A DNA stretch of 64,000 nucleotides from Bacteroidaceae bacterium (GTDB lineage: Bacteria > Bacteroidota > Bacteroidia > Bacteroidales > Bacteroidaceae), in contig JAFXVN010000076.1 in assembly GCA_017524545.1 (NCBI GenBank), positions 1 through 64,000 of the forward strand, written 5' to 3'. Shown here piece after piece: positions 1-64,000 of this stretch. The position numbers were made by a program, and so were the translations under genes. The notes under the pieces are model-generated. The model had not been told where the DNA came from and searched no databases. It saw only the letters and a list, made by a program, of their open reading frames with translations. Positions within the stretch are counted from its first letter, which is position 1. Each line of letters opens with the position of its first letter.

Positions 1-189
1 GAAAAGCTGGAATGTCTGCGAGGAAAGAAGGTTAGAATCTTCCCCGACAGCGGATGCTATGCCAAGTGGAAAGCAAAGATGCAATCCATCGCAGGCATCG
101 ACTACCACATCGACAAATCGATAGAGTCGCAGCCCCGCAACACCGACCTCTGCGACAAGCTCCTGATGGAGGCAGAACACCCTCCTTGA
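1..189 (+). CDS. C-terminal fragment of a DUF6371/Toprim-like protein (5' end outside window)
   Basis: An open frame runs from the first base to a TGA at 187-189 and gives 62 residues. The segment KKVRIFPDSGCYAKW (residues 9-23) has the hydrophobic strand plus P-D-x-G pattern of the C-terminal Toprim-like part of Bacteroidales DUF6371 proteins, which often lie beside HU-type genes. The assignment rests on pattern memory only. The gene is cut by the window edge and is followed by 368 bp of non-coding DNA before the HU gene. Confidence 0.5.
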   Translation, partial: EKLECLRGKKVRIFPDSGCYAKWKAKMQSIAGIDYHIDKSIESQPRNTDLCDKLLMEAEHPP

Positions 190-236
190 CTAACAAAAAA
201 ACTTTCATTTTCCTGTGAAAATAATTGCCAATTTAC

Positions 237-267
237 TTGCATAATCCGAGAAATTTTCGTACCTTTG
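237..267 (+). promoter_or_regulatory. Bacteroidetes-type promoter of the HU gene
   Basis: The -7 box TACCTTTG is at 260-267 and a -33-like TTGC at 237-240, separated by 19 bp, the usual spacing for the Bacteroidetes primary sigma factor. Transcription should start near 271. That leaves a leader of about 285 nt before the HU start codon at 558, which is long for this group. Confidence 0.7.
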
Positions 268-405
268 CATTGTGATTGAGAGGAAGGAAAGAGGCCAAGC
301 CAAGGCGGGCAGACAGACACGCCTAAGTGCGCAATTAGGCACGCCTCGATGACCAACAAGGCACAGCTGATTACCCCGAAAATCAATCCGAGAGTTAAAC
401 AATGG

Positions 406-528
406 AAGTTATGAAGAGAAGTTAAAATAAGGAGTTATGAAGAGAAGTTATGAGGAGCCAATACTAACGGCACATTATAACTCCCAATAATAACTCCCCA
501 CTATAACTCCCGATTATAACTCCCCAAT
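406..528 (+). repeat. Repeat-rich HU leader: two 19-bp direct repeats and four 13-bp tandem repeats
   Basis: AGTTATGAAGAGAAGTTA occurs at 408-425 and 433-450. Downstream, ATAACTCCC recurs at 477, 490, 503 and 516, an exact 13-bp period with a variable 4-base filler. The upstream GGAGTTAT (431-438) is complementary to each ATAACTCC, so the leader RNA can form several alternative stems. The rest of the 190-557 gap contains a GC-rich segment with TTAGGCACGCC (334-344) that recurs near 44735, and nothing that looks coding. Confidence 0.75.
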
Positions 529-557
529 TAAAAAAACAATTAAAACACTTTTGCTTT

Positions 558-1019
558 ATGATTGACTACGCAATTACCATCATGGGCACGAAGCCCGGAA
601 CAAAGAAGAGCGACATCACCGAGACCAAAGCCTACGGCACCGCACAGGTGCGCGAGGTGCTCACCCTCGATGCATTCGCCAAGCACATCACCGACCACGG
701 ATGCGCGTACGACAAGGGCGACGTTGTCGCCATCATCACCAAGGCCGTGAAATGCCTGCGCGAGCAGATGCTTGCTGGCAACAAGGTCGTCTTGGGAGAC
801 CTCGGAGGCTTCTATCCCGAACTCCAGACCGAAGGCTCTGTCCTCGCCGAGGACTTCTCGACCGACAACATCCTGGCTGTCAACGTCCGCTGGCTCCCCG
901 GCAAGGACTTCAAGAACCTCCGTCAGGATGCCACCTTCCAGCTCGTTCCCACCCGCGCCGCTCAAACCGAAGCGACAAAGGAAATCAAGAACCAGGAAAC
1001 CATCCAAGGGATGGAGTAA
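558..1019 (+). CDS. HU-family DNA-binding protein
   Basis: A 153-residue HU/IHF-fold protein of the extended Bacteroidetes type. The region GNKVVLGDLGGFYPEL (about 77-92) is the turn and beta strand that follow the two helices in HU, and the tail after about residue 135 is polar and probably disordered. It would bend DNA in the nucleoid. The ATG at 558 has no purine-rich site in front, as usual here; an in-frame ATG at 582 is the alternative. The gene is followed by a strong terminator at 1078-1115. Its long repeat-rich leader is unusual. Confidence 0.8.
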   Translation: MIDYAITIMGTKPGTKKSDITETKAYGTAQVREVLTLDAFAKHITDHGCAYDKGDVVAIITKAVKCLREQMLAGNKVVLGDLGGFYPELQTEGSVLAEDFSTDNILAVNVRWLPGKDFKNLRQDATFQLVPTRAAQTEATKEIKNQETIQGME

Positions 1020-1023
1020 GAAG

Positions 1024-1053
1024 CCCCCCTCTAACTCCCCCCCATAAGGGGGA
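1024..1053. repeat. GC-rich hairpin element (C-rich/G-rich class)
   Basis: A run of C-rich sequence, a short A/T loop and a G-rich arm (CTCCCCCCC ATAA GGGGGAG) directly after the HU stop codon. The same element class recurs between genes at 7113-7145 and inside genes at 4393, 4661, 7221, 20901, 26420 and 30854. Confidence 0.7.
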
Positions 1054-1070
1054 GAACTTGAGGAAGCTTG

Positions 1071-1115
1071 AAAAAAGAGACGCCTTTATCCCACACGGAA
1101 GAGGCGTCTTTTTTT
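1071..1115 (+). terminator. Rho-independent terminator of the HU gene
   Basis: AGACGCCT (1078-1085) and AGGCGTCT (1102-1109) form an 8-bp stem, extended by A/T pairs, followed by a T-run at 1109-1115. A-run on one side and T-run on the other make it usable in both directions. Confidence 0.85.
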
Positions 1116-1118
1116 GTT

Positions 1119-1295
1119 CAACATCTAAAGACACGAAAAGCTCTAATCCCACACAGAAAGCACAGAGATTTTCAGACAAAGGATTGCAGGGAGGGTTTTA
1201 TTTCTTGATTATAATGATATTTCGTGGTTTTCGCGTTTTTAGATGTAGAAATTCTCTGTGGATTCTGTGTGAGATTCCTGCGTCTTTAGATGTTG
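1119..1295. repeat. Large imperfect inverted repeat between HU and AGE genes
   Basis: CAACATCTAAAGACAC (1119-1134) is matched in reverse complement by 1280-1295 with one mismatch, and 1145-1170 is matched by about 1250-1276 with a few. The two arms, separated by about 80 bp, could form a long cruciform or, in RNA, a hairpin. It fills the gap between the convergent HU and AGE genes. A smaller element of the same style is at 53133-53200. Confidence 0.75.
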
Positions 1296-1301
1296 AGACT
1301 A

Positions 1302-2486
1302 TTATTTCTGTGCTTCGCGCTGGGCGATGCGCTCCAGGGTCTGATAGACCTGCATCAGGCCGCGAGGAACATGGAAGCAGCCTTTCCACTTGCCGCCTTT
1401 GAGCGTGAGCAGCACTTCGCCTCGGCGGTTCAGGTAGCCGAACCATTCGGGGTACTCGGGATCCATGAAGTGGCTCCAGACGTATTCGTGGACGCGCATG
1501 AACCAGTCGAGACATTCCTTGTTGCCCGTCAGCTCGTAGCCCTTTATCATGGTGATGAGCGTCTCGATGTGCACCCACCAGAGCTTCTGGTCCCACTCCA
1601 ATTGCTGCAAGGGACGGCCAAGGCGGTCCATGAAGTAGAAGATGCCGCCGTACTGCTTGTCCCAGCCGTATTCGACTTCGCGCAGGGCGATGTGCACGGC
1701 TTTCTCGATGAGGTCTTTGCGGCCGAGGCGTTTGCCCAAGTCCATGATGAACCACATGGCTTCGATGGCATGGCCGGGGTTGAGCAGGCGCCCTTCGTGG
1801 CAGTCAACGAGCTTGCCGTCCTTGCTGACGTGCTCCACAACCAAGTCCAGCTCGGGACGGTAGAACACGTCGAGCACTTCGTGCAGGCAGGTGTCGATGG
1901 TTTCCTTGAGGAACTTCGGGTCGAGGAGGTCTTCTATCTCCAGGGCGACGTTGCAGAGAATCATGGGCAGGGCGAAGTCCTTCATGGCGCGTGCGCCCTG
2001 GGCGGCCTTGCTCCAACGTCCCTTGGGGTTGCTTCGCTTGGAGAGCACAATGTCGAAGGTCTTCTTGGCGATGTCGGCATACTCCTGAACGCCTGTTGCC
2101 TTATAGAGCTGTCCGAAGGCGATGACGGCGAAGGTGTAGGAGAAGATGTTGTACGGCTCCACCAGAGGGCGGCCTTCGCGGTCGAGCGAGAAGTACCAGT
2201 TGAGGTTGCCGTCGTGTCCGTACTTCTTGAGGAACTCGGCACCCTGTATGGCTGCGTCGAGCCATTCCTGGCGTTTCTCCACTTTGTTGTAAAGCGTTGC
2301 CAACATCCACACTTCGCGGCCTTGCAGCCAGATGAACTTGTCGGTGTCATAGACCTCACCGTTACGCTCTATGCAGGTGAAGTACCCGCCGAACTTTTTG
2401 TCTATGCTGTTCTCCATCCAGAAGGGCATCACCCTGTCTAACAGCTCGCTCTTGTACTGAGCGGCCAACAAACTAAAATCTACCAT
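1302..2486 (-). CDS. N-acylglucosamine 2-epimerase (AGE/RnBP family)
   Basis: A 394-residue cytosolic (alpha/alpha)6-barrel protein of normal family length. Family hallmarks include HAIEAMWFIMDL and the C-terminal CFHVPRGLMQ, with histidines expected in the active site. It would interconvert N-acetylmannosamine and N-acetylglucosamine. It lies 68 bp downstream of a fused NanM-like/Na+ symporter gene on the same strand, which points to sialic-acid or ManNAc use. No nanA lyase is visible in the window, so the pathway is incomplete here. A related cellobiose 2-epimerase activity cannot be excluded from sequence alone. Confidence 0.85.
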   Translation of the reverse strand: MVDFSLLAAQYKSELLDRVMPFWMENSIDKKFGGYFTCIERNGEVYDTDKFIWLQGREVWMLATLYNKVEKRQEWLDAAIQGAEFLKKYGHDGNLNWYFSLDREGRPLVEPYNIFSYTFAVIAFGQLYKATGVQEYADIAKKTFDIVLSKRSNPKGRWSKAAQGARAMKDFALPMILCNVALEIEDLLDPKFLKETIDTCLHEVLDVFYRPELDLVVEHVSKDGKLVDCHEGRLLNPGHAIEAMWFIMDLGKRLGRKDLIEKAVHIALREVEYGWDKQYGGIFYFMDRLGRPLQQLEWDQKLWWVHIETLITMIKGYELTGNKECLDWFMRVHEYVWSHFMDPEYPEWFGYLNRRGEVLLTLKGGKWKGCFHVPRGLMQVYQTLERIAQREAQK

Positions 2487-2489
2487 GTG

Positions 2490-2553
2490 TAATTTACTAT
2501 TTGACGATTTACTATTTACGATTTATTTACGATTTTATCATTTAGCAATTTAC
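2490..2553. repeat. Short tandem array (ATTTACT-type, 7-8 bp units) between AGE and symporter genes
   Basis: Variants of ATTTACT/ATTTACG/ATTTGACG repeat along the whole junction. The array starts just after the AGE start codon (2484-2486) and ends at the stop codon of the upstream gene (2555-2557). Confidence 0.7.
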
Positions 2554-2554
2554 C

Positions 2555-5038
2555 TCATCTGCCTTTCATCAGTAACGACATTAGGTATGATACAATGATA
2601 CACACCACCATTCCTATGAGGCCGAAGGTGAAGACGTTGGCTTCGGTGAAGCTTTTTATCATGAAGACGGTCACTTCGCCTGCGATGAAGCCTAAGAGTC
2701 CTGCATAGCCTCTGACGCGGGGCATGAAGACGGCGACGAAGAAGAGGCCGCCCAAGCCGCTGGTCAGCAGGCCAAGGATGGTGTTGAAGTAGTCGAGGAG
2801 CGAGGCGATGTCCCATGTCGCCATCAGCAGGGCGAGGCTGAGGCCAATCAAGCCGCTCACGACGCACGTCCAGCGTGCCACTCTCAGCAAGGCCGCGTCG
2901 CTTGTCTTTTGGCGGAACCGCTGCACGAAATCGACGCTGAAAGCTGTCGAAACCGAGTTGATGTTGCTCGAAATGGTGCTCATGGTGGCCGCGAAGATGG
3001 CGGCAATGAGCAGTCCTGCCAAGCCTGCGGGCATCTGGCTCATCATGAAGAAGGGGAAGATGGCATCGCCCTGCTGCATGGTGATGTCGAGGCTTGCGGG
3101 GTGCGTCTTGTAGAAGGTGTAGAGACCCGTGCCGATGAAGTAGAAGGCTACGGAGATGAAGACGCTCATGAAGCCGTTCACAAGGATGCTGCGGCCTGCA
3201 CTCTTCTCGTCCTTAGTGGTCATGTAGCGCTGGATGACGGTCTGGTCGCTGGTGTAGGAGATGAGGTTGTTGGCAACGCCGCCGCCCAGGATGGCCACCC
3301 AGAAGGTGACGCGCCGGTAGTCCCAGCTCCAGTCGAAGAGGCGCAGCTTGTCATTATCGACCGCTATCTGCCATGCTCCCGAGAAGCCGCCCTCGGTGCC
3401 GCTCCACAGATACAGGGCTGCGAAGATGGCACCGCCAACGAGGATGCATCCCTGCACCACATCGCCCCAGATGACGGCCTCCACGCCGCCCATCGTGCAG
3501 TAGATGATGGTGACGAGTCCCATCAGCACGATGCAGAGGTAGATGTCGATGCCCGTCACAGCCGTCAGCGCAAGCGAAGGCAGGTACATCACCAGTGCCA
3601 TGCGTGCCACCATGAAGACGCAGAACAGGGTGGATGCCATCAGGCGTGTGGCGGCGTTGAAGCGCTCTTCCAGTATGGCGTAGGCCGAAGCCGCCTTGCT
3701 CCTGCGGAAGTAGGGCAGGTAGTACCATATCACGGGGAAGCCCACGGCGGGAATCATCCAGAGCATCGGGTAGTAAGTCCAGTCGGTGGCGTAGGCTTTG
3801 GCGGGGATGGCCATGTAGGTGATGGCACTGAGCATCGTGGCATAGATGCTGATGCCCGCCGCCCACCAGGGGATGCGTCCGCCCCCTTTGAAGAAGTCCT
3901 CGGCGCCGTTCTCGCGGCGCATGAAGTAGATGCCCATGCCCAGCATCGCTATCAGATAGAGGGCAAGCACCGCCCAGTTGAGGAAGCCGAAATGCGTCTC
4001 ATGCTTCGTCTCGATGAGCGAAATCTTGTTCGACCTTATGCCGGGCATCGTCTCGCCGCCGCTGTAATACCAGCCTCCGTCGAATGGTGTAAGGGCAGCA
4101 CCAGCGCGAGCCAAAGCGGTGTCGCCAGGGATGACAGCCCACGAGTCGGTGATGGTGTGGTAGGCCAGCACGTCGCTGCGGAACTTGTACCACGACGGTT
4201 CGTGGCGCAGGTAGAGGCTGTCCTGCCTGCCTTGTATGGCAGAGAGGAAGATGTCGTAATCCACACCGCCGAAGAAGAGGATGTGGCTGTAGCCGCACGT
4301 CGTGCAGCAGGAGCCGACGAGGGCCTCCCCCGTTGCCGTCTCTTTCCATTCAAGTGTTTTCAAGTTGAGCTTGAGGCCTTTGGTATATACAACTCCCTCT
4401 CCTTTGGAGAGGGCTGGGGTGAGGCTGCCTCCAAAAATAAACAGCGCCTTCCCTTCGGGCGCATTCTGCACAGCCATGCAGGGCTGCAGCCTGCCAGCGT
4501 CTGGAAGCTCGCACAGCTTCACCCATTCCTTCCCGTCAGGCCAGTCAAGGGCATAGACATCCCTGTTGGGAACGCCGTCGGTCTGACCGCCTGCCACGAA
4601 GATTCTGTCCGCACCATAGCAGGCGGCAAAGTTGTCGAGGCCTTTGGGCAAAGGTGGAAGCCCCCTCTCCGCTCCCCCTTTGGGGGAGTACTCCATTCCC
4701 ACTAAGAGACATTCATTATCGCTTTTGATTACAGCGGCATTGTGGCACTCCCCGGGGAGGGGGCATTGCCCCCCAATATACACCGTCCCTTCCGGCACAG
4801 CCACGCTTGCGCCGTATGCCTTGGGGTAAAAGACTTTCTGGCCTCCGTCGGCACAAGGCACATCGGGGAAGTTGCAGCCACCCCATGTCTGGAGCTGCCC
4901 GGAGACGATACCGGCGAAGTGTCCCGAGACAGCCTTGTCCATGTGGCCAGCCGGAGTGACCGTAATACTGTTCTGCCCCCAGCAGAGGCTGAGGGCAAAA
5001 AAGGAAAGGATGCAGATGAGTGCAGTTCGGTTTTTCAT
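2555..5038 (-). CDS. Fusion of a cyclically permuted NanM-like kelch mutarotase and a sodium:solute symporter
   Basis: An 827-residue protein. Residues 1-21 are a signal peptide. Residues about 25-345 are a kelch beta-propeller (repeated G-G strands such as IFVAGGQT, IFGGS, WYYSGGE) like the cyclically permuted sialic-acid mutarotases. From about 352 a multi-helix SSS-family Na+ symporter follows, with the typical YFMRRENGAEDFFKGGGRIPW segment after its first helix. The propeller would sit in the periplasm and hand its sugar to the symporter; sialic acid is the likely substrate given the downstream epimerase. Three GC-rich hairpin elements are read through in frame in the propeller (about residues 92-98, 117-133 and 205-217). 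Confidence 0.85.
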   Translation of the reverse strand: MKNRTALICILSFFALSLCWGQNSITVTPAGHMDKAVSGHFAGIVSGQLQTWGGCNFPDVPCADGGQKVFYPKAYGASVAVPEGTVYIGGQCPLPGECHNAAVIKSDNECLLVGMEYSPKGGAERGLPPLPKGLDNFAACYGADRIFVAGGQTDGVPNRDVYALDWPDGKEWVKLCELPDAGRLQPCMAVQNAPEGKALFIFGGSLTPALSKGEGVVYTKGLKLNLKTLEWKETATGEALVGSCCTTCGYSHILFFGGVDYDIFLSAIQGRQDSLYLRHEPSWYKFRSDVLAYHTITDSWAVIPGDTALARAGAALTPFDGGWYYSGGETMPGIRSNKISLIETKHETHFGFLNWAVLALYLIAMLGMGIYFMRRENGAEDFFKGGGRIPWWAAGISIYATMLSAITYMAIPAKAYATDWTYYPMLWMIPAVGFPVIWYYLPYFRRSKAASAYAILEERFNAATRLMASTLFCVFMVARMALVMYLPSLALTAVTGIDIYLCIVLMGLVTIIYCTMGGVEAVIWGDVVQGCILVGGAIFAALYLWSGTEGGFSGAWQIAVDNDKLRLFDWSWDYRRVTFWVAILGGGVANNLISYTSDQTVIQRYMTTKDEKSAGRSILVNGFMSVFISVAFYFIGTGLYTFYKTHPASLDITMQQGDAIFPFFMMSQMPAGLAGLLIAAIFAATMSTISSNINSVSTAFSVDFVQRFRQKTSDAALLRVARWTCVVSGLIGLSLALLMATWDIASLLDYFNTILGLLTSGLGGLFFVAVFMPRVRGYAGLLGFIAGEVTVFMIKSFTEANVFTFGLIGMVVCIIVSYLMSLLMKGR
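4393..4424. repeat. GC-rich hairpin element inside the mutarotase-symporter gene
   Basis: CCCTCTCC TTT GGAGAGGG forms a perfect stem at 4395-4413 and is followed by CTGGGGTGAGG. On the coding strand it yields LTPALSKGEG, a low-complexity loop in the kelch domain. Confidence 0.8.
4661..4688. repeat. GC-rich hairpin element inside the mutarotase-symporter gene
   Basis: CTCCCCC TTT GGGGGAG (4672-4688) is preceded by CCCCCTCTCCG. It is read in frame as YSPKGGAERGLP. A shorter related palindrome, CTCCCCGGGGAG, follows at 4748-4759. Confidence 0.8.
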
Positions 5039-5053
5039 GTGGAGAAAGTTAAC

Positions 5054-7105
5054 TTATTTAATCAATGCCACGCTGCGCTTCACGAAGCGGGTCAAGGCTT
5101 CACCTTTGAGCAGGCCGTTCTGGAGGAGGGCAAGGTCGATGAGCTGATGCACGCGGTCGTTCTTCTCGGCGTATTCCTTCAGCACATCGTCGCGCTTCTG
5201 TTGCTCGGCACGGATGTCCTCGCCGCACTTCTTCAGGTCGTCCTTTTCTTCCTGAGTGATTTCTTCGGGCTTCTTCTTGTCCTGTTCCTGACGCAGCACA
5301 GCCTGACGCGCATTCAGTCCGCGCAGCTCTGCCTCGATGGGTTTCAGGGCTTCTTCGGTGCTCTTCTCGCAATCCTCGAGCACTTCGCGGATGAGCGGCG
5401 AGTCGGTGTTGAGCACGATGTTGTACATGTCGGGCATCTCGCCATAGAAGGCCATTCCGGGTTGCAGACGAGCCATCTCTTTCATTCGGCGCATGTACTC
5501 GCTCTGCGTCATCATCACGGGCAACTGGTCTTCGCCAAGGGCTTGTGCCTCGACGTTGAAATCGACCTTGTCTGTCTTGGGAGCTTGCGAGCGGAAGACG
5601 ATGGAAAGCTTGTCCGAGCGCTCTGCTTCAAGCTTCTCGCGCTTGGTCTCTTCCTTCTGAATGAGGCGTTCGATGACATCAGCATCAACTCTCGTGAATG
5701 TTGATTTCTCGAGCTTCCTTTCAAGAAGACCAATCAGTGGAGCATCGAGCTGACCGTCCATCAGGAGCACTTTGTAGCCCTTCTGCTTGGCGGCGTCGAT
5801 GTAGGTGTATTGCGCGTCGGGATCGTTGGCATAGAGATAGACAAGCTGTCCGTCCTTGTTCGTCTGGTTGTCCTTGATGAGGGCTTGGAACTCGTCGAGC
5901 GTGTAGTGCTTGCCCTCGGTGTCCTTCAAGAGGAAGTAAGCCTTTGCCTTGTCGTAGTAGTCCTCTTCGGTGAGCAGGCCGTAGTGGATGAATATCTTGA
6001 TGTCGTCCCACTTCTTCTCGAAGTCCTCGCGCTCGTTCTTGAAGATGCCAGCCAAGCGGTCGTTCACCTTCTTCGTGATGTACGAGCTGATTTTCTTGAC
6101 ATTGGCATCGCTCTGGAGGTAGCTGCGGCTGACGTTCAGAGGGATGTCGGGCGAATCGATGACACCGTGCAGCAAGGTCAGGAACTCGGGCACGATACCT
6201 TCCACTGCGTCTGTCACGAAGACCTGGTTGCAGTAGAGCTGAATCTTGTTGCGCTGGATTTCGATGTTGTTCTTTATCTTCGGGAAGTAGAGGATGCCGG
6301 TGAGGTTGAAGGGATAATCGACGTTGAGGTGAATCCAGAAGAGCGGCTCGTCGGCCATCGGGAAGAGGTGACGGTAGAACTCTTTGTAGTCCTCGTCCTT
6401 GAGGTCGGCAGGCTTCTTTGCCCACAGCGGCTCTACATTATTTATTATATTGTCTTCATCGGTATCCACTTGCTTGCCGTCCTTCCATTCGGTCTTCTTG
6501 CCAAAGGCGATGGGAATGGGCAGGAAGTGACAGTACTTGCGAAGCAGGCCTTCTATCTTGTCCTTTTCGAGGAACTCCTGGCAGTCGTCGTCGATGTGCA
6601 TCACGATGTCCGTGCCTCGCTCTGCCTTTTCAACCTCTTCGAGAGTGAAGCTTGGGCTGCCGTCGCAGCTCCATTTCACGGCAGGAGCGTCCTGATAGCT
6701 CTTTGTGATGATATCGACCTGCTTGCTCACCATGAACGATGAGTAGAAGCCGAGACCGAAGTGGCCGATGATGGCGTTCGCGTCGTCCTTGTACTTGTCG
6801 AGGAAGTCGTTGGCACCCGAGAAGGCAATCTGGTTGATGTACTTCTCGATTTCGTCGGCAGTCATGCCGATACCGCTGTCGCTGACAGTAATAGTCTTAG
6901 CGTCTTTATCCACTCTGACCCGAATCTTCAGGTCGCCCAGCTCGCCTTTGAAGTCGCCTTTGCCTGCAAGCGTCTTGAGCTTTTGCGTGGCATCGACAGC
7001 GTTACTGATGATTTCGCGAATGAAGATTTCATGGTCGCTATAGAGAAACTTTTTGATGACGGGGAAGATATTCTCGGTTGTAACCCCGATGTTTCCTTGT
7101 TTCAT
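5054..7105 (-). CDS. htpG: Molecular chaperone HtpG (bacterial Hsp90)
   Basis: A 683-residue Hsp90. The GHKL ATPase domain carries NAVDA (motif I, about 35-39), DSGIGM (about 96-101) and GHFGLGFYSSFMV. The middle domain has the NVSR catalytic-arginine segment (NVSRSYLQ), and the C-terminal part is the dimerisation domain with a charged lysine-rich stretch. No MEEVD tail, as expected for a bacterial form. It is a cytosolic ATP-dependent chaperone. The start ATG at 7105 lies just before a GC-rich hairpin element that separates it from clpC; the next gene downstream starts 15 bp away. Confidence 0.97.
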   Translation of the reverse strand: MKQGNIGVTTENIFPVIKKFLYSDHEIFIREIISNAVDATQKLKTLAGKGDFKGELGDLKIRVRVDKDAKTITVSDSGIGMTADEIEKYINQIAFSGANDFLDKYKDDANAIIGHFGLGFYSSFMVSKQVDIITKSYQDAPAVKWSCDGSPSFTLEEVEKAERGTDIVMHIDDDCQEFLEKDKIEGLLRKYCHFLPIPIAFGKKTEWKDGKQVDTDEDNIINNVEPLWAKKPADLKDEDYKEFYRHLFPMADEPLFWIHLNVDYPFNLTGILYFPKIKNNIEIQRNKIQLYCNQVFVTDAVEGIVPEFLTLLHGVIDSPDIPLNVSRSYLQSDANVKKISSYITKKVNDRLAGIFKNEREDFEKKWDDIKIFIHYGLLTEEDYYDKAKAYFLLKDTEGKHYTLDEFQALIKDNQTNKDGQLVYLYANDPDAQYTYIDAAKQKGYKVLLMDGQLDAPLIGLLERKLEKSTFTRVDADVIERLIQKEETKREKLEAERSDKLSIVFRSQAPKTDKVDFNVEAQALGEDQLPVMMTQSEYMRRMKEMARLQPGMAFYGEMPDMYNIVLNTDSPLIREVLEDCEKSTEEALKPIEAELRGLNARQAVLRQEQDKKKPEEITQEEKDDLKKCGEDIRAEQQKRDDVLKEYAEKNDRVHQLIDLALLQNGLLKGEALTRFVKRSVALIK

Positions 7106-7112
7106 AATATAC

Positions 7113-7145
7113 AGCCCCCTCCCGACCTCCCCCTTGGGGGAGGAG
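7113..7145. repeat. Intergenic GC-rich hairpin element between clpC and htpG
   Basis: CCTCCCCC TT GGGGGAGG (7126-7143) forms an 8-bp stem and is preceded by CCCCCTCCCGA. This is the intergenic form of the element also found within genes. Confidence 0.8.
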
Positions 7146-7161
7146 AAAGGTAGGACTTCAT

Positions 7162-9705
<2,544 letters not shown>

Positions 9706-9785
9706 TTATCCATTTACCTTTTACAATGTACTGTTTGCTTTCTATCCTACAAATGTTGTGCCAATATGGAAAACGTGACGGAACA

Positions 9786-12632
9786 TCACTTCTTCAATAT
9801 CTTTTTCCCGCTAACGACATAAATGCCCCGTGGCAATGTGCCGTTTACCATTTGGCCGGTAAGATTGAAGACAGCGTCGCTGTTATGGGTTGCAGATTGT
9901 TGATTGCGAATTGTCTCTATGCCGTCATCGACATCGCTAAAGCGCAGAATCAAGGCTTGGATGCTTGTGTCTTTTAGCTTCAGGTAGGCCTGATTTGGGG
10001 AAATGCTGCCGGAGAAAGCATAGAAGCCCGGAACGCCGTCGCCTGCCTGCAAGGTGAGCACATCTACGGGGCTGGCGGGCATGAAGAGTCCGCTGAGGGC
10101 TGTCCTGTTGGAGGGGTTCTTGGCAAAACCGCTGCCATAGGTGAGTGTGGCAGTCTCACTTTCGCCCCACAGGACAACAGGCGTACCTGCGGGAACGGTG
10201 TTGTCCACCAGGGTGAGAAGCGCATATCCTTCATCATCGAAGGCAGGAACAAGCGCCCTTTCCCCCGATACTTTTTCTTCAATTATCGGCAGCCTCACCG
10301 CTTCACCTTCCTCCTCTCCCTTTTCGAGGATATAGACCTTGGCACCACCAACCGTTACGTCGTATGGCAAGCATAGGGTATTGTAGTAGCCATCGCCGAT
10401 GGCTGTCAGCGCCAACGAAGCGTCAGGCACTGCCTCTGCAATCATTTGCGAACCGAGGTCGGACTTGGCAGCAGACGATTCCCATATCTGAAGATAGCCG
10501 TGCGGACCTCCATGCGTGTTGAGGTAATAGTTCTCTTGCCCATCGAGGCTCAAAGAAAAGCCGTCGCCATCGGCATGAACTGTCCAGCGGAAATCACCCT
10601 CGCGCAGCACAGCGTTCTTGACGTTCTGTGTGCCTTGCACGGAGGTGGCGGTACCATCGGCGGTCAGCGAATAGCTCTCACCCTTGAGCTTGTTGACCAG
10701 CTTGAAACCTTCCACAGGATTGCCTACAAACGCCCATTGATAGGCATCGCTGGCACGAACAAGCTCCGTTGCATAGAGTTCCGTTTCGGGATATTCCCCC
10801 ACGGATGCCTCGTCGTAGGCATGGGGATGATAGGGTTCGCGGCTTTCCCATCCTACAAAGCGTCCGAGCCTTCCAGCCTTGATGTTGTACCAATATCTTG
10901 TACTGCTCGTTGGGGATGACACTTTGAAAGGGGCGCTGGCAGTCGGCCATCTGACTGTCACCTTGATGATGGAACTTGTAATGGTCTTTGGGGAGTAGGT
11001 GTAGGTGCAGAAGTCGCGGATGTATTCTTCGGGGAGTGCCGCCGTACCGCCTCTTTCGCAGATGGCTTGGACTTCGCCCACCTTCTTGTTGTTGAAATAG
11101 AGGGTGTATGTGACCTTGACGTTGGGCGATGGAGTCTCCACGTTCCAGACGTAGTTCATGCTGTTGGAGTATTCTGCCACGGGACCGTTGTCACCGCCGT
11201 TTACAGTCCAGTATGCCTTGGATGCTGCTATCCAGTTGCCTGTACCGTTGGCATTGGTGGCACGGATGGCATACTTGCCTGCGCTGTTCAGGAAGAAGAC
11301 CTGTGCCTCCCAGTCCTTTCGCTTGCTGCTGGCGTCGGTGATGATGTGGCCTGAGTTGTAGTTCACATTGCCGTTGGTCTGTCCGGGATTGGTGAAGTAG
11401 GCATTCTGTAGGTTGAAGCCGTATGTGTAGGTGGCACCCTCGACTCGCGAGAAGGTGAAGACGCTTGCACTCATTTCGTCGTCGGTGAGATAGCCGTCAT
11501 TCTTCAAGTAGTACTTCTTGCCGTTGTATTCCGTGCTGATGCAGTACTGTCCATTGGGGGTGATGACACCCAAGGCGCGGAAGTAGTCGGCATTGGGGCC
11601 GGCCTTGGAGTTGCTGGCGATGAGGGCATCGGTCAGAGCCTGACCCTTCACATTGTACCCATTGGAAGCGTCCTCGCCCGCAAAGTCCATCAGCATGATA
11701 CCTGCGGGGCCTGGATGATTGTTGATGTATGAAATGGCAGCCTGGTTCTGTGTCTGAGCATTGTCGCGATAGCCGTCGCTTGTGGATAGCGTGTAGCTCA
11801 GTATGCTTTTGGTTTTGGAGTAGCCTGATGTCTGGTTGACGACCCACAAGCCGGGATTGGTGTTCTCCGACGTAGAGAACTGGAGCATCCGCTGTATGCT
11901 GGCGGTCTTCGTGGCTGGTGCGCCGCTGGCAGAGACATCATAGAAGTCCTGTATGTAGAGTGGCCCCTCGGTGCCTATACCCTTTATCCTGCCGCCTTTC
12001 TGGTTGTTGAAGTCCGAACTGAAGCCCCAGCCTGTGATATAGCCGCCCACGGGGTTGGTGTCGTAGTTGTCGCGGCTGAGGATGATGATTTTTCCACGCA
12101 CGTCGCCCAGCTTGGCTTCTGGTGTGTAGTTCACGGCGTGGCTCTTGGTCGGATTGCTGTTCAGCAGGTCCTTCATCTTTGTGCCCCAGTTGCCGTTGTT
12201 GTCGTCGGCTTCCGATTCGTGGCGCATGATGACGATGCACGTCTCTGTCGGATGGCTGTCAAGCAGTCCGCAGAGAGTGCTGAGGGCATTGTCCATATAG
12301 AGGTTTGTGGAAACGATGCCGTGGTAGATGCGCAGGCTGGAGCCATCGACGGCAGGGCGCAGGTCGAAAGCACGGATGCCGCTGTTCCACTGCTGCGTCA
12401 GGTTCTTTTCCTGTGTGACGGCGTATGTGCTACCGCTCACAACCACATAGACATTGTTCACGCCGTGTCCTGTTCCTGCATCATGGGAACCAGGAATGGA
12501 AAGCTGGCTGACAAAGGTGTTGTCGGGAATGCCGGCCATCCATGCAGAGTTGTCGGCTTTCACTTTGAGAATGCCCATGCCTTGCATCAAACCGAAGGAA
12601 AGGGCAAGTAGGAAAGTCTTAATGTTATTCAT
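9786..12632 (-). CDS. Secreted PI-PLC X-domain protein with C-terminal T9SS-like sorting domain
   Basis: A 948-residue protein with a signal peptide (cleavage near residues 26-27). The N-terminal third is a phosphatidylinositol-specific phospholipase C X domain: SIPGSHDAG holds the first catalytic histidine and YHGIVSTNLY the second. The middle carries beta-rich RICIN-like or carbohydrate-binding-like repeats (CISTEYNGKKYYLKND, YAIRATN). The end has VFNLTGQMVNGTLPRGIYVVSGKKILKK-like features of a type A sorting domain (NLTGQ ... RGIYVV, basic last residues), pointing to type IX export. The substrate (PI or glycosylinositol lipid) is inferred. It is transcribed alone from a good promoter at 12663-12694. 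Confidence 0.85.
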   Translation of the reverse strand: MNNIKTFLLALSFGLMQGMGILKVKADNSAWMAGIPDNTFVSQLSIPGSHDAGTGHGVNNVYVVVSGSTYAVTQEKNLTQQWNSGIRAFDLRPAVDGSSLRIYHGIVSTNLYMDNALSTLCGLLDSHPTETCIVIMRHESEADDNNGNWGTKMKDLLNSNPTKSHAVNYTPEAKLGDVRGKIIILSRDNYDTNPVGGYITGWGFSSDFNNQKGGRIKGIGTEGPLYIQDFYDVSASGAPATKTASIQRMLQFSTSENTNPGLWVVNQTSGYSKTKSILSYTLSTSDGYRDNAQTQNQAAISYINNHPGPAGIMLMDFAGEDASNGYNVKGQALTDALIASNSKAGPNADYFRALGVITPNGQYCISTEYNGKKYYLKNDGYLTDDEMSASVFTFSRVEGATYTYGFNLQNAYFTNPGQTNGNVNYNSGHIITDASSKRKDWEAQVFFLNSAGKYAIRATNANGTGNWIAASKAYWTVNGGDNGPVAEYSNSMNYVWNVETPSPNVKVTYTLYFNNKKVGEVQAICERGGTAALPEEYIRDFCTYTYSPKTITSSIIKVTVRWPTASAPFKVSSPTSSTRYWYNIKAGRLGRFVGWESREPYHPHAYDEASVGEYPETELYATELVRASDAYQWAFVGNPVEGFKLVNKLKGESYSLTADGTATSVQGTQNVKNAVLREGDFRWTVHADGDGFSLSLDGQENYYLNTHGGPHGYLQIWESSAAKSDLGSQMIAEAVPDASLALTAIGDGYYNTLCLPYDVTVGGAKVYILEKGEEEGEAVRLPIIEEKVSGERALVPAFDDEGYALLTLVDNTVPAGTPVVLWGESETATLTYGSGFAKNPSNRTALSGLFMPASPVDVLTLQAGDGVPGFYAFSGSISPNQAYLKLKDTSIQALILRFSDVDDGIETIRNQQSATHNSDAVFNLTGQMVNGTLPRGIYVVSGKKILKK

Positions 12633-12662
12633 AATAGTGGGTGTTCAAGGTCAAAATCCATG

Positions 12663-12694
12663 CAAATGTACACATTATTATAATAATAGCCAAA
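12663..12694 (-). promoter_or_regulatory. Promoter of the PI-PLC-like gene
   Basis: On the minus strand TTTG (12691-12694), a 20-bp spacer and TACATTTG (12663-12670) match the Bacteroidetes -33/-7 pattern. The start codon is 31 bp downstream. Confidence 0.75.
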
Positions 12695-12744
12695 TAATTG
12701 GAAAACTATTCGGCTATTTTATCAAATAAAAGCATCGGTTGAGG

Positions 12745-15591
12745 TCAGTCTTTCGGTTCTCCACAGTACAGAATCTCTCCGCCGTTGCGTCCCCCGCCTG
12801 GCCCCATCTCAATAATCCAGTCGGCTGCGCGGATAACATCCGTGTTGTGCTCGATGACGATAATGGTGTTGCCTTTATCGACAAGTTTGCGCAGCACTTC
12901 GAGCAGGACGCGGATGTCCTCGAAGTGTAGTCCTGTGGTCGGTTCGTCCAGAATGTAGAGCGTGCGGCCTGTGTCGCGTCTACCAAGTTCGGCGGCAAGC
13001 TTCACGCGCTGGCTCTCGCCTCCCGATAGGGTGTTGCTGGGCTGGCCAAGCTTGATGTAGCCAAGACCGACCTCCTGCAATACCTTTATCTTATTAAGGA
13101 TAGTGGGTTGGTTGGCGAAGAACTCGACAGCTTGGTTGATGGTCATGTCAAGCACATCGGCAATGCTTTTCCCACGGAAGCGCACTTCGAGCGTCTCGCG
13201 ATTGTAACGCTTGCCGCGACACTCCTCGCAGGGTACAAAGACGTTCGGCAGGAAGTTCATTTCGATAGTGCGGTAGCCATTGCCACTGCAACACTCGCAG
13301 CGTCCGCCTTTGACGTTGAACGAAAAGCGTCCGGGCTTGTAACCTCTGATGCGGGCTTCCGGCAACTCGACGAAAAGGCTGCGTATGTCCATGAAGACAC
13401 CTGTGTAGGTGGCAGGATTGGAACGCGGTGTCCGCCCCAGTGGACTCTGGTCCACATCAATTACTTTATCGATATGCTCCAGTCCCTCTATGGAGCGGTA
13501 GGGCAGGGGGTCTGCAAGCGAACGGTAGAAGTGTTTGCTGAGTATGGGGAAGAGCGTTTCACTGATTAGCGTGCTCTTCCCGCTACCGCTGACTCCCGTG
13601 ACGCAGAGGAACTTCCCCAAGGGTATCTCCACGTCTATGTCCTTGAGATTGTGGCCAGAGCAGCCGAACAGTTTAAGTGAAGAATGAAGAGTTAAGAGTG
13701 AAGAATCAGATTTACTTTCTTCCTCTAAACGGTTACTATTATTCTTCACTCTTAACTCTTCACTCTTCACTTCAATGCAACCCTTCAAATACCTTGCTGT
13801 CAGCGTGTCGGTCTTCAGCATCTCCTTATATGTTCCCTGAAAGACCACTTCGCCTCCGCGTCTGCCAGCAAGCGGCCCGATGTCAACGATGTAGTCTGCA
13901 TTCTCCATCATATCGCGGTCGTGCTCCACGACAAGCACCGTGTTGCCTGCGTCGCGAAGAGCCTTGAGCGAGTTGATGAGTTTGATGTTGTCGCGCCGAT
14001 GAAGGCCGATGCTCGGCTCGTCAAGGATGTAAAGCACTCCCACCAACTGGCTGCCAATCTGTGTGGCAAGGCGTATGCGCTGGCTCTCGCCCCCAGACAG
14101 GCTCATGGAGGGACGTGAGAGGGAGAGGTAGTCAAGTCCCACGTCGAGCAAGAACTTCAGTCGGGTCTTTATCTCCTTTATAATCTCAGAGGCAATGGCT
14201 CTTTGGCGTTCGCTGATACGCTGGTCAAGCCCTTCTAACCATTCGTAGAGTTGGCCGAGTTCGAGGGCGGACACTTCGGCAATGTTGACCATTGACCATT
14301 GACCATTGACCGTTGTCCATCCGGGGAGCAGGAAGTGCAGCGATTCTTTTCTCAGTCTTTGGCCGCGACACTCAGGACATTCACAGACTCCGCTGAACTG
14401 CTCTGCCCATTTCTGGGCGGCAGCACCAACCTCCGCATCTTTCATCTGCTCAATGTACTTGACCAGACCGTCGAACTCCGTATAGATGTCGTTCGTCGTT
14501 CTGGCCTTTTCAGCAGGGATTCTGAGTCGCCCCGAGCTGCCTTCCAGCACTTCGCCGATGGCTTCGTCGGGCACCTCGCCAAGCGGCGTGTCCATGGTGC
14601 ATCCGTACTGTTCAAGCACGGCTTCCACCTGCCAGAATATCATCGCCTGCTTTGCTTTGCCGAGAGGTGCAAATCCACCCTCACGAAGCGAGAGGCTGGG
14701 ATTGGGGATGACTTTGTTGCGGTCGATGATGTGAACAAATCCCAGGCCCTTACAGCGCGGACAGGCTCCCTGGGGGCTGTTGAAGGAGAAGTCGTGCGGG
14801 GCAGGGTCGTGATAGGAGATGCCGCTTGTGGGGCACATCAGGTGTTTGCTGTAGTGGCGCACTTCGTTTGTGTCCATGTCGCAGACGAGCATTTCGCCGT
14901 CGCCTTGCTTCATCGCCGTTGCCACGCTCCCGACAAGCCGCTTGTCGTCCTTGTCCTGAATGCGGAGGCGGTCTATGACCACCTCGATGCTGTGGTTGCG
15001 GTAGCGGTCGAGCTTCATGTCCGGCAGTACCTCCTGCATCTCGCCGTCAACGCGGGCATAGAGATAACCCTTGCGGCGGATGGTCTCGAAGAGTTCCTTG
15101 TAATGTCCCTTGCGGTTTTTCACAAGCGGAGCCAGCAGGACAATGCGTTTGCCGAGGTATTCGTTAAGGAGCAGGTTGAGAATCTGTTCCTCCGTGTAGC
15201 GCACCATCTTTTCACCGCTGACGTAGGAATAGGCTTCGGCAGCACGGGCATAGAGTAGGCGCAGAAAATCGTAAATCTCGGTTGTCGTCCCAACGGTGCT
15301 TCGCGGGTTCTTGTTTGTGGTCTTCTGCTCGATGCTGATGACGGGACTCAGGCCGGTTATCTTATCGACATCCGGCCGTTCCATGCCTCCGAGGAAGTTG
15401 CGGGCGTAGGCACTGAACGTCTCAATGTAGCGGCGTTGGCCTTCGGCATAGATAGTGTCGAAAGCCAATGAAGACTTGCCGCTTCCGCTCAGGCCTGTGA
15501 TAACTGTCAAACTGTTACGCGGAATCTCTACATCCACATTCTTCAGGTTGTGGACACGTGCACCTTCCACGCAAATCTTCTGCTCACTCAT
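12745..15591 (-). CDS. uvrA: Excinuclease ABC subunit A
   Basis: A 948-residue UvrA, the damage-recognition ATPase of nucleotide excision repair. It has two ABC ATPase modules, Walker A GLSGSGKS (33-40) and GVSGSGKS (666-673), two LSGGES signatures, and zinc-finger cysteines (CPRC, CECPEC, CECC...CEEC). The start is placed at 15591 ([10 protein letters not shown]); the frame is open further upstream but that overlaps the preceding gene. Three repeat-derived insertions are read in frame: about residues 296-309 (GC-rich type), 422-436 (TTGACCA heptamers) and 606-641 (35-codon palindromic heptamer block). All fall outside the ATPase motifs, so the protein is probably active. It overlaps the upstream gene's stop by 8 bp, suggesting coupling. 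Confidence 0.96.
13676..13780. repeat. 105-bp palindromic heptamer block inside uvrA
   Basis: The left arm 13676-13705 and right arm 13742-13771 are reverse complements over 30 bp with one mismatch. Both arms are built of 7-bp units (AGTGAAG type, complement TTCACTC type). The block is 105 bp, or 15 heptads and 35 codons, and keeps the uvrA frame. Confidence 0.9.
14285..14319. repeat. Heptamer array (TTGACCA x5) inside uvrA
   Basis: Five consecutive 7-bp units, three of them identical TTGACCA and two degenerate. It is translated in frame as part of a loop after the zinc-binding CECPEC region. Confidence 0.88.
14675..14706. repeat. Degenerate GC-rich hairpin element inside uvrA
   Basis: CCCTCACG AAG CGAGAGG followed by CTGGGATTGGGG resembles the CCCTCTCC...GGAGAGGGCTGGGGTGAGG element at 4393. 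It encodes [14 protein letters not shown] at residues 296-309. Confidence 0.55.
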
Positions 15592-16354
15592 TGCCGCCTC
15601 CGCCTCCGTTGCCGTTTTCGTCCTCGCCATTGTTGAAGCCGGAGATGACATTGATAGCTTTCTTAATGCTATAGTCGATGCCGTCGCCGCCCTTGGCAGA
15701 GACGACAAGGAAATAGACACCGTCCTTCACAACCTTTCCGTTCACCTTTCCATCCCAATAGCCGTTCACGTCATCCCATGAATACAGCTTCTGCCCCCAG
15801 CGGTTGAAGATAGCGGCATGAAAGGAGACAATGCTCTTGAAGCCCTCTTTGGGTTTGAGCACATCATTCTTCTCATCGCCATTGGGCGAAATACCGTTGG
15901 GAAATTCCAGCTTGCTCTCTGCAATCGTGAAGTTGATGATTTTTTCTTCATCGCCTTCTTCGGGATATTCGTAGATGATGTCTTCCCCGCCTTCGTCGTA
16001 GAAGAGAACCTGAAGCTGTGCCTTGTAGGTGCCGCTCTCGTTGAACTCCAGCTCAAAATCCTCTTCGTTGCGCACAATGGGCGTAGCTGCGGCGGTGGTG
16101 TTCTTTGTGTTTGTTATCGTCCATGTGTAATGGGCGTTACTGCTGAAACCGTCGGGGAAGGGTCTGGATGTGTTTGCCTGAAAGACGATGCGGACGGGCG
16201 CATTCAGAGGACCCGTTTCTGAACCGATGACACCAGTTTCCTCCTCACCTTTGTCGTTGGTCATGTAGTATGTGGCGGTGGGGTCGAGGGTGGGTGCCTG
16301 TGCCCATGCAAAAAGCGGCATTAGAGCAAGGAAAAAGAATAAAATACGCTTCAT
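15584..16354 (-). CDS. Secreted protein with gliding-motility-type (T9SS type B) C-terminal domain
   Basis: A 256-residue protein with a signal peptide ([19 protein letters not shown]). The C-terminal half is a CHU_C/type B sorting domain: the [14 protein letters not shown] motif, [11 protein letters not shown] and GVYFLVVSA are its hallmarks. It ends in an unusual glycine/asparagine-rich tail after that domain. Such proteins pass the outer membrane through the type IX system. The ATG at 16354 is preferred because the signal peptide begins there; a longer frame to 16405 adds a second hydrophobic stretch. A -7-like TATTTTTG is at 16372-16379. Confidence 0.8.
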
Positions 16355-16444
16355 CAAATGTATATTTTCTGCAAAAATAAGGAAAAACAATGAGATTCGA
16401 CGCATTTTCTCTCTTAAAATAGTTGAAAGGGCGATAAAAAGTGT

Positions 16445-16452
16445 TACCTTTG
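16445..16452 (+). promoter_or_regulatory. Promoter -7 box for the LysM/PorT pair
   Basis: TACCTTTG at 16445-16452, with a TTGA 18 bp upstream as a weak -33 box. It lies 32 bp before the start codon. Confidence 0.65.
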
Positions 16453-16462
16453 CATCTAGATA

Positions 16463-16490
16463 GTATAAAGTGAGGAGTTAAGAATGAGGA
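16463..16490. repeat. Degenerate heptamer array at the start of the LysM gene
   Basis: GTATAAA, GTGAGGA, GTTAAGA and ATGAGGA follow in 7-bp phase. The fourth heptad begins exactly with the start codon at 16484. Confidence 0.55.
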
Positions 16491-17848
16491 ATAAACCGAG
16501 AATAATGCTTCTTTTGCTTTTGCTCTGTCCGGTGTTTTTGTTCGGACAGGACATGCTCTCCACGCTCGACGACATGCACTTCGTCGTCAAGGGCGAGACA
16601 TGGGAAAGCGTCGCTGCCAGCCACGGCATTTCTGTCCCTGAACTGCAAGCAGCGAACCCGGACGTGAAAAAAGGCAAGAAGCTCAAAAAGGGCACACTGC
16701 TGATTATACCCAAGAAGCCTCAGCCGGTAGCAACCGTAACCGCCGAGGAGCCGGAGACATCGGATCCCGTTGTCATCCGTACCTCTATCTCCGACCTCAA
16801 GGTCGGCGTGCTGCTTCCGTTCAGCGACAAGAACATGGTGGAGTTCTATCGGGGCTTGCTCATGGCTGCAGACAGTGTCCGCCGCAGTGGTGTCAATCTC
16901 GACATCCATGCCTGGGACTGCGGGAATACCGCGTCGCAGATAGAGCCTCTGCTTTCCAAGATTGTCGGATTCGATGTCATCATAGGCCCGGCTTCCGCCA
17001 CACAGATACCAGCAGTGGCAGAGCATTGCAGAGAACAGGGTACGCGCCTTGTACTGCCCTTTCCAACCGGGCAGGTACTTCAGGACTATCCGCTTGTCTA
17101 TGATGTTGCTGTCCCCAATGCAATTGTCTTTGATGCCGCTGTGAAGAAGCTGATGCGGTATTATGCGGACACAAACTTTGTCGTCGTTCGCAGTGGCAAT
17201 ACCGATAATCGTGGCAAGGTGCTTACGGAGACACTTACACGGAATCTGGCACAGAAGGGTTCGCCCAGAGTTCTGGAGCTCGAAGGCGATGATTTTGCAT
17301 ACGAGACCGCTTTCAACCAGTTCCGCGACAACATGATTCTCATCGATGACAGCAGTGTCCGTTCGCTCAACATACTGTTGTCGCGTCTCAAGGATTTCCG
17401 TCGCGGGCATTCCGAGTACCGACTTACCCTGGTTGGTTATCCCGAATGGCAGGACGAGACAGGGAGGCTTTTGGACGACTTCTTCGCTTTGAACACTTAT
17501 ATAATCAGTCCATATTATTATAATGTATTGGACGAAAGGACAAAGCAATTCCAGCGTGCATACGAGAAGTTATTCCGTGTGCCTGTTGCCCAAAACAACC
17601 CGCGCTTTGCCGCACTCGGCTTCGACCTTGGCACATATTTCCTTGGAGGCATCGGCAGTCTGGGCGACACCTTCGAGCAGATGCAGGGCAGCCTCAGGCA
17701 GGAACCCTATCAGCACAGATTCCAGTTCGAGCGCAGCGCCTCACAAACGGATTCATCTTCGTCACGGGCACCAGGGCTGAGTTTCTCAAACCATTTCGTC
17801 CAGTTCATCCATTTTATGCCTGAAAACAAGGTAGAGCTTATCCGATGA
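16484..17848 (+). CDS. LysM-domain protein with periplasmic-binding-protein fold
   Basis: A 454-residue exported protein. A signal peptide covers about 1-21 and a single LysM domain about 31-76 (HFVVKGETWESVAASHGIS...LLIIP), which should bind peptidoglycan. The rest (from about 105, KVGVLLPFSDKN) has the strand-helix pattern of type I periplasmic binding proteins (branched-chain amino-acid receptor or LpoA type). This combination recurs in Bacteroidetes and may act in envelope assembly rather than transport, since no permease is near. The stop overlaps the next start by 4 bp (ATGA), so it is co-translated with the PorT-like protein. Confidence 0.8.
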   Translation: MRNKPRIMLLLLLLCPVFLFGQDMLSTLDDMHFVVKGETWESVAASHGISVPELQAANPDVKKGKKLKKGTLLIIPKKPQPVATVTAEEPETSDPVVIRTSISDLKVGVLLPFSDKNMVEFYRGLLMAADSVRRSGVNLDIHAWDCGNTASQIEPLLSKIVGFDVIIGPASATQIPAVAEHCREQGTRLVLPFPTGQVLQDYPLVYDVAVPNAIVFDAAVKKLMRYYADTNFVVVRSGNTDNRGKVLTETLTRNLAQKGSPRVLELEGDDFAYETAFNQFRDNMILIDDSSVRSLNILLSRLKDFRRGHSEYRLTLVGYPEWQDETGRLLDDFFALNTYIISPYYYNVLDERTKQFQRAYEKLFRVPVAQNNPRFAALGFDLGTYFLGGIGSLGDTFEQMQGSLRQEPYQHRFQFERSASQTDSSSSRAPGLSFSNHFVQFIHFMPENKVELIR

Positions 17849-18558
17849 AACGCCTTTTCCTATTTTCCTGTTTTCTCACATTCCTTTTGTCCTCTGCCGA
17901 GGCTCAGGTCGGAGACCCCCGCAGAGACCTTGCGGTCGGTGTGAACGGTGGCTTCGTTATGAACAGAATGCAATTCTCCCCCTCTGTCATCAAGCAGTCG
18001 CTCAAGCAAGGCATGACGTTTGGTTTCACAGCCCGCTACACCTGCGAAAAGTACTTCAACATGTTATGTGCCTTTCAGGGTGAAATCAATTATACGCAGG
18101 CTGGCTGGAAGGAGAGGTTCGACGATGACAGCGACCTTGCCTATCAGCGAACTGTCCACTATGTGCAAGTGCCTTTGTTTGCCCATTTGGGCTATGGACG
18201 CGAGCGCGGAGGCGTGAAGGGCTTCCTCGTCATTGGTCCGCAGATAGGCATTTACATCGGCGAGAACGAGAAGAAAAGCGGTGACTGGTCGAAATACGTT
18301 GCGCCGCGTCAGCTTGTGGGCGGACTTACGCAGTACGACCTGAAGGTGGAGAAGAAGTTCGACTACGGCATCGCCGGCGGTCTGGGCATGGATATCAGCA
18401 CCAAGAAAGGACACCACTTCCTACTTGAAGGCCGTTATTACTTCGGCCTAAGTGACATCTTTCATAATACGAAGAAAGATCCCTTCGGTCGAAGTGCTAA
18501 CGGCCTTATCTACGTCAAAGTGTCTTACCTCTTTGACGTTCTGAAGACGGACTTGTAG
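17845..18558 (+). CDS. PorT-family outer-membrane beta-barrel protein
   Basis: A 237-residue protein with a signal peptide (cleaved after about SSAEA, residue 20) followed by alternating amphipathic strands ending in VSYLFDVLKTDL, as in an eight-stranded barrel. Length and the VGVNGGFVMNRMQFSP opening fit the PorT family, an outer-membrane component or assembly factor of the type IX secretion system. Two probable T9SS cargo proteins lie in the flanking 9 kb. General PorT-like porins outside T9SS exist, so the exact role is inferred. Confidence 0.78.
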   Translation: MKRLFLFSCFLTFLLSSAEAQVGDPRRDLAVGVNGGFVMNRMQFSPSVIKQSLKQGMTFGFTARYTCEKYFNMLCAFQGEINYTQAGWKERFDDDSDLAYQRTVHYVQVPLFAHLGYGRERGGVKGFLVIGPQIGIYIGENEKKSGDWSKYVAPRQLVGGLTQYDLKVEKKFDYGIAGGLGMDISTKKGHHFLLEGRYYFGLSDIFHNTKKDPFGRSANGLIYVKVSYLFDVLKTDL

Positions 18559-18569
18559 CGCCGCCCGCG

Positions 18570-20282
18570 TTATTCTACCTCATTGCAATATACAACGCCG
18601 ATTCTGTCGTACAGCTTTTTCAGCTGCGGCAGACGGGCTTTGAAGTTTTCAAAGTCCTTCTGTTCCGGCTTGCACCACTGCACTTCGCTCATCGAAGCCA
18701 AGCGGGGCAGCAGCTGATAGAGGGCATGTTCGGGATAAGCCACCTGTTCGGTCCACAGGTTCGTCTGCACGCCAAGAATGTAGTCGCCCTCTTCTTCCGT
18801 CAGTTCTTCCGGGACAAGCGGCTCAAAGGAATACATCTTCGAGCAGGAAACGACGTAGCTGTCTGTCGTGCGAGGCTGCTTGCCGTAGTCCTTCAGCTGC
18901 GGATGGTCGATGTAGGCAAACACGTTCGGACTCATAATGACGCGGTGCTTCTGCTTGGCTGCTGCGATGCCACCCTTAGTGCCGCGCCATGACATCACGA
19001 TGGCGTCTTCCGTCAGTCCGCCTGCCAGAATCTCGTCCCATCCGATGATGCTGCGGCCGCGTGAAGCGAGGAACTGCTCAATCTCATGGTTGATGTAGCT
19101 CTGAAGCTTGTTCTCGGCACTCCGTCCGTCCTGACTTCCTCTGCCGCCGTCGCCCTCAACTTTGACATGCGTCTCGTCCGTCAAGCCCAACTCCTTAATC
19201 TTTGCCTGGCACTGCGGACATTTCTGCCAACGCTCTTTCGGACACTCGTCGCCGCCAATGTGGATGTAGGGAGAGGGGAACACGTCGCAAAGCTCGCCGA
19301 AGACGGTCTTCAGGAACTCCAATGTCTGCGGGTTGCCGCCGCAAAGCACGTCGCGCATCACACCCCAGTGCGGAGCAACGGGGTACGGGCCGCCTGTGCA
19401 ACCAAGGTTCGGGAAGACGTGCAGGGCACTCTGCATGTGGCCCGGCATATCTATCTCAGGCACGACATTGATGTAACGCTCGGCAGCATAGCGGACAACG
19501 TCGCGACACTCCTCCTGTGTATAGTAGCCGCCGTAGGGGATGTTGTCGTAGATACGCATACGGCTGGGGCCGATGACGGTCTTTTCGCGCACGCTGCCCT
19601 CCTTTGCCAGTCTTGGCAGAGCCTTCACCTCAAAGCGCCAGCCTTGGTCTTCCGAGAGATGCCAATGGAACTGGTTGCAGCCATGCAATGCCATGACATC
19701 GAGGAACTGCTTGACGAATTCGACGGGGAAGAAGTGGCGGCCGCAATCCAACAGTACGCCACGATAGGTGAAGCGGGGCTGGTCGTTGATTGTCGCGTAA
19801 GGCAGCTCCACGGCTTTGGCTGCTTCCTGCTCCTTCACCACGGGCAGGCACTTGCGGAGTGTCTGTGCTGCACGGAACAAGCCGACAGGTTCGTAGGCAC
19901 TGATGTTAATGCCGCTGTTGTCCACCTTCAATGTGTAGCTCTCCTTCTGCTGCTCTGTCAGGGCGGGTTGTTTCTCCTTCTTGCTCTTTGGGGCGGCAGG
20001 AGCTGTGATGGACAGGCGGATGAGTGACGCTTTGTCGGTAGGTGTCAGCAGCAGTCGCATTCCTGTTGCTTCCTTCACCCATTCTTGCACGAATTCTGCA
20101 ATACGGGTGCACTCGGCATTGTCTGCGTCGTAGGCAATGCCCATGCCGGCAGTTAGCTTGAACACTTGGGTGGAATCCACTTTCATCTCCTTGGGGAGGG
20201 GGATGATGTCGTAGCAGGCACGCTGGGCCATTGCAGAAAAGGCAGCGATGCAGGTCAGAATGAGTAATCCGAATCTTTTCAT
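18570..20282 (-). CDS. Secreted beta-N-acetylhexosaminidase (GH20)
   Basis: A 570-residue enzyme with a signal peptide (about 1-19). The GH20b N-terminal domain spans about 25-165 and the TIM barrel begins at FTYRGVLLDCGRHFFP. The catalytic Asp-Glu pair is in HIGGDECPKERW, and WHLSEDQGWR and VSWRGTKGG are family motifs. It removes terminal GlcNAc or GalNAc from glycans in the periplasm or at the surface. The segment VEGDGGRGSQDGRSAENK looks like a small insertion. It converges on the PorT-like gene 11 bp away. Confidence 0.93.
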   Translation of the reverse strand: MKRFGLLILTCIAAFSAMAQRACYDIIPLPKEMKVDSTQVFKLTAGMGIAYDADNAECTRIAEFVQEWVKEATGMRLLLTPTDKASLIRLSITAPAAPKSKKEKQPALTEQQKESYTLKVDNSGINISAYEPVGLFRAAQTLRKCLPVVKEQEAAKAVELPYATINDQPRFTYRGVLLDCGRHFFPVEFVKQFLDVMALHGCNQFHWHLSEDQGWRFEVKALPRLAKEGSVREKTVIGPSRMRIYDNIPYGGYYTQEECRDVVRYAAERYINVVPEIDMPGHMQSALHVFPNLGCTGGPYPVAPHWGVMRDVLCGGNPQTLEFLKTVFGELCDVFPSPYIHIGGDECPKERWQKCPQCQAKIKELGLTDETHVKVEGDGGRGSQDGRSAENKLQSYINHEIEQFLASRGRSIIGWDEILAGGLTEDAIVMSWRGTKGGIAAAKQKHRVIMSPNVFAYIDHPQLKDYGKQPRTTDSYVVSCSKMYSFEPLVPEELTEEEGDYILGVQTNLWTEQVAYPEHALYQLLPRLASMSEVQWCKPEQKDFENFKARLPQLKKLYDRIGVVYCNEVE

Positions 20283-20321
20283 TGCTGTACAGGTGTTAGT
20301 TATGTATTAAGGAATATCTTT

Positions 20322-22328
20322 TTATTTTAGCACGACACGGTCGCCGCATTCTTTGGCAAGTTCCTTGGCCTGTTGGGTCTTGCGCTTGTATTCGTCCATT
20401 AGCTGACGCCGCTTTTCATTGTCTTCCTTGATTTCGGGGCGTTTCATCTGTTCTATGATGCTTTGCAGCGAATGCTGGACAATGCCAAGCTTATAGCTGG
20501 CAATGAGGCTCGGAACAACTTCGTCGAGACGTTCATCAACGGGCAAATCTCCGTGCAGCTTGCTGAGTTCCACCGTGTCGGTGCCAAGCTTGAAGGCAAG
20601 TTCGCGAATCTCCGCGTCGGGATGGCCGTTGAAGTACTTCTCGGCTCGAAAGTTGGGGTCGTGCACATGCTCAACGGCTTCTTCAATTATCTTTTGGAAT
20701 ACAGGCACCTGCAGCCGGATGTCATCATCGCGAAGGCTGTATGAGATGTATTCCGCCACGCTGAGCGGCACTTCTTGTCCGTTCTCATCTTCAATGGTGC
20801 ACATCACCTTCTCGCCGTGGCGGATAATCATTTGGGCGATAATGGTCTCTCCTTTCTTCTCCAAAGGAGTAATGACTTGTTGAAGTGGTTCTGCAGGAGC
20901 GTTCCCCTCTCCTTGGGAGGGGGTGGGGAAGGCTTGCTGCCTCTGCTCGCGTTCCCGTTCTTTCTGTTTCTCGGCGCGCAGTTTGTCTATCTGTGCATTG
21001 ACGGCTCTGGCAATGAGCGGCTCCGGCATTTTCAGCTGCTGCGATGCATGTTGGATATACACCGTGCGCTTTATCTCGTCTGGAATGACGGCGATACTCT
21101 CTGTGACATTGTGTATGAGGCGTTCCTCTGCATCAGGTTCTCCCTTTTTGGCTCCAATAGCGTGCGTCGCTTTGTAGGTGATGAAATCGACCTGATTCTC
21201 CTGCAGATACTGCTGGTATTCGGTGGCAGTGTGTTTCCTCGCAAAGCTGTCGGGGTCGTCGCCGTCGGGTAGGAGGAGGAGCTTGACGTTCATGCCCTCT
21301 GCCAGAAGCATGTCGATGCCGCGTTCGCTGGCGTGGATGCCTGCATCGTCGCCATCGAAGATGACCGTGATGTTGTTTGTGATGCGATGGATGAGGTGAA
21401 TCTGGTCTGGCGTGAGGGCTGTGCCGGAGGATGCGACGACATTCTCTATCCCCTGCTGGTGCATCGCCATCACATCAGTATAGCCTTCCACGAGGTAACA
21501 GAGGTCTGCCTTGCGGATGGCTTGCCGGGCTTGGAAAAGGCCGAAGAGTTCCTTGCGTTTGCTATAGACAATGCTCTCGGGCGAGTTCTGGTACTTGATG
21601 GCAACGCCCTTTGTGGCAGCGTCGAGGACGCGGCCTCCGAAGCCCGCTACTCGTCCGCTGACGGTATAGATGGGCCATATCACGCGGCCGAAGAAGCGGT
21701 CGCGCAGGGTGCCGTCTTCCCGTTTCAGGCTCAAGCCTGTGCCGATGCTCAGGCGCGGCTCCATCTCGTTCTGGTTGTTCACGAGATAACGCTCCTGATA
21801 ACCCTCTTTCAGCGCGTCGGCGGAGAGGGAATGCTCGCGGCTGTTGGGGCAGTAGCCCACTTGGAAGCGTTCCAGGATATCGTCTCTGAAACCGCGATTG
21901 CGGAAGTATGCAAGTCCGATGGCTTTGCCGTCCTGTGTTTCCCAAAGCTGCCTCTTGAACCAGTCGCGTGCCCAGTCGTTGAGGATGAACATGCTTTCGC
22001 GGTCGCCACGGGACTGTACTTCTTCCTGAGTCAGCTCTTTCTCTTCTATCTTGATGCCGTACTTCTTTGCCAAATATCGGAGGGCATCGGGGTAGGAAAG
22101 CTGTTCGTGCTTCATGATAAACCCGACAGGAGTGCCGCCTTCACCGCAAGAGAAGCACTTGCAGGTGTTGCGGGCTGGCGACACGACAAACGAGGGCGTG
22201 TGGTCGTCGTGGAAGGGACAAAGCCCCTTCAGGTTGGCTCCGGCACGTTTCAGCGTGACGAAGTCAGAGACGACATCCACGATGTTTGCGGCATCCAGAA
22301 TCTTGTCAACGGTAATGCGGTCTATCAT
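20322..22328 (-). CDS. dnaG: DNA primase
   Basis: A 668-residue primase. The N-terminal zinc-binding domain has CPFHDDHTPS (37-46) and CKCFSCGEGG (57-66). The Toprim catalytic centre has VEGYTD (280-285) and DGDDAG (325-330), and a helicase-interacting C-terminal region follows. It makes RNA primers at the replication fork. A GC-rich hairpin element is translated between the core and the C-terminal region (about 467-483, FPTPSQGEGNAP), in a linker. It overlaps the stop of the S4-domain gene by 4 bp (ATGA). Confidence 0.97.
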   Translation of the reverse strand: MIDRITVDKILDAANIVDVVSDFVTLKRAGANLKGLCPFHDDHTPSFVVSPARNTCKCFSCGEGGTPVGFIMKHEQLSYPDALRYLAKKYGIKIEEKELTQEEVQSRGDRESMFILNDWARDWFKRQLWETQDGKAIGLAYFRNRGFRDDILERFQVGYCPNSREHSLSADALKEGYQERYLVNNQNEMEPRLSIGTGLSLKREDGTLRDRFFGRVIWPIYTVSGRVAGFGGRVLDAATKGVAIKYQNSPESIVYSKRKELFGLFQARQAIRKADLCYLVEGYTDVMAMHQQGIENVVASSGTALTPDQIHLIHRITNNITVIFDGDDAGIHASERGIDMLLAEGMNVKLLLLPDGDDPDSFARKHTATEYQQYLQENQVDFITYKATHAIGAKKGEPDAEERLIHNVTESIAVIPDEIKRTVYIQHASQQLKMPEPLIARAVNAQIDKLRAEKQKEREREQRQQAFPTPSQGEGNAPAEPLQQVITPLEKKGETIIAQMIIRHGEKVMCTIEDENGQEVPLSVAEYISYSLRDDDIRLQVPVFQKIIEEAVEHVHDPNFRAEKYFNGHPDAEIRELAFKLGTDTVELSKLHGDLPVDERLDEVVPSLIASYKLGIVQHSLQSIIEQMKRPEIKEDNEKRRQLMDEYKRKTQQAKELAKECGDRVVLK
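20901..20933. repeat. GC-rich hairpin element inside dnaG
   Basis: CCCCTCTCC TT GGGAGGGGG followed by TGGGGAAGG. It is read in frame in the linker before the DnaB-interacting domain. Confidence 0.8.
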
Positions 22329-22765
22329 GTTTCCTTTTCTTCATCTTCAAGGTCGAACTCAAAGTCCCCGAAGAACTCGGGCATTTCGCTTTGGAAGTCA
22401 TCGAGGCTGCGGCGTTCTTTCTTGGTGGGGCGTCCTGTACCTTTGGCTCTGCCGACGAAGCCGCTTATCTTGCTCATTTCGAGCAGCTCGTACTGGTCGG
22501 GTGTCGTGACGTTCTCCAGTATCTCGGGGATGAGCTTGGCACCGACGCGCCTTTCAATGGGCTGGAGCACGCGGAAGCTGTAGGTGATGGGCGGTTTGCG
22601 GACGCTCACCACGTCGCCTGCCTTAATCATCCGGCTGGCCTTGAGCTGTGTGCCACCCATGCTGACCTGCCCTTTCTTGCAGGCGGCGGCAGCGATGGTG
22701 CGGGTCTTGAAGATGCGAGCAGCCCACAGCCATTTGTCTATACGAGCCTCAGTACTTGAGTTCAT
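22325..22765 (-). CDS. RNA-binding S4-domain protein (Hsp15/HslR-like)
   Basis: A 146-residue basic protein whose first 65 residues form an S4 RNA-binding domain (RIDKWLWAARIFKTRTIAAAACKKGQV, KASRMIKAGDVVSV), with an acidic tail (EFDLEDEEKE). Hsp15 homologues bind stalled 50S subunits carrying nascent tRNA. It sits with pth, rplY and pepT, which fits translation quality control. The ATG at 22765 is inside a TTCATAG heptamer array. Confidence 0.88.
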   Translation of the reverse strand: MNSSTEARIDKWLWAARIFKTRTIAAAACKKGQVSMGGTQLKASRMIKAGDVVSVRKPPITYSFRVLQPIERRVGAKLIPEILENVTTPDQYELLEMSKISGFVGRAKGTGRPTKKERRSLDDFQSEMPEFFGDFEFDLEDEEKET

Positions 22766-22855
22766 AGTTCATAGTTATGAGTTCATAGTTATTGTTTTGT
22801 TCTGTTTGATGGCGTAGCCCAACTATGAACTATGGACTATGAACTATGAACTAAT
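22761..22855. repeat. Two opposed heptamer arrays between pepT and the S4 gene
   Basis: TTCATAG-type units run from 22761 to 22795 and AACTATG-type units, their reverse complement, from 22821 to 22855, with about 25 bp between. They can fold into a long hairpin. The S4-gene start codon (22763-22765) and the pepT stop codon (22837-22839) both lie in the arrays. Confidence 0.92.
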
Positions 22856-24075
22856 GTGAGTCTGCAAATGTTCACGACGGTCATCATGGCCTTCTCCATG
22901 CTTTGGATGGGGACGAACTCGTGACGGCCGTGGAAGTTGAGTCCTCCGGCGAAGATGTTGGGGCAGGGGAGTCCCTTGAAACTGAGCTGGGCGCCGTCTG
23001 TGCCGCCTCGGATGGGCACCACTTTGCAGAAGCCGCAGGCCTCCTCTATGGCGCGTTTGGCAATGTCCGTCACCTGGGGTTTGTCCTGTAGCTGGCTCAG
23101 CATGTTGTAGTATTGGTCCTTGACTTCGGTCGTTACGGTGTCCTGTCCGTACTTGGCGTTGAGCTTCTCGGCGATGTCGAGCACCACCTGCTTGCGGAGC
23201 TGGAACATGCCGTTGTTGTGGTCGCGGATGATGTAGGAGAGTTGAGCCTCTTCCACGGTGCCGCCTATGCCAGTGAGGTGGAAGAACCCCATGTAGCCTT
23301 CTGTGGTTTCAGGTCGCTCATTTTCAGGCATAAGTGCTGCAAACTCTGAAGCAATGATGCAAGCGTTCTTCATCTTGCCCTTGGCATAGCCGGGATGCAC
23401 GTTGCAGCCCTTGATGTGTATCTTCGCGCTGGCGGCATTGAAGTTCTCGTACTCCAATTCGCCCACCTCGCTGCCGTCCATCGTGTATGCCCACTCGCAG
23501 CCAAACTTCTCGACATCGAAGAGGTGTGCGCCTGCTCCAATCTCCTCGTCGGGGTTGAAGGCGACACGAATCTTGCCGTGCTTGATTTCGGGATGAGCCA
23601 TCAGGTAGCTCATGGCGGTGACTATCTCGGCGATGCCTGCCTTGTCGTCCGCTCCGAGCAGTGTGTGGCCGTCGGTGACGATGAGGTCTTCGCCGATGTG
23701 TGTCTTCAGTTCGGGGAACTGGCTGACGGTCGTCACGATGTTTTCCTCTTTGCAGAGGATGATGTCCGAGCCGTCGTAGTTTTCGATGATGCGGGGCTTG
23801 ATGTTGGCACCGCTGCAATCTGGGCTTGTGTCGATATGGGCGATGAAGCCGATGGTGGGAACCTGCTTGTCGGTGTTGGCGGGCAGGGTGGCATAGACGT
23901 AGCCGTGCTTGTCCATCTCGACTTCGGTTAGGCCAAGTGCCGTGAGTTCATCGCGCAGATATTCTGCCAGTGCCAGCTGCTTCTCTGTGCTGGGGCATTG
24001 CGTCTCGTTCTCTTCGCTGCTTTGTGTGTCGAAGCTGACGTAACGGAGAAATCGGTCTGTTAATTCATTATTCAT
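22837..24075 (-). CDS. pepT: Peptidase T (tripeptide aminopeptidase)
   Basis: A 412-residue M20B zinc peptidase. Metal ligands and catalytic residues are in IAHIDTSPD (His, Asp), LGADDKAG (bridging Asp), NPDEEIGAG (catalytic Glu and ligand Glu), and a C-terminal [12 protein letters not shown] with the last histidine. It releases N-terminal residues from tripeptides in the cytosol. Both ends are formed by heptamer arrays: the start codon and MNNE lie in the ATTCATA array, and the last residues HSS plus stop lie in the AACTATG array. Confidence 0.95.
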
Positions 24076-24132
24076 AATTCACAATTCCTAAATTATTCCC
24101 TAATCTCTATTCCCTAATCCCTAATCCTAATC
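24063..24132. repeat. Ten-heptad array joining pth and pepT
   Basis: Ten consecutive 7-bp units keep one phase: four ATTCATA-like, then AATTATT, then CCCTAAT/CTCTATT-like. It contains the pepT start codon (24073-24075) and touches the pth stop codon (24131-24133). Confidence 0.92.
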
Positions 24133-24694
24133 ACTTGTTATTATAATTGCACATTGCAAACTGTATGCCGCTGAGGGCGAATGCTTTAATTGCATCACAT
24201 GCCAGTGGAACTTTATCATCTACGATACGCTCCTCTTCGGGACAGAACCTGCCAAGCACGAAGTCAATCTGTGCGCCTCGCGGGAAGTCGTTGCCGATGC
24301 CGAACTTGAGGCGGTTGTAGCCTTGGCCGCCGAGTGTCTGTGCGATGTGCTTGAGACCGTTGTGGCCGCCGTCGCTGCCGTTCTGGCGGATGCGAATGGC
24401 TCCTACGGGTAGGCTCAGGTCGTCCACAATCACAAGCATGTTCTCCACGGGAATCTTCTCTTGCAGGAGCCAGTAGCGGACGGCATTGCCCGAGAGGTTC
24501 ATGTAGGTGGATGGCTTGAGCAGCACCAGCTCTGCGTTCTTCACGCGGAGGTGTGCCACGAAGCCGTATCGGCGGTCTTCAAAAGCAGTATTGGACGCCT
24601 TGGCGAGGGCGTCCAATACTCTGAATCCGATATTGTGGCGGGTGCCATCGTACTCGGGGCCGATGTTACCCAAACCTACAATGAGGTACTTCAT
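24131..24694 (-). CDS. pth: Peptidyl-tRNA hydrolase
   Basis: A 187-residue Pth of normal length. [24 protein letters not shown] holds the conserved G-N-P/G-x-x-Y...R-H-N signature with the catalytic histidine (His-21), and [14 protein letters not shown] and [12 protein letters not shown] are further motifs. It recycles peptidyl-tRNAs. Its start overlaps the rplY stop by one base (TAATG), the conserved rplY-pth pairing of bacteria. Confidence 0.97.
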
Positions 24695-25287
24695 TACTCA
24701 GCCTTTGCTGCGGCGCTCATTGCACTTCTGGTCATCTTAACCTGGCAGACAACAACGCTGGGGCTTGTCACCATTTCGAGACCCTCGAAACTGAGCTCTG
24801 CCACCTTGATGGTCTTGCCGAGGCCGAGGTTCGTCACGTCGATGTTGAGCTGCTCGGGAATGGCTGTGTAGGGGGCACGCACTTTGAGCTTGCGCACGCT
24901 TGCTGCGAGCTTACCGCCGGCCTTCACGCCTTCTGCCAGACCGTTCAGCTTGATGGGCACTTCCATCACGATGGGCTTGGTCTCTGTGATTTCATAGAAA
25001 TCGACGTGCAGCAGCCTGTCTGTTACGGGGTGGAACTGCAGCTCCTTCATGATGGCCTTGCACTCCTTGCCGTCGATGTTGAGGTTCACGCTGTAGATTT
25101 CAGGAGAGTAAACCAGCTTGCGGAGTTCTTCCTGAGTGGCGGTGAAGCTCATTGCTACGGGCAGACCCTTCTCGTCCTTGGCTTCGCCATAGAGGTTGCA
25201 GGGAACTGCGCCGGCCTTGCGGATGTCACGACATGCCTTCTTACCAGTTGTGGTGCGGGCTGTACCTTTTACTTCAATACTTTTCAT
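24694..25287 (-). CDS. rplY: 50S ribosomal protein L25/general stress protein Ctc
   Basis: A 197-residue long-form L25 (CTC type): an N-terminal 5S-rRNA-binding domain ([20 protein letters not shown]...PCNLYG) and a C-terminal beta domain ([20 protein letters not shown]). It binds 5S rRNA in the large subunit. It is first in a run with pth, pepT, the S4 gene and dnaG, and has a clear promoter at 25365-25395. Confidence 0.95.
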
Positions 25288-25364
25288 TGTTTTTGTTGTT
25301 TTTGTGTTACTATAAATTAAGTGTTTGTGCTTAATTCGCCATCACACGGCTTCAAAAGCGGATG

Positions 25365-25395
25365 CAAATGTACGACAAAATCCCCACACTGCCAA
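25365..25395 (-). promoter_or_regulatory. Promoter of the rplY-pth-pepT run
   Basis: On the minus strand TTGG (25392-25395), 19 bp, then TACATTTG (25365-25372). The leader is about 75 nt. Confidence 0.78.
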
Positions 25396-25720
25396 GAGAA
25401 TGGATGATTTTTTGCGCCTATAGTAATGCAAAGGAAATAAAAAGGGCATACTGGTGATGTGATGAAACTCCGAAAAACAGGTTTTGAGGGTTCGCCGCCT
25501 TTGTAATCCACCTGACCAATTAAGGGATGGCACGCCATTGGCAAGCGAAACATTTCTCGGTAATATAATGTAAATTGATGAGTATCCCGATCTAACCAGT
25601 ACGCCCTATCTTGTCTCTCTCCTGCACGCTGCAGAAGCCTTTTCGGACTTCAATGATACTGCAAAAATAGTCGTTTTTGCTTTGTTATGCAAGTTTTTTC
25701 GCCTTTTTCTTCCCCTTTTC

Positions 25721-25751
25721 TTGCCGTTTTGCCTGTTTTTATCTACTTTTG
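25721..25751 (+). promoter_or_regulatory. Promoter of malQ
   Basis: TTGC at 25721-25724, 19 bp, then TACTTTTG at 25744-25751. It is followed by TAAGGAAAA as a weak ribosome-binding region before the ATG at 25779. Confidence 0.72.
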
Positions 25752-25778
25752 TTAAGGAAAACGAAAGAAAAATCACTT

Positions 25779-28262
25779 ATGACACTACATTTCTCGATAG
25801 AATACCGGACGGAGTGGGGGCAGCGCGTGGAAGTCGAACTTTGCTTCCTTACGGACGAGGGTAAGACATCCCACCAGCGCATCCCCCTCGAGACGGAAGA
25901 CGGCCTTCTCTGGAAAGGCGTTTGCATGTTGCGGGCGCGGGGGAAGCAGATGCGATACACATACATTATTGCGGGGGCAACGTCTGTCCTGCGTCGCGAA
26001 TGGGACGTCGTGCCGCGACAGCTTCCGGCCGACGATGCCCGCACCTATTTCTTCTTCGACCACTGGCGCGATGTGCCTGCCTCGTCGTACTGCTATTCGG
26101 ATGCCTGCCAAGTGGCTTTGGGGCTTAGCAGGGCTAAGGCGGCTACGGTGGCGCTCTTCCCCCGGACATTCCTTTTCCGCGTCCAGGCTCCCGGCCTTGC
26201 CCAGGGCAAGCGTGTGGCGCTCGTCGGCGACCAGCCCGCCCTCGGCAACTGGGACGTTCCCCGCGCCTTGCCAATGGTGCAGTCCAACCACGGCGAATGG
26301 CTCCTCTCCATCAGCGCGGACGGCCTGCGTCTGCCGTTCCAATATAAATATATTATGGTAGAGGAGGACGGCTCTGTCAAATGGGAAGAAGGAGACAACA
26401 GGCAGGTTCCTGACCACACCCTGAAAGGGGGAGACGGAGGGGGCTGTGTCGTTGCCATTTCCGATGGAGAGATACGGCTCGACGCGCCTCGCTGGAAAGT
26501 GGCGGGACTCGTGGTGCCTCTCTTCTCGCTCAGGACGGAAGGCAGTCAGGGGGTAGGGGACTTCGGCGACCTCCGGGAGATTGCAGACTGGGCAGCTTCG
26601 GCTGGTATGCACGCCGTCCAGCTTCTGCCCATCTACGACACGACGCAGCTCCGCACCTCCACGGACAGCTATCCCTACAACGCTATCAGCGTGCACGCCC
26701 TGCATCCCATCTATGCCGACCTGCGCCAACTGCCTTTGGCCGACAAAAGGAAGCTTACGACGTTCCAGGAGCGGTGGCAGCAGCTCAATGCCCTGCCGGC
26801 GCTTGACTATGTCGAGGTCGCTTACATGAAGGAGGCGTACCTGCATTTCCTCTATGGCGAGCAAGGGCAGAGCGTCTGCGGGCAAGCCGACTATCAGGCT
26901 TTCGTCAGGGACAATGCCGAATGGCTCCAGCCCTATTGCGTCTTCTGCCATTTGAGGGACACTTACGGCACACCCGACTTCACCAAATGGAGGAAACTCT
27001 CTGCCTACAACCGAAGCCGCGTGGCGAAGTACATTGACAGTCATGCCGAGGCCGTCGGCTACTATTCTTTCGTGCAGTACCTCCTCCATGTCCAGCTTGC
27101 CGCAGCTGCCGACTATGCCCACAGCCGCCGTGTGTTCCTGAAGGGCGACCTCCCCATCGGTGTCAGCCCTTGCAGCGTCGAGGCCTGGCAGGAGCCGCAC
27201 CTCTTCCATATGGACATGGTGGCAGGCGCTCCGCCAGACGATTTCTCGCGGGAGGGACAGGCCTGGGGCTTCCCGACGTACGACTGGGAGCGGATGGCTG
27301 CCGACGGCTATCTGTGGTGGAGGCAACGACTCGGCGACATGGCCCGCTATTTCAGTGCCTATCGCATAGACCATATCCTCGGCTTCTTCCGCATCTGGCA
27401 GATTCCGAAGGACAGCCCGACGGCTCTCCTCGGCCAGTTCTCGCCGGCATTGCCGTTGAGCATCGCAGAGATAGAGGCGTATGGTATGCGTTTCCACGAA
27501 GAACTCTTTGTTCCGCATCATCCCTCTTCTTCCTTGACGGAGGGGAAGGCGGAAGGGGAGTTCTATCATCCGCGCATCGGTGTAATCGGCGAGAAGGCTT
27601 GGCGCAGTCTGCCCAAGAACGAGCAGGATGCCTTCATCCGTCTCTACGAGGACTTCTTCTTCCGTCGCCACAACGACTTCTGGGCTGCCGGTGCCATGCA
27701 GAAGCTGCCTGCGCTCATCAGCGCCAGCAACATGCTGGTGTGCGGCGAGGACTTGGGAATGGTGCCTGCCTGCGTCGGTCCCGTCATGCAGCAGCTGGGC
27801 ATCCTCAGCCTCGAGATACAGGCCATGCCCAAGACCTACGGCGAGACGTTCGCTCAACTTCACCGCAATCCCTACCGAAGTGTCGATACCATCTTCACGC
27901 ACGACATGCCGACGCTCCGCCTTTGGTGGAAAGAGGATGCCGCACGCACACAGCTATATTATAATAATGTATTGGGACACGACGGCAAGGCACCGAACGA
28001 ACCTTCGGGCTGGCTCTGCGAGGAGATTGTGGCGCACCACCTCAATTGCCCCTCCATGCTCTGCCTCATCAGCCTGCAGGACTGGCTCTCGATAGACGAA
28101 AGCCTGCGTAACCCCAACATCGAGGAGGAGCGCATCAACGTTCCTTCCAACCCCAAGAACTACTGGCGCTACCGTATGCATCTGCCTATCTCTACGCTGA
28201 AGGCGGCAAAGGGTTTCAACGAACGGCTGAAAACCCTCATCGTCCGTTCGGAAAGAGAGTAG
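25779..28262 (+). CDS. malQ: 4-alpha-glucanotransferase with N-terminal CBM20 domains
   Basis: An 827-residue GH77 enzyme of the DPE2-like type. Two starch-binding CBM20-like domains occupy about 1-110 and 130-230 (RVALVGDQPALGNWD is typical). The GH77 barrel follows (SQGVGDFGDLREIADWA), with the nucleophile Asp in YRIDHILGFFRIW and the acid/base Glu in VCGEDLGMVP. It disproportionates malto-oligosaccharides in the cytosol. The frame is open to 25677, but MTLHFSIEYR at 25779 follows the promoter and is the natural start. Two repeat-derived loops are present: residues 212-224 (GC-rich element) and about 579-594. Confidence 0.93.
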   Translation: MTLHFSIEYRTEWGQRVEVELCFLTDEGKTSHQRIPLETEDGLLWKGVCMLRARGKQMRYTYIIAGATSVLRREWDVVPRQLPADDARTYFFFDHWRDVPASSYCYSDACQVALGLSRAKAATVALFPRTFLFRVQAPGLAQGKRVALVGDQPALGNWDVPRALPMVQSNHGEWLLSISADGLRLPFQYKYIMVEEDGSVKWEEGDNRQVPDHTLKGGDGGGCVVAISDGEIRLDAPRWKVAGLVVPLFSLRTEGSQGVGDFGDLREIADWAASAGMHAVQLLPIYDTTQLRTSTDSYPYNAISVHALHPIYADLRQLPLADKRKLTTFQERWQQLNALPALDYVEVAYMKEAYLHFLYGEQGQSVCGQADYQAFVRDNAEWLQPYCVFCHLRDTYGTPDFTKWRKLSAYNRSRVAKYIDSHAEAVGYYSFVQYLLHVQLAAAADYAHSRRVFLKGDLPIGVSPCSVEAWQEPHLFHMDMVAGAPPDDFSREGQAWGFPTYDWERMAADGYLWWRQRLGDMARYFSAYRIDHILGFFRIWQIPKDSPTALLGQFSPALPLSIAEIEAYGMRFHEELFVPHHPSSSLTEGKAEGEFYHPRIGVIGEKAWRSLPKNEQDAFIRLYEDFFFRRHNDFWAAGAMQKLPALISASNMLVCGEDLGMVPACVGPVMQQLGILSLEIQAMPKTYGETFAQLHRNPYRSVDTIFTHDMPTLRLWWKEDAARTQLYYNNVLGHDGKAPNEPSGWLCEEIVAHHLNCPSMLCLISLQDWLSIDESLRNPNIEEERINVPSNPKNYWRYRMHLPISTLKAAKGFNERLKTLIVRSERE
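26420..26446. repeat. GC-rich element inside malQ (first)
   Basis: CACCCTGAAAGGGGGAGACGGAGGGGGC is the G-rich form of the element, lying at the junction between the second CBM20 domain and the GH77 barrel. Confidence 0.65.
27520..27560. repeat. GC-rich element inside malQ (second, degenerate)
   Basis: TCCCTCTTCTTCCTTGACGG followed by AGGGGAAGGCGGAAGGGGAG. It encodes a low-complexity loop HPSSSLTEGKAEGE in the barrel domain. Confidence 0.55.
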
Positions 28263-28317
28263 TGCCGTTGCCTACGCACTATGCTCCGAAGAATAACGTA
28301 ACAGCTTACAAAACCTG

Positions 28318-28354
28318 TGTAGCCTGCCTGAAAAAGTCTTTTAGGCAGGCTACA
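28318..28354. terminator. Strong 12-bp hairpin downstream of malQ
   Basis: TGTAGCCTGCCT (28318-28329) and AGGCAGGCTACA (28343-28354) pair perfectly, with an A/T-rich loop. There is no clean T-run after it. It forms the left flank of the palindromic array that follows, and half of it recurs inverted at 40320-40345. Confidence 0.6.
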
Positions 28355-28359
28355 TAATT

Positions 28360-28443
28360 ATTTTCAAGCCTTGGAAATATATTATCAAGCTTTGAAAATA
28401 TATTTTCACGCCTTGAAAATATATTATCAAACCTTGAAAATAG
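28360..28443. repeat. 84-bp array of four palindromic 21-mers (copy 1)
   Basis: Four 21-bp units, each three heptads, with a near-palindromic core such as TTTTCAAGCCTTGGAAA. It lies between malQ and mltG, which converge here. It is the same as 40233-40316 in direct orientation apart from three bases. Confidence 0.93.
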
Positions 28444-28528
28444 TTTTTAGGCACGCTCTTCAGGGTTATGTGGCTCGTTGCAGAAGGTTTTGTACCGAAG
28501 CAAAAGGGATTTCTCACCTCATGCCATT

Positions 28529-29533
28529 CTACTTTATCCCGCGCTTGTTCAGGGCTTTGACGTAGCGGCGGGCATTTCTGTAGTGCTCGGGGAGCGTTGC
28601 GGCGAAGTTGTGTGTGCCGGAGAAGTCCTCTTTCGCACACATATATAAATAGGCGTGTTCCGCGTGGTTGAGCACGGCATCCAGCCCGGCGATGCTGGGG
28701 ATGCGGATGGGGCCGGGCGGCAAGCCAGCCACAAGATAGGTGTTGTAGGAGCTCTCCACTTTCAAGTGCTTGTTCAGGATGCGGCGAAGCGTGAAGTCCC
28801 CGACGGCGAACTTCACCGTCGGGTCGGCCTGCAAGGGCATTCCTATGCGCAGGCGGTTGAGGTAGAGACCTGCTATCATCGGCTTCTCGGCGTTGTTCGC
28901 CGTCTCTTCGTCCACGATGCTTGCCAGCGTCGCCACCTGCTCGTGCGTCAAGCCGCAAGCCTCTGCTTTGGCCTTCCTCTCGGCTGTCCAGAAGCGGTTG
29001 TTCTCGCGCTCCATGCGCTCCACGAATTTGTCAACGGAGATGTCCCAATAGACCTCATAGGTGTTCGGAATGAACAGGGCCGGGATGCTGGCAGTTGTAT
29101 AGCCGCGAGTGGCGCAATACATGCTGTCTGTCAGTGCCGAGGCAATTTCTGCGGAATCCACCATGAGGCTTTGGGAAAGCACGGAGGCAAGCCGTTGCAC
29201 CGTTCGGGCCGTCGGTACGACGAGGTTCAGAGGCTCCTGGGTGCCGTTGCGCAGCTGCCGGTACAATTGAAAGCAAGTGGTCTCGGGATATGCATGGTAG
29301 CGGCCAGTGCGGAGACGGTAGCTGAACACCTTGCTATATACATCCCATCGCCACCCCAAAGCGGACTTCGCCCGGACACTGTCCGCCGTGTCGTCGCGGT
29401 CAATGTAGATGAACTGTGCCTGTCCACTCTCCCCAAACGGCACCTTGGCCGAGAACAGAGAATATATAAAAAGTGCAGCACCGGCCACTACGATTGCCAG
29501 CCCCGCAACCAGCCAAAGGAACTTTCTACTCAT
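28529..29533 (-). CDS. mltG: Endolytic murein transglycosylase MltG
   Basis: A 334-residue YceG/MltG-family protein with one N-terminal membrane helix (about 7-27) and a periplasmic catalytic domain. Hallmarks are ATLASIVDEET (catalytic Glu region), PMIAGLYLNRLRIGMPLQADPTV, and SYNTYLVAGLPPGPIRIPSIAGLDAVL. It cuts nascent glycan strands and so sets peptidoglycan chain length. It has its own promoter box TACTTTTG at 29559-29566 on the minus strand, 26 bp before the start. Confidence 0.95.
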   Translation of the reverse strand: MSRKFLWLVAGLAIVVAGAALFIYSLFSAKVPFGESGQAQFIYIDRDDTADSVRAKSALGWRWDVYSKVFSYRLRTGRYHAYPETTCFQLYRQLRNGTQEPLNLVVPTARTVQRLASVLSQSLMVDSAEIASALTDSMYCATRGYTTASIPALFIPNTYEVYWDISVDKFVERMERENNRFWTAERKAKAEACGLTHEQVATLASIVDEETANNAEKPMIAGLYLNRLRIGMPLQADPTVKFAVGDFTLRRILNKHLKVESSYNTYLVAGLPPGPIRIPSIAGLDAVLNHAEHAYLYMCAKEDFSGTHNFAATLPEHYRNARRYVKALNKRGIK

Positions 29534-29558
29534 TGCCTTTTTGTTGCTTATTCGAATG

Positions 29559-29566
29559 CAAAAGTA
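29559..29566 (-). promoter_or_regulatory. Promoter -7 box of mltG
   Basis: TACTTTTG on the minus strand, 25 bp upstream of the mltG start codon and just before the heptamer array at 29572. Confidence 0.6.
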
Positions 29567-29571
29567 TGAAA

Positions 29572-29662
29572 AGATTAGGGATTAGGGATAAAGAAACAGG
29601 GAAAAAGAGCAAAAACAACAGGAAAACATATAATTTTGAATTTAATAATTTTGAATTTTGAA
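29572..29662. repeat. Composite heptamer array upstream of tRNA-Thr
   Basis: Thirteen consecutive 7-bp units in one phase, beginning AGATTAG, GGATTAG and passing through GGAAAAA, GAGCAAA to TTTTGAA twice. The same order of heptads occurs at 59861-59923. The -33 box of the tRNA promoter lies in its last units. Confidence 0.88.
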
Positions 29663-29680
29663 TTATATGTTGTACCTTTG
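29650..29680 (+). promoter_or_regulatory. Promoter of tRNA-Thr
   Basis: A perfect match: TTTG (29650-29653), 19-bp spacer, TACCTTTG (29673-29680). The tRNA starts 13 bp further on. Confidence 0.9.
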
Positions 29681-29692
29681 CACCCGCAATTC

Positions 29693-29764
<72 letters not shown>

Positions 29765-29765
<1 letters not shown>

Positions 29766-30487
29766 CAGAGCGAATCCTCTGCCGCCATCGGTAGGGGATT
29801 TTCTTTTATGGAATCTGCCACAGTCTGCGTCATAACGTGGCTCAGTAGATTTTTCAGGCTATCCTTTTTGCTAAGGTCGAGCCATGCACCTTGAAGCCCT
29901 TCGCGCTTGGCTCCTTCGACGTTTACCAGGGCATCGTCGATGAAGAGACACTGTCCGGCTGGTCTTCCTATCTGTTGGACGGCTTGGCGGTAAATCTCCC
30001 CGTCGGGCTTTGCCAAGTGCATTTCGTGAGAGACAAAGACGTGGTCGAAGAGGTCGGCGCAGGTGTAGCCTTCTTCTGAAAAATAGCGACGCTTTGTCTC
30101 TTCCCAGTGAAGGTCGTTGGTGTTGGAGAGCAAGTGTGTGTGGTAGCCTTTTCTGCGAAGTTCCTTTATCATGTCCAATCGTTCTTTTGGCAACGGGCCG
30201 ATACAGGCGTTCCATGCTTCGATGACATCTTCACGGGTTATGCCTTTGCCGCAATAGCCGAGGACAAGCGATAGGAACTCTTCACTTGTCATGTTGCCAA
30301 CTTGATATTCTGTGATGGCTTTGCTTGCGGAGATACCGTGACAAACGGTAGAAGTGTTCTCTTCGTCAGCCTTGACAAAGAACAGTTCGGGATTGATGCC
30401 TAAGCGCTTACAGGCTTCCCCTACGCCTTGCATATTGAGGTCGAGCAGCACGCCGCCCAGGTCAAAGATAATATCAGTCAGATTCAT
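29765..30487 (-). CDS. HAD-superfamily phosphatase (subfamily IA, YihX-like)
   Basis: A 240-residue cytosolic hydrolase with motif I FDLGGVLLD (nucleophile Asp), motif II LLSNTN, motif III lysine in LAKPDGEIY and motif IV CLFIDDALVN. The D-L-G form of motif I is shared with the sugar-phosphatase YihX group. It is the last gene of the TPP-riboswitch run, after the TonB receptor and PnuC, so dephosphorylation of thiamine phosphates before or after uptake is a reasonable guess but not shown. The start at 30487 (MNLTDIIFD) is inside a heptamer array; the stop abuts tRNA-Thr. Confidence 0.85.
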
Positions 30488-30530
30488 AATTAACAATTAG
30501 CAATTAACAATTAAGAGTTATGGATTGTTG
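30482..30530. repeat. Heptamer array joining pnuC and the HAD gene
   Basis: Seven 7-bp units (ATTCATA, ATTAACA and variants) in one phase. The HAD start codon (30485-30487) and the pnuC stop codon (30504-30506) both lie within it. Confidence 0.9.
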
Positions 30531-31142
30531 GGCTTTCATCATTCTGCGCCAGCGGAGGTAGCCGAAGATGGCGATGATGACGTAGAGGCCGTAGAGCGAG
30601 GCTTTGAAGGGTATGTCCTTGTGGAAGTAGAGCACGCAGGTGACGATGTCCACGGCAATCCACACGAACCATTGTTCCAGGTACTTATGCGCCAAAGCCC
30701 AGATGCCGATGAGGGACAAGGATGTTGTAAAGGCATCGGCAACGGGGACGGTGGAGTCGGTGAAGGTTGAAAGCAGCCACCATATCAATGCCCACAGCAG
30801 CAGGAAGAGTGTGCCCCAACACAAAGCAATGTGAGATGGAATATGGGAGATAGACCTCTCTAAATCTCCCCTTAAAGGGGAGACTTCCTCCCTCCCTTTA
30901 AGGGAGGGCAGGGGTGGGTCTTTTTTCCACTTCCAATAGCCGTAGGCTGTCATGGCCAGATAGTAGAACTCCATACCGCAGTCGGCATAAACGCCTTTCT
31001 GATAATAGAGCACTATGCCCAGGATTTGCATGACTGCTCCGACTGCCCACATCCAGATGGAAGCTCGGTACTCCAACAGGATGTATGCAAGTCCGAGGAT
31101 GGTCGTCGTGATGTCGAGCCAGTGATTAATTATAAAGTTCAT
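30504..31142 (-). CDS. PnuC-family transporter, probably thiamine (PnuT)
   Basis: A 212-residue membrane protein with about seven helices, of the SWEET-like PnuC family (IWMWAVGAVMQILGI, EQWFVWIAVDIVTCVLYF). PnuC carriers take up nicotinamide riboside, riboflavin (PnuX) or thiamine (PnuT). Its place behind a TPP riboswitch and a TonB receptor supports thiamine. A cytoplasmic or periplasmic loop at about 75-97 is made of two GC-rich hairpin elements read in frame, and the C-terminal residues (SITLNC) come from a heptamer array. Confidence 0.88.
   Translation of the reverse strand: MNFIINHWLDITTTILGLAYILLEYRASIWMWAVGAVMQILGIVLYYQKGVYADCGMEFYYLAMTAYGYWKWKKDPPLPSLKGREEVSPLRGDLERSISHIPSHIALCWGTLFLLLWALIWWLLSTFTDSTVPVADAFTTSLSLIGIWALAHKYLEQWFVWIAVDIVTCVLYFHKDIPFKASLYGLYVIIAIFGYLRWRRMMKAQQSITLNC
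30854..30918. repeat. Two GC-rich hairpin elements inside pnuC
   Basis: TCTCCCCTTAAAGGGGAGA (30865-30883) and the palindrome CCTCCCTTTAAGGGAGG (30891-30907) stand side by side, followed by CAGGGGTGGG. They add about 21 residues to a loop between membrane helices. Confidence 0.88.
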
Positions 31143-31168
31143 AGTCCATAGTTATTCTTCACTCTTCA
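31138..31168. repeat. Heptamer array joining the TonB receptor and pnuC
   Basis: TTCATAG, TCCATAG, TTATTCT and TCACTCT in 7-bp phase. It contains the pnuC start codon (31140-31142) and ends on the receptor stop codon (31166-31168). Confidence 0.82.
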
Positions 31169-33568
31169 GAATCTCAAAGTCACACTTCCCATCGCAGTAA
31201 AACCAGCAGCAGGAACAAAGCCAATCTGATAATAGCGATTCTCGTTGGGGTGTCCGTATTCGTCGCAGATGGTGCTATAAACCCAACCGTTCGCTGCATA
31301 ACGGGCATTGAAGAGGTTCGTGAGGGTGGTGCCAAAGATGACTTCTCGCAGACCTGCCCAACGATTGCAGGGTAGGGTATAGGAGAGGTTGAGGTTCGAG
31401 GTGGTAAAGGCTGGCAGAGAGCGGTCTTTGTTCTCTGTGTTGTCGAGGTATTGGCGGCTGACGAAATTAGTGTGCCAAGTTGCCTCGATGCCTTTCCAAT
31501 GGAAGTTGAGGAAACCATTGAGGAGTACGGATGGCGAGAAGGCCAAGGTGGAGTTGTCGTAATGGATGGTTCGCCAATCGTCTTCCCAAAAGACGCTTGC
31601 TTCTTCATCGAAGTCCAGAATGCGATTCCTGCTGAGTGCGGCATTGCCTTCGATGGAGAGCCATTTTGTGATGTCGACTCCTGCCGTTAGTTCAATACCC
31701 ATTCGGTAGCTCTTCTTGACGTTGGTGGTCAGCTTCTCGCCGATGTCGCTCTCCATTCCTGTCTGAACGAATTGGTCGTCGTAATACATGCAATACAGAT
31801 TTGCTCCTGCATGCCAGTTCGAAGCCGTATAGGAGTACCCTGCTTCTGTGTCGAACACACGCTCGGCTTTGGGGGCAGGATAGTGTCCGTTGTCAGTAAA
31901 GTTGTTGCGCTCTGGTTCGCGATTGGCGATGGCATGAGAGACATAAGCCCTGTGCCCGCCTTGATGCCAACTGAGTCCTGCCTTGGGGTTCAGGAAGTGG
32001 TAGTGCTTGTCGATATCGAGGTAGTGCTTGTTGTAGGTGCCGTCATCCTGCTTGACAAATTTGTCGTTATATCCGTCGGTACGATAGCCTACGTGACGGT
32101 ACTGGAGGTCTCCCCAAGCAGTCCAGCCTTTGCCGATGCGGTAGGAGGCTTTGGCGAAGACACTATGGTCGTCCTTCGTGGCATCGGAATCGTAGTAGGT
32201 GTACTTTCCGCCTTTCAGCACTTCCTTGCTTATGAAACCTTCCTTTATATAAGTAATGTAGCCGAAGTGATTGCCTGTGAAGCGCTGGAGAGCCAGCCCG
32301 CCAATCACATCCCATCGCCCTTTCTTGTAGTTGGCGTTCCAAAGCAGGCCGTAGGTGTGCTGTTTCAGTCCTTTCTGCCTCACCACATCGCTCTTCATCT
32401 CCTTTCCGTCTGCCCTGAAGTAGTTGAGCCCAAACTTCTTCGGCAGCTTGTTGTTGGGACGGAACTCTTCGTAGTAGCCGTAGCCGTAGGTGTAGTGAAG
32501 CGAAGCGGTGGTGCTCCAGTGCTGGTTGATGTCCCAAGCCATCGAGAGGATGTTGTGGTTCTGCTTGAAGTTGTCTGTCGTGCGAGGCCAGAAAGAGCCG
32601 TCGCTCATGGCATAGCGTTTTGTGAGGTAGTTGCCGTTGTCGTCACGGGCGAAGTTGCCATCCTCGTCGTATGCCAGAGCCTCGTAGAGCGAGTTGAATT
32701 TGCCTAAACCTCTGTCGTAGAGGTCTTTGTAGTCCTTGATGCCAGTCAATACGCCAAAGGTGCCGTCCATGAGGGTGAGGTCGTTGTCGCCAGCCGTAAC
32801 ACCGTTCCAGGCCTGCCCTGTATGCTCGTAGTTGCCGATGTTCTTGTATCGAAGCGTGAATCGTGTGTCGGGCATCCATGTGATGCCGCCATAATAGGAG
32901 CCTGAGCGTCCGTCGGTTCCATGTAGGAATCCGTCGGTTTGCGTCTGATGCCAAGCCCCGTCAATGACGAGCTGGTTCCAGAGCAGTCCCGTAGAGGCTT
33001 GCGCGCCATAGTTCATCGTATTGTAGGAGCCGTACGAGAAGTTGACTTCGCCCTGAGGCTTCAGCGAGGGTTGGGCCATGGAGAGTGCTATCGTGCCGCC
33101 AAAGGCTCCGTCGCCATTCGTGCTTGTTCCAACGCCTCTCTGCACTTGCACGCTGCCCAACAAAGCCGAATAGCTGTTCATGTTGGCCCAGAAAACGCAT
33201 TGGTCTTCAGGGGAATTGAGGGGTACGCCATCCAGAGTGACATTTATGCGCGAGTCGCCAGCACCTCGGATGCGCATATAGGTTGTGCCTGTACCCAGTC
33301 CATTCTCGCCCCAAGCCATGATGCCTGGCGTCTTTGCCAGCAGGAAGGGCAGTTCGCGACCGGTCCTGTAGTGTTCCTGCAGTTCCGCCTTCTTGATGTT
33401 TGTTACGGCGAATGGCGCATCGTCTTGAGCGCGTACAGCAGTCACCACAATTTCCTGGATACGCTCTGTTCGCAAGGAGTCGTCTGTAGTCAGCTCCTCA
33501 GCTGCGACCGTGCTTCCCATGAGGCCAAAGAGGCTCAGGGCAATCATTTTTTTTGTTTCTCTTGTCAT
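31166..33568 (-). CDS. TonB-dependent outer-membrane receptor, probably for thiamine (OMthi-type)
   Basis: An 800-residue receptor with a signal peptide, a plug domain (YMRIRGAGDSRINVTLDGVPLN, VQVQRGVGTSTNGDGAFGGTI) and a 22-strand barrel ending in an aromatic residue (SVTLRF). It lacks the SusC-type N-terminal CarboxypepD domain. The TPP riboswitch in its leader and the following PnuC gene indicate uptake of thiamine or a thiamine phosphate, as for the OMthi-PnuT system known in Bacteroides. ATG at 33568 is preceded by AAAGGAAAA; the frame continues to 33595. Confidence 0.9.
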   Translation of the reverse strand: MTRETKKMIALSLFGLMGSTVAAEELTTDDSLRTERIQEIVVTAVRAQDDAPFAVTNIKKAELQEHYRTGRELPFLLAKTPGIMAWGENGLGTGTTYMRIRGAGDSRINVTLDGVPLNSPEDQCVFWANMNSYSALLGSVQVQRGVGTSTNGDGAFGGTIALSMAQPSLKPQGEVNFSYGSYNTMNYGAQASTGLLWNQLVIDGAWHQTQTDGFLHGTDGRSGSYYGGITWMPDTRFTLRYKNIGNYEHTGQAWNGVTAGDNDLTLMDGTFGVLTGIKDYKDLYDRGLGKFNSLYEALAYDEDGNFARDDNGNYLTKRYAMSDGSFWPRTTDNFKQNHNILSMAWDINQHWSTTASLHYTYGYGYYEEFRPNNKLPKKFGLNYFRADGKEMKSDVVRQKGLKQHTYGLLWNANYKKGRWDVIGGLALQRFTGNHFGYITYIKEGFISKEVLKGGKYTYYDSDATKDDHSVFAKASYRIGKGWTAWGDLQYRHVGYRTDGYNDKFVKQDDGTYNKHYLDIDKHYHFLNPKAGLSWHQGGHRAYVSHAIANREPERNNFTDNGHYPAPKAERVFDTEAGYSYTASNWHAGANLYCMYYDDQFVQTGMESDIGEKLTTNVKKSYRMGIELTAGVDITKWLSIEGNAALSRNRILDFDEEASVFWEDDWRTIHYDNSTLAFSPSVLLNGFLNFHWKGIEATWHTNFVSRQYLDNTENKDRSLPAFTTSNLNLSYTLPCNRWAGLREVIFGTTLTNLFNARYAANGWVYSTICDEYGHPNENRYYQIGFVPAAGFTAMGSVTLRF

Positions 33569-33597
33569 TTTTCCTTTATTATTAAAAGTTAACAATA

Positions 33598-33712
33598 AAG
33601 GGGTGCAGGCCGGGCCTGCTCAGAAGATTCCACTTATCATCCCTACGTCGGTATTGTCCGCATCAGGTGAGAGGGTTTAATCTCAGCCCGTCACTTTGAC
33701 GAGCACCCCTTG
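33598..33712 (-). promoter_or_regulatory. TPP (thiamine pyrophosphate) riboswitch
   Basis: The minus strand carries the THI-box core in order: GGGGTGC, GGCTGAGAT, AACCC, ACCTGAT, CGGacAATaCCG and CGTAGGGA. A 9-bp perfect inverted repeat (AAGGGGTGC at 33703-33711 on the minus strand, GCACCCCTT at 33598-33606) encloses the aptamer, and a small hairpin GCAGGC CCG GCCTGC lies just before it. This end region, about 30 bp before the receptor start codon, is probably the expression platform. Bound TPP should reduce receptor, PnuC and HAD expression. Confidence 0.95.
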
Positions 33713-33724
33713 ATAATTTGTGTG

Positions 33725-33732
33725 CAAAGGTA
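33725..33732 (-). promoter_or_regulatory. Promoter -7 box of the thiamine operon
   Basis: TACCTTTG on the minus strand, about 13 bp before the aptamer. A heptamer array (33743-33847) lies directly upstream, in the place of the -33 box. Confidence 0.75.
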
Positions 33733-33742
33733 CGACAAAAAA

Positions 33743-33847
33743 GTGAATAGTGAATAGTGAAAAGTGAAAAATTATTTGTTGTTCCTTAATCTTTATTCCC
33801 AAATCCCTAATCTCTAATCCCTATTCCCTAATCCTTATTCCCTTTTC
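33743..33847. repeat. Fifteen-heptad array upstream of the thiamine operon
   Basis: Fifteen 7-bp units in one phase: GTGAATA/GTGAAAA types, then a run of CCTAATC, TCTAATC, CCTATTC and CTTATTC types. It includes the stop codon of the DUF4491 gene (33835-33837). Confidence 0.92.
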
Positions 33848-34119
33848 GGCTTCTTCGGGAACCAGCCTTTGCGGACGCGCTCGCGTTGTTCGAAGAGTTC
33901 GAGGATGGACCAGAAGCAGGAGAAGCTGAACACGCCAAGAAGGACGGAGGCATAGATATTCTCGACGAACAGCGAGCCGATGCAGCCGGCTATGCCAAAG
34001 AGGAGGAACACCGGCCAACACTTTACGCCGAAGTGGTATTCACTCTTGATGACAATAGGATGGAAGAGCCCGATGCACAGGAAAGTCGCCAGGCCGAGTA
34101 TGATGCCGTGGTAGTTCAT
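33835..34119 (-). CDS. DUF4491-family small membrane protein
   Basis: A 94-residue protein with three predicted membrane helices (about 4-22, 33-51, 56-75) and a basic tail ending KKPKRE. The GIILGLATFLCIGLFHPIVIKSEY start is typical of DUF4491. Its function is unknown. ATG at 34119 is chosen; a GTG three codons upstream overlaps the preceding stop. It follows the C69 peptidase by 5 bp. Confidence 0.8.
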   Translation of the reverse strand: MNYHGIILGLATFLCIGLFHPIVIKSEYHFGVKCWPVFLLFGIAGCIGSLFVENIYASVLLGVFSFSCFWSILELFEQRERVRKGWFPKKPKRE

Positions 34120-34124
34120 TATGT

Positions 34125-35768
34125 TCACTTTGGCACCTTATAGAGCGCGTCGGTCTGCTTGATTATTTGACGCCTGAAGTTCTCGGGATAGCCCGGGCGA
34201 AGCACGGGACGAGGATTGCCGCCGGGGGTCTTCTCGTACTGTCCGTTCTCGTCCATACGCTTGACAGCCATATCGTTATACTTCACGATGATAAGCTGTG
34301 CCAACTGGTTCCATTCGTCCATCATCGCACTTGCCGAACGATGACTATAGGCCGAAAGGAACTTGACGGCTTCCTCCTGACTCATTGCGGCTGCCTCGTC
34401 CTCAATCTTGGGCTGTAGGGCGTTGAAGTCGGCCTCTATCCTGTCGCGAACTTTTTGCAGCTCAGGGAAGAGAAGACTGTAGCGCAGATAGACCATATTG
34501 CTGACCCAGTTCTCCACCCAATAGGCAGAGCGCGTGGAGAAATGGAAGGCGTCGGCAGTACTCTTGTCGTAGCATTCGGGAGCCTGCTTCGTGTTGCAAT
34601 AGACAGGCGTGAAGGCTACCATGTTCGCGTCGTCGTTGGCAAACCATGTGACACCGCCGATATGATTGGGGAGCCAGGAGCGCATCTGACTGACATAGAC
34701 GCAGGCCGACTGCTGCGTGCTGATGGGTCGCTCGTTGAAATACTTCACGCCATCGACCTCATAGCTCAGTGGGGTGGGGCGGTAAGGCATTTCCCAAGGA
34801 CCCATGCCGATGTCCTCGGTCAGAGCCATCGGTGTGCCTTCGTAGTGGTCGCGCATCATGTCCTTGACATCCTGAACGGAGAGCGGAGCCTTCGGCTTGA
34901 CATAAAGCGGCAGGACTTGACCTTTTGTGTCGCCCATCGCGTATGGGAGGTATGGCTTCATGTCCTCGGCAGCCCATTTGTTGAAGTAGCTCCAGATGCG
35001 TGCCTCGCAATAGCGCAGAGCACCGAAGTCAGCAGGTGCGTAAGCGTCTGCAAATGAGAACTCAGCATCCTTTCCACTGAAGTAGCCCTTCTCCTTTGCA
35101 AAGCTGATGACATCTTTTGCGTAGAGGCAGTTGTCCATGTCCTTGAGTGGGAACTGATGGATGCGGCTTTGGTTGGCATGACCGCTGATGCAGTCGTCGG
35201 GAATGCGCACGGCAACCCATACCGTTCCCTTGCGACCCGGGCCTTTGCCTATCATGTCCATAATCCAAACCTCATTGGGGTCGGCAATGGTGAAGCTCTC
35301 GCCTTCGCTCTCGTAGCCGTAGGTTTCGGTCAGCTCCGTCATAACCTTAATGGCTTCGCGGGCAGTTTTGGCACGCTGAAGGCAAAGCACCATGAGCGAG
35401 CCATAGTCGATGAGGCCGCTGATGGTGTCCGTCAGCTCCGTGCGTCCGCCGTAGGTCGTTTCGTGGATGGAAAGCTGAAACTCGTTCATCAAGCCAACGA
35501 TGCCGTAGGTATGAGGCACTTCTGGAATCTCGCCCAGGTAGTTGCCCGACTCGTAATGATAGAGAGGATGCATCGTCCCTGCCGGATGGTCTTTGGCCGG
35601 AATGACGCGCAACGGCTCGAAGGAACCATAGTCGTCCTGGCTATAGGAAATGATGACGCTGCCGTCTTTTGAGGCTTTTTTGCCGACAACAAGGTTTGTG
35701 CAGGCCTGTAAAGTTGAAAGTTGGAAGTTGAGAGTTATCAACCCAAGGAGTATAACGAGGCGTTTCAT
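34125..35768 (-). CDS. C69-family dipeptidase
   Basis: A 547-residue Ntn hydrolase of the PepD/U34 family. The nucleophile is the cysteine directly after the signal segment (ACTNLVVGKKAS, Cys about 23), and YSQDDYGSFEPLRV, YGIVGLMNEFQLSIHETTYGG and MDMIGKGPGRKGTVW are family motifs. It cleaves dipeptides. The signal peptide is partly encoded by an AAAGTTG heptamer array (I-T-L-N-F-Q-L-S-T-L), yet still gives an acceptable hydrophobic core. Its ATG overlaps the TPR gene's stop by 4 bp. Confidence 0.9.
   Translation of the reverse strand: MKRLVILLGLITLNFQLSTLQACTNLVVGKKASKDGSVIISYSQDDYGSFEPLRVIPAKDHPAGTMHPLYHYESGNYLGEIPEVPHTYGIVGLMNEFQLSIHETTYGGRTELTDTISGLIDYGSLMVLCLQRAKTAREAIKVMTELTETYGYESEGESFTIADPNEVWIMDMIGKGPGRKGTVWVAVRIPDDCISGHANQSRIHQFPLKDMDNCLYAKDVISFAKEKGYFSGKDAEFSFADAYAPADFGALRYCEARIWSYFNKWAAEDMKPYLPYAMGDTKGQVLPLYVKPKAPLSVQDVKDMMRDHYEGTPMALTEDIGMGPWEMPYRPTPLSYEVDGVKYFNERPISTQQSACVYVSQMRSWLPNHIGGVTWFANDDANMVAFTPVYCNTKQAPECYDKSTADAFHFSTRSAYWVENWVSNMVYLRYSLLFPELQKVRDRIEADFNALQPKIEDEAAAMSQEEAVKFLSAYSHRSASAMMDEWNQLAQLIIVKYNDMAVKRMDENGQYEKTPGGNPRPVLRPGYPENFRRQIIKQTDALYKVPK
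35710..35737. repeat. Heptamer array inside the C69 signal peptide
   Basis: AAAGTTG, AAAGTTG, GAAGTTG and AGAGTTA. The units are translated as the hydrophobic and polar end of the signal peptide just before the catalytic cysteine. Confidence 0.85.
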
Positions 35769-37225
35769 ATAATGTTGTTATTAGGGAAAACTCCGTGAAT
35801 TTCTTTATATGCGTAGGCATAATAGTCTTCGGGTGAGATGTCGGGGAAGCGGTCATGGAAAAGGAGCTGGGTAGCCTCGCGGTCGCAGAAGGGTGCCAGC
35901 TTGAGGTAGGCCAGGAAATTCTCCATGTCGTGCTTGTGCAGATAGCAGTTTGCCAGATAAGGCACGACGAATTTCCCCTCCTGTGTGCCAAAAATGCTCC
36001 AGACATCATCGAGCAGCTCGATGGCACAGTCGTTGTAACCGGCATTGCTGTAGATTAGGGCGATGTCGAAAAGCGTCTCGCCCTGTTCGGTGCTTTTCTG
36101 AAGAGCCTCCGCAAAACATTCTTCGGCCTGCTTTGTCTTGTCTATCTGGAGATAGATGTCGGCCTTCGTCATGATGTACCTCCACGTCTGGGTTTCATCG
36201 CCAAGCTTTATGGCCTGCTCGATGGCGGCGAGTGCTTCGGCTGTTCTCTCCAGACGGCTCAGCGCGTATGCACGCATCTGGTAGATTTGCGGCAGGTCGG
36301 CCTCCCCGTCGGGCAGCTTCAGGGCATACTGCTCCGCTTTTTCAAGCAGAGGCAGGACTTCCTTGTAGCGTTCCTCGCTGCTATAGCAAAGCCCCAAAGA
36401 AATCTGTACGCTGAGGTCGTCCGGCTGTGCTTCGAGGTAGCGCGTATAGCAGTCTATGGCTTCTCCCATCTGCTCGTCGCGCATATAGGCATTGCCCTTC
36501 ATTAGCAAAGCATCGCTGTCCTGCGGGTCGATGGCAAGAGAGAAGTCGGCTGCCTCCAATGCCTCGGGGTACTTCTCCAGAGCGACGTATGTCTCAGCCA
36601 ACAGGTTCCATGCCTCGGAATTGTAGGGTTCGTCGTCCAGAATCGCCTGTAGCATGGGGAGGGCGTCCTCGTAATTGTCCAACCCCATCAGAATCTCAGC
36701 TTCCATGATAGGGAGCTGCGGATGAGTGGGGTAGGTCTCTCTGAGGCGTTCCATCCAGTCCCTGGCCAGTTCCCACTGGTCATAGTCCATGAAGATGGCT
36801 GTGCAGTCGTAGAGAAAGGTGTCAAGGCAGTCCTGCATCAGTTCCATCTGGTCGAGCAGGAAATCCGAGGCTTCCGGAGCACGTTCCTCACGGATGAGCA
36901 GTTCAGCACGGATGTAGATGACTTCGCAGTCGTCCTGTTCGGTGATGCCGTCGATGATGGCATGTGCCTCGTCCAGCTCCCCGTAAAACATCTTCTGGCG
37001 GGCCAGGAAGATTTGCGGGTCAACGCTATCGGGATGCATGTCAATGGCAGCCTGGATTGCTTGGTTGGCTTTGGCATCCTGCTTGTCGGTCATGTAGTAC
37101 TCCGCGATGTCGGTCAGCTCGTCGGCCTCCAGATAGGGCATATATCCTTCAGACACAGCCTTCTCGTAGCGATGCAGAAGCCTGAGGAAATGTCGTGAGT
37201 GATAGTATTTGTTGTTGTTGCTCAT
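35765..37225 (-). CDS. Tetratricopeptide-repeat protein
   Basis: A 486-residue cytosolic, acidic protein made of about a dozen TPR-like helix pairs (A-L-x-x-x-P-x-N/D patterns such as YPEALEAADFSLAIDPQDSDALLMKGNAY). There is no signal peptide or enzyme domain. It lies 13 bp after glnS and overlaps the C69 gene, so the three are likely co-transcribed. Partner proteins cannot be told from the sequence. Confidence 0.82.
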   Translation of the reverse strand: MSNNNKYYHSRHFLRLLHRYEKAVSEGYMPYLEADELTDIAEYYMTDKQDAKANQAIQAAIDMHPDSVDPQIFLARQKMFYGELDEAHAIIDGITEQDDCEVIYIRAELLIREERAPEASDFLLDQMELMQDCLDTFLYDCTAIFMDYDQWELARDWMERLRETYPTHPQLPIMEAEILMGLDNYEDALPMLQAILDDEPYNSEAWNLLAETYVALEKYPEALEAADFSLAIDPQDSDALLMKGNAYMRDEQMGEAIDCYTRYLEAQPDDLSVQISLGLCYSSEERYKEVLPLLEKAEQYALKLPDGEADLPQIYQMRAYALSRLERTAEALAAIEQAIKLGDETQTWRYIMTKADIYLQIDKTKQAEECFAEALQKSTEQGETLFDIALIYSNAGYNDCAIELLDDVWSIFGTQEGKFVVPYLANCYLHKHDMENFLAYLKLAPFCDREATQLLFHDRFPDISPEDYYAYAYKEIHGVFPNNNII

Positions 37226-37238
37226 TTCTCTATAATCT

Positions 37239-39041
37239 CTAACCTTTCAGCCCTACCGTCTTGTTGAAAATCAGGTGGTCCGGTGTGCTGTCCGGGTCAA
37301 TATTATAGTAGCCGATGCGCTGGAACTGGAGATAAGACAGGGTCGGCAGTTCCTTTGCATACTCTTCGATTAGCGCTTTCTTGTTGATGGTCAGCGATTC
37401 GGGATTCAGGAACGGACGCATGGCATCTATGCCGCGCACGTCGTTCTCCTTCTCATACTGCTTGATGGCATCACGTGGGTTCTCACATGTCCAGAGGCAT
37501 TCATAGTTTCTTACCTCGCAGGGTATGCAGTGGCGGCTGCTGACCCAGTGAAGCGTCTTACCCTTTATCTTGCGGTCTGCGCCAGGCATACCGCTCTTGC
37601 TGTCGGGGTCGTATGTGGCGTGAACGCAAACGATATTGCCCTCACTGTCCTTTTCTATGCACTTGAAGTTGCCCTGTTCATCCTTTTCATCCGAACATGC
37701 AATGATGTATGCGCTTTTCAGGCGCACCTCCTTGCCTGGCCCCAAACGCATGAACTTCTTGCCGCCGTCTTCCATAAAGTCCTCCTGTTCGATGTAGAGT
37801 TCTTTGGAGAAGCGGATGGTGTGCGTATTGCCCTCTGCGATGGTGTTGCCCTCTGCATCGCGCAATTCGGGATTGTTGATGGCCGTCATCTCTTCCACCA
37901 AGTTCTCCGGATAGTTGTCGATAACCAGCTTCAGCGGATTCACGACGGCGCTTACACGGATGGCGCGGGTGTTCAGGTCTTCACGGCAGGCAGCCTCCAT
38001 CAGCTTGATGTCGTTCAGTGCGTCGAAGGTGGTGTAGCCTATCTTGTCGATGAAGTTCAGTATGGCCTGCGGGCTGTAGCCTCTCCTGCGAATGCCGCAG
38101 ATGGTGGGCATACGGGGGTCGTCCCATCCGTTTACCACGCCTTCCTTGGTAAGAATCAACAGGTTGCGCTTCGACATCAGCGTATAGTTCAGGTTCAGCT
38201 TGTTGAACTCATACTGGCGGGGACGGTTGTCCTCTATGTCACCCTTGTCACCCTTCCATTCCTTTATCCATGTTACGAACAGGTCGTAGAGCTCACGATG
38301 CGGAACAAACTCCAGCGTACAGATGCTGTGCGTGACCCCTTCGAGATAGTCGCTCTGCCCATGTGTGAAGTCGTACATGGGGTAGGCGTTCCATTTGTTG
38401 CCGGTGCGCCAATGCTCCATGTTCAGCACGCGGTACATGATGGGGTCGCGGAAGTGCATGTTGGAGCTTGCCATGTCTATTTTGGCTCTGAGAATCATCT
38501 TGCCAGGCTCTACGTTTCCCGAGTTCATTTCCCTGAAGAGCCTCAGGCTTTCTTCTGCGGGACGGTCGCGATATGGCGAGTTGGTTCCCGGCTCGGTGGG
38601 AGTGCCTTTCTGTGCGGCGATTTCCTCGCTCGACTGCTCATCCACGTATGCACGCCCCTGTAGGATGCACCACTCTGCAAAGTCCCACAAGTCCTGGAAA
38701 TAGTCGCTCGCGTAGCAAACCTTTCCCCATTGGAAGCCCAGCCACTTGATGTCCCTTTCTATGGCCTCGACGTATTCCGTATCTTCCTTCTGGGGGTTGG
38801 TGTCGTCCATTCTCAGGTTGCACACACCGCCAAACTTCCGCGCAATACCGAAATCCATCGCAATGGCTTTGGCATGGCCGATGTGCAGGTAGCCATTGGG
38901 TTCAGGCGGGAAGCGTGTCTGCAAACGGCCGCCGTTGAGACCTTCTGCCAGGTCTTTCTCCACTTTCTGTTCTATGAAGTTGAGACTCTTCTTTTCTTCA
39001 CAGTCTTGGCATTGAGCATTATCTAACACTTCGTTCTTCAT
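37239..39041 (-). CDS. glnS: Glutamine--tRNA ligase
   Basis: A 600-residue class I synthetase. HIGH motif at 53-56 (PNGYLHIGHAKAI) and the KMSKS-equivalent LMSKRNLL; the C-terminal anticodon-binding beta barrels follow (EGNTIAEGNTHTIRFSKELYIEQEDF). It charges tRNA-Gln directly. It is about 45 residues longer than the E. coli enzyme, mainly at the N-terminus (a Cys-containing head, CQDCEEK) and in the C-terminal domain. An AAGGAGTG before the ATG is one of the few Shine-Dalgarno-like sites in the window. Confidence 0.97.
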   Translation of the reverse strand: MKNEVLDNAQCQDCEEKKSLNFIEQKVEKDLAEGLNGGRLQTRFPPEPNGYLHIGHAKAIAMDFGIARKFGGVCNLRMDDTNPQKEDTEYVEAIERDIKWLGFQWGKVCYASDYFQDLWDFAEWCILQGRAYVDEQSSEEIAAQKGTPTEPGTNSPYRDRPAEESLRLFREMNSGNVEPGKMILRAKIDMASSNMHFRDPIMYRVLNMEHWRTGNKWNAYPMYDFTHGQSDYLEGVTHSICTLEFVPHRELYDLFVTWIKEWKGDKGDIEDNRPRQYEFNKLNLNYTLMSKRNLLILTKEGVVNGWDDPRMPTICGIRRRGYSPQAILNFIDKIGYTTFDALNDIKLMEAACREDLNTRAIRVSAVVNPLKLVIDNYPENLVEEMTAINNPELRDAEGNTIAEGNTHTIRFSKELYIEQEDFMEDGGKKFMRLGPGKEVRLKSAYIIACSDEKDEQGNFKCIEKDSEGNIVCVHATYDPDSKSGMPGADRKIKGKTLHWVSSRHCIPCEVRNYECLWTCENPRDAIKQYEKENDVRGIDAMRPFLNPESLTINKKALIEEYAKELPTLSYLQFQRIGYYNIDPDSTPDHLIFNKTVGLKG

Positions 39042-39191
39042 CTTTCACTCCTTGTTATATATAATATAATAATGTGCAAATATACGGCAAAATCCTGACA
39101 TGGGTGGCAGGCAGAGGCAAAAAATGTACTTTTTTTTAGTGTTATGCTAAATTTATTCACATTTCTTCTTCCATATTTCATAAAATGTTTG

Positions 39192-39285
39192 TATCTTTGC
39201 ATTGTCATTATGACCAAACAATCTTTTTACCTTAAGGAACTAATACCTGGAAAGGCGGCTTGTCTCGCGACAAGCCGCCTTTTTC
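39192..39285 (+). ncRNA. Candidate short transcript (small RNA or leader peptide)
   Basis: A plus-strand -7 box TATCTTTG (39192-39199) is followed about 55 bp later by a perfect 12-bp hairpin (39253-39264 with 39269-39280) and a T-run. No long ORF is present; a 36-codon frame starts at ATG 39209 but runs past the terminator. The segment CTTTTTACCTTAA (39222-39234) recurs at 51166-51178 on the same strand. A usable -33 box is lacking, so this is tentative. Confidence 0.45.
39253..39285 (+). terminator. Strong rho-independent terminator
   Basis: AGGCGGCTTGTC/GACAAGCCGCCT with a TCGC loop, followed by TTTT. It is oriented plus, where no annotated gene precedes it. Confidence 0.85.
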
Positions 39286-39347
39286 GTATTACAGCGCCAC
39301 AGGTGTTTCCCGGGGCGTGATGTTCAATTCTAATGACCGTTTTGCGT

Positions 39348-40172
39348 TCAACGGATTGCCTGTAAGATGGGGGCAACCTGGTCTGGACTTGCACCCAAGC
39401 TGATGGCTGTACGGCAATCCTGTCCGGCAAGGCGTTTCTTCTTCATCGCCAGATAGAGCGAGGCCCGGGTGAGGTAGCATTCCGGGTTCTCCGGCTCCAA
39501 TTCGATGGCCCTGCCGACATTCTCCATAGCCTTCTCGTACTCCTTCCGACGCTCATACAAGCCGCATCGGGCCAAATAATGGCGTGCGTGTGCGGGAAAG
39601 ATTTGCACAAGGGCGTCAAGTTGCTCCATCGCCTCACGGGGACGGCCGTCCTTGCTGTTCAGGATAGCCAGCCCGAGGCGTGCGTCTTCGTGCATCGGGT
39701 TAAGCAGGAGCAGACGGTCGTAGTCGGAGCGGGCCTCCTTGTAGCGCCGTAGCTGGGAATAGATGTAGGCGCGGAAGAAGAGTGCCTCCTCGTTGTTCGG
39801 CTCGGTGTCGAGGACTTGGTCGTAGTCGGCCAAGGCGCGCTCGTTATTGCCCATTTGAAGATACAGGGAGGCGCGGCTGAGGTACAAGTCAGTCGAGGCG
39901 GGAGACTGTTCGATGCCCTTGCCATAGAACTCAAGCGCACGTTCGTTCTGCCCTCGTCTCTGATATATCTCGCCAAGGTATTGATAGAGTATGGCATTGG
40001 AAGCTCGCAGAGGGTCGAGCTGAATGGTTTGCAGTATCATTCCCTCTGCCTTTTCCAAAGAGTCGGCAGCCAAAGCCTCCACTATATGGCGCACGTTCTG
40101 CTCATACGACTGGGTATGAAGCATCTGAGGGATGGAAAACGTGAGGGAAAGAAGAAGGACGAATCGTTTCAT
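39348..40172 (-). CDS. Exported TPR protein
   Basis: A 274-residue protein with a signal peptide (MKRFVLLLSLTFSIPQMLHTQ) and five to six TPR units (YLGEIYQRRGQNERALEFYGKGIEQSP; ASLYLQMGNNERALADYDQVLDTEP). It is probably a periplasmic scaffold. It stands alone: a candidate terminator/sRNA unit is downstream and the 21-mer palindromic array lies immediately upstream. An out-of-frame alternative start is the GTG one codon before the ATG. Confidence 0.82.
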   Translation of the reverse strand: MKRFVLLLSLTFSIPQMLHTQSYEQNVRHIVEALAADSLEKAEGMILQTIQLDPLRASNAILYQYLGEIYQRRGQNERALEFYGKGIEQSPASTDLYLSRASLYLQMGNNERALADYDQVLDTEPNNEEALFFRAYIYSQLRRYKEARSDYDRLLLLNPMHEDARLGLAILNSKDGRPREAMEQLDALVQIFPAHARHYLARCGLYERRKEYEKAMENVGRAIELEPENPECYLTRASLYLAMKKKRLAGQDCRTAISLGASPDQVAPILQAIR

Positions 40173-40232
40173 CACTGGCTGTGTTTTCTTTTTTGCCGTG
40201 GCACAAAAACTTGAACTACAGGCCTACAAACT

Positions 40233-40316
40233 ATTTTCAAGCCTTGAAAATATATTATCAAGCTTTGAAAATATATTTTCACGCCTTGGAAATATATTAT
40301 CAAACCTTGAAAATAA
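40233..40316. repeat. 84-bp array of four palindromic 21-mers (copy 2)
   Basis: The same unit order as 28360-28443 in direct orientation, with three base differences. The right flank (to 40345) is the reverse complement of the left flank of copy 1 over 33 bp with two mismatches. Confidence 0.93.
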
Positions 40317-40357
40317 TTATGTAACCTGCCTAAATGACTTTTTCTGCTGCCTGCTCG

Positions 40358-41638
40358 TCAGTTTCCAGGCTGCCTGGTGATGGTTTGTGCCCTGTCTGGG
40401 CCAACGCTGACGATGGTGATGGGCGTGCCCGTCGCCTTCTCGATGTAAGCGATATAGTCCCTGAGCTGCTTCGGGAACTGGCTTTCGCTTGTCATCCCTG
40501 TGAGGTCTGTCTGCCAGCCGGGCAAGGTCTCATAGACGGCCTGCCAGCCCTCGGTGTCGAAGGGCATCTGGTCGGTGGTGACGCCGTTCTTGGTGTACGC
40601 GGTGCAGACCTTGATTTCGGCAAAGGTGTCGAGCACGTCGCTCTTCATCATAATGAGCTGGGTGACGCCGTTTATCATAATGGCATAGCGCAGAGCCACG
40701 AGGTCGAGCCATCCGCAGCGGCGGTTGCGACCTGTCACGGCTCCGTATTCGTGGCCTATCTCGCGAATCTTGTCGCCCGTCTCGTCGAAGAGTTCAACGG
40801 GGAAAGGCCCGGAGCCGACGCGGGTTGAATATGCCTTGAAAATGCCGAACACTTCGCCGATGGCATTGGGTGCAACGCCGAGGCCTGTGCAGACACCGCC
40901 GCAGACGGTGTTGGAGGAAGAGACGAAGGGGTAGGTGCCGTGGTCGATGTCGAGCATCGTGCCCTGGGCACCTTCGGCAAGCACTTTCTTGCCTTCCGCG
41001 ATGGCCTTGCCGAGCTCTATCTCTGTGTCGGTGAGGGGGAACTGGCGCATGTAGTCGATGCCCTGCATCCAGAGCTTCTCCTCCTCCGTGATGTCGTAGT
41101 CGGTATAGTCCAGGTCGCGAAGCGTCTGCTCGTGGCGAGCCTTGAGGGTGTCGTATTTCTCCTGGAAGTTCTCGAGGATATCGCCTACGCGAAGTCCCGT
41201 GCGGCTTGCCTTCTCGCTGTAGGTGGGGCCGATGCCTTTGCCTGTCGTGCCGACCTTGTTCTTGCCCTTAGCAGCTTCGTAGGCACGGTCCAGAACCCTG
41301 TGGGTGGGCAGGATGAGGTGGGCGCGTTTGCTGATGTGCAGACGGCTCTTGAGGTCATAGCCAGCCTCCTCCAGCTCTTTTGCCTCTTGCATGAAGAGGT
41401 CGGGGGCAATGACACAGCCGTTGCCGATGATGTTGAGCTTCCCTTCGTCGAAGATGCCGCTGGGGATGCTGCGAAGCACAAACTTCTTTCCATCGAAGAT
41501 GATGGTGTGTCCGGCATTGGGGCCGCCTGCGAAGCGAGCCACAACGTCATATCTCGGAGTGAATACATCCACGACTTTTCCTTTTCCTTCGTCGCCGAAG
41601 ACGATGCCGAGCAGGGCATCTACTTTACCTTTTCCCAT
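40358..41638 (-). CDS. purA: Adenylosuccinate synthetase
   Basis: A 426-residue enzyme that joins IMP and aspartate with GTP in AMP synthesis. The GTP-binding GDEGKGKVVD motif (about 13-22), GGPNAGHT and the QGTMLDIDHGTYPFV segment are conserved. The start at 41638 (MGKGKVDALLG) is chosen; the frame runs open for another 100 codons but those are the Fur gene in another frame. The start overlaps the fur-family gene's 3' end by 14 bp, suggesting translational coupling. Confidence 0.96.
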   Translation of the reverse strand: MGKGKVDALLGIVFGDEGKGKVVDVFTPRYDVVARFAGGPNAGHTIIFDGKKFVLRSIPSGIFDEGKLNIIGNGCVIAPDLFMQEAKELEEAGYDLKSRLHISKRAHLILPTHRVLDRAYEAAKGKNKVGTTGKGIGPTYSEKASRTGLRVGDILENFQEKYDTLKARHEQTLRDLDYTDYDITEEEKLWMQGIDYMRQFPLTDTEIELGKAIAEGKKVLAEGAQGTMLDIDHGTYPFVSSSNTVCGGVCTGLGVAPNAIGEVFGIFKAYSTRVGSGPFPVELFDETGDKIREIGHEYGAVTGRNRRCGWLDLVALRYAIMINGVTQLIMMKSDVLDTFAEIKVCTAYTKNGVTTDQMPFDTEGWQAVYETLPGWQTDLTGMTSESQFPKQLRDYIAYIEKATGTPITIVSVGPDRAQTITRQPGN

Positions 41639-42161
41639 GTTTTTTATCATCCTGTTTGATTGGTTTCTTTTGTTTCTTTGCCTCCTGCCGCTTCTTTGCC
41701 TGGCATTTCCGGCACAGTCCATGCATATAGACCAGTGTGTCTTCGATGTTGAAGTAGCGGACATGGAGGTTTTGCAAAGCAAGCTTTGCTGTGCTGGTCG
41801 AGACTTTCGTGATGGTGTTGCACTGGCGGCAGATGACGTATGCCTTGGGGTTGCTGTCGGCACGCAACTCATAGTGGGCAGCAGTGGCCAGAGAGTGCTT
41901 GATGACCAGTCCTGCCTCGCAGAAAAGCTCCATCGTGTTGAAAAGCGTAGCACGACTCACCTGAAACTCTGCATGTTGCTGCATGAGCTGCATGAGCACG
42001 TCAATGGTGAAGATGCCATTTGCAAATCCCACAACACGCAATATCTCATAGCGTTCCGGGGTTTTGCGCATGGACTTCTCCTCCATGTAATGCGTCAAGC
42101 GGTCGCGCATTGATGCGAGAGGCTGATTCTGTCGAGCAGAAGCTTCTTGTTTTTTGTCCAT
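41625..42161 (-). CDS. Fur-family transcriptional regulator
   Basis: A 178-residue protein with the Fur winged helix (RKTPERYEILRVV...VSRATLFNTMELFCEAGLV) and a C-terminal dimerisation domain with two structural zinc CxxC pairs (CRQC, CRKC). The metal-sensing histidines typical of Fur proper are reduced, so it could be a Zur, Per or divergent member. It is transcribed with purA, an arrangement seen in Bacteroidales. The ATG at 42161 lies only about 6 nt after the expected transcription start. Confidence 0.85.
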   Translation of the reverse strand: MDKKQEASARQNQPLASMRDRLTHYMEEKSMRKTPERYEILRVVGFANGIFTIDVLMQLMQQHAEFQVSRATLFNTMELFCEAGLVIKHSLATAAHYELRADSNPKAYVICRQCNTITKVSTSTAKLALQNLHVRYFNIEDTLVYMHGLCRKCQAKKRQEAKKQKKPIKQDDKKHGKR

Positions 42162-42170
42162 AACCAAGTG

Positions 42171-42178
42171 CAAAGGTA
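42171..42178 (-). promoter_or_regulatory. Promoter -7 box of the fur-purA pair
   Basis: TACCTTTG on the minus strand, followed within 10 bp by the start codon, so the leader is almost absent. A TGAAGAG heptamer array lies directly upstream. Confidence 0.72.
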
Positions 42179-42187
42179 CAAAAAAAA

Positions 42188-42215
42188 TGAAGAATGAAGA
42201 GTGAAGAGTGAAGAA
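42188..42215. repeat. Heptamer array (TGAAGAG x4) between the AlkD-like and fur genes
   Basis: Four exact-phase units, TGAAGAA/TGAAGAG. It ends exactly where the stop codon of the AlkD-like gene begins (42216). Confidence 0.9.
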
Positions 42216-42755
42216 TTATTTAGCGTTGAGAGCATCTTTGAGTGTCAAGATGGCTTTTCTCAAGTGCAAATTGGCCGAAGGCAGCATTTGTGTTGCCGTT
42301 TCTTCGACGAATTGTCTCTCCTCTTGGCTGAACATGACACCCTGCACAAGCAGATGCCGCAGACAGAGGCAAGCACAGGTGCAGGGGAGCGGCTTCCCTT
42401 CTCCGAGCCAAGCCAAACTTATGTCTTTTGCATGGCTTGTTTTGGACAGAAGCATCATCGCCAGCACTTGTGCCTCTTCTGCTGTGACCATTGTCTCAGC
42501 CCAGGCGTTTGCCACTTCCTGCGTAAACGCATCGGGCGGCATGAGCATGATAGCCAGCAACTTAGTCTCTCTGATGTTCTGCTGCCAAAGCTGATTAGCC
42601 AGCTCTGCATCCTGCGGAAACTCATCTGCAATGCTGCGCAGCCTTGGCAACTCCACGCCGAAAATGAGTTTGAAGGGCATTCCAGCCTCTCGCATCCTGG
42701 CCGACAGAATGCCATTCATGCTTGCCCGCAGTTCTTTCTTTATTTCATTAAGCAT
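42216..42755 (-). CDS. DNA alkylation repair protein (AlkD/HEAT-like)
   Basis: A 179-residue all-helical protein of the AlkD superfamily: RMREAGMPFKLIFGVELPRLRSIADEF and LWQQNIRETKLLAIMLM match the HEAT-like repeats that grip damaged DNA. It is shorter than AlkD (about 230 residues), and whether it keeps glycosylase activity is unknown. The start MLNEIKKEL at 42755 is preferred to 42773. Confidence 0.75.
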   Translation of the reverse strand: MLNEIKKELRASMNGILSARMREAGMPFKLIFGVELPRLRSIADEFPQDAELANQLWQQNIRETKLLAIMLMPPDAFTQEVANAWAETMVTAEEAQVLAMMLLSKTSHAKDISLAWLGEGKPLPCTCACLCLRHLLVQGVMFSQEERQFVEETATQMLPSANLHLRKAILTLKDALNAK

Positions 42756-42862
42756 ATTGTTTTGAATCTTCACTATCCAACAACTTGTCTAATTTATTAG
42801 CAACTTTGCTATTCTTTGTTTGCAAATCCTGTTGTCTCGATCTTCCTTAATCGATCATAGGG

Positions 42863-43324
42863 CTACAAGGTGCTTACTTTCATTATGAACTCTTTTGTCA
42901 ATGGAAATAGACTACTGCTCTGTGTTATTCCAACAAAGAGAATGTTGTCTGCCAGTTCGCAGATGTACTTGTTGCGAGCAAGGGCAGTGGCTTTTGACTG
43001 ACGAGATGCTGCGCTGGTGGAGATGATTAAAAGATTGCCTTGCTCTAATGGTTCTTTCAGTTCTTCTGGAATGACCTTATACATTCGTCTTGCCAACACC
43101 ATAATGACAGGACATTTCGCGCGAAGCAGGAAATGCAGCACATCTTGTTCCAACTTGCTGCTGAAGCCGCTGATGATACATCCTTCGTGCTTCCCTGCCG
43201 CCCAATCATAGCACTTCAGCACCATTTCTGGCGCTATGGTGCAGGAGGCTAAAAATGCCGTTTTCTGTAGTTTCAGGAGACCTTTGTTGCCCAAGAAAAT
43301 TACATTTTTCGTATTTTTTGCCAT
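42863..43324 (-). CDS. SLOG/DprA-like Rossmann protein
   Basis: A 153-residue protein with the opening pattern VIFLGNKGLLKLQKTAFLAS and the motifs CIISGFSSKLEQDVLHFLLRAKCPVIMVLAR and LLIISTSAASRQSKATALARNKYICELADNILFVG. These match the Smf/DprA-type SLOG fold that binds a nucleotide or ssDNA. It lacks the flanking SAM and winged-helix domains of true DprA, so a role in DNA uptake or nucleotide sensing is only inferred. It borders the accessory patch. Confidence 0.7.
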   Translation of the reverse strand: MAKNTKNVIFLGNKGLLKLQKTAFLASCTIAPEMVLKCYDWAAGKHEGCIISGFSSKLEQDVLHFLLRAKCPVIMVLARRMYKVIPEELKEPLEQGNLLIISTSAASRQSKATALARNKYICELADNILFVGITQSSSLFPLTKEFIMKVSTL

Positions 43325-43350
43325 AAAATTGTCACATTTTACTGATAAAA

Positions 43351-43382
43351 TTTGGTTAGTAGCGAATAATTACCTAAATTTG
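43351..43382 (+). promoter_or_regulatory. Orphan plus-strand promoter
   Basis: TTTG (43351-43354), 20 bp, TAAATTTG (43375-43382). The next plus-strand gene is kilobases away, so a transcript would be antisense to the gene at 43444-43845. Confidence 0.5.
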
Positions 43383-43443
43383 CAGCAACAAAACAACAGG
43401 GCTTCAGAATACCGCGTCGGATTGCAGTTCCGGAGGGAAGGGT

Positions 43444-43845
43444 TCAGAGGTCCTGTTCTTTGTTCGTATGAACGTAGTTGTCGGAAATACTGTGAACCAG
43501 GCATTCTCCCCAAATGTTCTCATTAACAATAATCCAGCTATTATCATCTGCGATTGTTGTTTTGAATATATGACTGGCGATGACATAGTCACGTCTTTTG
43601 GGGTCTGTAGTTGAGCCTAAGTATTCTGCATTAGCCAACAGTTTAGGAAGCAATAGCAGCGACTCATTCTTTTCTGCATAATGAATGTGCGGTTGATTTA
43701 ACCATTCCTTGATACCAGAGACATTGATATAAATATCGTGAGGGAAATACGGATGAGTAAGCACTTTCTCACAAAGTAGCCGCTTAGCCTCTTCCTTTAT
43801 TTCTTTCCGTCGTAGTCTCGCTGCTGGTGTTAAAGGTTTGGACAT
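43444..43845 (-). CDS. Putative BECR-fold nuclease domain protein
   Basis: A 133-residue soluble protein. INVSGIKEWLNQPHIHYAEKNE, LLANAEYLGSTTDPKRRDYVIASHIFKTTIADDNSWIIVNEN and HSISDNY follow the Barnase-EndoU-ColicinE5/D-RelE (PBECR-like) pattern found in toxins and phage- or plasmid-borne polymorphic proteins. The histidines and the His-Ile-Phe segment could be catalytic. It has its own promoter (CAAAGATA complement at 43873-43880). No antitoxin-like partner is next to it; the family call is from pattern memory. Confidence 0.6.
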   Translation of the reverse strand: MSKPLTPAARLRRKEIKEEAKRLLCEKVLTHPYFPHDIYINVSGIKEWLNQPHIHYAEKNESLLLLPKLLANAEYLGSTTDPKRRDYVIASHIFKTTIADDNSWIIVNENIWGECLVHSISDNYVHTNKEQDL

Positions 43846-43872
43846 TCAATACACATTTATGGATAACGCCCG

Positions 43873-43880
43873 CAAAGATA
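43873..43880 (-). promoter_or_regulatory. Promoter -7 box of the BECR-like gene
   Basis: TATCTTTG on the minus strand, 27 bp before the start codon, in the gap to the decayed restriction gene. Confidence 0.6.
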
Positions 43881-43908
43881 CACTTTTTTCTTCATTTTCT
43901 TTTCATTA

Positions 43909-44445
43909 TTATTCAGAAAGTTCATCACCCATGCGATATTTGATGTCGTAGTTGATGATGAAGTCAAGTTCTTCCTCTGTAAAGCCATAATGCTTAGCTA
44001 GGGCTTTGTCTATCTCGTCAATGATGGGCTTGGAGAGTTTTGGATAGAATTCGTCATAAATAACCTGCCCTGTAGCTTTATAATAAGTCGTTTTACGTTT
44101 CGACTTTGAATCATAATCATCATAGAGGCTCTGAACTAAATTTTCATCAAAGTTCCCTTTTATGGATGGAAAAGCAAATATATCTCTGCTCGTTAAATCT
44201 CTACAATTTGAGACAAGGATAAACCATAAGTAAAAGAGTGTAGAGTTATATAAAGCTGAATATAGAGCCTCATTCTCTTTATCTACCTTTATGTTTTTAA
44301 TATGTGATGAAATCGTTTCGCCAACTACATCATTATAAAAATAAGGTGGGACTTTTGAAAATCTAATAAAATATCTAGGGGCATTATGATAATACAGAAC
44401 AGGCCCCACTTTATTTGTATGTAAATAGTAAGTGACAAGTCCGCA
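43909..44445 (-). pseudogene. C-terminal remnant of an Eco57I-like type II restriction-modification protein
   Basis: The frame encodes a tail typical of type IIG/Eco57I DNA methyltransferases: APRYFIRFSKVPPYF, NSTLFYLWFILVSNCRDLTSRDIFAFP, and EIDKALAKHYGFTEEELDFIINYDIKYRMG. No start codon of the parent gene is present. The homologous reading continues upstream of the first GTG (44409) as far as a stop at about 44446, so the gene has lost its N-terminal catalytic and nuclease domains. Base composition is markedly more AT-rich than the neighbours, consistent with acquired DNA in decay. Confidence 0.8.
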
Positions 44446-44819
44446 CTACCAAGTGCAGACATTATAGTCATTTATCGTTATTCAAGCATCGTGTTCTAAA
44501 CATCTCACCTTTCAGACACGCCGAATAACTGCTAATGCTGTTATTATTTCGATAAGATGCAATTCCCTTCCCAGCTCCGCACATCACTTTGTGCATCATA
44601 GCCAGAATGGGCATTTTGCTTTGCAAAGTTAGCGATTTATCCAATACGAGCAAAGAAAAACGTAATTTATTTTAGTTTTCAGCAAGAAACAAAAACACTC
44701 CATGCTTAGTTGAGCAACTAAGCACGTTAAGTCGGTCAATTAGGCACGCTTAGTTCTTGGATGCTCCAGCATCAAGGCGCACTTCTAAGGCGCGAAAGGG
44801 CCAGCGAAGCACGCCTAAT
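44446..44819. other. AT-rich non-coding region after the restriction remnant
   Basis: No convincing gene. A 61-codon frame at 44468-44653 (minus strand) has no recognisable features. Segment 44700-44818 holds a hairpin and TTAGGCACGC-type sequence shared with the HU leader (334-344). Confidence 0.55.
44704..44723 (-). terminator. Possible terminator downstream of DPP III
   Basis: GCTTAGTT GAGC AACTAAGC forms an 8-bp stem. On the minus strand a T-rich stretch follows about 8 bp later. Confidence 0.45.
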
Positions 44820-46772
44820 TTATAACGTCCTGTATTGCTGGCTGTAACGAAGCATTTGCTTATCGTACGCTTCATCGTATGAAACGCTTACGTCTGTAAT
44901 GTTCCCCGCTGCATCGCGAACAAGATTGTAGATAGAATTGATGAAGCCTTTGTAGGGCGCGAGGTTGAGGCGTTGATAGCGTTCGCGAATCTCATGGTGC
45001 AGCTTTGCATCGAGCTTGATGCCATATTGCTCGACAAGTTGTCTGGCTGCATCAAAGTCTCCCTCGCTCTTGATGCGCTGCACCTCCGCCAACAACTCCC
45101 CGAAAGCTTTTCGAAGCATAGGGTAGTCGTTGATGCGCACATAATGCTTACCGTGCTCTTCAACAATCTGCACGGCTTCCGGATAGTTGGCGAGCGTCCA
45201 TCGGCCAATGAGAGCGCGGTTACGCATGTGAGCTTCTTCGATTTGATTGCCTTCCTCTATGCGAACCATCTGCGTCAGCAGTCCGTTCATCAAATAGCTG
45301 TAGTATTGAGACTTGTATACCTCGGCGTTGGGCAGCAAGCCAAGCTCAACGAGCTTCTGGTCGGCAATGTAATAGAGGCCGAACAGGTCGGCACGGGCTT
45401 CTTCGATTGTACTGCCGTAGGCACGGAGCGCATCAGCATCGACACCGTGCAGAAGCTGTCCGCTGCCATGCCCCAGGCATTCGTGGAGGTCGGTGTGAAG
45501 GTCGTCGCATACGTCCCCATAGCGGTCGAGAAGCTGCCGCGTGTCATCGTCTATGACAAACTCCTCACGCATACCACTGCCTCTGGCTGCCTCGTTGTAG
45601 GCACGTGTCAGGTTGGCTATCGTCACACTCTTGCTGCCATATTCCGCCCTTATCCAATTGCTGTTGGGCAGATTGATGCCGATGGCGCTGCTGGGGTAGA
45701 GGTCGCCTCCGAGGACGGCTGCACTGATGACCTTTGCACTCACGCCCTTGCACTCCTTCTTCTTGAAGCGTGCATCTACAGGTGAATGGTTTTCAAACCA
45801 TTGTGCATTATCGCTTAAAGCTTTTGCTCTGCGTGTCGCCTCGTGGTCGATGATGTTGACATAACCCTCCCAACTTGCCTTCAACCCCAAGGGGTCGCCG
45901 TAAACTTCGGTGAAGCCGTTGGTGAAGTCAACCTCCCCGTCTGTCTCTCCCACCCAATGGATAGCATACTCGTCGAAGGCCTTTAGGTCGCCAGTCCGAT
46001 AGAACTCCACAAGCTTGTCTATGACAGCCTGCTGCTTTTCATTCTCGGCATAATTGCGTGCCTTGCAAAGCATGTCGCAAATACGGTCGATGGCTTTCCC
46101 GTAGAGTCCTCCGCTTCGCCAGACATTCTCGTAGAGCGAACCGTCGGCACTGCGCTCCAGACGGCTGTTCATGCCGAGCATGGGCGGCTTTTGGGGATTG
46201 ACCTTTTTCTTCTGTTCTGCATAGAAGGCTTCTGCCTCGGCTTGGGTGATGCCATCGGCATAGTAGTTGCACGAAGAGGTGAGCAGGAGGTCTTCGCCAT
46301 CGGTCTGGTTGACACGCTTGGGCATCACCTCGGGATTGAAGATGACCTCTGCCAGCTCCTCGGCAAGATGGGATGCCGTTTCTTTTTCCTTGAGGGGAAG
46401 CAGGCTCTCGTCCAGCTTGCTGATTTCTGCCAAGAAGAAGTCGCGACTGAATCCCGGCTCGAACTTCTGGCAGCTGTAGTGGTGATGAATGCCGTTGGAA
46501 AACCAAACCCTTTTCAGATAGACGACGAAAGCCTGCCAGTCGGCATCTTCCTGCGGTCCGTCATAGTTCGTGTAGATGGCTTCCAATGTCTGGCGCAGGC
46601 GCAGCCCATAACAGCAGTTCTGGTCCCAGAGGATGTCGCGCCCCAAGAGTGCCGCCTCGGCAAGATAATAGACGAGCAGCTTCTGGCGAAGTGGCAGGAG
46701 GGCGAAACCAGGCACTTCGTAGCGCAACAGTTGCAGGTCTGCGAAACGCTCAACGCAATTGCCTTTAGTCAT
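44820..46772 (-). CDS. Dipeptidyl peptidase III (M49)
   Basis: A 650-residue zinc peptidase. HECLGHGSGQ carries the M49 zinc-binding HExxxH (in the Bacteroides form HECLGH) and EEARAD the third ligand. No signal peptide, so it is cytosolic; it removes dipeptides from oligopeptide N-termini. The gene directly abuts the upstream AraC-type regulator (stop of that gene at 46773), so they are one unit. Confidence 0.94.
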   Translation of the reverse strand: MTKGNCVERFADLQLLRYEVPGFALLPLRQKLLVYYLAEAALLGRDILWDQNCCYGLRLRQTLEAIYTNYDGPQEDADWQAFVVYLKRVWFSNGIHHHYSCQKFEPGFSRDFFLAEISKLDESLLPLKEKETASHLAEELAEVIFNPEVMPKRVNQTDGEDLLLTSSCNYYADGITQAEAEAFYAEQKKKVNPQKPPMLGMNSRLERSADGSLYENVWRSGGLYGKAIDRICDMLCKARNYAENEKQQAVIDKLVEFYRTGDLKAFDEYAIHWVGETDGEVDFTNGFTEVYGDPLGLKASWEGYVNIIDHEATRRAKALSDNAQWFENHSPVDARFKKKECKGVSAKVISAAVLGGDLYPSSAIGINLPNSNWIRAEYGSKSVTIANLTRAYNEAARGSGMREEFVIDDDTRQLLDRYGDVCDDLHTDLHECLGHGSGQLLHGVDADALRAYGSTIEEARADLFGLYYIADQKLVELGLLPNAEVYKSQYYSYLMNGLLTQMVRIEEGNQIEEAHMRNRALIGRWTLANYPEAVQIVEEHGKHYVRINDYPMLRKAFGELLAEVQRIKSEGDFDAARQLVEQYGIKLDAKLHHEIRERYQRLNLAPYKGFINSIYNLVRDAAGNITDVSVSYDEAYDKQMLRYSQQYRTL

Positions 46773-47189
46773 TTATTTATACATTTGCTTGTACTCCTTC
46801 GGCGTCGTTCCGCAAAGTCTGTAGAACGTGGCATAGAAGCTTTGGCGTGTCGTGAAGCCCACGTTGATGGCAATGTCTTCCATCGTCATCTTGTCGAAGT
46901 TGCTGTCCTGGAGCATGTATCTTGCTTCGTGGATGCGCATCATGCCCACCAACTGCGAATAGTTCTGCTGGAAACGCAGATTGATGACCGCGCTGATTTG
47001 GCGAGAGTTGACCCCGATGTCGCCGGCAAGGCGCTTGGCAGAATAGTTAGGGTCGCGGTACTTCTGCTCAATCATCAGCTTCAAGATAATCTTCTTTGCA
47101 ATGTCTTCCACAAGGTCGGGCGTGACGGAGTTCCTGTAGGAGAGCGTCTGCGTCTTTTCCTTCTTCTCTGTGATGTTGTATTTTGCCAT
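46773..47189 (-). CDS. AraC-type helix-turn-helix regulator (DNA-binding domain only)
   Basis: A 138-residue protein. Residues about 40-135 form a double HTH of AraC type (LAGDIGVNSRQISAVINLRFQQNYSQLV; MTMEDIAINVGFTTRQSFYATFYRLCGTTPKEYKQ). There is no ligand-binding domain, only a 35-residue lysine-rich head, so a signal would have to come from elsewhere. The start codon is the last part of an ATTGTCT heptamer array. Confidence 0.85.
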   Translation of the reverse strand: MAKYNITEKKEKTQTLSYRNSVTPDLVEDIAKKIILKLMIEQKYRDPNYSAKRLAGDIGVNSRQISAVINLRFQQNYSQLVGMMRIHEARYMLQDSNFDKMTMEDIAINVGFTTRQSFYATFYRLCGTTPKEYKQMYK

Positions 47190-47215
47190 TGTCTATTGTC
47201 TATTGTCTATTGTTA
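47188..47215. repeat. Heptamer array (ATTGTCT x4) joining GDPD and AraC-type genes
   Basis: Four units in exact phase. The GDPD stop codon (47193-47195) and the regulator's start codon (47187-47189) both come from it, leaving a 3-bp gap between genes. Confidence 0.92.
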
Positions 47216-47954
47216 AAAGTATTTCCGGGTCGTTGGTCGTGATGATGTCTATGCCGGGCATCTTAACGAAGCGTTTCAATGCCTCTTCGCCATCTACAGT
47301 CCAGACGTTGACTTCCAGCCCCAACTTCTTCGCCTCGAGAGGCCATTCGGGATGTTTGTCGAAGGCACCAATGCTGTAGTCGATGCCTGTCAGCCCCATT
47401 TCCTTGACCTGTGCAGGTGTGAGGTCTCCGTTGAGGTAAGCAACCTTGGCATCGGGTGCCAGTTCATGAAGACGCTTGCAGGCATTCTTGCTGAAAGAGA
47501 TGTAGTCCGTACGGGATGCGAGTCCGAGCGCTTCGACAAGTTCGACGCAGAGTTCGGAAATGCGTGCATCGCGCTTTGCATTGCGATGGGGCTTGACTTC
47601 AAAGATAAGGCGACAATCGGGCCACCGCCGGGCTTCCCAAAGGTATTGCTGTAGGGTAGGGATGAACTCGCCGTTCTGGAGACGATGGGTCATGAGCGTC
47701 GCGTATGTCGTGTCTTCGATGCGGATGCCCTCAACGGTTGCGTCGTGAAAGACAACAGGCACGCCGTCGGCTGTCAGCCAGACATCGAACTCGCTGCCCC
47801 AGCAACCGATTTCGGCGGCTTTTTGGAATGAAGTGATAGAATTCTGCGCACTGCCTTCTGTGCGCCAGTAGCCACGATGGGCCACGACCTTGGGCTGCGC
47901 CAAAGCAGCGAGATAAAAGAAGGTCAGAAGGAATGTAATATAGTGTCTATGCAT
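47193..47954 (-). CDS. Glycerophosphodiester phosphodiesterase
   Basis: A 253-residue exported protein with a signal peptide (MHRHYITFLLTFFYLAALAQ). Catalytic features of the GDPD TIM barrel are AHRGYW (His, Arg), EFDVWLTADGVPVVFHD (Glu, Asp, His) and EVKPH. It hydrolyses deacylated phospholipids to glycerol-3-phosphate. The last six residues (TIDNRQ) are encoded by heptamer repeats. The start at 47954 follows from the signal peptide. Confidence 0.9.
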   Translation of the reverse strand: MHRHYITFLLTFFYLAALAQPKVVAHRGYWRTEGSAQNSITSFQKAAEIGCWGSEFDVWLTADGVPVVFHDATVEGIRIEDTTYATLMTHRLQNGEFIPTLQQYLWEARRWPDCRLIFEVKPHRNAKRDARISELCVELVEALGLASRTDYISFSKNACKRLHELAPDAKVAYLNGDLTPAQVKEMGLTGIDYSIGAFDKHPEWPLEAKKLGLEVNVWTVDGEEALKRFVKMPGIDIITTNDPEILLTIDNRQ

Positions 47955-47976
47955 CGTATTTGTGGTTTTCTTGCCG

Positions 47977-48567
47977 CTATCCAACCAGACTGAGCTGCCT
48001 TGTCTGGATGATTTTTCGCAGATTGATGAGGGCATAGCGCATACGTCCGAGGGCTGTGTTGATGCTGACGCCTGTCTGCTGTGCAATCTCCTTGAAGGAG
48101 AGGTCGTCGTAGAAGCGCAACAAGATGACTTCGCGCTGCGGTTCCGGCAGATAATCGAGCATACGGCGAATGCCTTCGCGTGTCTGGCGGTTGATGATTT
48201 CGTCCTCGCGTGTCGCTTCACTCAGACTCAGGCTGTTGAGGGCTTTGGGCTTCACCTGGTCTTCGCGGACCATGCAGGTCGTCTCGCACTCGCGGCTCTT
48301 GTCGATGATAAGGTTGTGGGCGATGCGGGTGAGCCATGCACTGAACTTGCCGTTCGTCTGGTACTTGTGCGAGCGGATGGCAATGATGGCACGCGAGAAG
48401 GTGTCCTGGAAAAAGTCGTTGGCAACATCGCTGTCCTTTACCAGAAAGAGTATGTAGGAATAAATGTACGCTTGATGCCGTCCGAGCAAAATATCGAACG
48501 CACTGTCATTGCCACTTTCATACAATTGGACCAACTCATGGTCGGTCATTGCAGATAAATCATTCAT
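47977..48567 (-). CDS. ECF-type sigma-70 factor
   Basis: A 196-residue sigma factor with region 2 (AFDILLGRHQAYIYSYILFLVKDSDVANDFFQDTFSRAI, SAWLTRIAHNLIIDKSR) and region 4 (LDYLPEPQREVILLRFYDDLSFKEIAQQTGVSINTALGRMRYAL). No anti-sigma gene is adjacent; the GDPD gene follows 22 bp later. It is long conserved in Bacteroidales near translation and metabolic genes. The inducing signal is unknown. Confidence 0.92.
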   Translation of the reverse strand: MNDLSAMTDHELVQLYESGNDSAFDILLGRHQAYIYSYILFLVKDSDVANDFFQDTFSRAIIAIRSHKYQTNGKFSAWLTRIAHNLIIDKSRECETTCMVREDQVKPKALNSLSLSEATREDEIINRQTREGIRRMLDYLPEPQREVILLRFYDDLSFKEIAQQTGVSINTALGRMRYALINLRKIIQTRQLSLVG

Positions 48568-48729
48568 TACGTCTCAAAGTATGGTTTTGGAGTAATGTCT
48601 TACAATAGGCAGTCGGTTTTAGTGCGTTAATAATGTTTTGACGCTGCAAAGTAAAAGGTTTTTCTTCATTCCCGCAAGTTTTTTTATCATTTTTTTGCAT
48701 TTTGCCTATCGTTTAGTTACAAATGTCGA

Positions 48730-48758
48730 GTCTTTTTGCACAAAAAGACGTAACTTTG
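48730..48758 (+). promoter_or_regulatory. mazG promoter with embedded palindrome
   Basis: The -7 box TAACTTTG is at 48751-48758, 19 bp before the ATG. An 8-bp-arm palindrome GTCTTTTT GCAC AAAAAGAC (48730-48749) fills the spacer directly upstream, where a repressor or activator could bind. Confidence 0.6.
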
Positions 48759-48777
48759 TGCAGAAACTGTTAAAATT

Positions 48778-49569
48778 ATGAGTACAAGAGAAGAGAAGCT
48801 GCAAGCGTTTGGCCGCTTGCTTGATATCATGGATGAATTGAGGGAGAAATGCCCCTGGGACCACAAGCAGACCAACGAGAGCCTGCGCCCCAACACCATA
48901 GAGGAAACCTTTGAGCTTTGCGACGCGCTCCTGAAGGACGACGTGCCCAACATTGAGAAGGAGTTGGGCGATGTCCTGCTTCACATTGTCTTCTATGCAA
49001 AAATAGGCAGCGAGAAGGGGCAGTTCGACATTGCCGATGTGTGCAACAAGCTCTGCGAAAAGCTTATTTTCCGTCATCCGCATGTCTATGGCGATGCTGT
49101 GGCAAAGACGGCTGGCGATGTGGTCAAGTCGTGGGAGCAAATCAAACAGAAGGAGAAAGACGGCAACAAGACGGTGCTTGGCGGCGTGCCTAACTCGCTC
49201 CCTTCGCTCATCAAAGCCTACCGCATTCAAGACAAGGCGCGTGCCATAGGGTTCGACTGGGACAAGAAGGAGGATGTCTGGGACAAGGTGCGCGAAGAAC
49301 TTGGCGAACTGCAGGCGGAACTCATGAAGGAGGACAACATCGAAAAGCAAACGGCGGAGTATGGCGACTTCCTCTTCAGCCTCATCAATGCCGCCCGTCT
49401 CTATCACATCAACCCCGACAATGCCCTGGAACACACCAACCAGAAGTTCATCCGACGATTCAACTATGTCGAGCAGAAGGCAAAGGAACAGGGGCTTCAG
49501 CTGAAGGACATGACCCTTGCGCAGATGGACGCACTTTGGAACGAGGCAAAAGGGAGCGAACGGGATTGA
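48778..49569 (+). CDS. mazG: Nucleoside triphosphate pyrophosphohydrolase MazG
   Basis: A 263-residue tandem MazG protein, the same length as the E. coli enzyme. First domain: LREKCPWDHKQTNESLRPNTIEETFELCDAL, with the EExxE metal site; second: DKVREELGELQAEL. It hydrolyses noncanonical or excess NTPs to NMP and pyrophosphate. It is transcribed on its own, diverging from the ECF sigma gene. Confidence 0.95.
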   Translation: MSTREEKLQAFGRLLDIMDELREKCPWDHKQTNESLRPNTIEETFELCDALLKDDVPNIEKELGDVLLHIVFYAKIGSEKGQFDIADVCNKLCEKLIFRHPHVYGDAVAKTAGDVVKSWEQIKQKEKDGNKTVLGGVPNSLPSLIKAYRIQDKARAIGFDWDKKEDVWDKVREELGELQAELMKEDNIEKQTAEYGDFLFSLINAARLYHINPDNALEHTNQKFIRRFNYVEQKAKEQGLQLKDMTLAQMDALWNEAKGSERD

Positions 49570-49633
49570 TGTGCTATTAAAACGCCATTCCTGCGACATA
49601 AAAGTGCCAAACGGGAAGAAAAGTGTGAATTTA

Positions 49634-49665
49634 TTTGCAATTACGCTCCCTAATTCGTACTTTTG
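49634..49665 (+). promoter_or_regulatory. Promoter of the FAD oxidoreductase gene
   Basis: TTTG (49634-49637), 20 bp, TACTTTTG (49658-49665). The start codon is only 8 bp after the -7 box, so the mRNA is nearly leaderless. Confidence 0.75.
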
Positions 49666-49673
49666 TGCTCAAA

Positions 49674-51101
49674 ATGTCAAAGAAGGTAATTGTCATAGGT
49701 GCGGGAGTGGCAGGCATGTCGGCTGCTTACTATTCGCGACAAAAAGGCTATGAGGTGACGGTCTTTGAGCAGGGTAACTGCTCCGGCGGTGTCGCCACCA
49801 GCTGGGTGCGACGCGGCTATACCTTCGACGGCGGCATCCATTGGCTTGTAGGCACGTCGCCGCGTTTCCAGCCTTTCCACAAAAGATGGGTCGAGACGGG
49901 GGCGCTGCAGGTAAACAATCCCGTGGTGTATGCCGACCCCGTGTTTGAGTTCCGAAGCGGAGACACCACGCTGCACCTGTGGCGCGACATTGACCGCCTG
50001 GCGCAGGAACTTGCCGACTTTGCACCAGAAGACCGCAAAGCCGTTCTTGCCCTTCGCCGCCATGTGCGAATCATTGGCACCTATATGCCTGCACCACAGG
50101 GATTCGGCGACCGATTGAAGCAAATATACAGGCTTCCTGTCTTTGTTCCGTTGATTAGCAGGCTGATATGGACTTCAACCGAAAAATATATCGGGCGCTT
50201 CAAGAATCCACACATCAGGGAAATGCTTTCCTCCATCCTGTCCTTAGAACAGAACGCACTCTCCCTCATCGGCACCTTGGTGGGCTATACAATGGGAGAC
50301 AATGGCTACCCCACAGGCGGCTCCCGCCGTTTGGCGGACAACATGGAGCAGACTGTGCTGAAGGCCGGCTGCCGGATTGTCTATCGCACAAAGGTGGAGA
50401 AAGTCTGCATTGAAAACGGACGTGTGAAGGGTGTGATGGTCAACGGCAAGTTGCACCCCGCCGACTATGTGATTGTGGCGATGGACACCTGCACGGCATT
50501 GCGCACGCTCTTCGATAAGCCTTTGCAAGAGAGGTGGGCGCGGAAACTGGCGAAGGGTATGGACTCGGAGCATTGTTCGCTCCTCTCGCTTGGCGTGAAA
50601 AAAGACCTGAGCTATTTGCCTTCCACTTTGCGCATCCACCTGAAGGAACCAATAGTGTTGGCTGGAAGGAGCTACACGACGCTTTGGGTGTATCGCTACA
50701 ATGGCAAGGAGGGCTATGCACCCGATGGCTGCTCGTCGCTGACAGTCCTCTTCCAAGGTGACACCTACGACTACTGGAAGGCAGCCAAGGACGATGGCAC
50801 CTACACGACCCGAAAGCAGGAGTTTACGCAGGAAGTGCTGCGGCTGCTGGAGAGTTATCTTCCAGAAATAACAGAGAATGTGGCTGTGACTGACCTTGCC
50901 ACGCCCATCACATACGAACGCTATTGCGGTTGCTACAGGGGCGGGTATATGGGCATGTGGTATCCCAAGCAGCAGCCCTACCATGCCCCGGTGAAGAGCA
51001 GCACAGTGCGCGGCTTGCGGTTTGCTGGCATGAGAACCTTCATGTCGGGCGGTATGCCTGTTTCTGTGCAGAGCGGCTACAAGGCCGCAAAGTCCTTATA
51101 G
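49674..51101 (+). CDS. NAD(P)/FAD-dependent oxidoreductase (phytoene desaturase/retinol saturase-like)
   Basis: A 475-residue flavoprotein. The N-terminal Rossmann motif is VIVIGAGVAGMSAAYYSRQKGYEVTVFEQ, followed by GGVATSWVRRGYTFDGGIHWL as in CrtI-type enzymes; the C-terminal GGMPVSVQSGYKAA completes the FAD site. Members act on carotenoids, retinol or other polyenes, and many bacterial ones are unassigned; no crt genes are nearby. The start at 49674 fits the promoter. Confidence 0.85.
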   Translation: MSKKVIVIGAGVAGMSAAYYSRQKGYEVTVFEQGNCSGGVATSWVRRGYTFDGGIHWLVGTSPRFQPFHKRWVETGALQVNNPVVYADPVFEFRSGDTTLHLWRDIDRLAQELADFAPEDRKAVLALRRHVRIIGTYMPAPQGFGDRLKQIYRLPVFVPLISRLIWTSTEKYIGRFKNPHIREMLSSILSLEQNALSLIGTLVGYTMGDNGYPTGGSRRLADNMEQTVLKAGCRIVYRTKVEKVCIENGRVKGVMVNGKLHPADYVIVAMDTCTALRTLFDKPLQERWARKLAKGMDSEHCSLLSLGVKKDLSYLPSTLRIHLKEPIVLAGRSYTTLWVYRYNGKEGYAPDGCSSLTVLFQGDTYDYWKAAKDDGTYTTRKQEFTQEVLRLLESYLPEITENVAVTDLATPITYERYCGCYRGGYMGMWYPKQQPYHAPVKSSTVRGLRFAGMRTFMSGGMPVSVQSGYKAAKSL

Positions 51102-51115
51102 CCTGAAAACAAAAC

Positions 51116-51152
51116 GAGGAGCAGGATATGCACTCTGGCATTCCTGCTCCTC
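51116..51152 (-). terminator. Hairpin between the FAD oxidoreductase and the Spy-like gene
   Basis: GAGGAGCAGG (51116-51125) pairs perfectly with CCTGCTCCTC (51143-51152). On the minus strand it is followed by GTTTTGTTTTC, so it should end the sigma/anti-sigma/Spy transcript; it may also serve the plus-strand gene. Confidence 0.7.
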
Positions 51153-51186
51153 CACCGAAACAATTCTTTTTACCTTAACGCTTATA

Positions 51187-51669
51187 TTATTTCGGATTTT
51201 GCCCTTCCTTGGGGCGTTTCGCACCCTGGTCGAACCCCTCCAGCATGTTGCGGTGGAAACGGTCTTCGGCACACATGGCGCGATATACTTTTTGCGGTGA
51301 AACTACCGTGCAAAGCTTCTTGTAGTAGTTCACTTCGAGCTGGGCCATCTCCACTCCCAAGTCCTTTATCTTCTGGATGGTAATGGCGAAGTCTTTGTCG
51401 GCGGCATTGGCGCATGGCGCATTCTTCTTGAGCCTATAGATGTTGCGCTGCAGCTGGCGTTGCTTGCCCTTCATCTCAAAGTAGATGGGGAAGAAGGCCT
51501 GCGCCTCGTCTGCGGTGAAGCCAACCTCCTGGGTGATGTAGCTTTCAAGCTTTGCCTTGAACTCTTGTGGGTTGAACTTACCTCTCTGCTGGGACTGTGC
51601 GTTCGCGTGCAGCAAAGGACATATTATAAATAATGTATATATAATGATTCTGAACATGTGTGCTCTCAT
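51187..51669 (-). CDS. Spy/CpxP-like periplasmic protein
   Basis: A 160-residue protein with a signal peptide (cleavage after HANAQ, about 25) and a helical mature part rich in Gln, Lys and Glu (FKAKLESYITQEVGFTADEAQAFFPIYFEMKGKQRQLQRNIYRLKK). The pattern is like Spy/CpxP or the periplasmic metal sensors that accompany ECF sigma factors. It is third after sigma and anti-sigma genes, so it may sense envelope or metal stress. The ATG at 51669 is used; 51657 is an alternative. Confidence 0.72.
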   Translation of the reverse strand: MRAHMFRIIIYTLFIICPLLHANAQSQQRGKFNPQEFKAKLESYITQEVGFTADEAQAFFPIYFEMKGKQRQLQRNIYRLKKNAPCANAADKDFAITIQKIKDLGVEMAQLEVNYYKKLCTVVSPQKVYRAMCAEDRFHRNMLEGFDQGAKRPKEGQNPK

Positions 51670-51711
51670 ATTGTTTGGTTATCCTATTATTTGTTGTCTA
51701 TTGTTTATTCC
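51670..51711. repeat. Heptamer array (CTATTGT-like) between the anti-sigma and Spy-like genes
   Basis: Six 7-bp units in one phase (ATTGTTT, GGTTATC, CTATTAT, TTGTTGT, CTATTGT, TTATTCC). It touches the Spy-like start codon and contains the anti-sigma stop codon (51705-51707). Confidence 0.7.
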
Positions 51712-52070
51712 GCTTCGGTCAGATAGGAAGCTATGCTCATGTTGTCTATCATGGAATAGTCCAAGGCATCCTCGATGTACTGTGTGTCTTCTACTTCGGC
51801 CGTTTGCTGTACTTCTTGGTTTTCGAGCAGCAGCCCGCCTACAGCGAAAAAGCCAGTGAGCACGGCTGCCACAGCCCATCGCAATGCTACGCGGCGACGC
51901 CTCCTTGCTTCGCTCTGGTGCTGGCCTTCCTGCTGCGCTATGCGGCTCATCACCTTTCCTGCCAAGCCGTCGAAGTAATTTTCAGGAACGGAGAAGGGTC
52001 TTTCTGCCCCGAAGCGCTCAAGAAGCTTTGCCTCTAGCTCTTCCATTGAAGTATGATTTGTTGTCTTCAT
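51705..52070 (-). CDS. Putative anti-sigma factor (single-pass membrane protein)
   Basis: A 121-residue protein. The first 60 residues are cytoplasmic and helical (MEELEAKLLERFGAERPFSVPENYFDGLAGKVMSRI), then an Arg-rich stop signal (ARRRRRVALRW), one membrane helix (about 68-85) and a short acidic periplasmic tail. Its position 32 bp after an ECF sigma gene and the topology support an anti-sigma role. It lacks a clear ZAS zinc motif. Confidence 0.72.
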   Translation of the reverse strand: MKTTNHTSMEELEAKLLERFGAERPFSVPENYFDGLAGKVMSRIAQQEGQHQSEARRRRRVALRWAVAAVLTGFFAVGGLLLENQEVQQTAEVEDTQYIEDALDYSMIDNMSIASYLTEAE

Positions 52071-52102
52071 TTACTTGTTAGATGTTAATTCTTGCAAAAG
52101 GT

Positions 52103-52633
52103 TTAATCGATATTGTCAAAAAAGGCGAAAATTTTTTTGACGGCATGATGATACGATGCTTTGAGGGCGCCGATGCTGGTGCCCAGCAGCTCGCTCATGT
52201 CCTCGTACTTCATCTCTTCAAAATACTTGAGGTTGAAGACGAGACGCTGCTTGTCGGGCAGTGTGCCGATGGCTGTCTGGAACTGCTTCTGGACTTCGTC
52301 GCCGTCGAAATAGCTGTCGCTGGCAAGCATGTCTGCTGCGGATTGTTCGAGGCTGAAGAGCTGCTTCTTCCCCGAAAGGAAATTGAGGGATTCGTTGATG
52401 GCAATGCGGAAGAGCCACGTCTGCAGGCGGGACTCCTGGCGGAAACCGTCGATTGCGCTCCAAGCCTTGATGAAAGTGTTCTGCAGGATATCGTCGGCAT
52501 CGTCGTGCGAAAGCACCATGCGGCGTATCTGCCAATAGAGGGGTTCCTGGTATTCACGCACCAAACGGGTGAATGCCGCCTCTTTGGTAGATGGATTGCT
52601 CAATTGCTTAAAGAGTGCTTTCTCGTCTATCAT
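52103..52633 (-). CDS. ECF-type sigma-70 factor
   Basis: A 176-residue sigma factor: region 2 (FTRLVREYQEPLYWQIRRMVLSHDDADDILQNTFIKAWSAIDGF, TWLFRIAINESLNFL) and region 4 (LPDKQRLVFNLKYFEEMKYEDMSELLGTSIGALKASYHHAVKKI). It is followed by an anti-sigma candidate and a Spy-like gene, and preceded by 51 bp by a mini secreted protein gene, making a four-gene envelope-stress-like unit. Confidence 0.92.
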   Translation of the reverse strand: MIDEKALFKQLSNPSTKEAAFTRLVREYQEPLYWQIRRMVLSHDDADDILQNTFIKAWSAIDGFRQESRLQTWLFRIAINESLNFLSGKKQLFSLEQSAADMLASDSYFDGDEVQKQFQTAIGTLPDKQRLVFNLKYFEEMKYEDMSELLGTSIGALKASYHHAVKKIFAFFDNID

Positions 52634-52684
52634 TACATAAAGTTAGACAAGACACATAATAATAAGGTTTAATGGGGGAGGGGA

Positions 52685-52987
52685 TTATTGTACGGAAATC
52701 TTGCGTACAATCTTGCCAACCTTGATGAGGTAGCAACCCTTGGAAAGATTCAGGGCGAAGGTCTTGTCCGCGCTGTCGATACGGATGGTAGCAACCTTGG
52801 CTCCTGTCAGGTTGAAGACTTCCATCACTTCGCCGTTGGCACCGACAATGTGGACATTGCCGCCGGTGATGCTGAGGGTGATGCCCGAAACGCTCATTTC
52901 GATGCCGTCACGCTCGGTCTGAGCCTGCATGGAAATGGGGGCAAAAGCCATCGCCAAAGTGAGTGCTATGATGAAAATCTTCTTCAT
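52685..52987 (-). CDS. Mini secreted protein consisting mainly of a T9SS type A-like C-terminal domain
   Basis: A 100-residue protein with a signal peptide (MKKIFIIALTLAMAFAPISMQAQ, 1-23). The remaining 77 residues are almost only a sorting-domain-like beta sandwich: VMEVFNLTGAKVATIRIDS, FALNLSKGCYLIKVGKIVRKISVQ. No cargo domain is present. It could be a free competitor, a signal for the downstream sigma factor, or a remnant. Clear promoter at 53006-53036. Confidence 0.75.
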   Translation of the reverse strand: MKKIFIIALTLAMAFAPISMQAQTERDGIEMSVSGITLSITGGNVHIVGANGEVMEVFNLTGAKVATIRIDSADKTFALNLSKGCYLIKVGKIVRKISVQ

Positions 52988-53005
52988 TTCCTATATAATT
53001 CGATG

Positions 53006-53036
53006 CAAAGATACGGATTTTATTTCATTCCTGCAA
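53006..53036 (-). promoter_or_regulatory. Promoter of the mini-CTD/sigma/anti-sigma/Spy unit
   Basis: On the minus strand TTGC (53033-53036), 19 bp, TATCTTTG (53006-53013); the start codon follows 18 bp later after AGGAA. Confidence 0.75.
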
Positions 53037-53132
53037 GCTTTTATGCGAAAAAATGCCCTTTTGCCTAAGAAAAGTGCCAAAACAGTCTGTTGGCATAGCT
53101 TTCTGTACAGCAATAATTATAAAACAACGGAT

Positions 53133-53200
53133 TTCACGCATTTCACGGATTTAAGTGCTAATGATAATCAGCAAGTAAGATAATCCGTGAAATACGTGAA
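53133..53200. repeat. Inverted repeat (TTCACGNATTTCACGGATT type)
   Basis: The arms 53133-53151 and 53182-53200 are complementary over 19 bp with one mismatch, 30 bp apart. It is of the same style as the large repeat at 1119-1295. Confidence 0.85.
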
Positions 53201-53210
53201 TACACAAATG

Positions 53211-53250
53211 AAGAAGGCCTTCTCCCCTATCCCGGGCAGAAGGCCTTCTT
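53211..53250 (-). terminator. Hairpin terminator of the galactose operon
   Basis: AAGAAGGCCTTCT (53211-53223) and AGAAGGCCTTCTT (53238-53250) pair perfectly; each arm is itself nearly palindromic (AGAAGGCCTTCT). It lies 45 bp after the SGLT stop codon, with a modest T-rich tail on the minus strand. Confidence 0.7.
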
Positions 53251-53294
53251 TGAACCTGAATCGGGTTGAAGCCTACAGGGTGGTAGGGAAGGCT

Positions 53295-54989
53295 TTACCA
53301 GAAATAAGCATAGAATGCCACGGTGATGCCGATAATGATAATTGTGTGGATGACGTCCCAATGGTTCCAGCTGGCACGGGTGGCGGCAATCTGTTCGGGG
53401 GTTGAGGTGCCGAATACCAATCCCTGTATCTTCTGTGCGTCGGGAGCTTTGGTACAGAGGGAAACAACAATTACCACGAGACAGCAGACAACAAGCATCA
53501 CGCCGCAGAAGAACAGCCAGTTGAAGTCGTAAAACACAGCTTTGAACCAGTTGTCGGTTGCGTCAGTAACGTTGCTGTAATAGACTTTTGCACCAAGACG
53601 CGTCAAGCCAATAATGATACCTGAGAGCAAGCCCCACTGACCACCTTTTGCAGAGGCACGCTTCCATGTGATACCCAACAGGAAGGCTGCTGCAATACCA
53701 GGTGCAAGCACGCTTTGAACGTCCTGTAGGTAGTTGTATAGCACGTTGCCCACACTGCGCATAATGGGAATCCAAAGGATGCCGAGAATCACGATAACAA
53801 CGGTAGCGATTTGTCCGATGCGAACCAAGCTCTTCTCGCTGGTCTGGGGTTTCAATCGCTTCCAGAAGTCGATGGTAAATAGCATAGCAGAACTATTGAA
53901 CAGAGAGGCGAGCGAAGACATCAGGGCTGCAAGGATGCCGCAAACCACCAGACCTTTCACGCCTGCTGGCAGTATCTTAGCTACGAGGGTAGGGAAGGCA
54001 GCATCAGCATTTGGAGTTCCGTCTTCGAGCAAAGGCAGGAAAGCGGCTCCTGCTCCCATACTCTTCTGATGAAGTGCCAAGGCTATCATGCCTGGAATGA
54101 GGAACAGGAACACGGGCAACAACTTCAGATATGCTCCGAAGATTGTACCGCGACGGCTCTCTTTCTCGTTCTTACCAGAGAGGACACGCTGCACGATATA
54201 TTGGTCGGTACACCAATACCAGAAGCCAATAACGGCAGAACCAATCAACGCTCCGAGCCACGGATACTGCGGGTCGCTATTGGAGCGCATCAAGTGAATC
54301 ATCGAACCTGTTGCGCCTTCGTAGTTGGGCTTCACGTCGCAGTATTGCAGCATCTGGTCCCAACTGCCGATTGCCTTCAGGCCCAAAACAAGGATGATGA
54401 GCGAGCCGAGCAGCAGGATAGGTGTCTGAAGTACTGATGTGTAGAGCACGGACTTCATTCCTCCGAGAATGGTATAGATGGCCGTGATGAGCACAAGGCC
54501 AATAGCTGCTATCCAGAAGAAATCGATGCCCCAAAGTTCCTTAATGCCAAAGACTTGCTGGAAAACGAGACCGCCAGCATAAACCGTAACAGCCACCTTC
54601 GTCAGCACATAGCTAATCAACGAAATAACCGAGAGTATGGTGCGGCTTTGGGTGTTGTAGCGACGTTCCAAAAACTCGGGCATAGTATATACCATAGAGC
54701 GCGTGTAGAAAGGCACGAACACCCATCCGAGTATCAGAATCATCCATCCCTGCATCTCCCAGTGAGCCATAGCCATACCAGAGGAAGCACCGGCACCAGC
54801 CAACCCGATGAGGTGTTCTGAGCCGATGTTTGAAGCGAAAATGGATGCACCGATAGCAATCCATGTTGCATCCTTGCCGCCAAGGAAATAGTCTGCAGAA
54901 TTGTCGTTCTTCTGCGAAACGACCCATAGAACAATGCCAACCAGCGCACAGCAGAAAATGCCAATGACAATCCAGTCTAATAATGCCAT
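53295..54989 (-). CDS. Sodium/galactose-type symporter (SGLT family)
   Basis: A 564-residue SSS-family carrier with about 14 membrane helices. SADYFLGGKDATWIAIGASIFASNIGSEHLIGLAGAGASSG is the conserved first core helix with the Na+-binding segment of vSGLT-like proteins, and FWYWCTDQYIVQRVLSGKNEKESRRGTIFGAYLKLLPVF the hallmark around helices 6-8. The operon with galK, galM and a sugar permease supports galactose as substrate. Last gene of the operon. Confidence 0.9.
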   Translation of the reverse strand: MALLDWIVIGIFCCALVGIVLWVVSQKNDNSADYFLGGKDATWIAIGASIFASNIGSEHLIGLAGAGASSGMAMAHWEMQGWMILILGWVFVPFYTRSMVYTMPEFLERRYNTQSRTILSVISLISYVLTKVAVTVYAGGLVFQQVFGIKELWGIDFFWIAAIGLVLITAIYTILGGMKSVLYTSVLQTPILLLGSLIILVLGLKAIGSWDQMLQYCDVKPNYEGATGSMIHLMRSNSDPQYPWLGALIGSAVIGFWYWCTDQYIVQRVLSGKNEKESRRGTIFGAYLKLLPVFLFLIPGMIALALHQKSMGAGAAFLPLLEDGTPNADAAFPTLVAKILPAGVKGLVVCGILAALMSSLASLFNSSAMLFTIDFWKRLKPQTSEKSLVRIGQIATVVIVILGILWIPIMRSVGNVLYNYLQDVQSVLAPGIAAAFLLGITWKRASAKGGQWGLLSGIIIGLTRLGAKVYYSNVTDATDNWFKAVFYDFNWLFFCGVMLVVCCLVVIVVSLCTKAPDAQKIQGLVFGTSTPEQIAATRASWNHWDVIHTIIIIGITVAFYAYFW

Positions 54990-55076
54990 AATTGAAAAGT
55001 TAAAAGTTTAAAAGGTGAAAAGGTAAAAAACTCTTCACCTCTTCACCTTTTCAATTTTTTAATTTTTCACCTTTTG
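54990..55076. repeat. Short-unit array between SGLT and galK
   Basis: Units of 7-9 bp (TTAAAAG, TGAAAAGG, then the complementary CTCTTCACC, TTTTCAA types) fill the junction and can form a hairpin. Phase is less regular than in the true heptad arrays. Confidence 0.65.
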
Positions 55077-56237
55077 TTAGCAGAGCTTGCGTGCACCGTC
55101 GCCAATGACTACGTCGATGATGATGGGCTTCTTGCCGTACTTCTGCTCGAACTTCTCTACAACCACCTTCTTGAAGTTGGGTGCCAGTTCGTCGGCCACG
55201 AGGTTGATGGTGCAGCCGCCAAAGCCGCCGCCCATAATGCGCGAACCTGTTACACCGCATTCCTTGGCAACGTCGTTGAGGAAGTCAAGCTCTTCACAGC
55301 TTACCTCATATTCCTTGGAGAGGCCGTAGTGGGTGTCGTACATCATCTGTCCCACCTTCTCGTAGTCGTCGATTTCGAGGGCTTCACAGACAGCAAGCAC
55401 GCGAACAACTTCGCCGATGACGTAGCGGGCGCGCTTGTACTCAGCTCCCGTAATCTCGTCCTTCACCTCGTCGAGCATTTCCATTGTGGCATCGCGCAGG
55501 CTCTCCACTTCGGGGTGCTTCTTAGCGATGATTTCTGCTACATGCTCGCACTGGAGGCGACGCTCGTTATAGGGACTGCCCTTCAGCTCGTGCTTTACGC
55601 AACTGTTGACCAGTACAAGCTGGTAGCCCTTTGGATGCCAGGGGAAGTATTCGATTTCACCATTGCGGCAATCCATACGCATGAGATGGCCGGCTTTGCC
55701 GAGGCAAGAAATGGCCTGGTCCATGATGCCGCAGTTTACGCCAATGTACTTGTGCTCAGTGCGCTGACCAACGCGGGCAAGTTCCATGCGGTCAATCTTA
55801 TTGTTGCCGAAAAGGTCGTTCAGGCCGTAGGCGTAAGTGCTTTCGAGGGCAGCACTTGAACTCATGCCTGCACCAAGAGGCACATCGCCTGCAAAAGCTG
55901 TGTTGAAGCCTTCTACGGGAACTCCGAGAGCCATCATTTCGCGACAAACGCCATAGATGTAGCGTGCCCATGTAGCGGTAGGACCTTGCTCGTCGTCGAT
56001 TGAGAACTGTACGCGATCCTTGAGGTCGATGCTGTAAGCATCCACGATGCGCGTGCCGTTGGGCTTGATTTCTGCAATCATTCCCTGCTCTACGGCACCT
56101 GGAAATACATAGCCGTTGTTATAGTCTGTGTGTTCGCCAATGAGGTTGATGCGGCCAGGAGAGGCATAAACGGAGCCTGTCGTGCCGTCGAAGTGCTTGA
56201 TGAAACGACTTCTTACGTCGTCGATAGTTAATTTCAT
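55077..56237 (-). CDS. galK: Galactokinase
   Basis: A 386-residue GHMP kinase. GRINLIGEHTDYNNGYVFPGAV is the galactokinase signature, PLGAGMSSSAALESTYAYGL the ATP-binding loop, and GSRIMGGGFGGCTINLV motif 3. It makes galactose-1-phosphate for the Leloir pathway; galT and galE are not in the window. The start codon at 56237 lies in an AATTGTT-type heptamer array. Confidence 0.97.
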   Translation of the reverse strand: MKLTIDDVRSRFIKHFDGTTGSVYASPGRINLIGEHTDYNNGYVFPGAVEQGMIAEIKPNGTRIVDAYSIDLKDRVQFSIDDEQGPTATWARYIYGVCREMMALGVPVEGFNTAFAGDVPLGAGMSSSAALESTYAYGLNDLFGNNKIDRMELARVGQRTEHKYIGVNCGIMDQAISCLGKAGHLMRMDCRNGEIEYFPWHPKGYQLVLVNSCVKHELKGSPYNERRLQCEHVAEIIAKKHPEVESLRDATMEMLDEVKDEITGAEYKRARYVIGEVVRVLAVCEALEIDDYEKVGQMMYDTHYGLSKEYEVSCEELDFLNDVAKECGVTGSRIMGGGFGGCTINLVADELAPNFKKVVVEKFEQKYGKKPIIIDVVIGDGARKLC

Positions 56238-56270
56238 AATTATATTAATTGTTAATTTTTAATTGTTTTA
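56233..56270. repeat. Heptamer array joining the MFS permease and galK genes
   Basis: TTCATAA, TTATATT, AATTGTT, AATTTTT, AATTGTT in 7-bp phase. It spans exactly from the galK start codon (56235-56237) to the permease stop codon (56268-56270). Confidence 0.82.
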
Positions 56271-57551
56271 GTCCACTTTAATGTCCTTGTTGACGTTCTT
56301 GCTGCCAATTGTGGCGAAGAAGAGAATGTAGGCAACCATTGCAACCTGCAACCAGTAGCTGGGGATGGTGCCTGTGCTCTTGGCGATGATGTCCTGAAGC
56401 CAGGGCATAAGTCCACCGCCTACGACCATCATCATAAAGATACCGGAAGCAGCCTCTGTATATTTGCCGAGACCTTCGACAGAGAGGTTGAAGATGCCAC
56501 CCCACATAATGGATGTGCAGAGACCGCAAGCTGCAAGGCAGAAGACCTTGACGGGAATGTCGTGTCCCTTGAACTCCGTAGCAACACTTTCGGGCAAGAA
56601 GATTGCAGCAAGCAGCAAGCAGAGAGCAACGGTGGAGACGCAGGTCATCTGAGCCTTAGTGCTGATTTTGCCGCTGATGAATGTAGAGCTGAAACGTCCG
56701 ATGAGCATCATGAACCAGTAGCTTGCAGCCAAAGTTCCGCCAATGGCAGCAGAGCCTTCGAAGCCCATGTTCGTCACATAGAAATTCAGGTGCATGGGGA
56801 TACCAATCTCAATACCTACATAGAAGAAGATTGCGATAACGCCGAATATCAGATGACGGAAGCGCAAAGCACCCTTCATGCTGTTCATCAGAGAACCGCT
56901 GTCGCCAAAGTTGGGTTCAGGAATGGCAACGAAATAGATGATGCAGAAAGAGATGGCGAAGACTGCCATACCGATGAACAACAGCGGAGAAACGTCCGAC
57001 ATACTGGTGTTCTCAGTAACGGTACCCACGAGGATACCTGCCAGCATAGGTGTAAGGGTTGCGGTCAAAGAATTCAGCGTACCGCCAACCTGAATGAGCT
57101 GGTTGCCTTTGTTGCCACCACCGCCCAGCATGTTCAGCATGGGGTTTACAACGGTATTCAACATGCAGACACAGAAGCCGCAGACGAGGGCGCCGAACAG
57201 GTAGATGTATAGGTTCAGAGCGATGGGCTGGCCATTCATCTCATTCACCAGAACATCGTCGCCATAGATGCTGGAGCAGTACTGTAGGGCGAGGCCGATG
57301 ATGCCGACAACGAGGGCAGCGAGGGCGGTCTTCTTGTAGCCAATCTTCTTGAGGAGCATACCCGATGGGATACCCATGAACAGGTAGGCAGTGAAGTTCA
57401 TCAGGTTGCCCCATGAAGCGGCAAAGTCGTACTTGAAGCCCCAGATGTTGCCAAAGGGTGCTCCCATGTTTGTTACGAAGCTAATCATCGCGAAGATGAA
57501 ACACATCGTGATAATAGCAACAACATTGCTATTTGATTTTGTTTGTGACAT
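56268..57551 (-). CDS. gluP: Sugar MFS permease (FHS/GluP family)
   Basis: A 427-residue transporter with 12 membrane helices of the fucose/glucose/galactose:H+ symporter family. NTVVNPMLNMLGGGGNKGNQLIQVGGTLNSLTATLTPMLAG contains the family's conserved helix 4-5 region. Between galM and galK it most likely imports galactose or glucose, giving the operon two different entry carriers (H+- and Na+-coupled). Confidence 0.88.
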   Translation of the reverse strand: MSQTKSNSNVVAIITMCFIFAMISFVTNMGAPFGNIWGFKYDFAASWGNLMNFTAYLFMGIPSGMLLKKIGYKKTALAALVVGIIGLALQYCSSIYGDDVLVNEMNGQPIALNLYIYLFGALVCGFCVCMLNTVVNPMLNMLGGGGNKGNQLIQVGGTLNSLTATLTPMLAGILVGTVTENTSMSDVSPLLFIGMAVFAISFCIIYFVAIPEPNFGDSGSLMNSMKGALRFRHLIFGVIAIFFYVGIEIGIPMHLNFYVTNMGFEGSAAIGGTLAASYWFMMLIGRFSSTFISGKISTKAQMTCVSTVALCLLLAAIFLPESVATEFKGHDIPVKVFCLAACGLCTSIMWGGIFNLSVEGLGKYTEAASGIFMMMVVGGGLMPWLQDIIAKSTGTIPSYWLQVAMVAYILFFATIGSKNVNKDIKVD

Positions 57552-57591
57552 AATTTTGAATTTTGAATTAATAAAATTTGAATTTGTTTTA
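57549..57591. repeat. Heptamer array (AATTTTG-type) joining galM and the permease gene
   Basis: AATTTTG twice, AATTAAT, then AATTTG variants. It contains the permease start codon at one end and touches the galM stop codon (57589-57591) at the other. Confidence 0.78.
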
Positions 57592-58671
57592 ATATTCTAC
57601 ACCGAACTTATAGATTGTCTTTTGTCTGTATATTTCGCCAGCTTTGAGGATGGTGCTGGGGAAGTAGGGATGATTGGGGGAGTCGGGGAAGTGCTGTGCC
57701 TCGAAGCAGAGGGCGCTGTACTTCGGATAGGTTGCGCCGCCGTTGCCTGCGAAACCACTGTGCCAGTTCGAGCTATAGAACTGTACGCCCGGCTCTGTTG
57801 TCCACATTTCCAGCTTGCGTCCGCTGTTAGGTTCAACGCACTTCACAGCATAGCTGAGTTCGCCTGGCTCACGTTTGTTCAGCACATAGCAGTGGTCGTA
57901 GCCTGTGCCGTTGACAATCTGCTGGCAGCTGGTATCGCCGATGCGCTCGCCCACAGCATGAGGCTCGCGGAAGTCGAAGGGAGTGCCTTCCACCTTCAGA
58001 ATCTCGCCTGTCGGGATGCTTGTCTCGTCGATGGGGACGAAGAAGTCGGCGTTGATGGTCAGGATGTTGTTGAGGGCCTCGGGCGTCGGATTGGCAATGC
58101 CTGCCAGCGAGAAGAAGCCGTGACTGGTCATGTTGACCGGAGTCTTCTTGTTGGTCGTGCCGCGATAGTCGATGATGAGTTCATCGTCCTCCGTAAGGCT
58201 GTACTTCACGTTCATGTGCAGTTCGCCGGGGAAGCCCTCTTCATAATATGCAGAAATGTAGCGAAGCACCAACTCGTGCTCGTTGATTTGTTCGGCATCC
58301 CACACACGGGCATGGAAGCCGGTGGGACCTCCGTGAAGGTGGTTGGGGCCGTTGTTGACAGCAAGGCTGTAGTCCTTGCCATTCATCGTGAAATGTCCCT
58401 TGGCGATGCGGTTGCCGTAGCGTCCGACAAGCGTCGAAAGGAAGGGCTCGGGACTGTTTATCATGTTCTGAATGCTGTCATGTCCCTGAATAACATTGGC
58501 CATCTTGCCTTCCCTGTCGGGAGCCATGATGGCCATGATAGCACCTCCGTAGTTGGTGATGCAGACTTCCATTCCGTTGCTGTTCGTCAGTGTGAAGAGG
58601 TCGGTCTCCTTACCCTGTACAACAGCTTGAAAGTTCTCTCTTTTCAGTCCTGAAATAAGTACTTTGTCCAT
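57589..58671 (-). CDS. galM: Aldose 1-epimerase (galactose mutarotase)
   Basis: A 360-residue cytosolic mutarotase. NGPNHLHGGPTGFHARVW holds the first active-site histidine, MTSHGFFSLAG the second region (N-M-T-x-H), and the Glu in CFEAQHFPDSPNHP the base. It supplies alpha-galactose to GalK. First gene of the operon galM-gluP-galK-SGLT, with a perfect promoter upstream. Confidence 0.95.
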   Translation of the reverse strand: MDKVLISGLKRENFQAVVQGKETDLFTLTNSNGMEVCITNYGGAIMAIMAPDREGKMANVIQGHDSIQNMINSPEPFLSTLVGRYGNRIAKGHFTMNGKDYSLAVNNGPNHLHGGPTGFHARVWDAEQINEHELVLRYISAYYEEGFPGELHMNVKYSLTEDDELIIDYRGTTNKKTPVNMTSHGFFSLAGIANPTPEALNNILTINADFFVPIDETSIPTGEILKVEGTPFDFREPHAVGERIGDTSCQQIVNGTGYDHCYVLNKREPGELSYAVKCVEPNSGRKLEMWTTEPGVQFYSSNWHSGFAGNGGATYPKYSALCFEAQHFPDSPNHPYFPSTILKAGEIYRQKTIYKFGVEY

Positions 58672-58704
58672 AGGCGTTATAGTTTTTTATGGTGAAATTC
58701 CTTG

Positions 58705-58735
58705 CAAATCTACAAAAAAAAAACTTCACCTCAAA
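58705..58735 (-). promoter_or_regulatory. Promoter of the galactose operon
   Basis: On the minus strand TTTG (58732-58735), 19-bp spacer containing a T10 run, TAGATTTG (58705-58712). An exact match to the Bacteroidetes -33/-7 consensus. No operator-like palindrome is obvious. Confidence 0.88.
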
Positions 58736-58782
58736 GGAAAAACAAGAAAAACTGCCTATTTGATGCTAAAAAGCAGAATCTG

Positions 58783-59835
58783 CTACTTCTTTCTGAGTTT
58801 GCGGAGAAGCTCCCTGTTGATGGTACTGATGCGGCGCTGACCTTCCTTGAAGTCGGCGCGAATGTCGGCACCGATGTTTGTAAGTTCCTCGTTCACATCG
58901 TGATAGAAATCGGTAAAAGTGCGGAGTAGGGGAGGGAGGTAGGGCTGCTCGCTGGTGTTGACCACCATACGGATGCCTTTCGGAATCAGTCTCACATCCA
59001 GCTCCTCGCCAGCTTGCTTCGGGTCGCCGTCGAAATGAATAACACCCGGTGCAGAGCGTTTGATGTGCAGATGCTGGCAGCGGAACGAACGGATGCGACT
59101 GTTGCTGGTGATGGTCTTGTTGAAGAGCTGAATAGCTATCTGCGGTGCCTCCAGGACGGTGAAGGGTTCCATCAGCGTGACATCCATCAGGCCGTCGCTC
59201 ATGCTGGCATGAGGTGCGATATAGACATTGTTGCCATACTGGCTGGCGTTGGCGCAGGCAATAAGGAAGGCCTGATAGACCTGCCGCTCTCCGTCAACCG
59301 TAATCTCGTAAGTATCGGGCTTGTACTTCAAACCCTCCTTCAGCGTATTCTCTATGTAGGTGAGCAGTCCGCGACGGCCAGCCTTGGCAAAACGGTCACT
59401 GATGAAGGCATCGAAACCCACACCGCAAGTGCAGAAAAAAGGCTCCTGGTCAATCATGCCAAAGTCCAGCTGCTCAATCTTGCAGTCGGCAAGGACACGA
59501 AGGGCGCCTTCCGGACTCATGGGGATATAGAGATGCCGGGCCAGACCGTTGCCGCTGCCGCAGGGGATGATGCCCAAAGCGGTATCTGTATGTATCAGCC
59601 GACGTGCCACCTCATTGACCGTGCCATCGCCGCCTACGGCCACCACAACGTCCATGCCCTGCGCTATTGCTTCGTCTGCAAACTCGGCAGCGTGGCCTTT
59701 GCGCTCTGTCTTGCGTATGATCCATTCAAACCGACTGCTATCCAAAAACTCTGGGATAAGGTCGATGATGTGCCCCTTGTCCGAAGTACCCGAAATGGGG
59801 TTTACAATGAATACTATTTTTGTCCGCTTCTCCAT
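58783..59835 (-). CDS. Diacylglycerol/sphingolipid kinase-family lipid kinase
   Basis: A 350-residue protein of the YegS/BmrU/DAGK family: KIVFIVNPISGTSDKG (motif A) and VAVGGDGTVNEVARRL (the GGDGT nucleotide loop), then a beta-rich lipid-binding half (IIPCGSGNGLARHL, FDAFISDRFAK). It phosphorylates a lipid hydroxyl at the membrane. It diverges from the serine palmitoyltransferase gene across 176 bp, so a sphingoid base or ceramide is a plausible substrate. The leader is about 8 nt long. Confidence 0.9.
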   Translation of the reverse strand: MEKRTKIVFIVNPISGTSDKGHIIDLIPEFLDSSRFEWIIRKTERKGHAAEFADEAIAQGMDVVVAVGGDGTVNEVARRLIHTDTALGIIPCGSGNGLARHLYIPMSPEGALRVLADCKIEQLDFGMIDQEPFFCTCGVGFDAFISDRFAKAGRRGLLTYIENTLKEGLKYKPDTYEITVDGERQVYQAFLIACANASQYGNNVYIAPHASMSDGLMDVTLMEPFTVLEAPQIAIQLFNKTITSNSRIRSFRCQHLHIKRSAPGVIHFDGDPKQAGEELDVRLIPKGIRMVVNTSEQPYLPPLLRTFTDFYHDVNEELTNIGADIRADFKEGQRRISTINRELLRKLRKK

Positions 59836-59846
59836 ATTTTGCGCTG

Positions 59847-59854
59847 CAAAGGTA
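59847..59854 (-). promoter_or_regulatory. Promoter -7 box of the lipid kinase gene
   Basis: TACCTTTG on the minus strand, 11 bp before the start codon. The composite heptamer array begins 7 bp upstream. Confidence 0.72.
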
Positions 59855-59860
59855 CAAAAA

Positions 59861-59958
59861 AGATTAGAGATTATGGATTATTGCATAGGGAAAAAGAGCA
59901 AAAATAACAGGTAAACAAATAATTCTTCACTCTTCACTCTTCACTTTTCACTTTTTTT
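59861..59958. repeat. Fourteen-heptad composite array between lipid kinase and serine palmitoyltransferase genes
   Basis: Fourteen 7-bp units in a single phase: AGATTAG-like (3), TGCATAG, GGAAAAA, GAGCAAA, AATAACA, GGTAAAC, AAATAAT, TCTTCAC (3), TTTTCAC, T7. The first nine parallel the array at 29572-29634. Confidence 0.93.
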
Positions 59959-59960
59959 TG

Positions 59961-59968
59961 TACCTTTG
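59961..59968 (+). promoter_or_regulatory. Promoter -7 box of the serine palmitoyltransferase gene
   Basis: TACCTTTG directly after the heptamer array; the start codon follows 43 bp later. The -33 position falls in TCTTCAC repeats without a TTTG. Confidence 0.72.
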
Positions 59969-60011
59969 CACCAAAATTTAGCCCCCTATGCGGGCTTACT
60001 TATAAAATTAT

Positions 60012-61199
60012 ATGGGATTATTACAAGACAGATGTGCCAAATACACGCTCCCTCAGGAGTTCATGGCACAGGGTATTTACCCTTATTTCAGAGAAATAGA
60101 AGGCAAACAGGGCACAGAGGTCATCATGGAAGGCCGTCGTGTGCTGATGTTTGGTTCCAATGCCTATACAGGTCTGACCGGCGACCAGCGTATCATTGAT
60201 GCAGGTTGCGCTGCCATGCAGAAGTACGGCAGCGGATGCGCCGGCAGCCGTTTCCTCAACGGTACGCTCGACATTCATGTCCAGCTCGAAAAGGAACTGG
60301 CTGAGTTCGTAGGTAAGGACGAGGCCCTCTGCTTTGCCACAGGATTCACAGTCAACAGCGGTGTCATCAGCCAACTGGTTGACCGCAACGACTATGTCAT
60401 TTGCGACGACCGCGACCATGCCAGCATCGTCGATGGCCGCCGCCTGAGCTTCGCCACACAGCTCAAGTACAAGCACAACGACATGGAGGAACTTGAGAAG
60501 ATGATTCAGAAGTGCGAACCCGACCGCGTCAAGCTCGTTGTCGTGGACGGCGTGTTCAGCATGGAAGGCGACCTCTGCAAACTTCCCGAAATCGTTGAGC
60601 TGAAGAAGAAATACAAGAATGTCGCCATTATGGTTGACGAAGCTCACGGCATCGGTGTCTTCGGCAAACAGGGTCGCGGTGTTTGCGACCACTTCGGACT
60701 GACCAAGGAAGTTGACCTCATCATGGGAACCTTCTCCAAGAGCCTCGCTTCAATTGGCGGCTTCATTGCTGCCGACAGCAGTGTCATCAACTGGTTGCGC
60801 CATACCGTTCGCACATACATCTTCAGCGCAAGCTGCACACCAGCAGCAACCGCTGCGGCTCGCGAAGCCCTGCACATCATACAGCAGGAGCCTGAGCGAC
60901 TGGAAGCACTTTGGAGTGTCACCAACTATGCCTTGAAGCGTTTCCGCGAAGAAGGCTTTGAGATTGGCGACACGGAGAGCCCCATCATTCCGCTCTATGT
61001 GCGCAACACGGACAAAACCTTCATGGCTGTGGCCAAAGCTTTCAACGAGGGCGTATTCATCAACCCAGTCATTCCGCCGGCCTGTGCGCCTCAGGACACA
61101 CTCGTACGCTATGCACTCATGGCAACCCATACACGCGAACAGGTTGACGAATCTGTTGAGAAGCTGAAAAAGGTTTTCAAGGAACTGGAGATTATCTAA
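60012..61199 (+). CDS. spt: Serine palmitoyltransferase (alpha-oxoamine synthase)
   Basis: A 395-residue PLP enzyme. GTFSKSLASIGGFI carries the PLP lysine, VDEAHGIGVFG the Asp-His pair, and GSGCAGSRFLNGTLDIHVQLEKELAEF is shared with Bacteroides SPT and related KBL/BioF enzymes. It condenses serine with an acyl-CoA to 3-ketosphinganine, the first step of bacterial sphingolipid synthesis. 2-amino-3-ketobutyrate CoA ligase is the main alternative, but the MGLLQDRCAKY start and its lipid-kinase neighbour favour SPT. Confidence 0.88.
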   Translation: MGLLQDRCAKYTLPQEFMAQGIYPYFREIEGKQGTEVIMEGRRVLMFGSNAYTGLTGDQRIIDAGCAAMQKYGSGCAGSRFLNGTLDIHVQLEKELAEFVGKDEALCFATGFTVNSGVISQLVDRNDYVICDDRDHASIVDGRRLSFATQLKYKHNDMEELEKMIQKCEPDRVKLVVVDGVFSMEGDLCKLPEIVELKKKYKNVAIMVDEAHGIGVFGKQGRGVCDHFGLTKEVDLIMGTFSKSLASIGGFIAADSSVINWLRHTVRTYIFSASCTPAATAAAREALHIIQQEPERLEALWSVTNYALKRFREEGFEIGDTESPIIPLYVRNTDKTFMAVAKAFNEGVFINPVIPPACAPQDTLVRYALMATHTREQVDESVEKLKKVFKELEII

Positions 61200-61220
61200 G
61201 TCAACAATAAGTTACAAAAT

Positions 61221-61262
61221 AAAGGCAATGCTCACTTCACGACAAGTAAACATTGCCTTTAT
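61221..61262 (+). terminator. Terminator of the serine palmitoyltransferase gene
   Basis: AAAGGCAATG (61221-61230) and CATTGCCTTT (61251-61260) form a perfect 10-bp stem with an A-run before and T/A-rich sequence after. Confidence 0.8.
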
Positions 61263-61336
61263 ATATATAATAATGTATATACGCTCAGCGAAGTGCTAAT
61301 GGACGTTATGTTTAGTAACAACAGCAAGCAACAACA

Positions 61337-62317
61337 ATGAAGATATCGATTGCAGGGACAGGAAAGATTGCTGGTGAAGTCTTAAAGATGCTGCATGAGG
61401 ATTTCGCAGGCAAGATAGAGGTGACGGGCATCTATGCACGCGAGCAAAGCGTGGAACATGCGATAGACCTCTGTCAGGCATACGCACCGACAGGCTTCGT
61501 CTATACCGACTATGCACGAATGCTTCAGGAAGCGGAGGCTGACTTCGTCTATATCGCCAACGCCAACCATGTGCACCATGAGTTTGCAATACAGGCGATG
61601 ATGGCCGGCAAGAATGTGATTGTGGAGAAACCCATTGCTGTGGACCGTGTTCAGACGGAAGAACTTATCGACACGGCCATCCAGCGTTGCGTCTATTGCC
61701 TGCCTGCCTTCTCCTTGCTCTACATGCCGCTCTTCCGCCAGCTGCAGGAGGTGCTGCCGAAAATCGGCACCGTGAGAATGATACACTGCAACTTCGCACA
61801 GCGCAGCAGCCGATACGACCGTTATCTGAGAGGAGAGCTGACACCAGTCTTCGACCCCGCGATGGCCGGAGGCACACTTGCCGACCTGAATGTCTATAAC
61901 CTGTGCTTCGCGATTGCACTCTTTGGTCCTCCCCGCACCATTCGCTACGACTGTAACCGAGGCTACAACGGCATCGATACAAGCGGCACCCTACTCTGTC
62001 ACTACCCCACTTCACTTGCCGTCCTCAGCGCATCGAAAGACTCCGACGGTCTCTCCTACGGCTGCATCCAGGGCGAGGAAGGTTACATCGAAGTGCACGG
62101 TTCCGTGAGCATCCTCGACGCTTTTACGCTCCATCTGAACGGCAAGGAGCCTGTCACCTTCAAGAGCGAGGCTGGACGCCACCGCCTTGGCTATGAGTTC
62201 AGCGAATTCCTTGCGCTCATCGAGAATCCGCAGGAATGCCACATCGTCCTCCCATACGTGACACGCATCATGCAGGAAATAGCAATTGCACAAGAAAGAA
62301 TGGAGCAGTTTTCCTAA
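61337..62317 (+). CDS. Gfo/Idh/MocA-family oxidoreductase
   Basis: A 326-residue cytosolic NAD(P) enzyme. ISIAGTGKIAGEVLKML is the dinucleotide-binding loop, NHVHHEFAIQAMMAGKNVIVEKPIAV the hallmark EKP lysine region, and GGTLADLNVYNLCFAIALFG the second-domain motif with the usual D-x-x-x-Y/H pair. The substrate (a sugar, inositol or related polyol) cannot be read from the sequence. It is followed 38 bp later by a sulfatase on the same strand. Confidence 0.88.
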   Translation: MKISIAGTGKIAGEVLKMLHEDFAGKIEVTGIYAREQSVEHAIDLCQAYAPTGFVYTDYARMLQEAEADFVYIANANHVHHEFAIQAMMAGKNVIVEKPIAVDRVQTEELIDTAIQRCVYCLPAFSLLYMPLFRQLQEVLPKIGTVRMIHCNFAQRSSRYDRYLRGELTPVFDPAMAGGTLADLNVYNLCFAIALFGPPRTIRYDCNRGYNGIDTSGTLLCHYPTSLAVLSASKDSDGLSYGCIQGEEGYIEVHGSVSILDAFTLHLNGKEPVTFKSEAGRHRLGYEFSEFLALIENPQECHIVLPYVTRIMQEIAIAQERMEQFS

Positions 62318-62355
62318 GATTATACGAAATAACGGAATAATGAAATGTGAAAGCC

Positions 62356-63915
62356 ATGAATTATAAACACCTGTCTCTTTTACTTGGCGGCTGTGCATTC
62401 ACTTCTGCCCAAGCCCAGCGCTGGAACATCGTCTATATCATGAGCGACGACCACAGCTATCAAGCCATCAGTGCCTACGGTCATCAGCTCAGTAAGCAGG
62501 CTCCGACACCCAACCTCGACCGTCTGGCCGAACGCGGTATGCTCTTCCGACGTGCATACGTCGAGAACTCCCTCAGCACCCCGAGCCGCGCTTGCCTGAT
62601 GACAGGTATGTACAGCCATCAGAGCGGCCAGCGCACCCTCGACTGCCCCATTGACGAGAATGCACCTTTTGTCAGCGAGTATCTGCAACAGGCAGGTTAT
62701 CAGACATGTATGATTGGCAAGTGGCACATGCTCTGCGAGCCGAAGGGCTTCGACAGCTATTATATCCTTCCCGGACAGGGCGACTATTACGACCCGCGTT
62801 TCCGTTCGAAAGAGACGGACGGCAAGTATGTCGTGGAGAAGGGCTACGCCACCAACCTCATCACCGACCATGCCATCCGTTTCCTCAATGAACGGGACAA
62901 GGAGAAACCGTTTGCACTCTTCGTGCACCACAAGGCCCCGCACCGCAACTGGATGCCGCCTCTCGACATGCTCGACCTCTATGAAGACATCGAGTTCCCC
63001 TTGCCAGAAACATTCCACGATGACTATTCCACGAGAGGACGCGCTGCCCACGAGCAGCAGATGAGCATAGAGAAGGACATGGAGATGTGCTACGACCTGA
63101 AGGTCACACAGATTAAGCCCGGCATGGGCTACACGCACGAACGCAACGGCGACGGATTCCGCTATCAGCTCTCTCGCATGTCGCCCGAGCAGCGGGAGAA
63201 ATGGGAGTCCGTCTATAACCCCCGCAACGAGGCAATGCTGGCGCAGAACCTTACGGGCGACGCACTCCTCAGGTGGAAGTACCAACGCTACATTCGCGAC
63301 TACATGCGCGTCATTCACAGCATTGACGAACAGGTTGGACGTTTACTTGATTACTTGGAGGCTAACAACCTGATGGACAACACAATGGTTGTCTATACCA
63401 GCGACCAAGGCTTCTACATGGGCGAGCATGGATGGTTCGACAAACGCTTCATGTACGAAGAGTCGTTCCGCACTCCCCTACTCGTCTGTGCGCCTGGCAT
63501 GAAGGGCGGCGACAAGAGCGACGCATTGGTGCAGAACATCGACTTTGCCCCCACGTTCCTCGACATCGCCGATGCCGAAAAGCCGCAACAGATGATCGGC
63601 ACTTCGCTGCTGCCCATCATGTCGAATAAGGGCAAGTCGCCCAAGGATTGGCGCAAGTATCTGTACTATCACTACTACGACTGCCCCGCCGAGCACAACG
63701 TCATGCGCCACGACGGTGTGAGCGACGGCCGCTACAAGCTTCTGCACTTCTACAGCCCGAAGAATTCCTATTCCTACGATGAGTTCTATGACTTGAAGAA
63801 AGACCCCAACGAGCTAAACAATGTGGTGGACAACCCGAAGTACGCCAAGCATCTCACACGCCTGCAGCAACAGCTCGACACGTTCCGCCGGGAGCAAAAG
63901 GTGGATGAATGGTAA
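62356..63915 (+). CDS. Exported serine-type sulfatase (arylsulfatase/N-sulfoglucosamine sulfohydrolase-like)
   Basis: A 519-residue alkaline-phosphatase-fold hydrolase with a signal peptide (about 1-21). Metal site MSDDHSYQ; modification site S-T-P-S-R at 74-78, where Ser-74 would become formylglycine through an anaerobic maturase (anSME), not seen in this window; VYTSDQGFYMGEHGWFDK is the second metal/substrate motif. It probably desulfates glycosaminoglycan or mucin sugars. ATG at 62356 gives the best signal peptide; a GTG three codons earlier is in frame. Confidence 0.9.
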   Translation: MNYKHLSLLLGGCAFTSAQAQRWNIVYIMSDDHSYQAISAYGHQLSKQAPTPNLDRLAERGMLFRRAYVENSLSTPSRACLMTGMYSHQSGQRTLDCPIDENAPFVSEYLQQAGYQTCMIGKWHMLCEPKGFDSYYILPGQGDYYDPRFRSKETDGKYVVEKGYATNLITDHAIRFLNERDKEKPFALFVHHKAPHRNWMPPLDMLDLYEDIEFPLPETFHDDYSTRGRAAHEQQMSIEKDMEMCYDLKVTQIKPGMGYTHERNGDGFRYQLSRMSPEQREKWESVYNPRNEAMLAQNLTGDALLRWKYQRYIRDYMRVIHSIDEQVGRLLDYLEANNLMDNTMVVYTSDQGFYMGEHGWFDKRFMYEESFRTPLLVCAPGMKGGDKSDALVQNIDFAPTFLDIADAEKPQQMIGTSLLPIMSNKGKSPKDWRKYLYYHYYDCPAEHNVMRHDGVSDGRYKLLHFYSPKNSYSYDEFYDLKKDPNELNNVVDNPKYAKHLTRLQQQLDTFRREQKVDEW

Positions 63916-64000
63916 GGGGGCGCACAAAGAATGACGCAAAATGACTTATATCAATAAATAATGTACGCACGAAGGGTTTGCTGCATAAGTTGGCTGTTGT

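Follow-up and report, generated by a model that had tools for sequence, protein, structure and literature searches.

The heptanucleotide STRR class of filamentous cyanobacteria, in which 7-mers stand in clear excess over other periods, is known as one confined to intergenic DNA. An excess of heptamers in bacteria has long been known from other groups as well, and polymerase slippage has been proposed to explain it (PMC4679880, PMC4692102), a proposal that goes back to Mrazek 2007 as cited in PMC4679880. The units described include TAACTGA in Beggiatoaceae, Cyanobacteria and five Bacteroidetes (PMC4679880), and GGGAATC in Xanthomonas and GGGGA(C/T)T in Nostoc (PMC4692102); these accounts deal mostly with one unit, with mixed heptamers mentioned for Microcystis and three Bacteroidetes (PMC4679880, PMC4692102). 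A second kind of system is formed by the Rickettsia palindromic elements (RPE), hairpin-forming dispersed repeats of about 100–150 bp that fall into several families and that sit in frame in conserved genes, where they encode a conserved peptide, as well as between genes (PMC10969869, PMC2229807). Small inverted-repeat MITEs such as Correia/NEMIS and ERIC can likewise fuse in frame with genes, and several such MITEs have been described with target duplications and a 5'TA3' end (PMC2229807). Within the Bacteroidales, the BrickBuilt element of Porphyromonas gingivalis is a small mobile element holding a tandem array of a 23-nt unit together with a leader, a tail and small inverted-repeat ends (PMC4596501). 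The REP/RAYT systems are recognized by a GTAG or CGTC tag beside a palindrome of 20–40 bp (PMC3733652).

The DNA considered here, which we call the window, is a stretch of 64,000 nucleotides from a Bacteroidaceae bacterium (assembly GCA_017524545.1, contig JAFXVN010000076.1, positions 1 to 64,000), and is contig C24 of a 3.6-Mb draft genome in 85 contigs. It is rich in tandem heptamer arrays, and we think it likely that these arrays are the arms or flanks of several small dispersed repeat families that have spread among the members of one gut Bacteroidales genus. The elements would take three main forms: hairpins with inverted arms built of heptamers (less often of 8- or 9-mers), single arrays, and promoter modules in which about four heptamers lie just upstream of the -7 element.

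The period itself is well supported. Period scoring gave 7 as the best period at all 11 intervals that the preliminary description had named as clear cases, and for ten of them the score was equalled by 0 to 6 of 1000 dinucleotide shuffles; the eleventh, a two-unit TTCATAG plus TCTTCAC remnant at 31138..31168, is weak (25 of 1000). TRF reported 69 rows in the window, 24 of them with period 7. In a sample of 855,507 bases of the same genome, comprising the window and loci L009–L048 (about 24% of the genome), the density of period-7 arrays is 16.7 per 100 kb, compared with 0.0, 0.1, 2.1, 3.9 and 0.2 per 100 kb for periods 5, 6, 8, 9 and 10, and one set of shuffled intergenic DNA, made from a 464-kb part, contained none. 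Draft genomes of four other species of the genus, sampled at 80–120 kb each, carry 21, 13, 5 and 2.5 period-7 arrays per 100 kb; period 7 exceeds the neighboring periods in three of the four, the exception being G117, the poorest of them, in which period 9 outnumbers it at 4.2 per 100 kb. The excess over neighboring periods is therefore real, and its genome-wide absence, which the preliminary description had named as an outcome that would overturn it, was not observed. Two of its other statements need qualification: the period is not strict everywhere, 54995-55075 having period 8 and 2492-2552 fitting period 11 best, and although many arrays do lie at gene junctions, some are intragenic, among them 13678-13771 and 14285-14320 in uvrA. 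By our simple, crude ORF caller 52 of 166 arrays, about a third, lie inside ORFs.

The units are drawn from a limited library. When rotations and strands are merged, the 166 arrays fall into 35 unit classes, whereas GC-matched random heptamers gave 107–119 classes (three draws) and random intergenic heptamers 145–149 (five draws). The commonest classes are TTTTCAC, TTCATAG, TTCATAA, TCTTCAC, TCTTAAC and TTTACCA, many classes differ by just one or two substitutions, and several of those found in this genome recur in the four other sampled species; the units can no longer be called unrelated. With the array itself masked, 123 of the 166 arrays still show at least 18 matching bases at some other sampled locus, compared with 37 of 166 among AT-rich control stretches that lack arrays, which means that most arrays travel with other sequence; the other 43 have no dispersed partner by this test. 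The original argument had been that a common period with different units speaks for slippage or template copying and not for spread. Given so few classes, so many common flanks and the recurrence of whole elements, that argument is not supported, and the differences in unit from site to site give no argument for independent origin; slippage may still have made or homogenized arrays. At the same time, the arrays do not resolve into one mobile family of fixed sequence, the other outcome that had been held to count against the description, and belong instead to several families. We also considered the units as three-frame stop cassettes and rejected this: 163 of the 166 units contain a stop in one strand or both, and so, counted by class, do 32 of 35 (p=0.007, with an expectation of about 0.73 that comes from our own weighting of strata). 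We do not rely on this signal, which A+T content and shared descent confound and which fits badly with the in-frame copies.

Many of the arrays are arms of hairpins. The own-genome sample contains 139 inverted repeats, inverted heptamer arrays form 21 pairs in it, of which two have one arm in common, and several families can be told apart: D, with TTAAGAATTAAGAG arms; F, with TTCATAG or TTCATAA arms and often with GGGCGTAGCC in between, a core that recurs between inverted arms; E, with GTGAAGA/TCTTCAC arms; A, with ACGGATTTC at period 9; and, further, GC-rich hairpins and a 21-bp palindrome. Correction of one arm by the other inside each hairpin was entertained and set aside, as arm-to-arm covariation was not detected in 19 pairs, mostly of D and F (within 23.8, between 25.3, p=0.92), and was weak in E (permutation p=0.0125, n=12, with one copy entered twice).

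At several junctions of the window, relatives have the module, lack it or carry a different one at the same site. An imperfect TTTACTA/TTTACGA array occupies the junction at 2492..2552, where period 7 ranks second, and a similar order of variants recurs at three other loci (L015, L025, L046). ORF 7162-9705(-), which matches ClpA/ClpB, contains an imperfect ATTTACC array (9237..9269) and, at its 5' end, a weak TTTACCA array (9691..9724; 22 of 1000 shuffles). At 22759..22853 lies an F element consisting of an AGTTCAT array, the core GGCGTAGCC (22811-22819) and an inverted AACTATG array, while the orthologous junctions have other arrays or 38–48 bp without one; close by, upstream of pepT (22837-24075, minus strand), a TTCATAA array runs into a TCCCTAA array at 24061..24132, a junction that in some relatives is array-free and 43–44 bp long. 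Farther along there are GATTAGG and AATTTTG arrays (29573..29664), the latter adjoining a TTGTACCTTTGCACC promoter before tRNA-Thr; an AATTAAC array (30488..30514) at the junction of 29765-30496(-) and 30504-31142(-); a minus-strand TTTTCAC array (AAAAGTG on the plus strand; 33739..33770) in phase with a minus-strand GTACCTTTGC promoter, with a TCCCTAA array beside it (33797..33847); an AAAGTTG array (CAACTTT on the minus strand, to which it is assigned; 35710..35736) at the 5' end of ORF 34125-35768(-), preceding the part of the ORF that matches C69 dipeptidases; and a minus-strand TCTTCAC/TCTTCAT array (42186..42216) upstream of another minus-strand GTACCTTTGC promoter. The ATTGTCT array at 47188..47213, at the start codon of ORF 46773-47189(-), is absent from all six orthologous junctions compared; the junction of G079 carries a period-9 array. 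Repeat and inverted-repeat scans mark a period-8 hairpin, AAAAGGTG / CACCTCTT, at 54995..55066, of which G079 and G103 have the same type and G082 one with other arms. Two ORF starts follow: a TTAATTG array (56245..56267) at the start of ORF 55077-56237(-), where relatives have other units, and an AATTTTG array (57552..57585) at the start codon of ORF 56268-57551(-), where the orthologues have AATTTTG in G082, TTATTGT in G079, G103, G105 and G120, and GAAAGTT in G110. A divergent promoter module at 59845..59972 combines a GATTAGA array, a core, (TCTTCAC/TTTTCAC)x4 and TTTTTTTTGTACCTTTGCAC; the orthologous promoters of G079 and G105 carry arrays, that of G082 has a degenerate one, and those of G103, G110 and G120 have none.

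Such modules also occur at promoters. The -7 element of sigma-ABfr is TAnnTTTG (PMC7366714). Of the GTAnnTTTGC sites, 80 have a gene start no more than 250 nt away, and at 22 of these the 55 bases upstream reach a period-7 score of at least 0.42, against 1.75 for shuffles and 8.1 for random intergenic stretches; at period 8 only 8 of the same promoters reach 0.42 (shuffles, 2.4). By eye, the typical module reads AAATAAT, about four heptamers, a T-run and GTACCTTTGC, with the heptamers in a similar position relative to the -7 element. The association of arrays with promoters is a correlation only.

The in-frame copies are best followed in uvrA. ORF 12745-15720(-) is UvrA by its Pfam matches, and the gene (12745..15591, minus strand, supported by Pfam UvrA domains, translation and a structure model) holds two heptamer inserts in frame. 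A TGGTCAA array (TTGACCA on the plus strand) at 14285..14320, minus strand, adds 30 bp and reads 11 residues, and an E element at 13675..13772, minus strand, with GTGAAGA and TCTTCAC arms around a loop, reads 33 residues. Among 29 locus comparisons, our own included, the first site is 34 bp long in 28 and 64 bp in our own only; the second has a 98-bp form without E in 19, with seven other lengths in the remaining ten, and in several sister species it contains other inverted repeats (CCTCTCACC-type heptamers, GC-rich hairpins). All these lengths are multiples of 3 apart. A wider set of 110 loci, made up of 30 from the genus (own included) and 80 from named records, was readable at the UvrA linker in 84, with the common 69-residue form in 62 and longer forms, some with repeat-like peptides, in 22; period-7 arrays lie inside the uvrA ORF in 5 of the 80 named loci and a period-9 array in 1. 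The linker is a hot spot in named Bacteroidales too. The nearest named relatives of the window's UvrA are MAGs labeled Prevotellaceae or Bacteroidaceae, one of them from yak cecum by its title and another, RUG606, from a rumen set; with the gene content of the window, they assign it to gut Bacteroidales. The structure model, built from 34 sequences and averaging a pLDDT of 78.5, places the E insert within a stretch of low confidence (613-635) and predicts two strands, 420-428 and 431-435, for the TGGTCAA insert.

Other enzymes show the same pattern. PurL of this genome has four arrays and MetH, whose ORF is cut by the end of the fetched stretch, has five, six of the nine lying between matched Pfam domains. 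The alleles listed for these sites in 20 sister genomes include E, arrays of TTGCCCC, TTCATAA, AATGTTC and ATTGACC, period-8 and period-9 arrays, GC hairpins and a short plain allele. At eight sites in purL, metH and uvrA, every one of 193 comparisons gives a length difference divisible by 3; the comparisons are non-independent, because some genomes enter as two loci and our own is part of the uvrA sets. The leuA site, searched in 12 genomes and readable in 10, shows the range of possibilities in a single loop: the plain sequence before FDFHAH is VERYPSCR in G052 and G005 and VERYPELH in G082. In the other genomes read this loop is replaced: G120 and G110 have E, G074 a TGGTCAA array, G000 and G079 a GC hairpin, G013 a hairpin together with AATGGCA, and G103 an AATGGTA array. 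The plain allele of G052 and G005 already contains CAAATGGT, which suggests, as a guess from one site, that plain arrays may enter by microhomology or local slippage. By eye, no target-site duplication is visible at purL, metH, uvrA or leuA, where a very close empty site was lacking among the alleles compared; purL and leuA resemble loop replacement more than clean insertion, which is not what spread by a simple transposon predicts.

Family E, about 93–106 bp in aligned length with inverted arms, is present in many copies. The purL and metH copies match other places in many of the 20 relatives, at about 75–91% identity among the matches listed, and an E-bearing LeuA or PolA query has up to 74 matches listed in one genome, a number that includes short or partial ones and the query gene itself. 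Our own sample contains six clear copies, five in genes with recognizably the same peptide and one intergenic. The best 20 listed copies outside purL, which represent about 15 distinct sites (PrmC is present three times, LeuA and PolA twice) and were chosen by likeness to an in-gene copy, with a resulting bias towards in-frame copies, all lie inside ORFs, on one strand and with a common peptide, a 12-residue stretch followed farther on by SNSDSSLFTLHSSL, or one closely similar to it. Seventeen of the 20 agree in frame index, the three PrmC copies having a longer alignment with an indel and the same peptide; 18 have a single open frame, and 19 of the 20 host ORFs have Pfam matches. The hosts are PolA (two copies, in the linker that follows the 5'-3' exonuclease), LeuA (two), PrmC (three), UvrA-type proteins (three), ABC proteins (two), DUF4922 proteins (two), and a FabF-type protein, a semialdehyde dehydrogenase, an acyl-CoA dehydrogenase, a U32 peptidase and a PDDEXK nuclease. 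A search for the peptide that read through stops found it in 28 of 139 genus genomes, our own included, with most matches in G105 (24), G110 (21), G120 (21), G020 (13) and G000 (10); 71 matches had an E value below 1e-5, of which 64 are stop-free in frames of at least 200 codons, five contain a stop and two lie in short frames. Among 301 genomes of the family, the search left only our own and two weak matches at an E value of 1e-4 or better. Separate species share E at one site in LeuA (G120, G110) and in PrmC (G020, G105, G110), and such common insertions are probably single events.

These observations bear on several other ways in which the arrays might have arisen. Independent replication slippage, with a preference for 7 nt at each site, would let arrays grow from local seeds and be homogenized in place. 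It accounts for the strong period-7 excess, for a junction that keeps an array but with a different unit across species, for the arrays without a dispersed partner, and for leuA, where CAAATGGT in the plain gene could be the seed of the AATGGTA and TGGTCAA arrays; yet it does not lead one to expect a small set of units over many sites, common non-array flanks, or dispersed hairpins with conserved loops, and we consider it unlikely. Distinctly unlikely, in our view, is that selection keeps the arrays at gene starts for a regulatory role, as the upstream part of the sigma-ABfr promoter or as an unstructured leader. The 22 promoters with their heptamers in a similar position to the -7 element agree with it, but 58 of the 80 do without, as do the orthologous promoters in G103, G110 and G120, and about a third of the arrays lie inside ORFs. 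Its other support is the scarcity of arrays at convergent junctions, with 5 of 108 spacers there compared with 59 of 393 (p=0.0018, in a test that counted several arrays in one spacer separately). Divergent junctions are not significantly enriched (p=0.09).

The same scarcity speaks against transcription terminators between genes, and on it we reject them: inverted array pairs do form long stems, but terminators would be wanted where genes converge, and copies lie inside open genes, so that this explanation is most improbable. A resident RAYT/Y1 transposase moving REP-like hairpins is very unlikely. The genome has four Y1_Tnp-like ORFs, three of them above the Pfam cut-off, and one alone has a dispersed repeat nearby, a GC-rich hairpin some 440 nt upstream (L111 719-804), but GC hairpins are common in this genome, which makes one beside a Y1 gene unremarkable; the four loci contain no arrays of period 7 to period 10 and no ungapped inverted repeat at the threshold used, and at none of them is the transposase gene flanked by the repeats, as it is in REP/RAYT systems. 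An artefact of assembly or gene calling, to which draft genomes and a crude ORF caller might give rise, is barely credible, given that the same inserts stand at the same LeuA and PrmC sites in separate species and that the uvrA ORFs of named records have period-7 arrays too.

Against dispersed repeat families, the reading we prefer, stand the limitation of E to 28 of 139 genus genomes, the 43 arrays that lack a dispersed partner, the 37 controls that have one, and the weak or missing covariation of arms. These families find their closest counterpart in the RPE. E, too, is a hairpin-forming dispersed repeat of about 100 bp, one of several families, in frame in conserved genes with a family peptide, and it works like an RPE, a likeness of behavior. 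In contrast to RPE, it occurs in another phylum, its arms are tandem heptamers, one loop can hold different families or plain arrays according to species, and promoter modules use the same units. The arrays resemble the known heptamer repeats in their period, strong excess, intergenic location often near start codons, and variation in length and sequence among relatives as described for those repeats; they differ in having 35 unit classes, of which many go with dispersed hairpins and with copies that code in frame, and a large share of the arrays is linked to dispersed elements instead of to the polymerase slippage proposed. The cyanobacterial STRR class, which the preliminary description had offered as the nearest analogue, is a fair comparison for the period but not for the copies in genes and in frame. 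Like BrickBuilt, these are Bacteroidales elements holding a tandem array, but the unit length is another (PMC4596501), and BrickBuilt is not known to be used in frame inside enzymes. The inverted arms supply terminal inverted repeats of the kind that define MITEs; target duplications are reported for several MITEs with open frames, and none is seen here by eye. The open-access literature yielded no in-frame palindromic or heptamer elements in Bacteroidales genes.

As a mechanism, we envisage that the copies spread by copying, with no mobilizing enzyme, transposase or RNA intermediate identified for these elements, and that they settle where they are tolerated, in spacers upstream of genes, in protein loops and in linkers between domains. 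In proteins, the survivors would be the in-frame, stop-free copies, which add or replace about 10–35 residues, and family E, usually with one open frame, would in this way put the same peptide into many unrelated enzymes with an effect on the host proteins that may be near neutral. Slippage afterwards may lengthen and homogenize the arrays. More speculatively, and as a possibility against which we would still bet, the genus may keep a store of tandem-arm hairpin modules that are continually written into, and swapped at, surface loops of UvrA, PurL, MetH, LeuA, PolA and PrmC by a copying process that replaces the loop in frame and so creates species-specific peptides.

If modules are swapped in this way, related species would carry different repeat-encoded peptides at one and the same position of an enzyme. 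Protein-coding palindromes are best known from Rickettsia, and here elements of similar behavior, built of heptamers, occur in gut Bacteroidales, where they sit in over a dozen housekeeping genes and where sister species have plain, E, array and GC-hairpin forms of a single enzyme loop. Both what becomes of selfish DNA within proteins and how the heptamer excess of bacteria arose can thereby be compared and tested directly.

The hairpin at positions 53133-53200 of the window, whose arms have a period of 9 (ACGGATTTC) and enclose a conserved loop (TAAGTGCT..ATAATCAGCA), belongs to a family that was found at many loci in the inverted-repeat listing of our sample of the same genome; within the 160 bases upstream of the neighbouring gene in the draft genomes of three relatives of the same genus (G079, G103, and G082), no such hairpin was found. 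Another repeat of the window is a 21-bp palindrome, TATTTTCAAGCCTTGAAAATA, arranged in tandem with roughly four copies at both 28359-28442 and 40232-40320; it is likewise present at many further loci of the sample. Arrays of period 13 with the units GAAGTTATGAAGA and ATTATAACTCCCA lie at the start of the window (405-530).

Heptamer arrays lie within codons 1 to ~40 of ORFs at window 35710-35736 and in two ORFs of a further locus of this genome, L021 (1786-3381, minus strand, and 5564-6928, plus strand), and in all three cases the start enclosing the array was judged by eye to be signal-peptide-like. An array of unusual length, with about 15 TTTCCAC units, occurs at position 10862 of L148, in the relative G110. 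Inspection by eye of array-free sites on our promoter list showed that TTTGnnnTTTG often lies upstream of TAnnTTTG, which gives the -33 region a natural spacing of 7 bp.

Among other genes, four Y1-transposase-like ORFs of 334-408 residues (loci L109-L112) were noted, with PDHxH motifs and with two of them highly alike by eye. In a single ORF at window 2555-5038 (minus strand), a mutarotase-like part (71-339) is fused to a sodium/solute symporter (382-787).

A GC-rich hairpin, AGCCCCCTCCCCGCTCCCCCTTTGGGGGAG, lies within called ORFs at four loci (L009 6411-6504, L023 7819-7912, L039 12297-12390, and L045 6845-6946), and in sister species the enzyme loops used by the heptamer elements also hold related GC hairpins. 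Repeats of the PNPSR.GGE or GNSGDSG type occur in the UvrA linker inserts of named MAGs (loci L209, L214, L220, and L227), and these inserts suggest that the UvrA linker is a hot spot across Bacteroidales.
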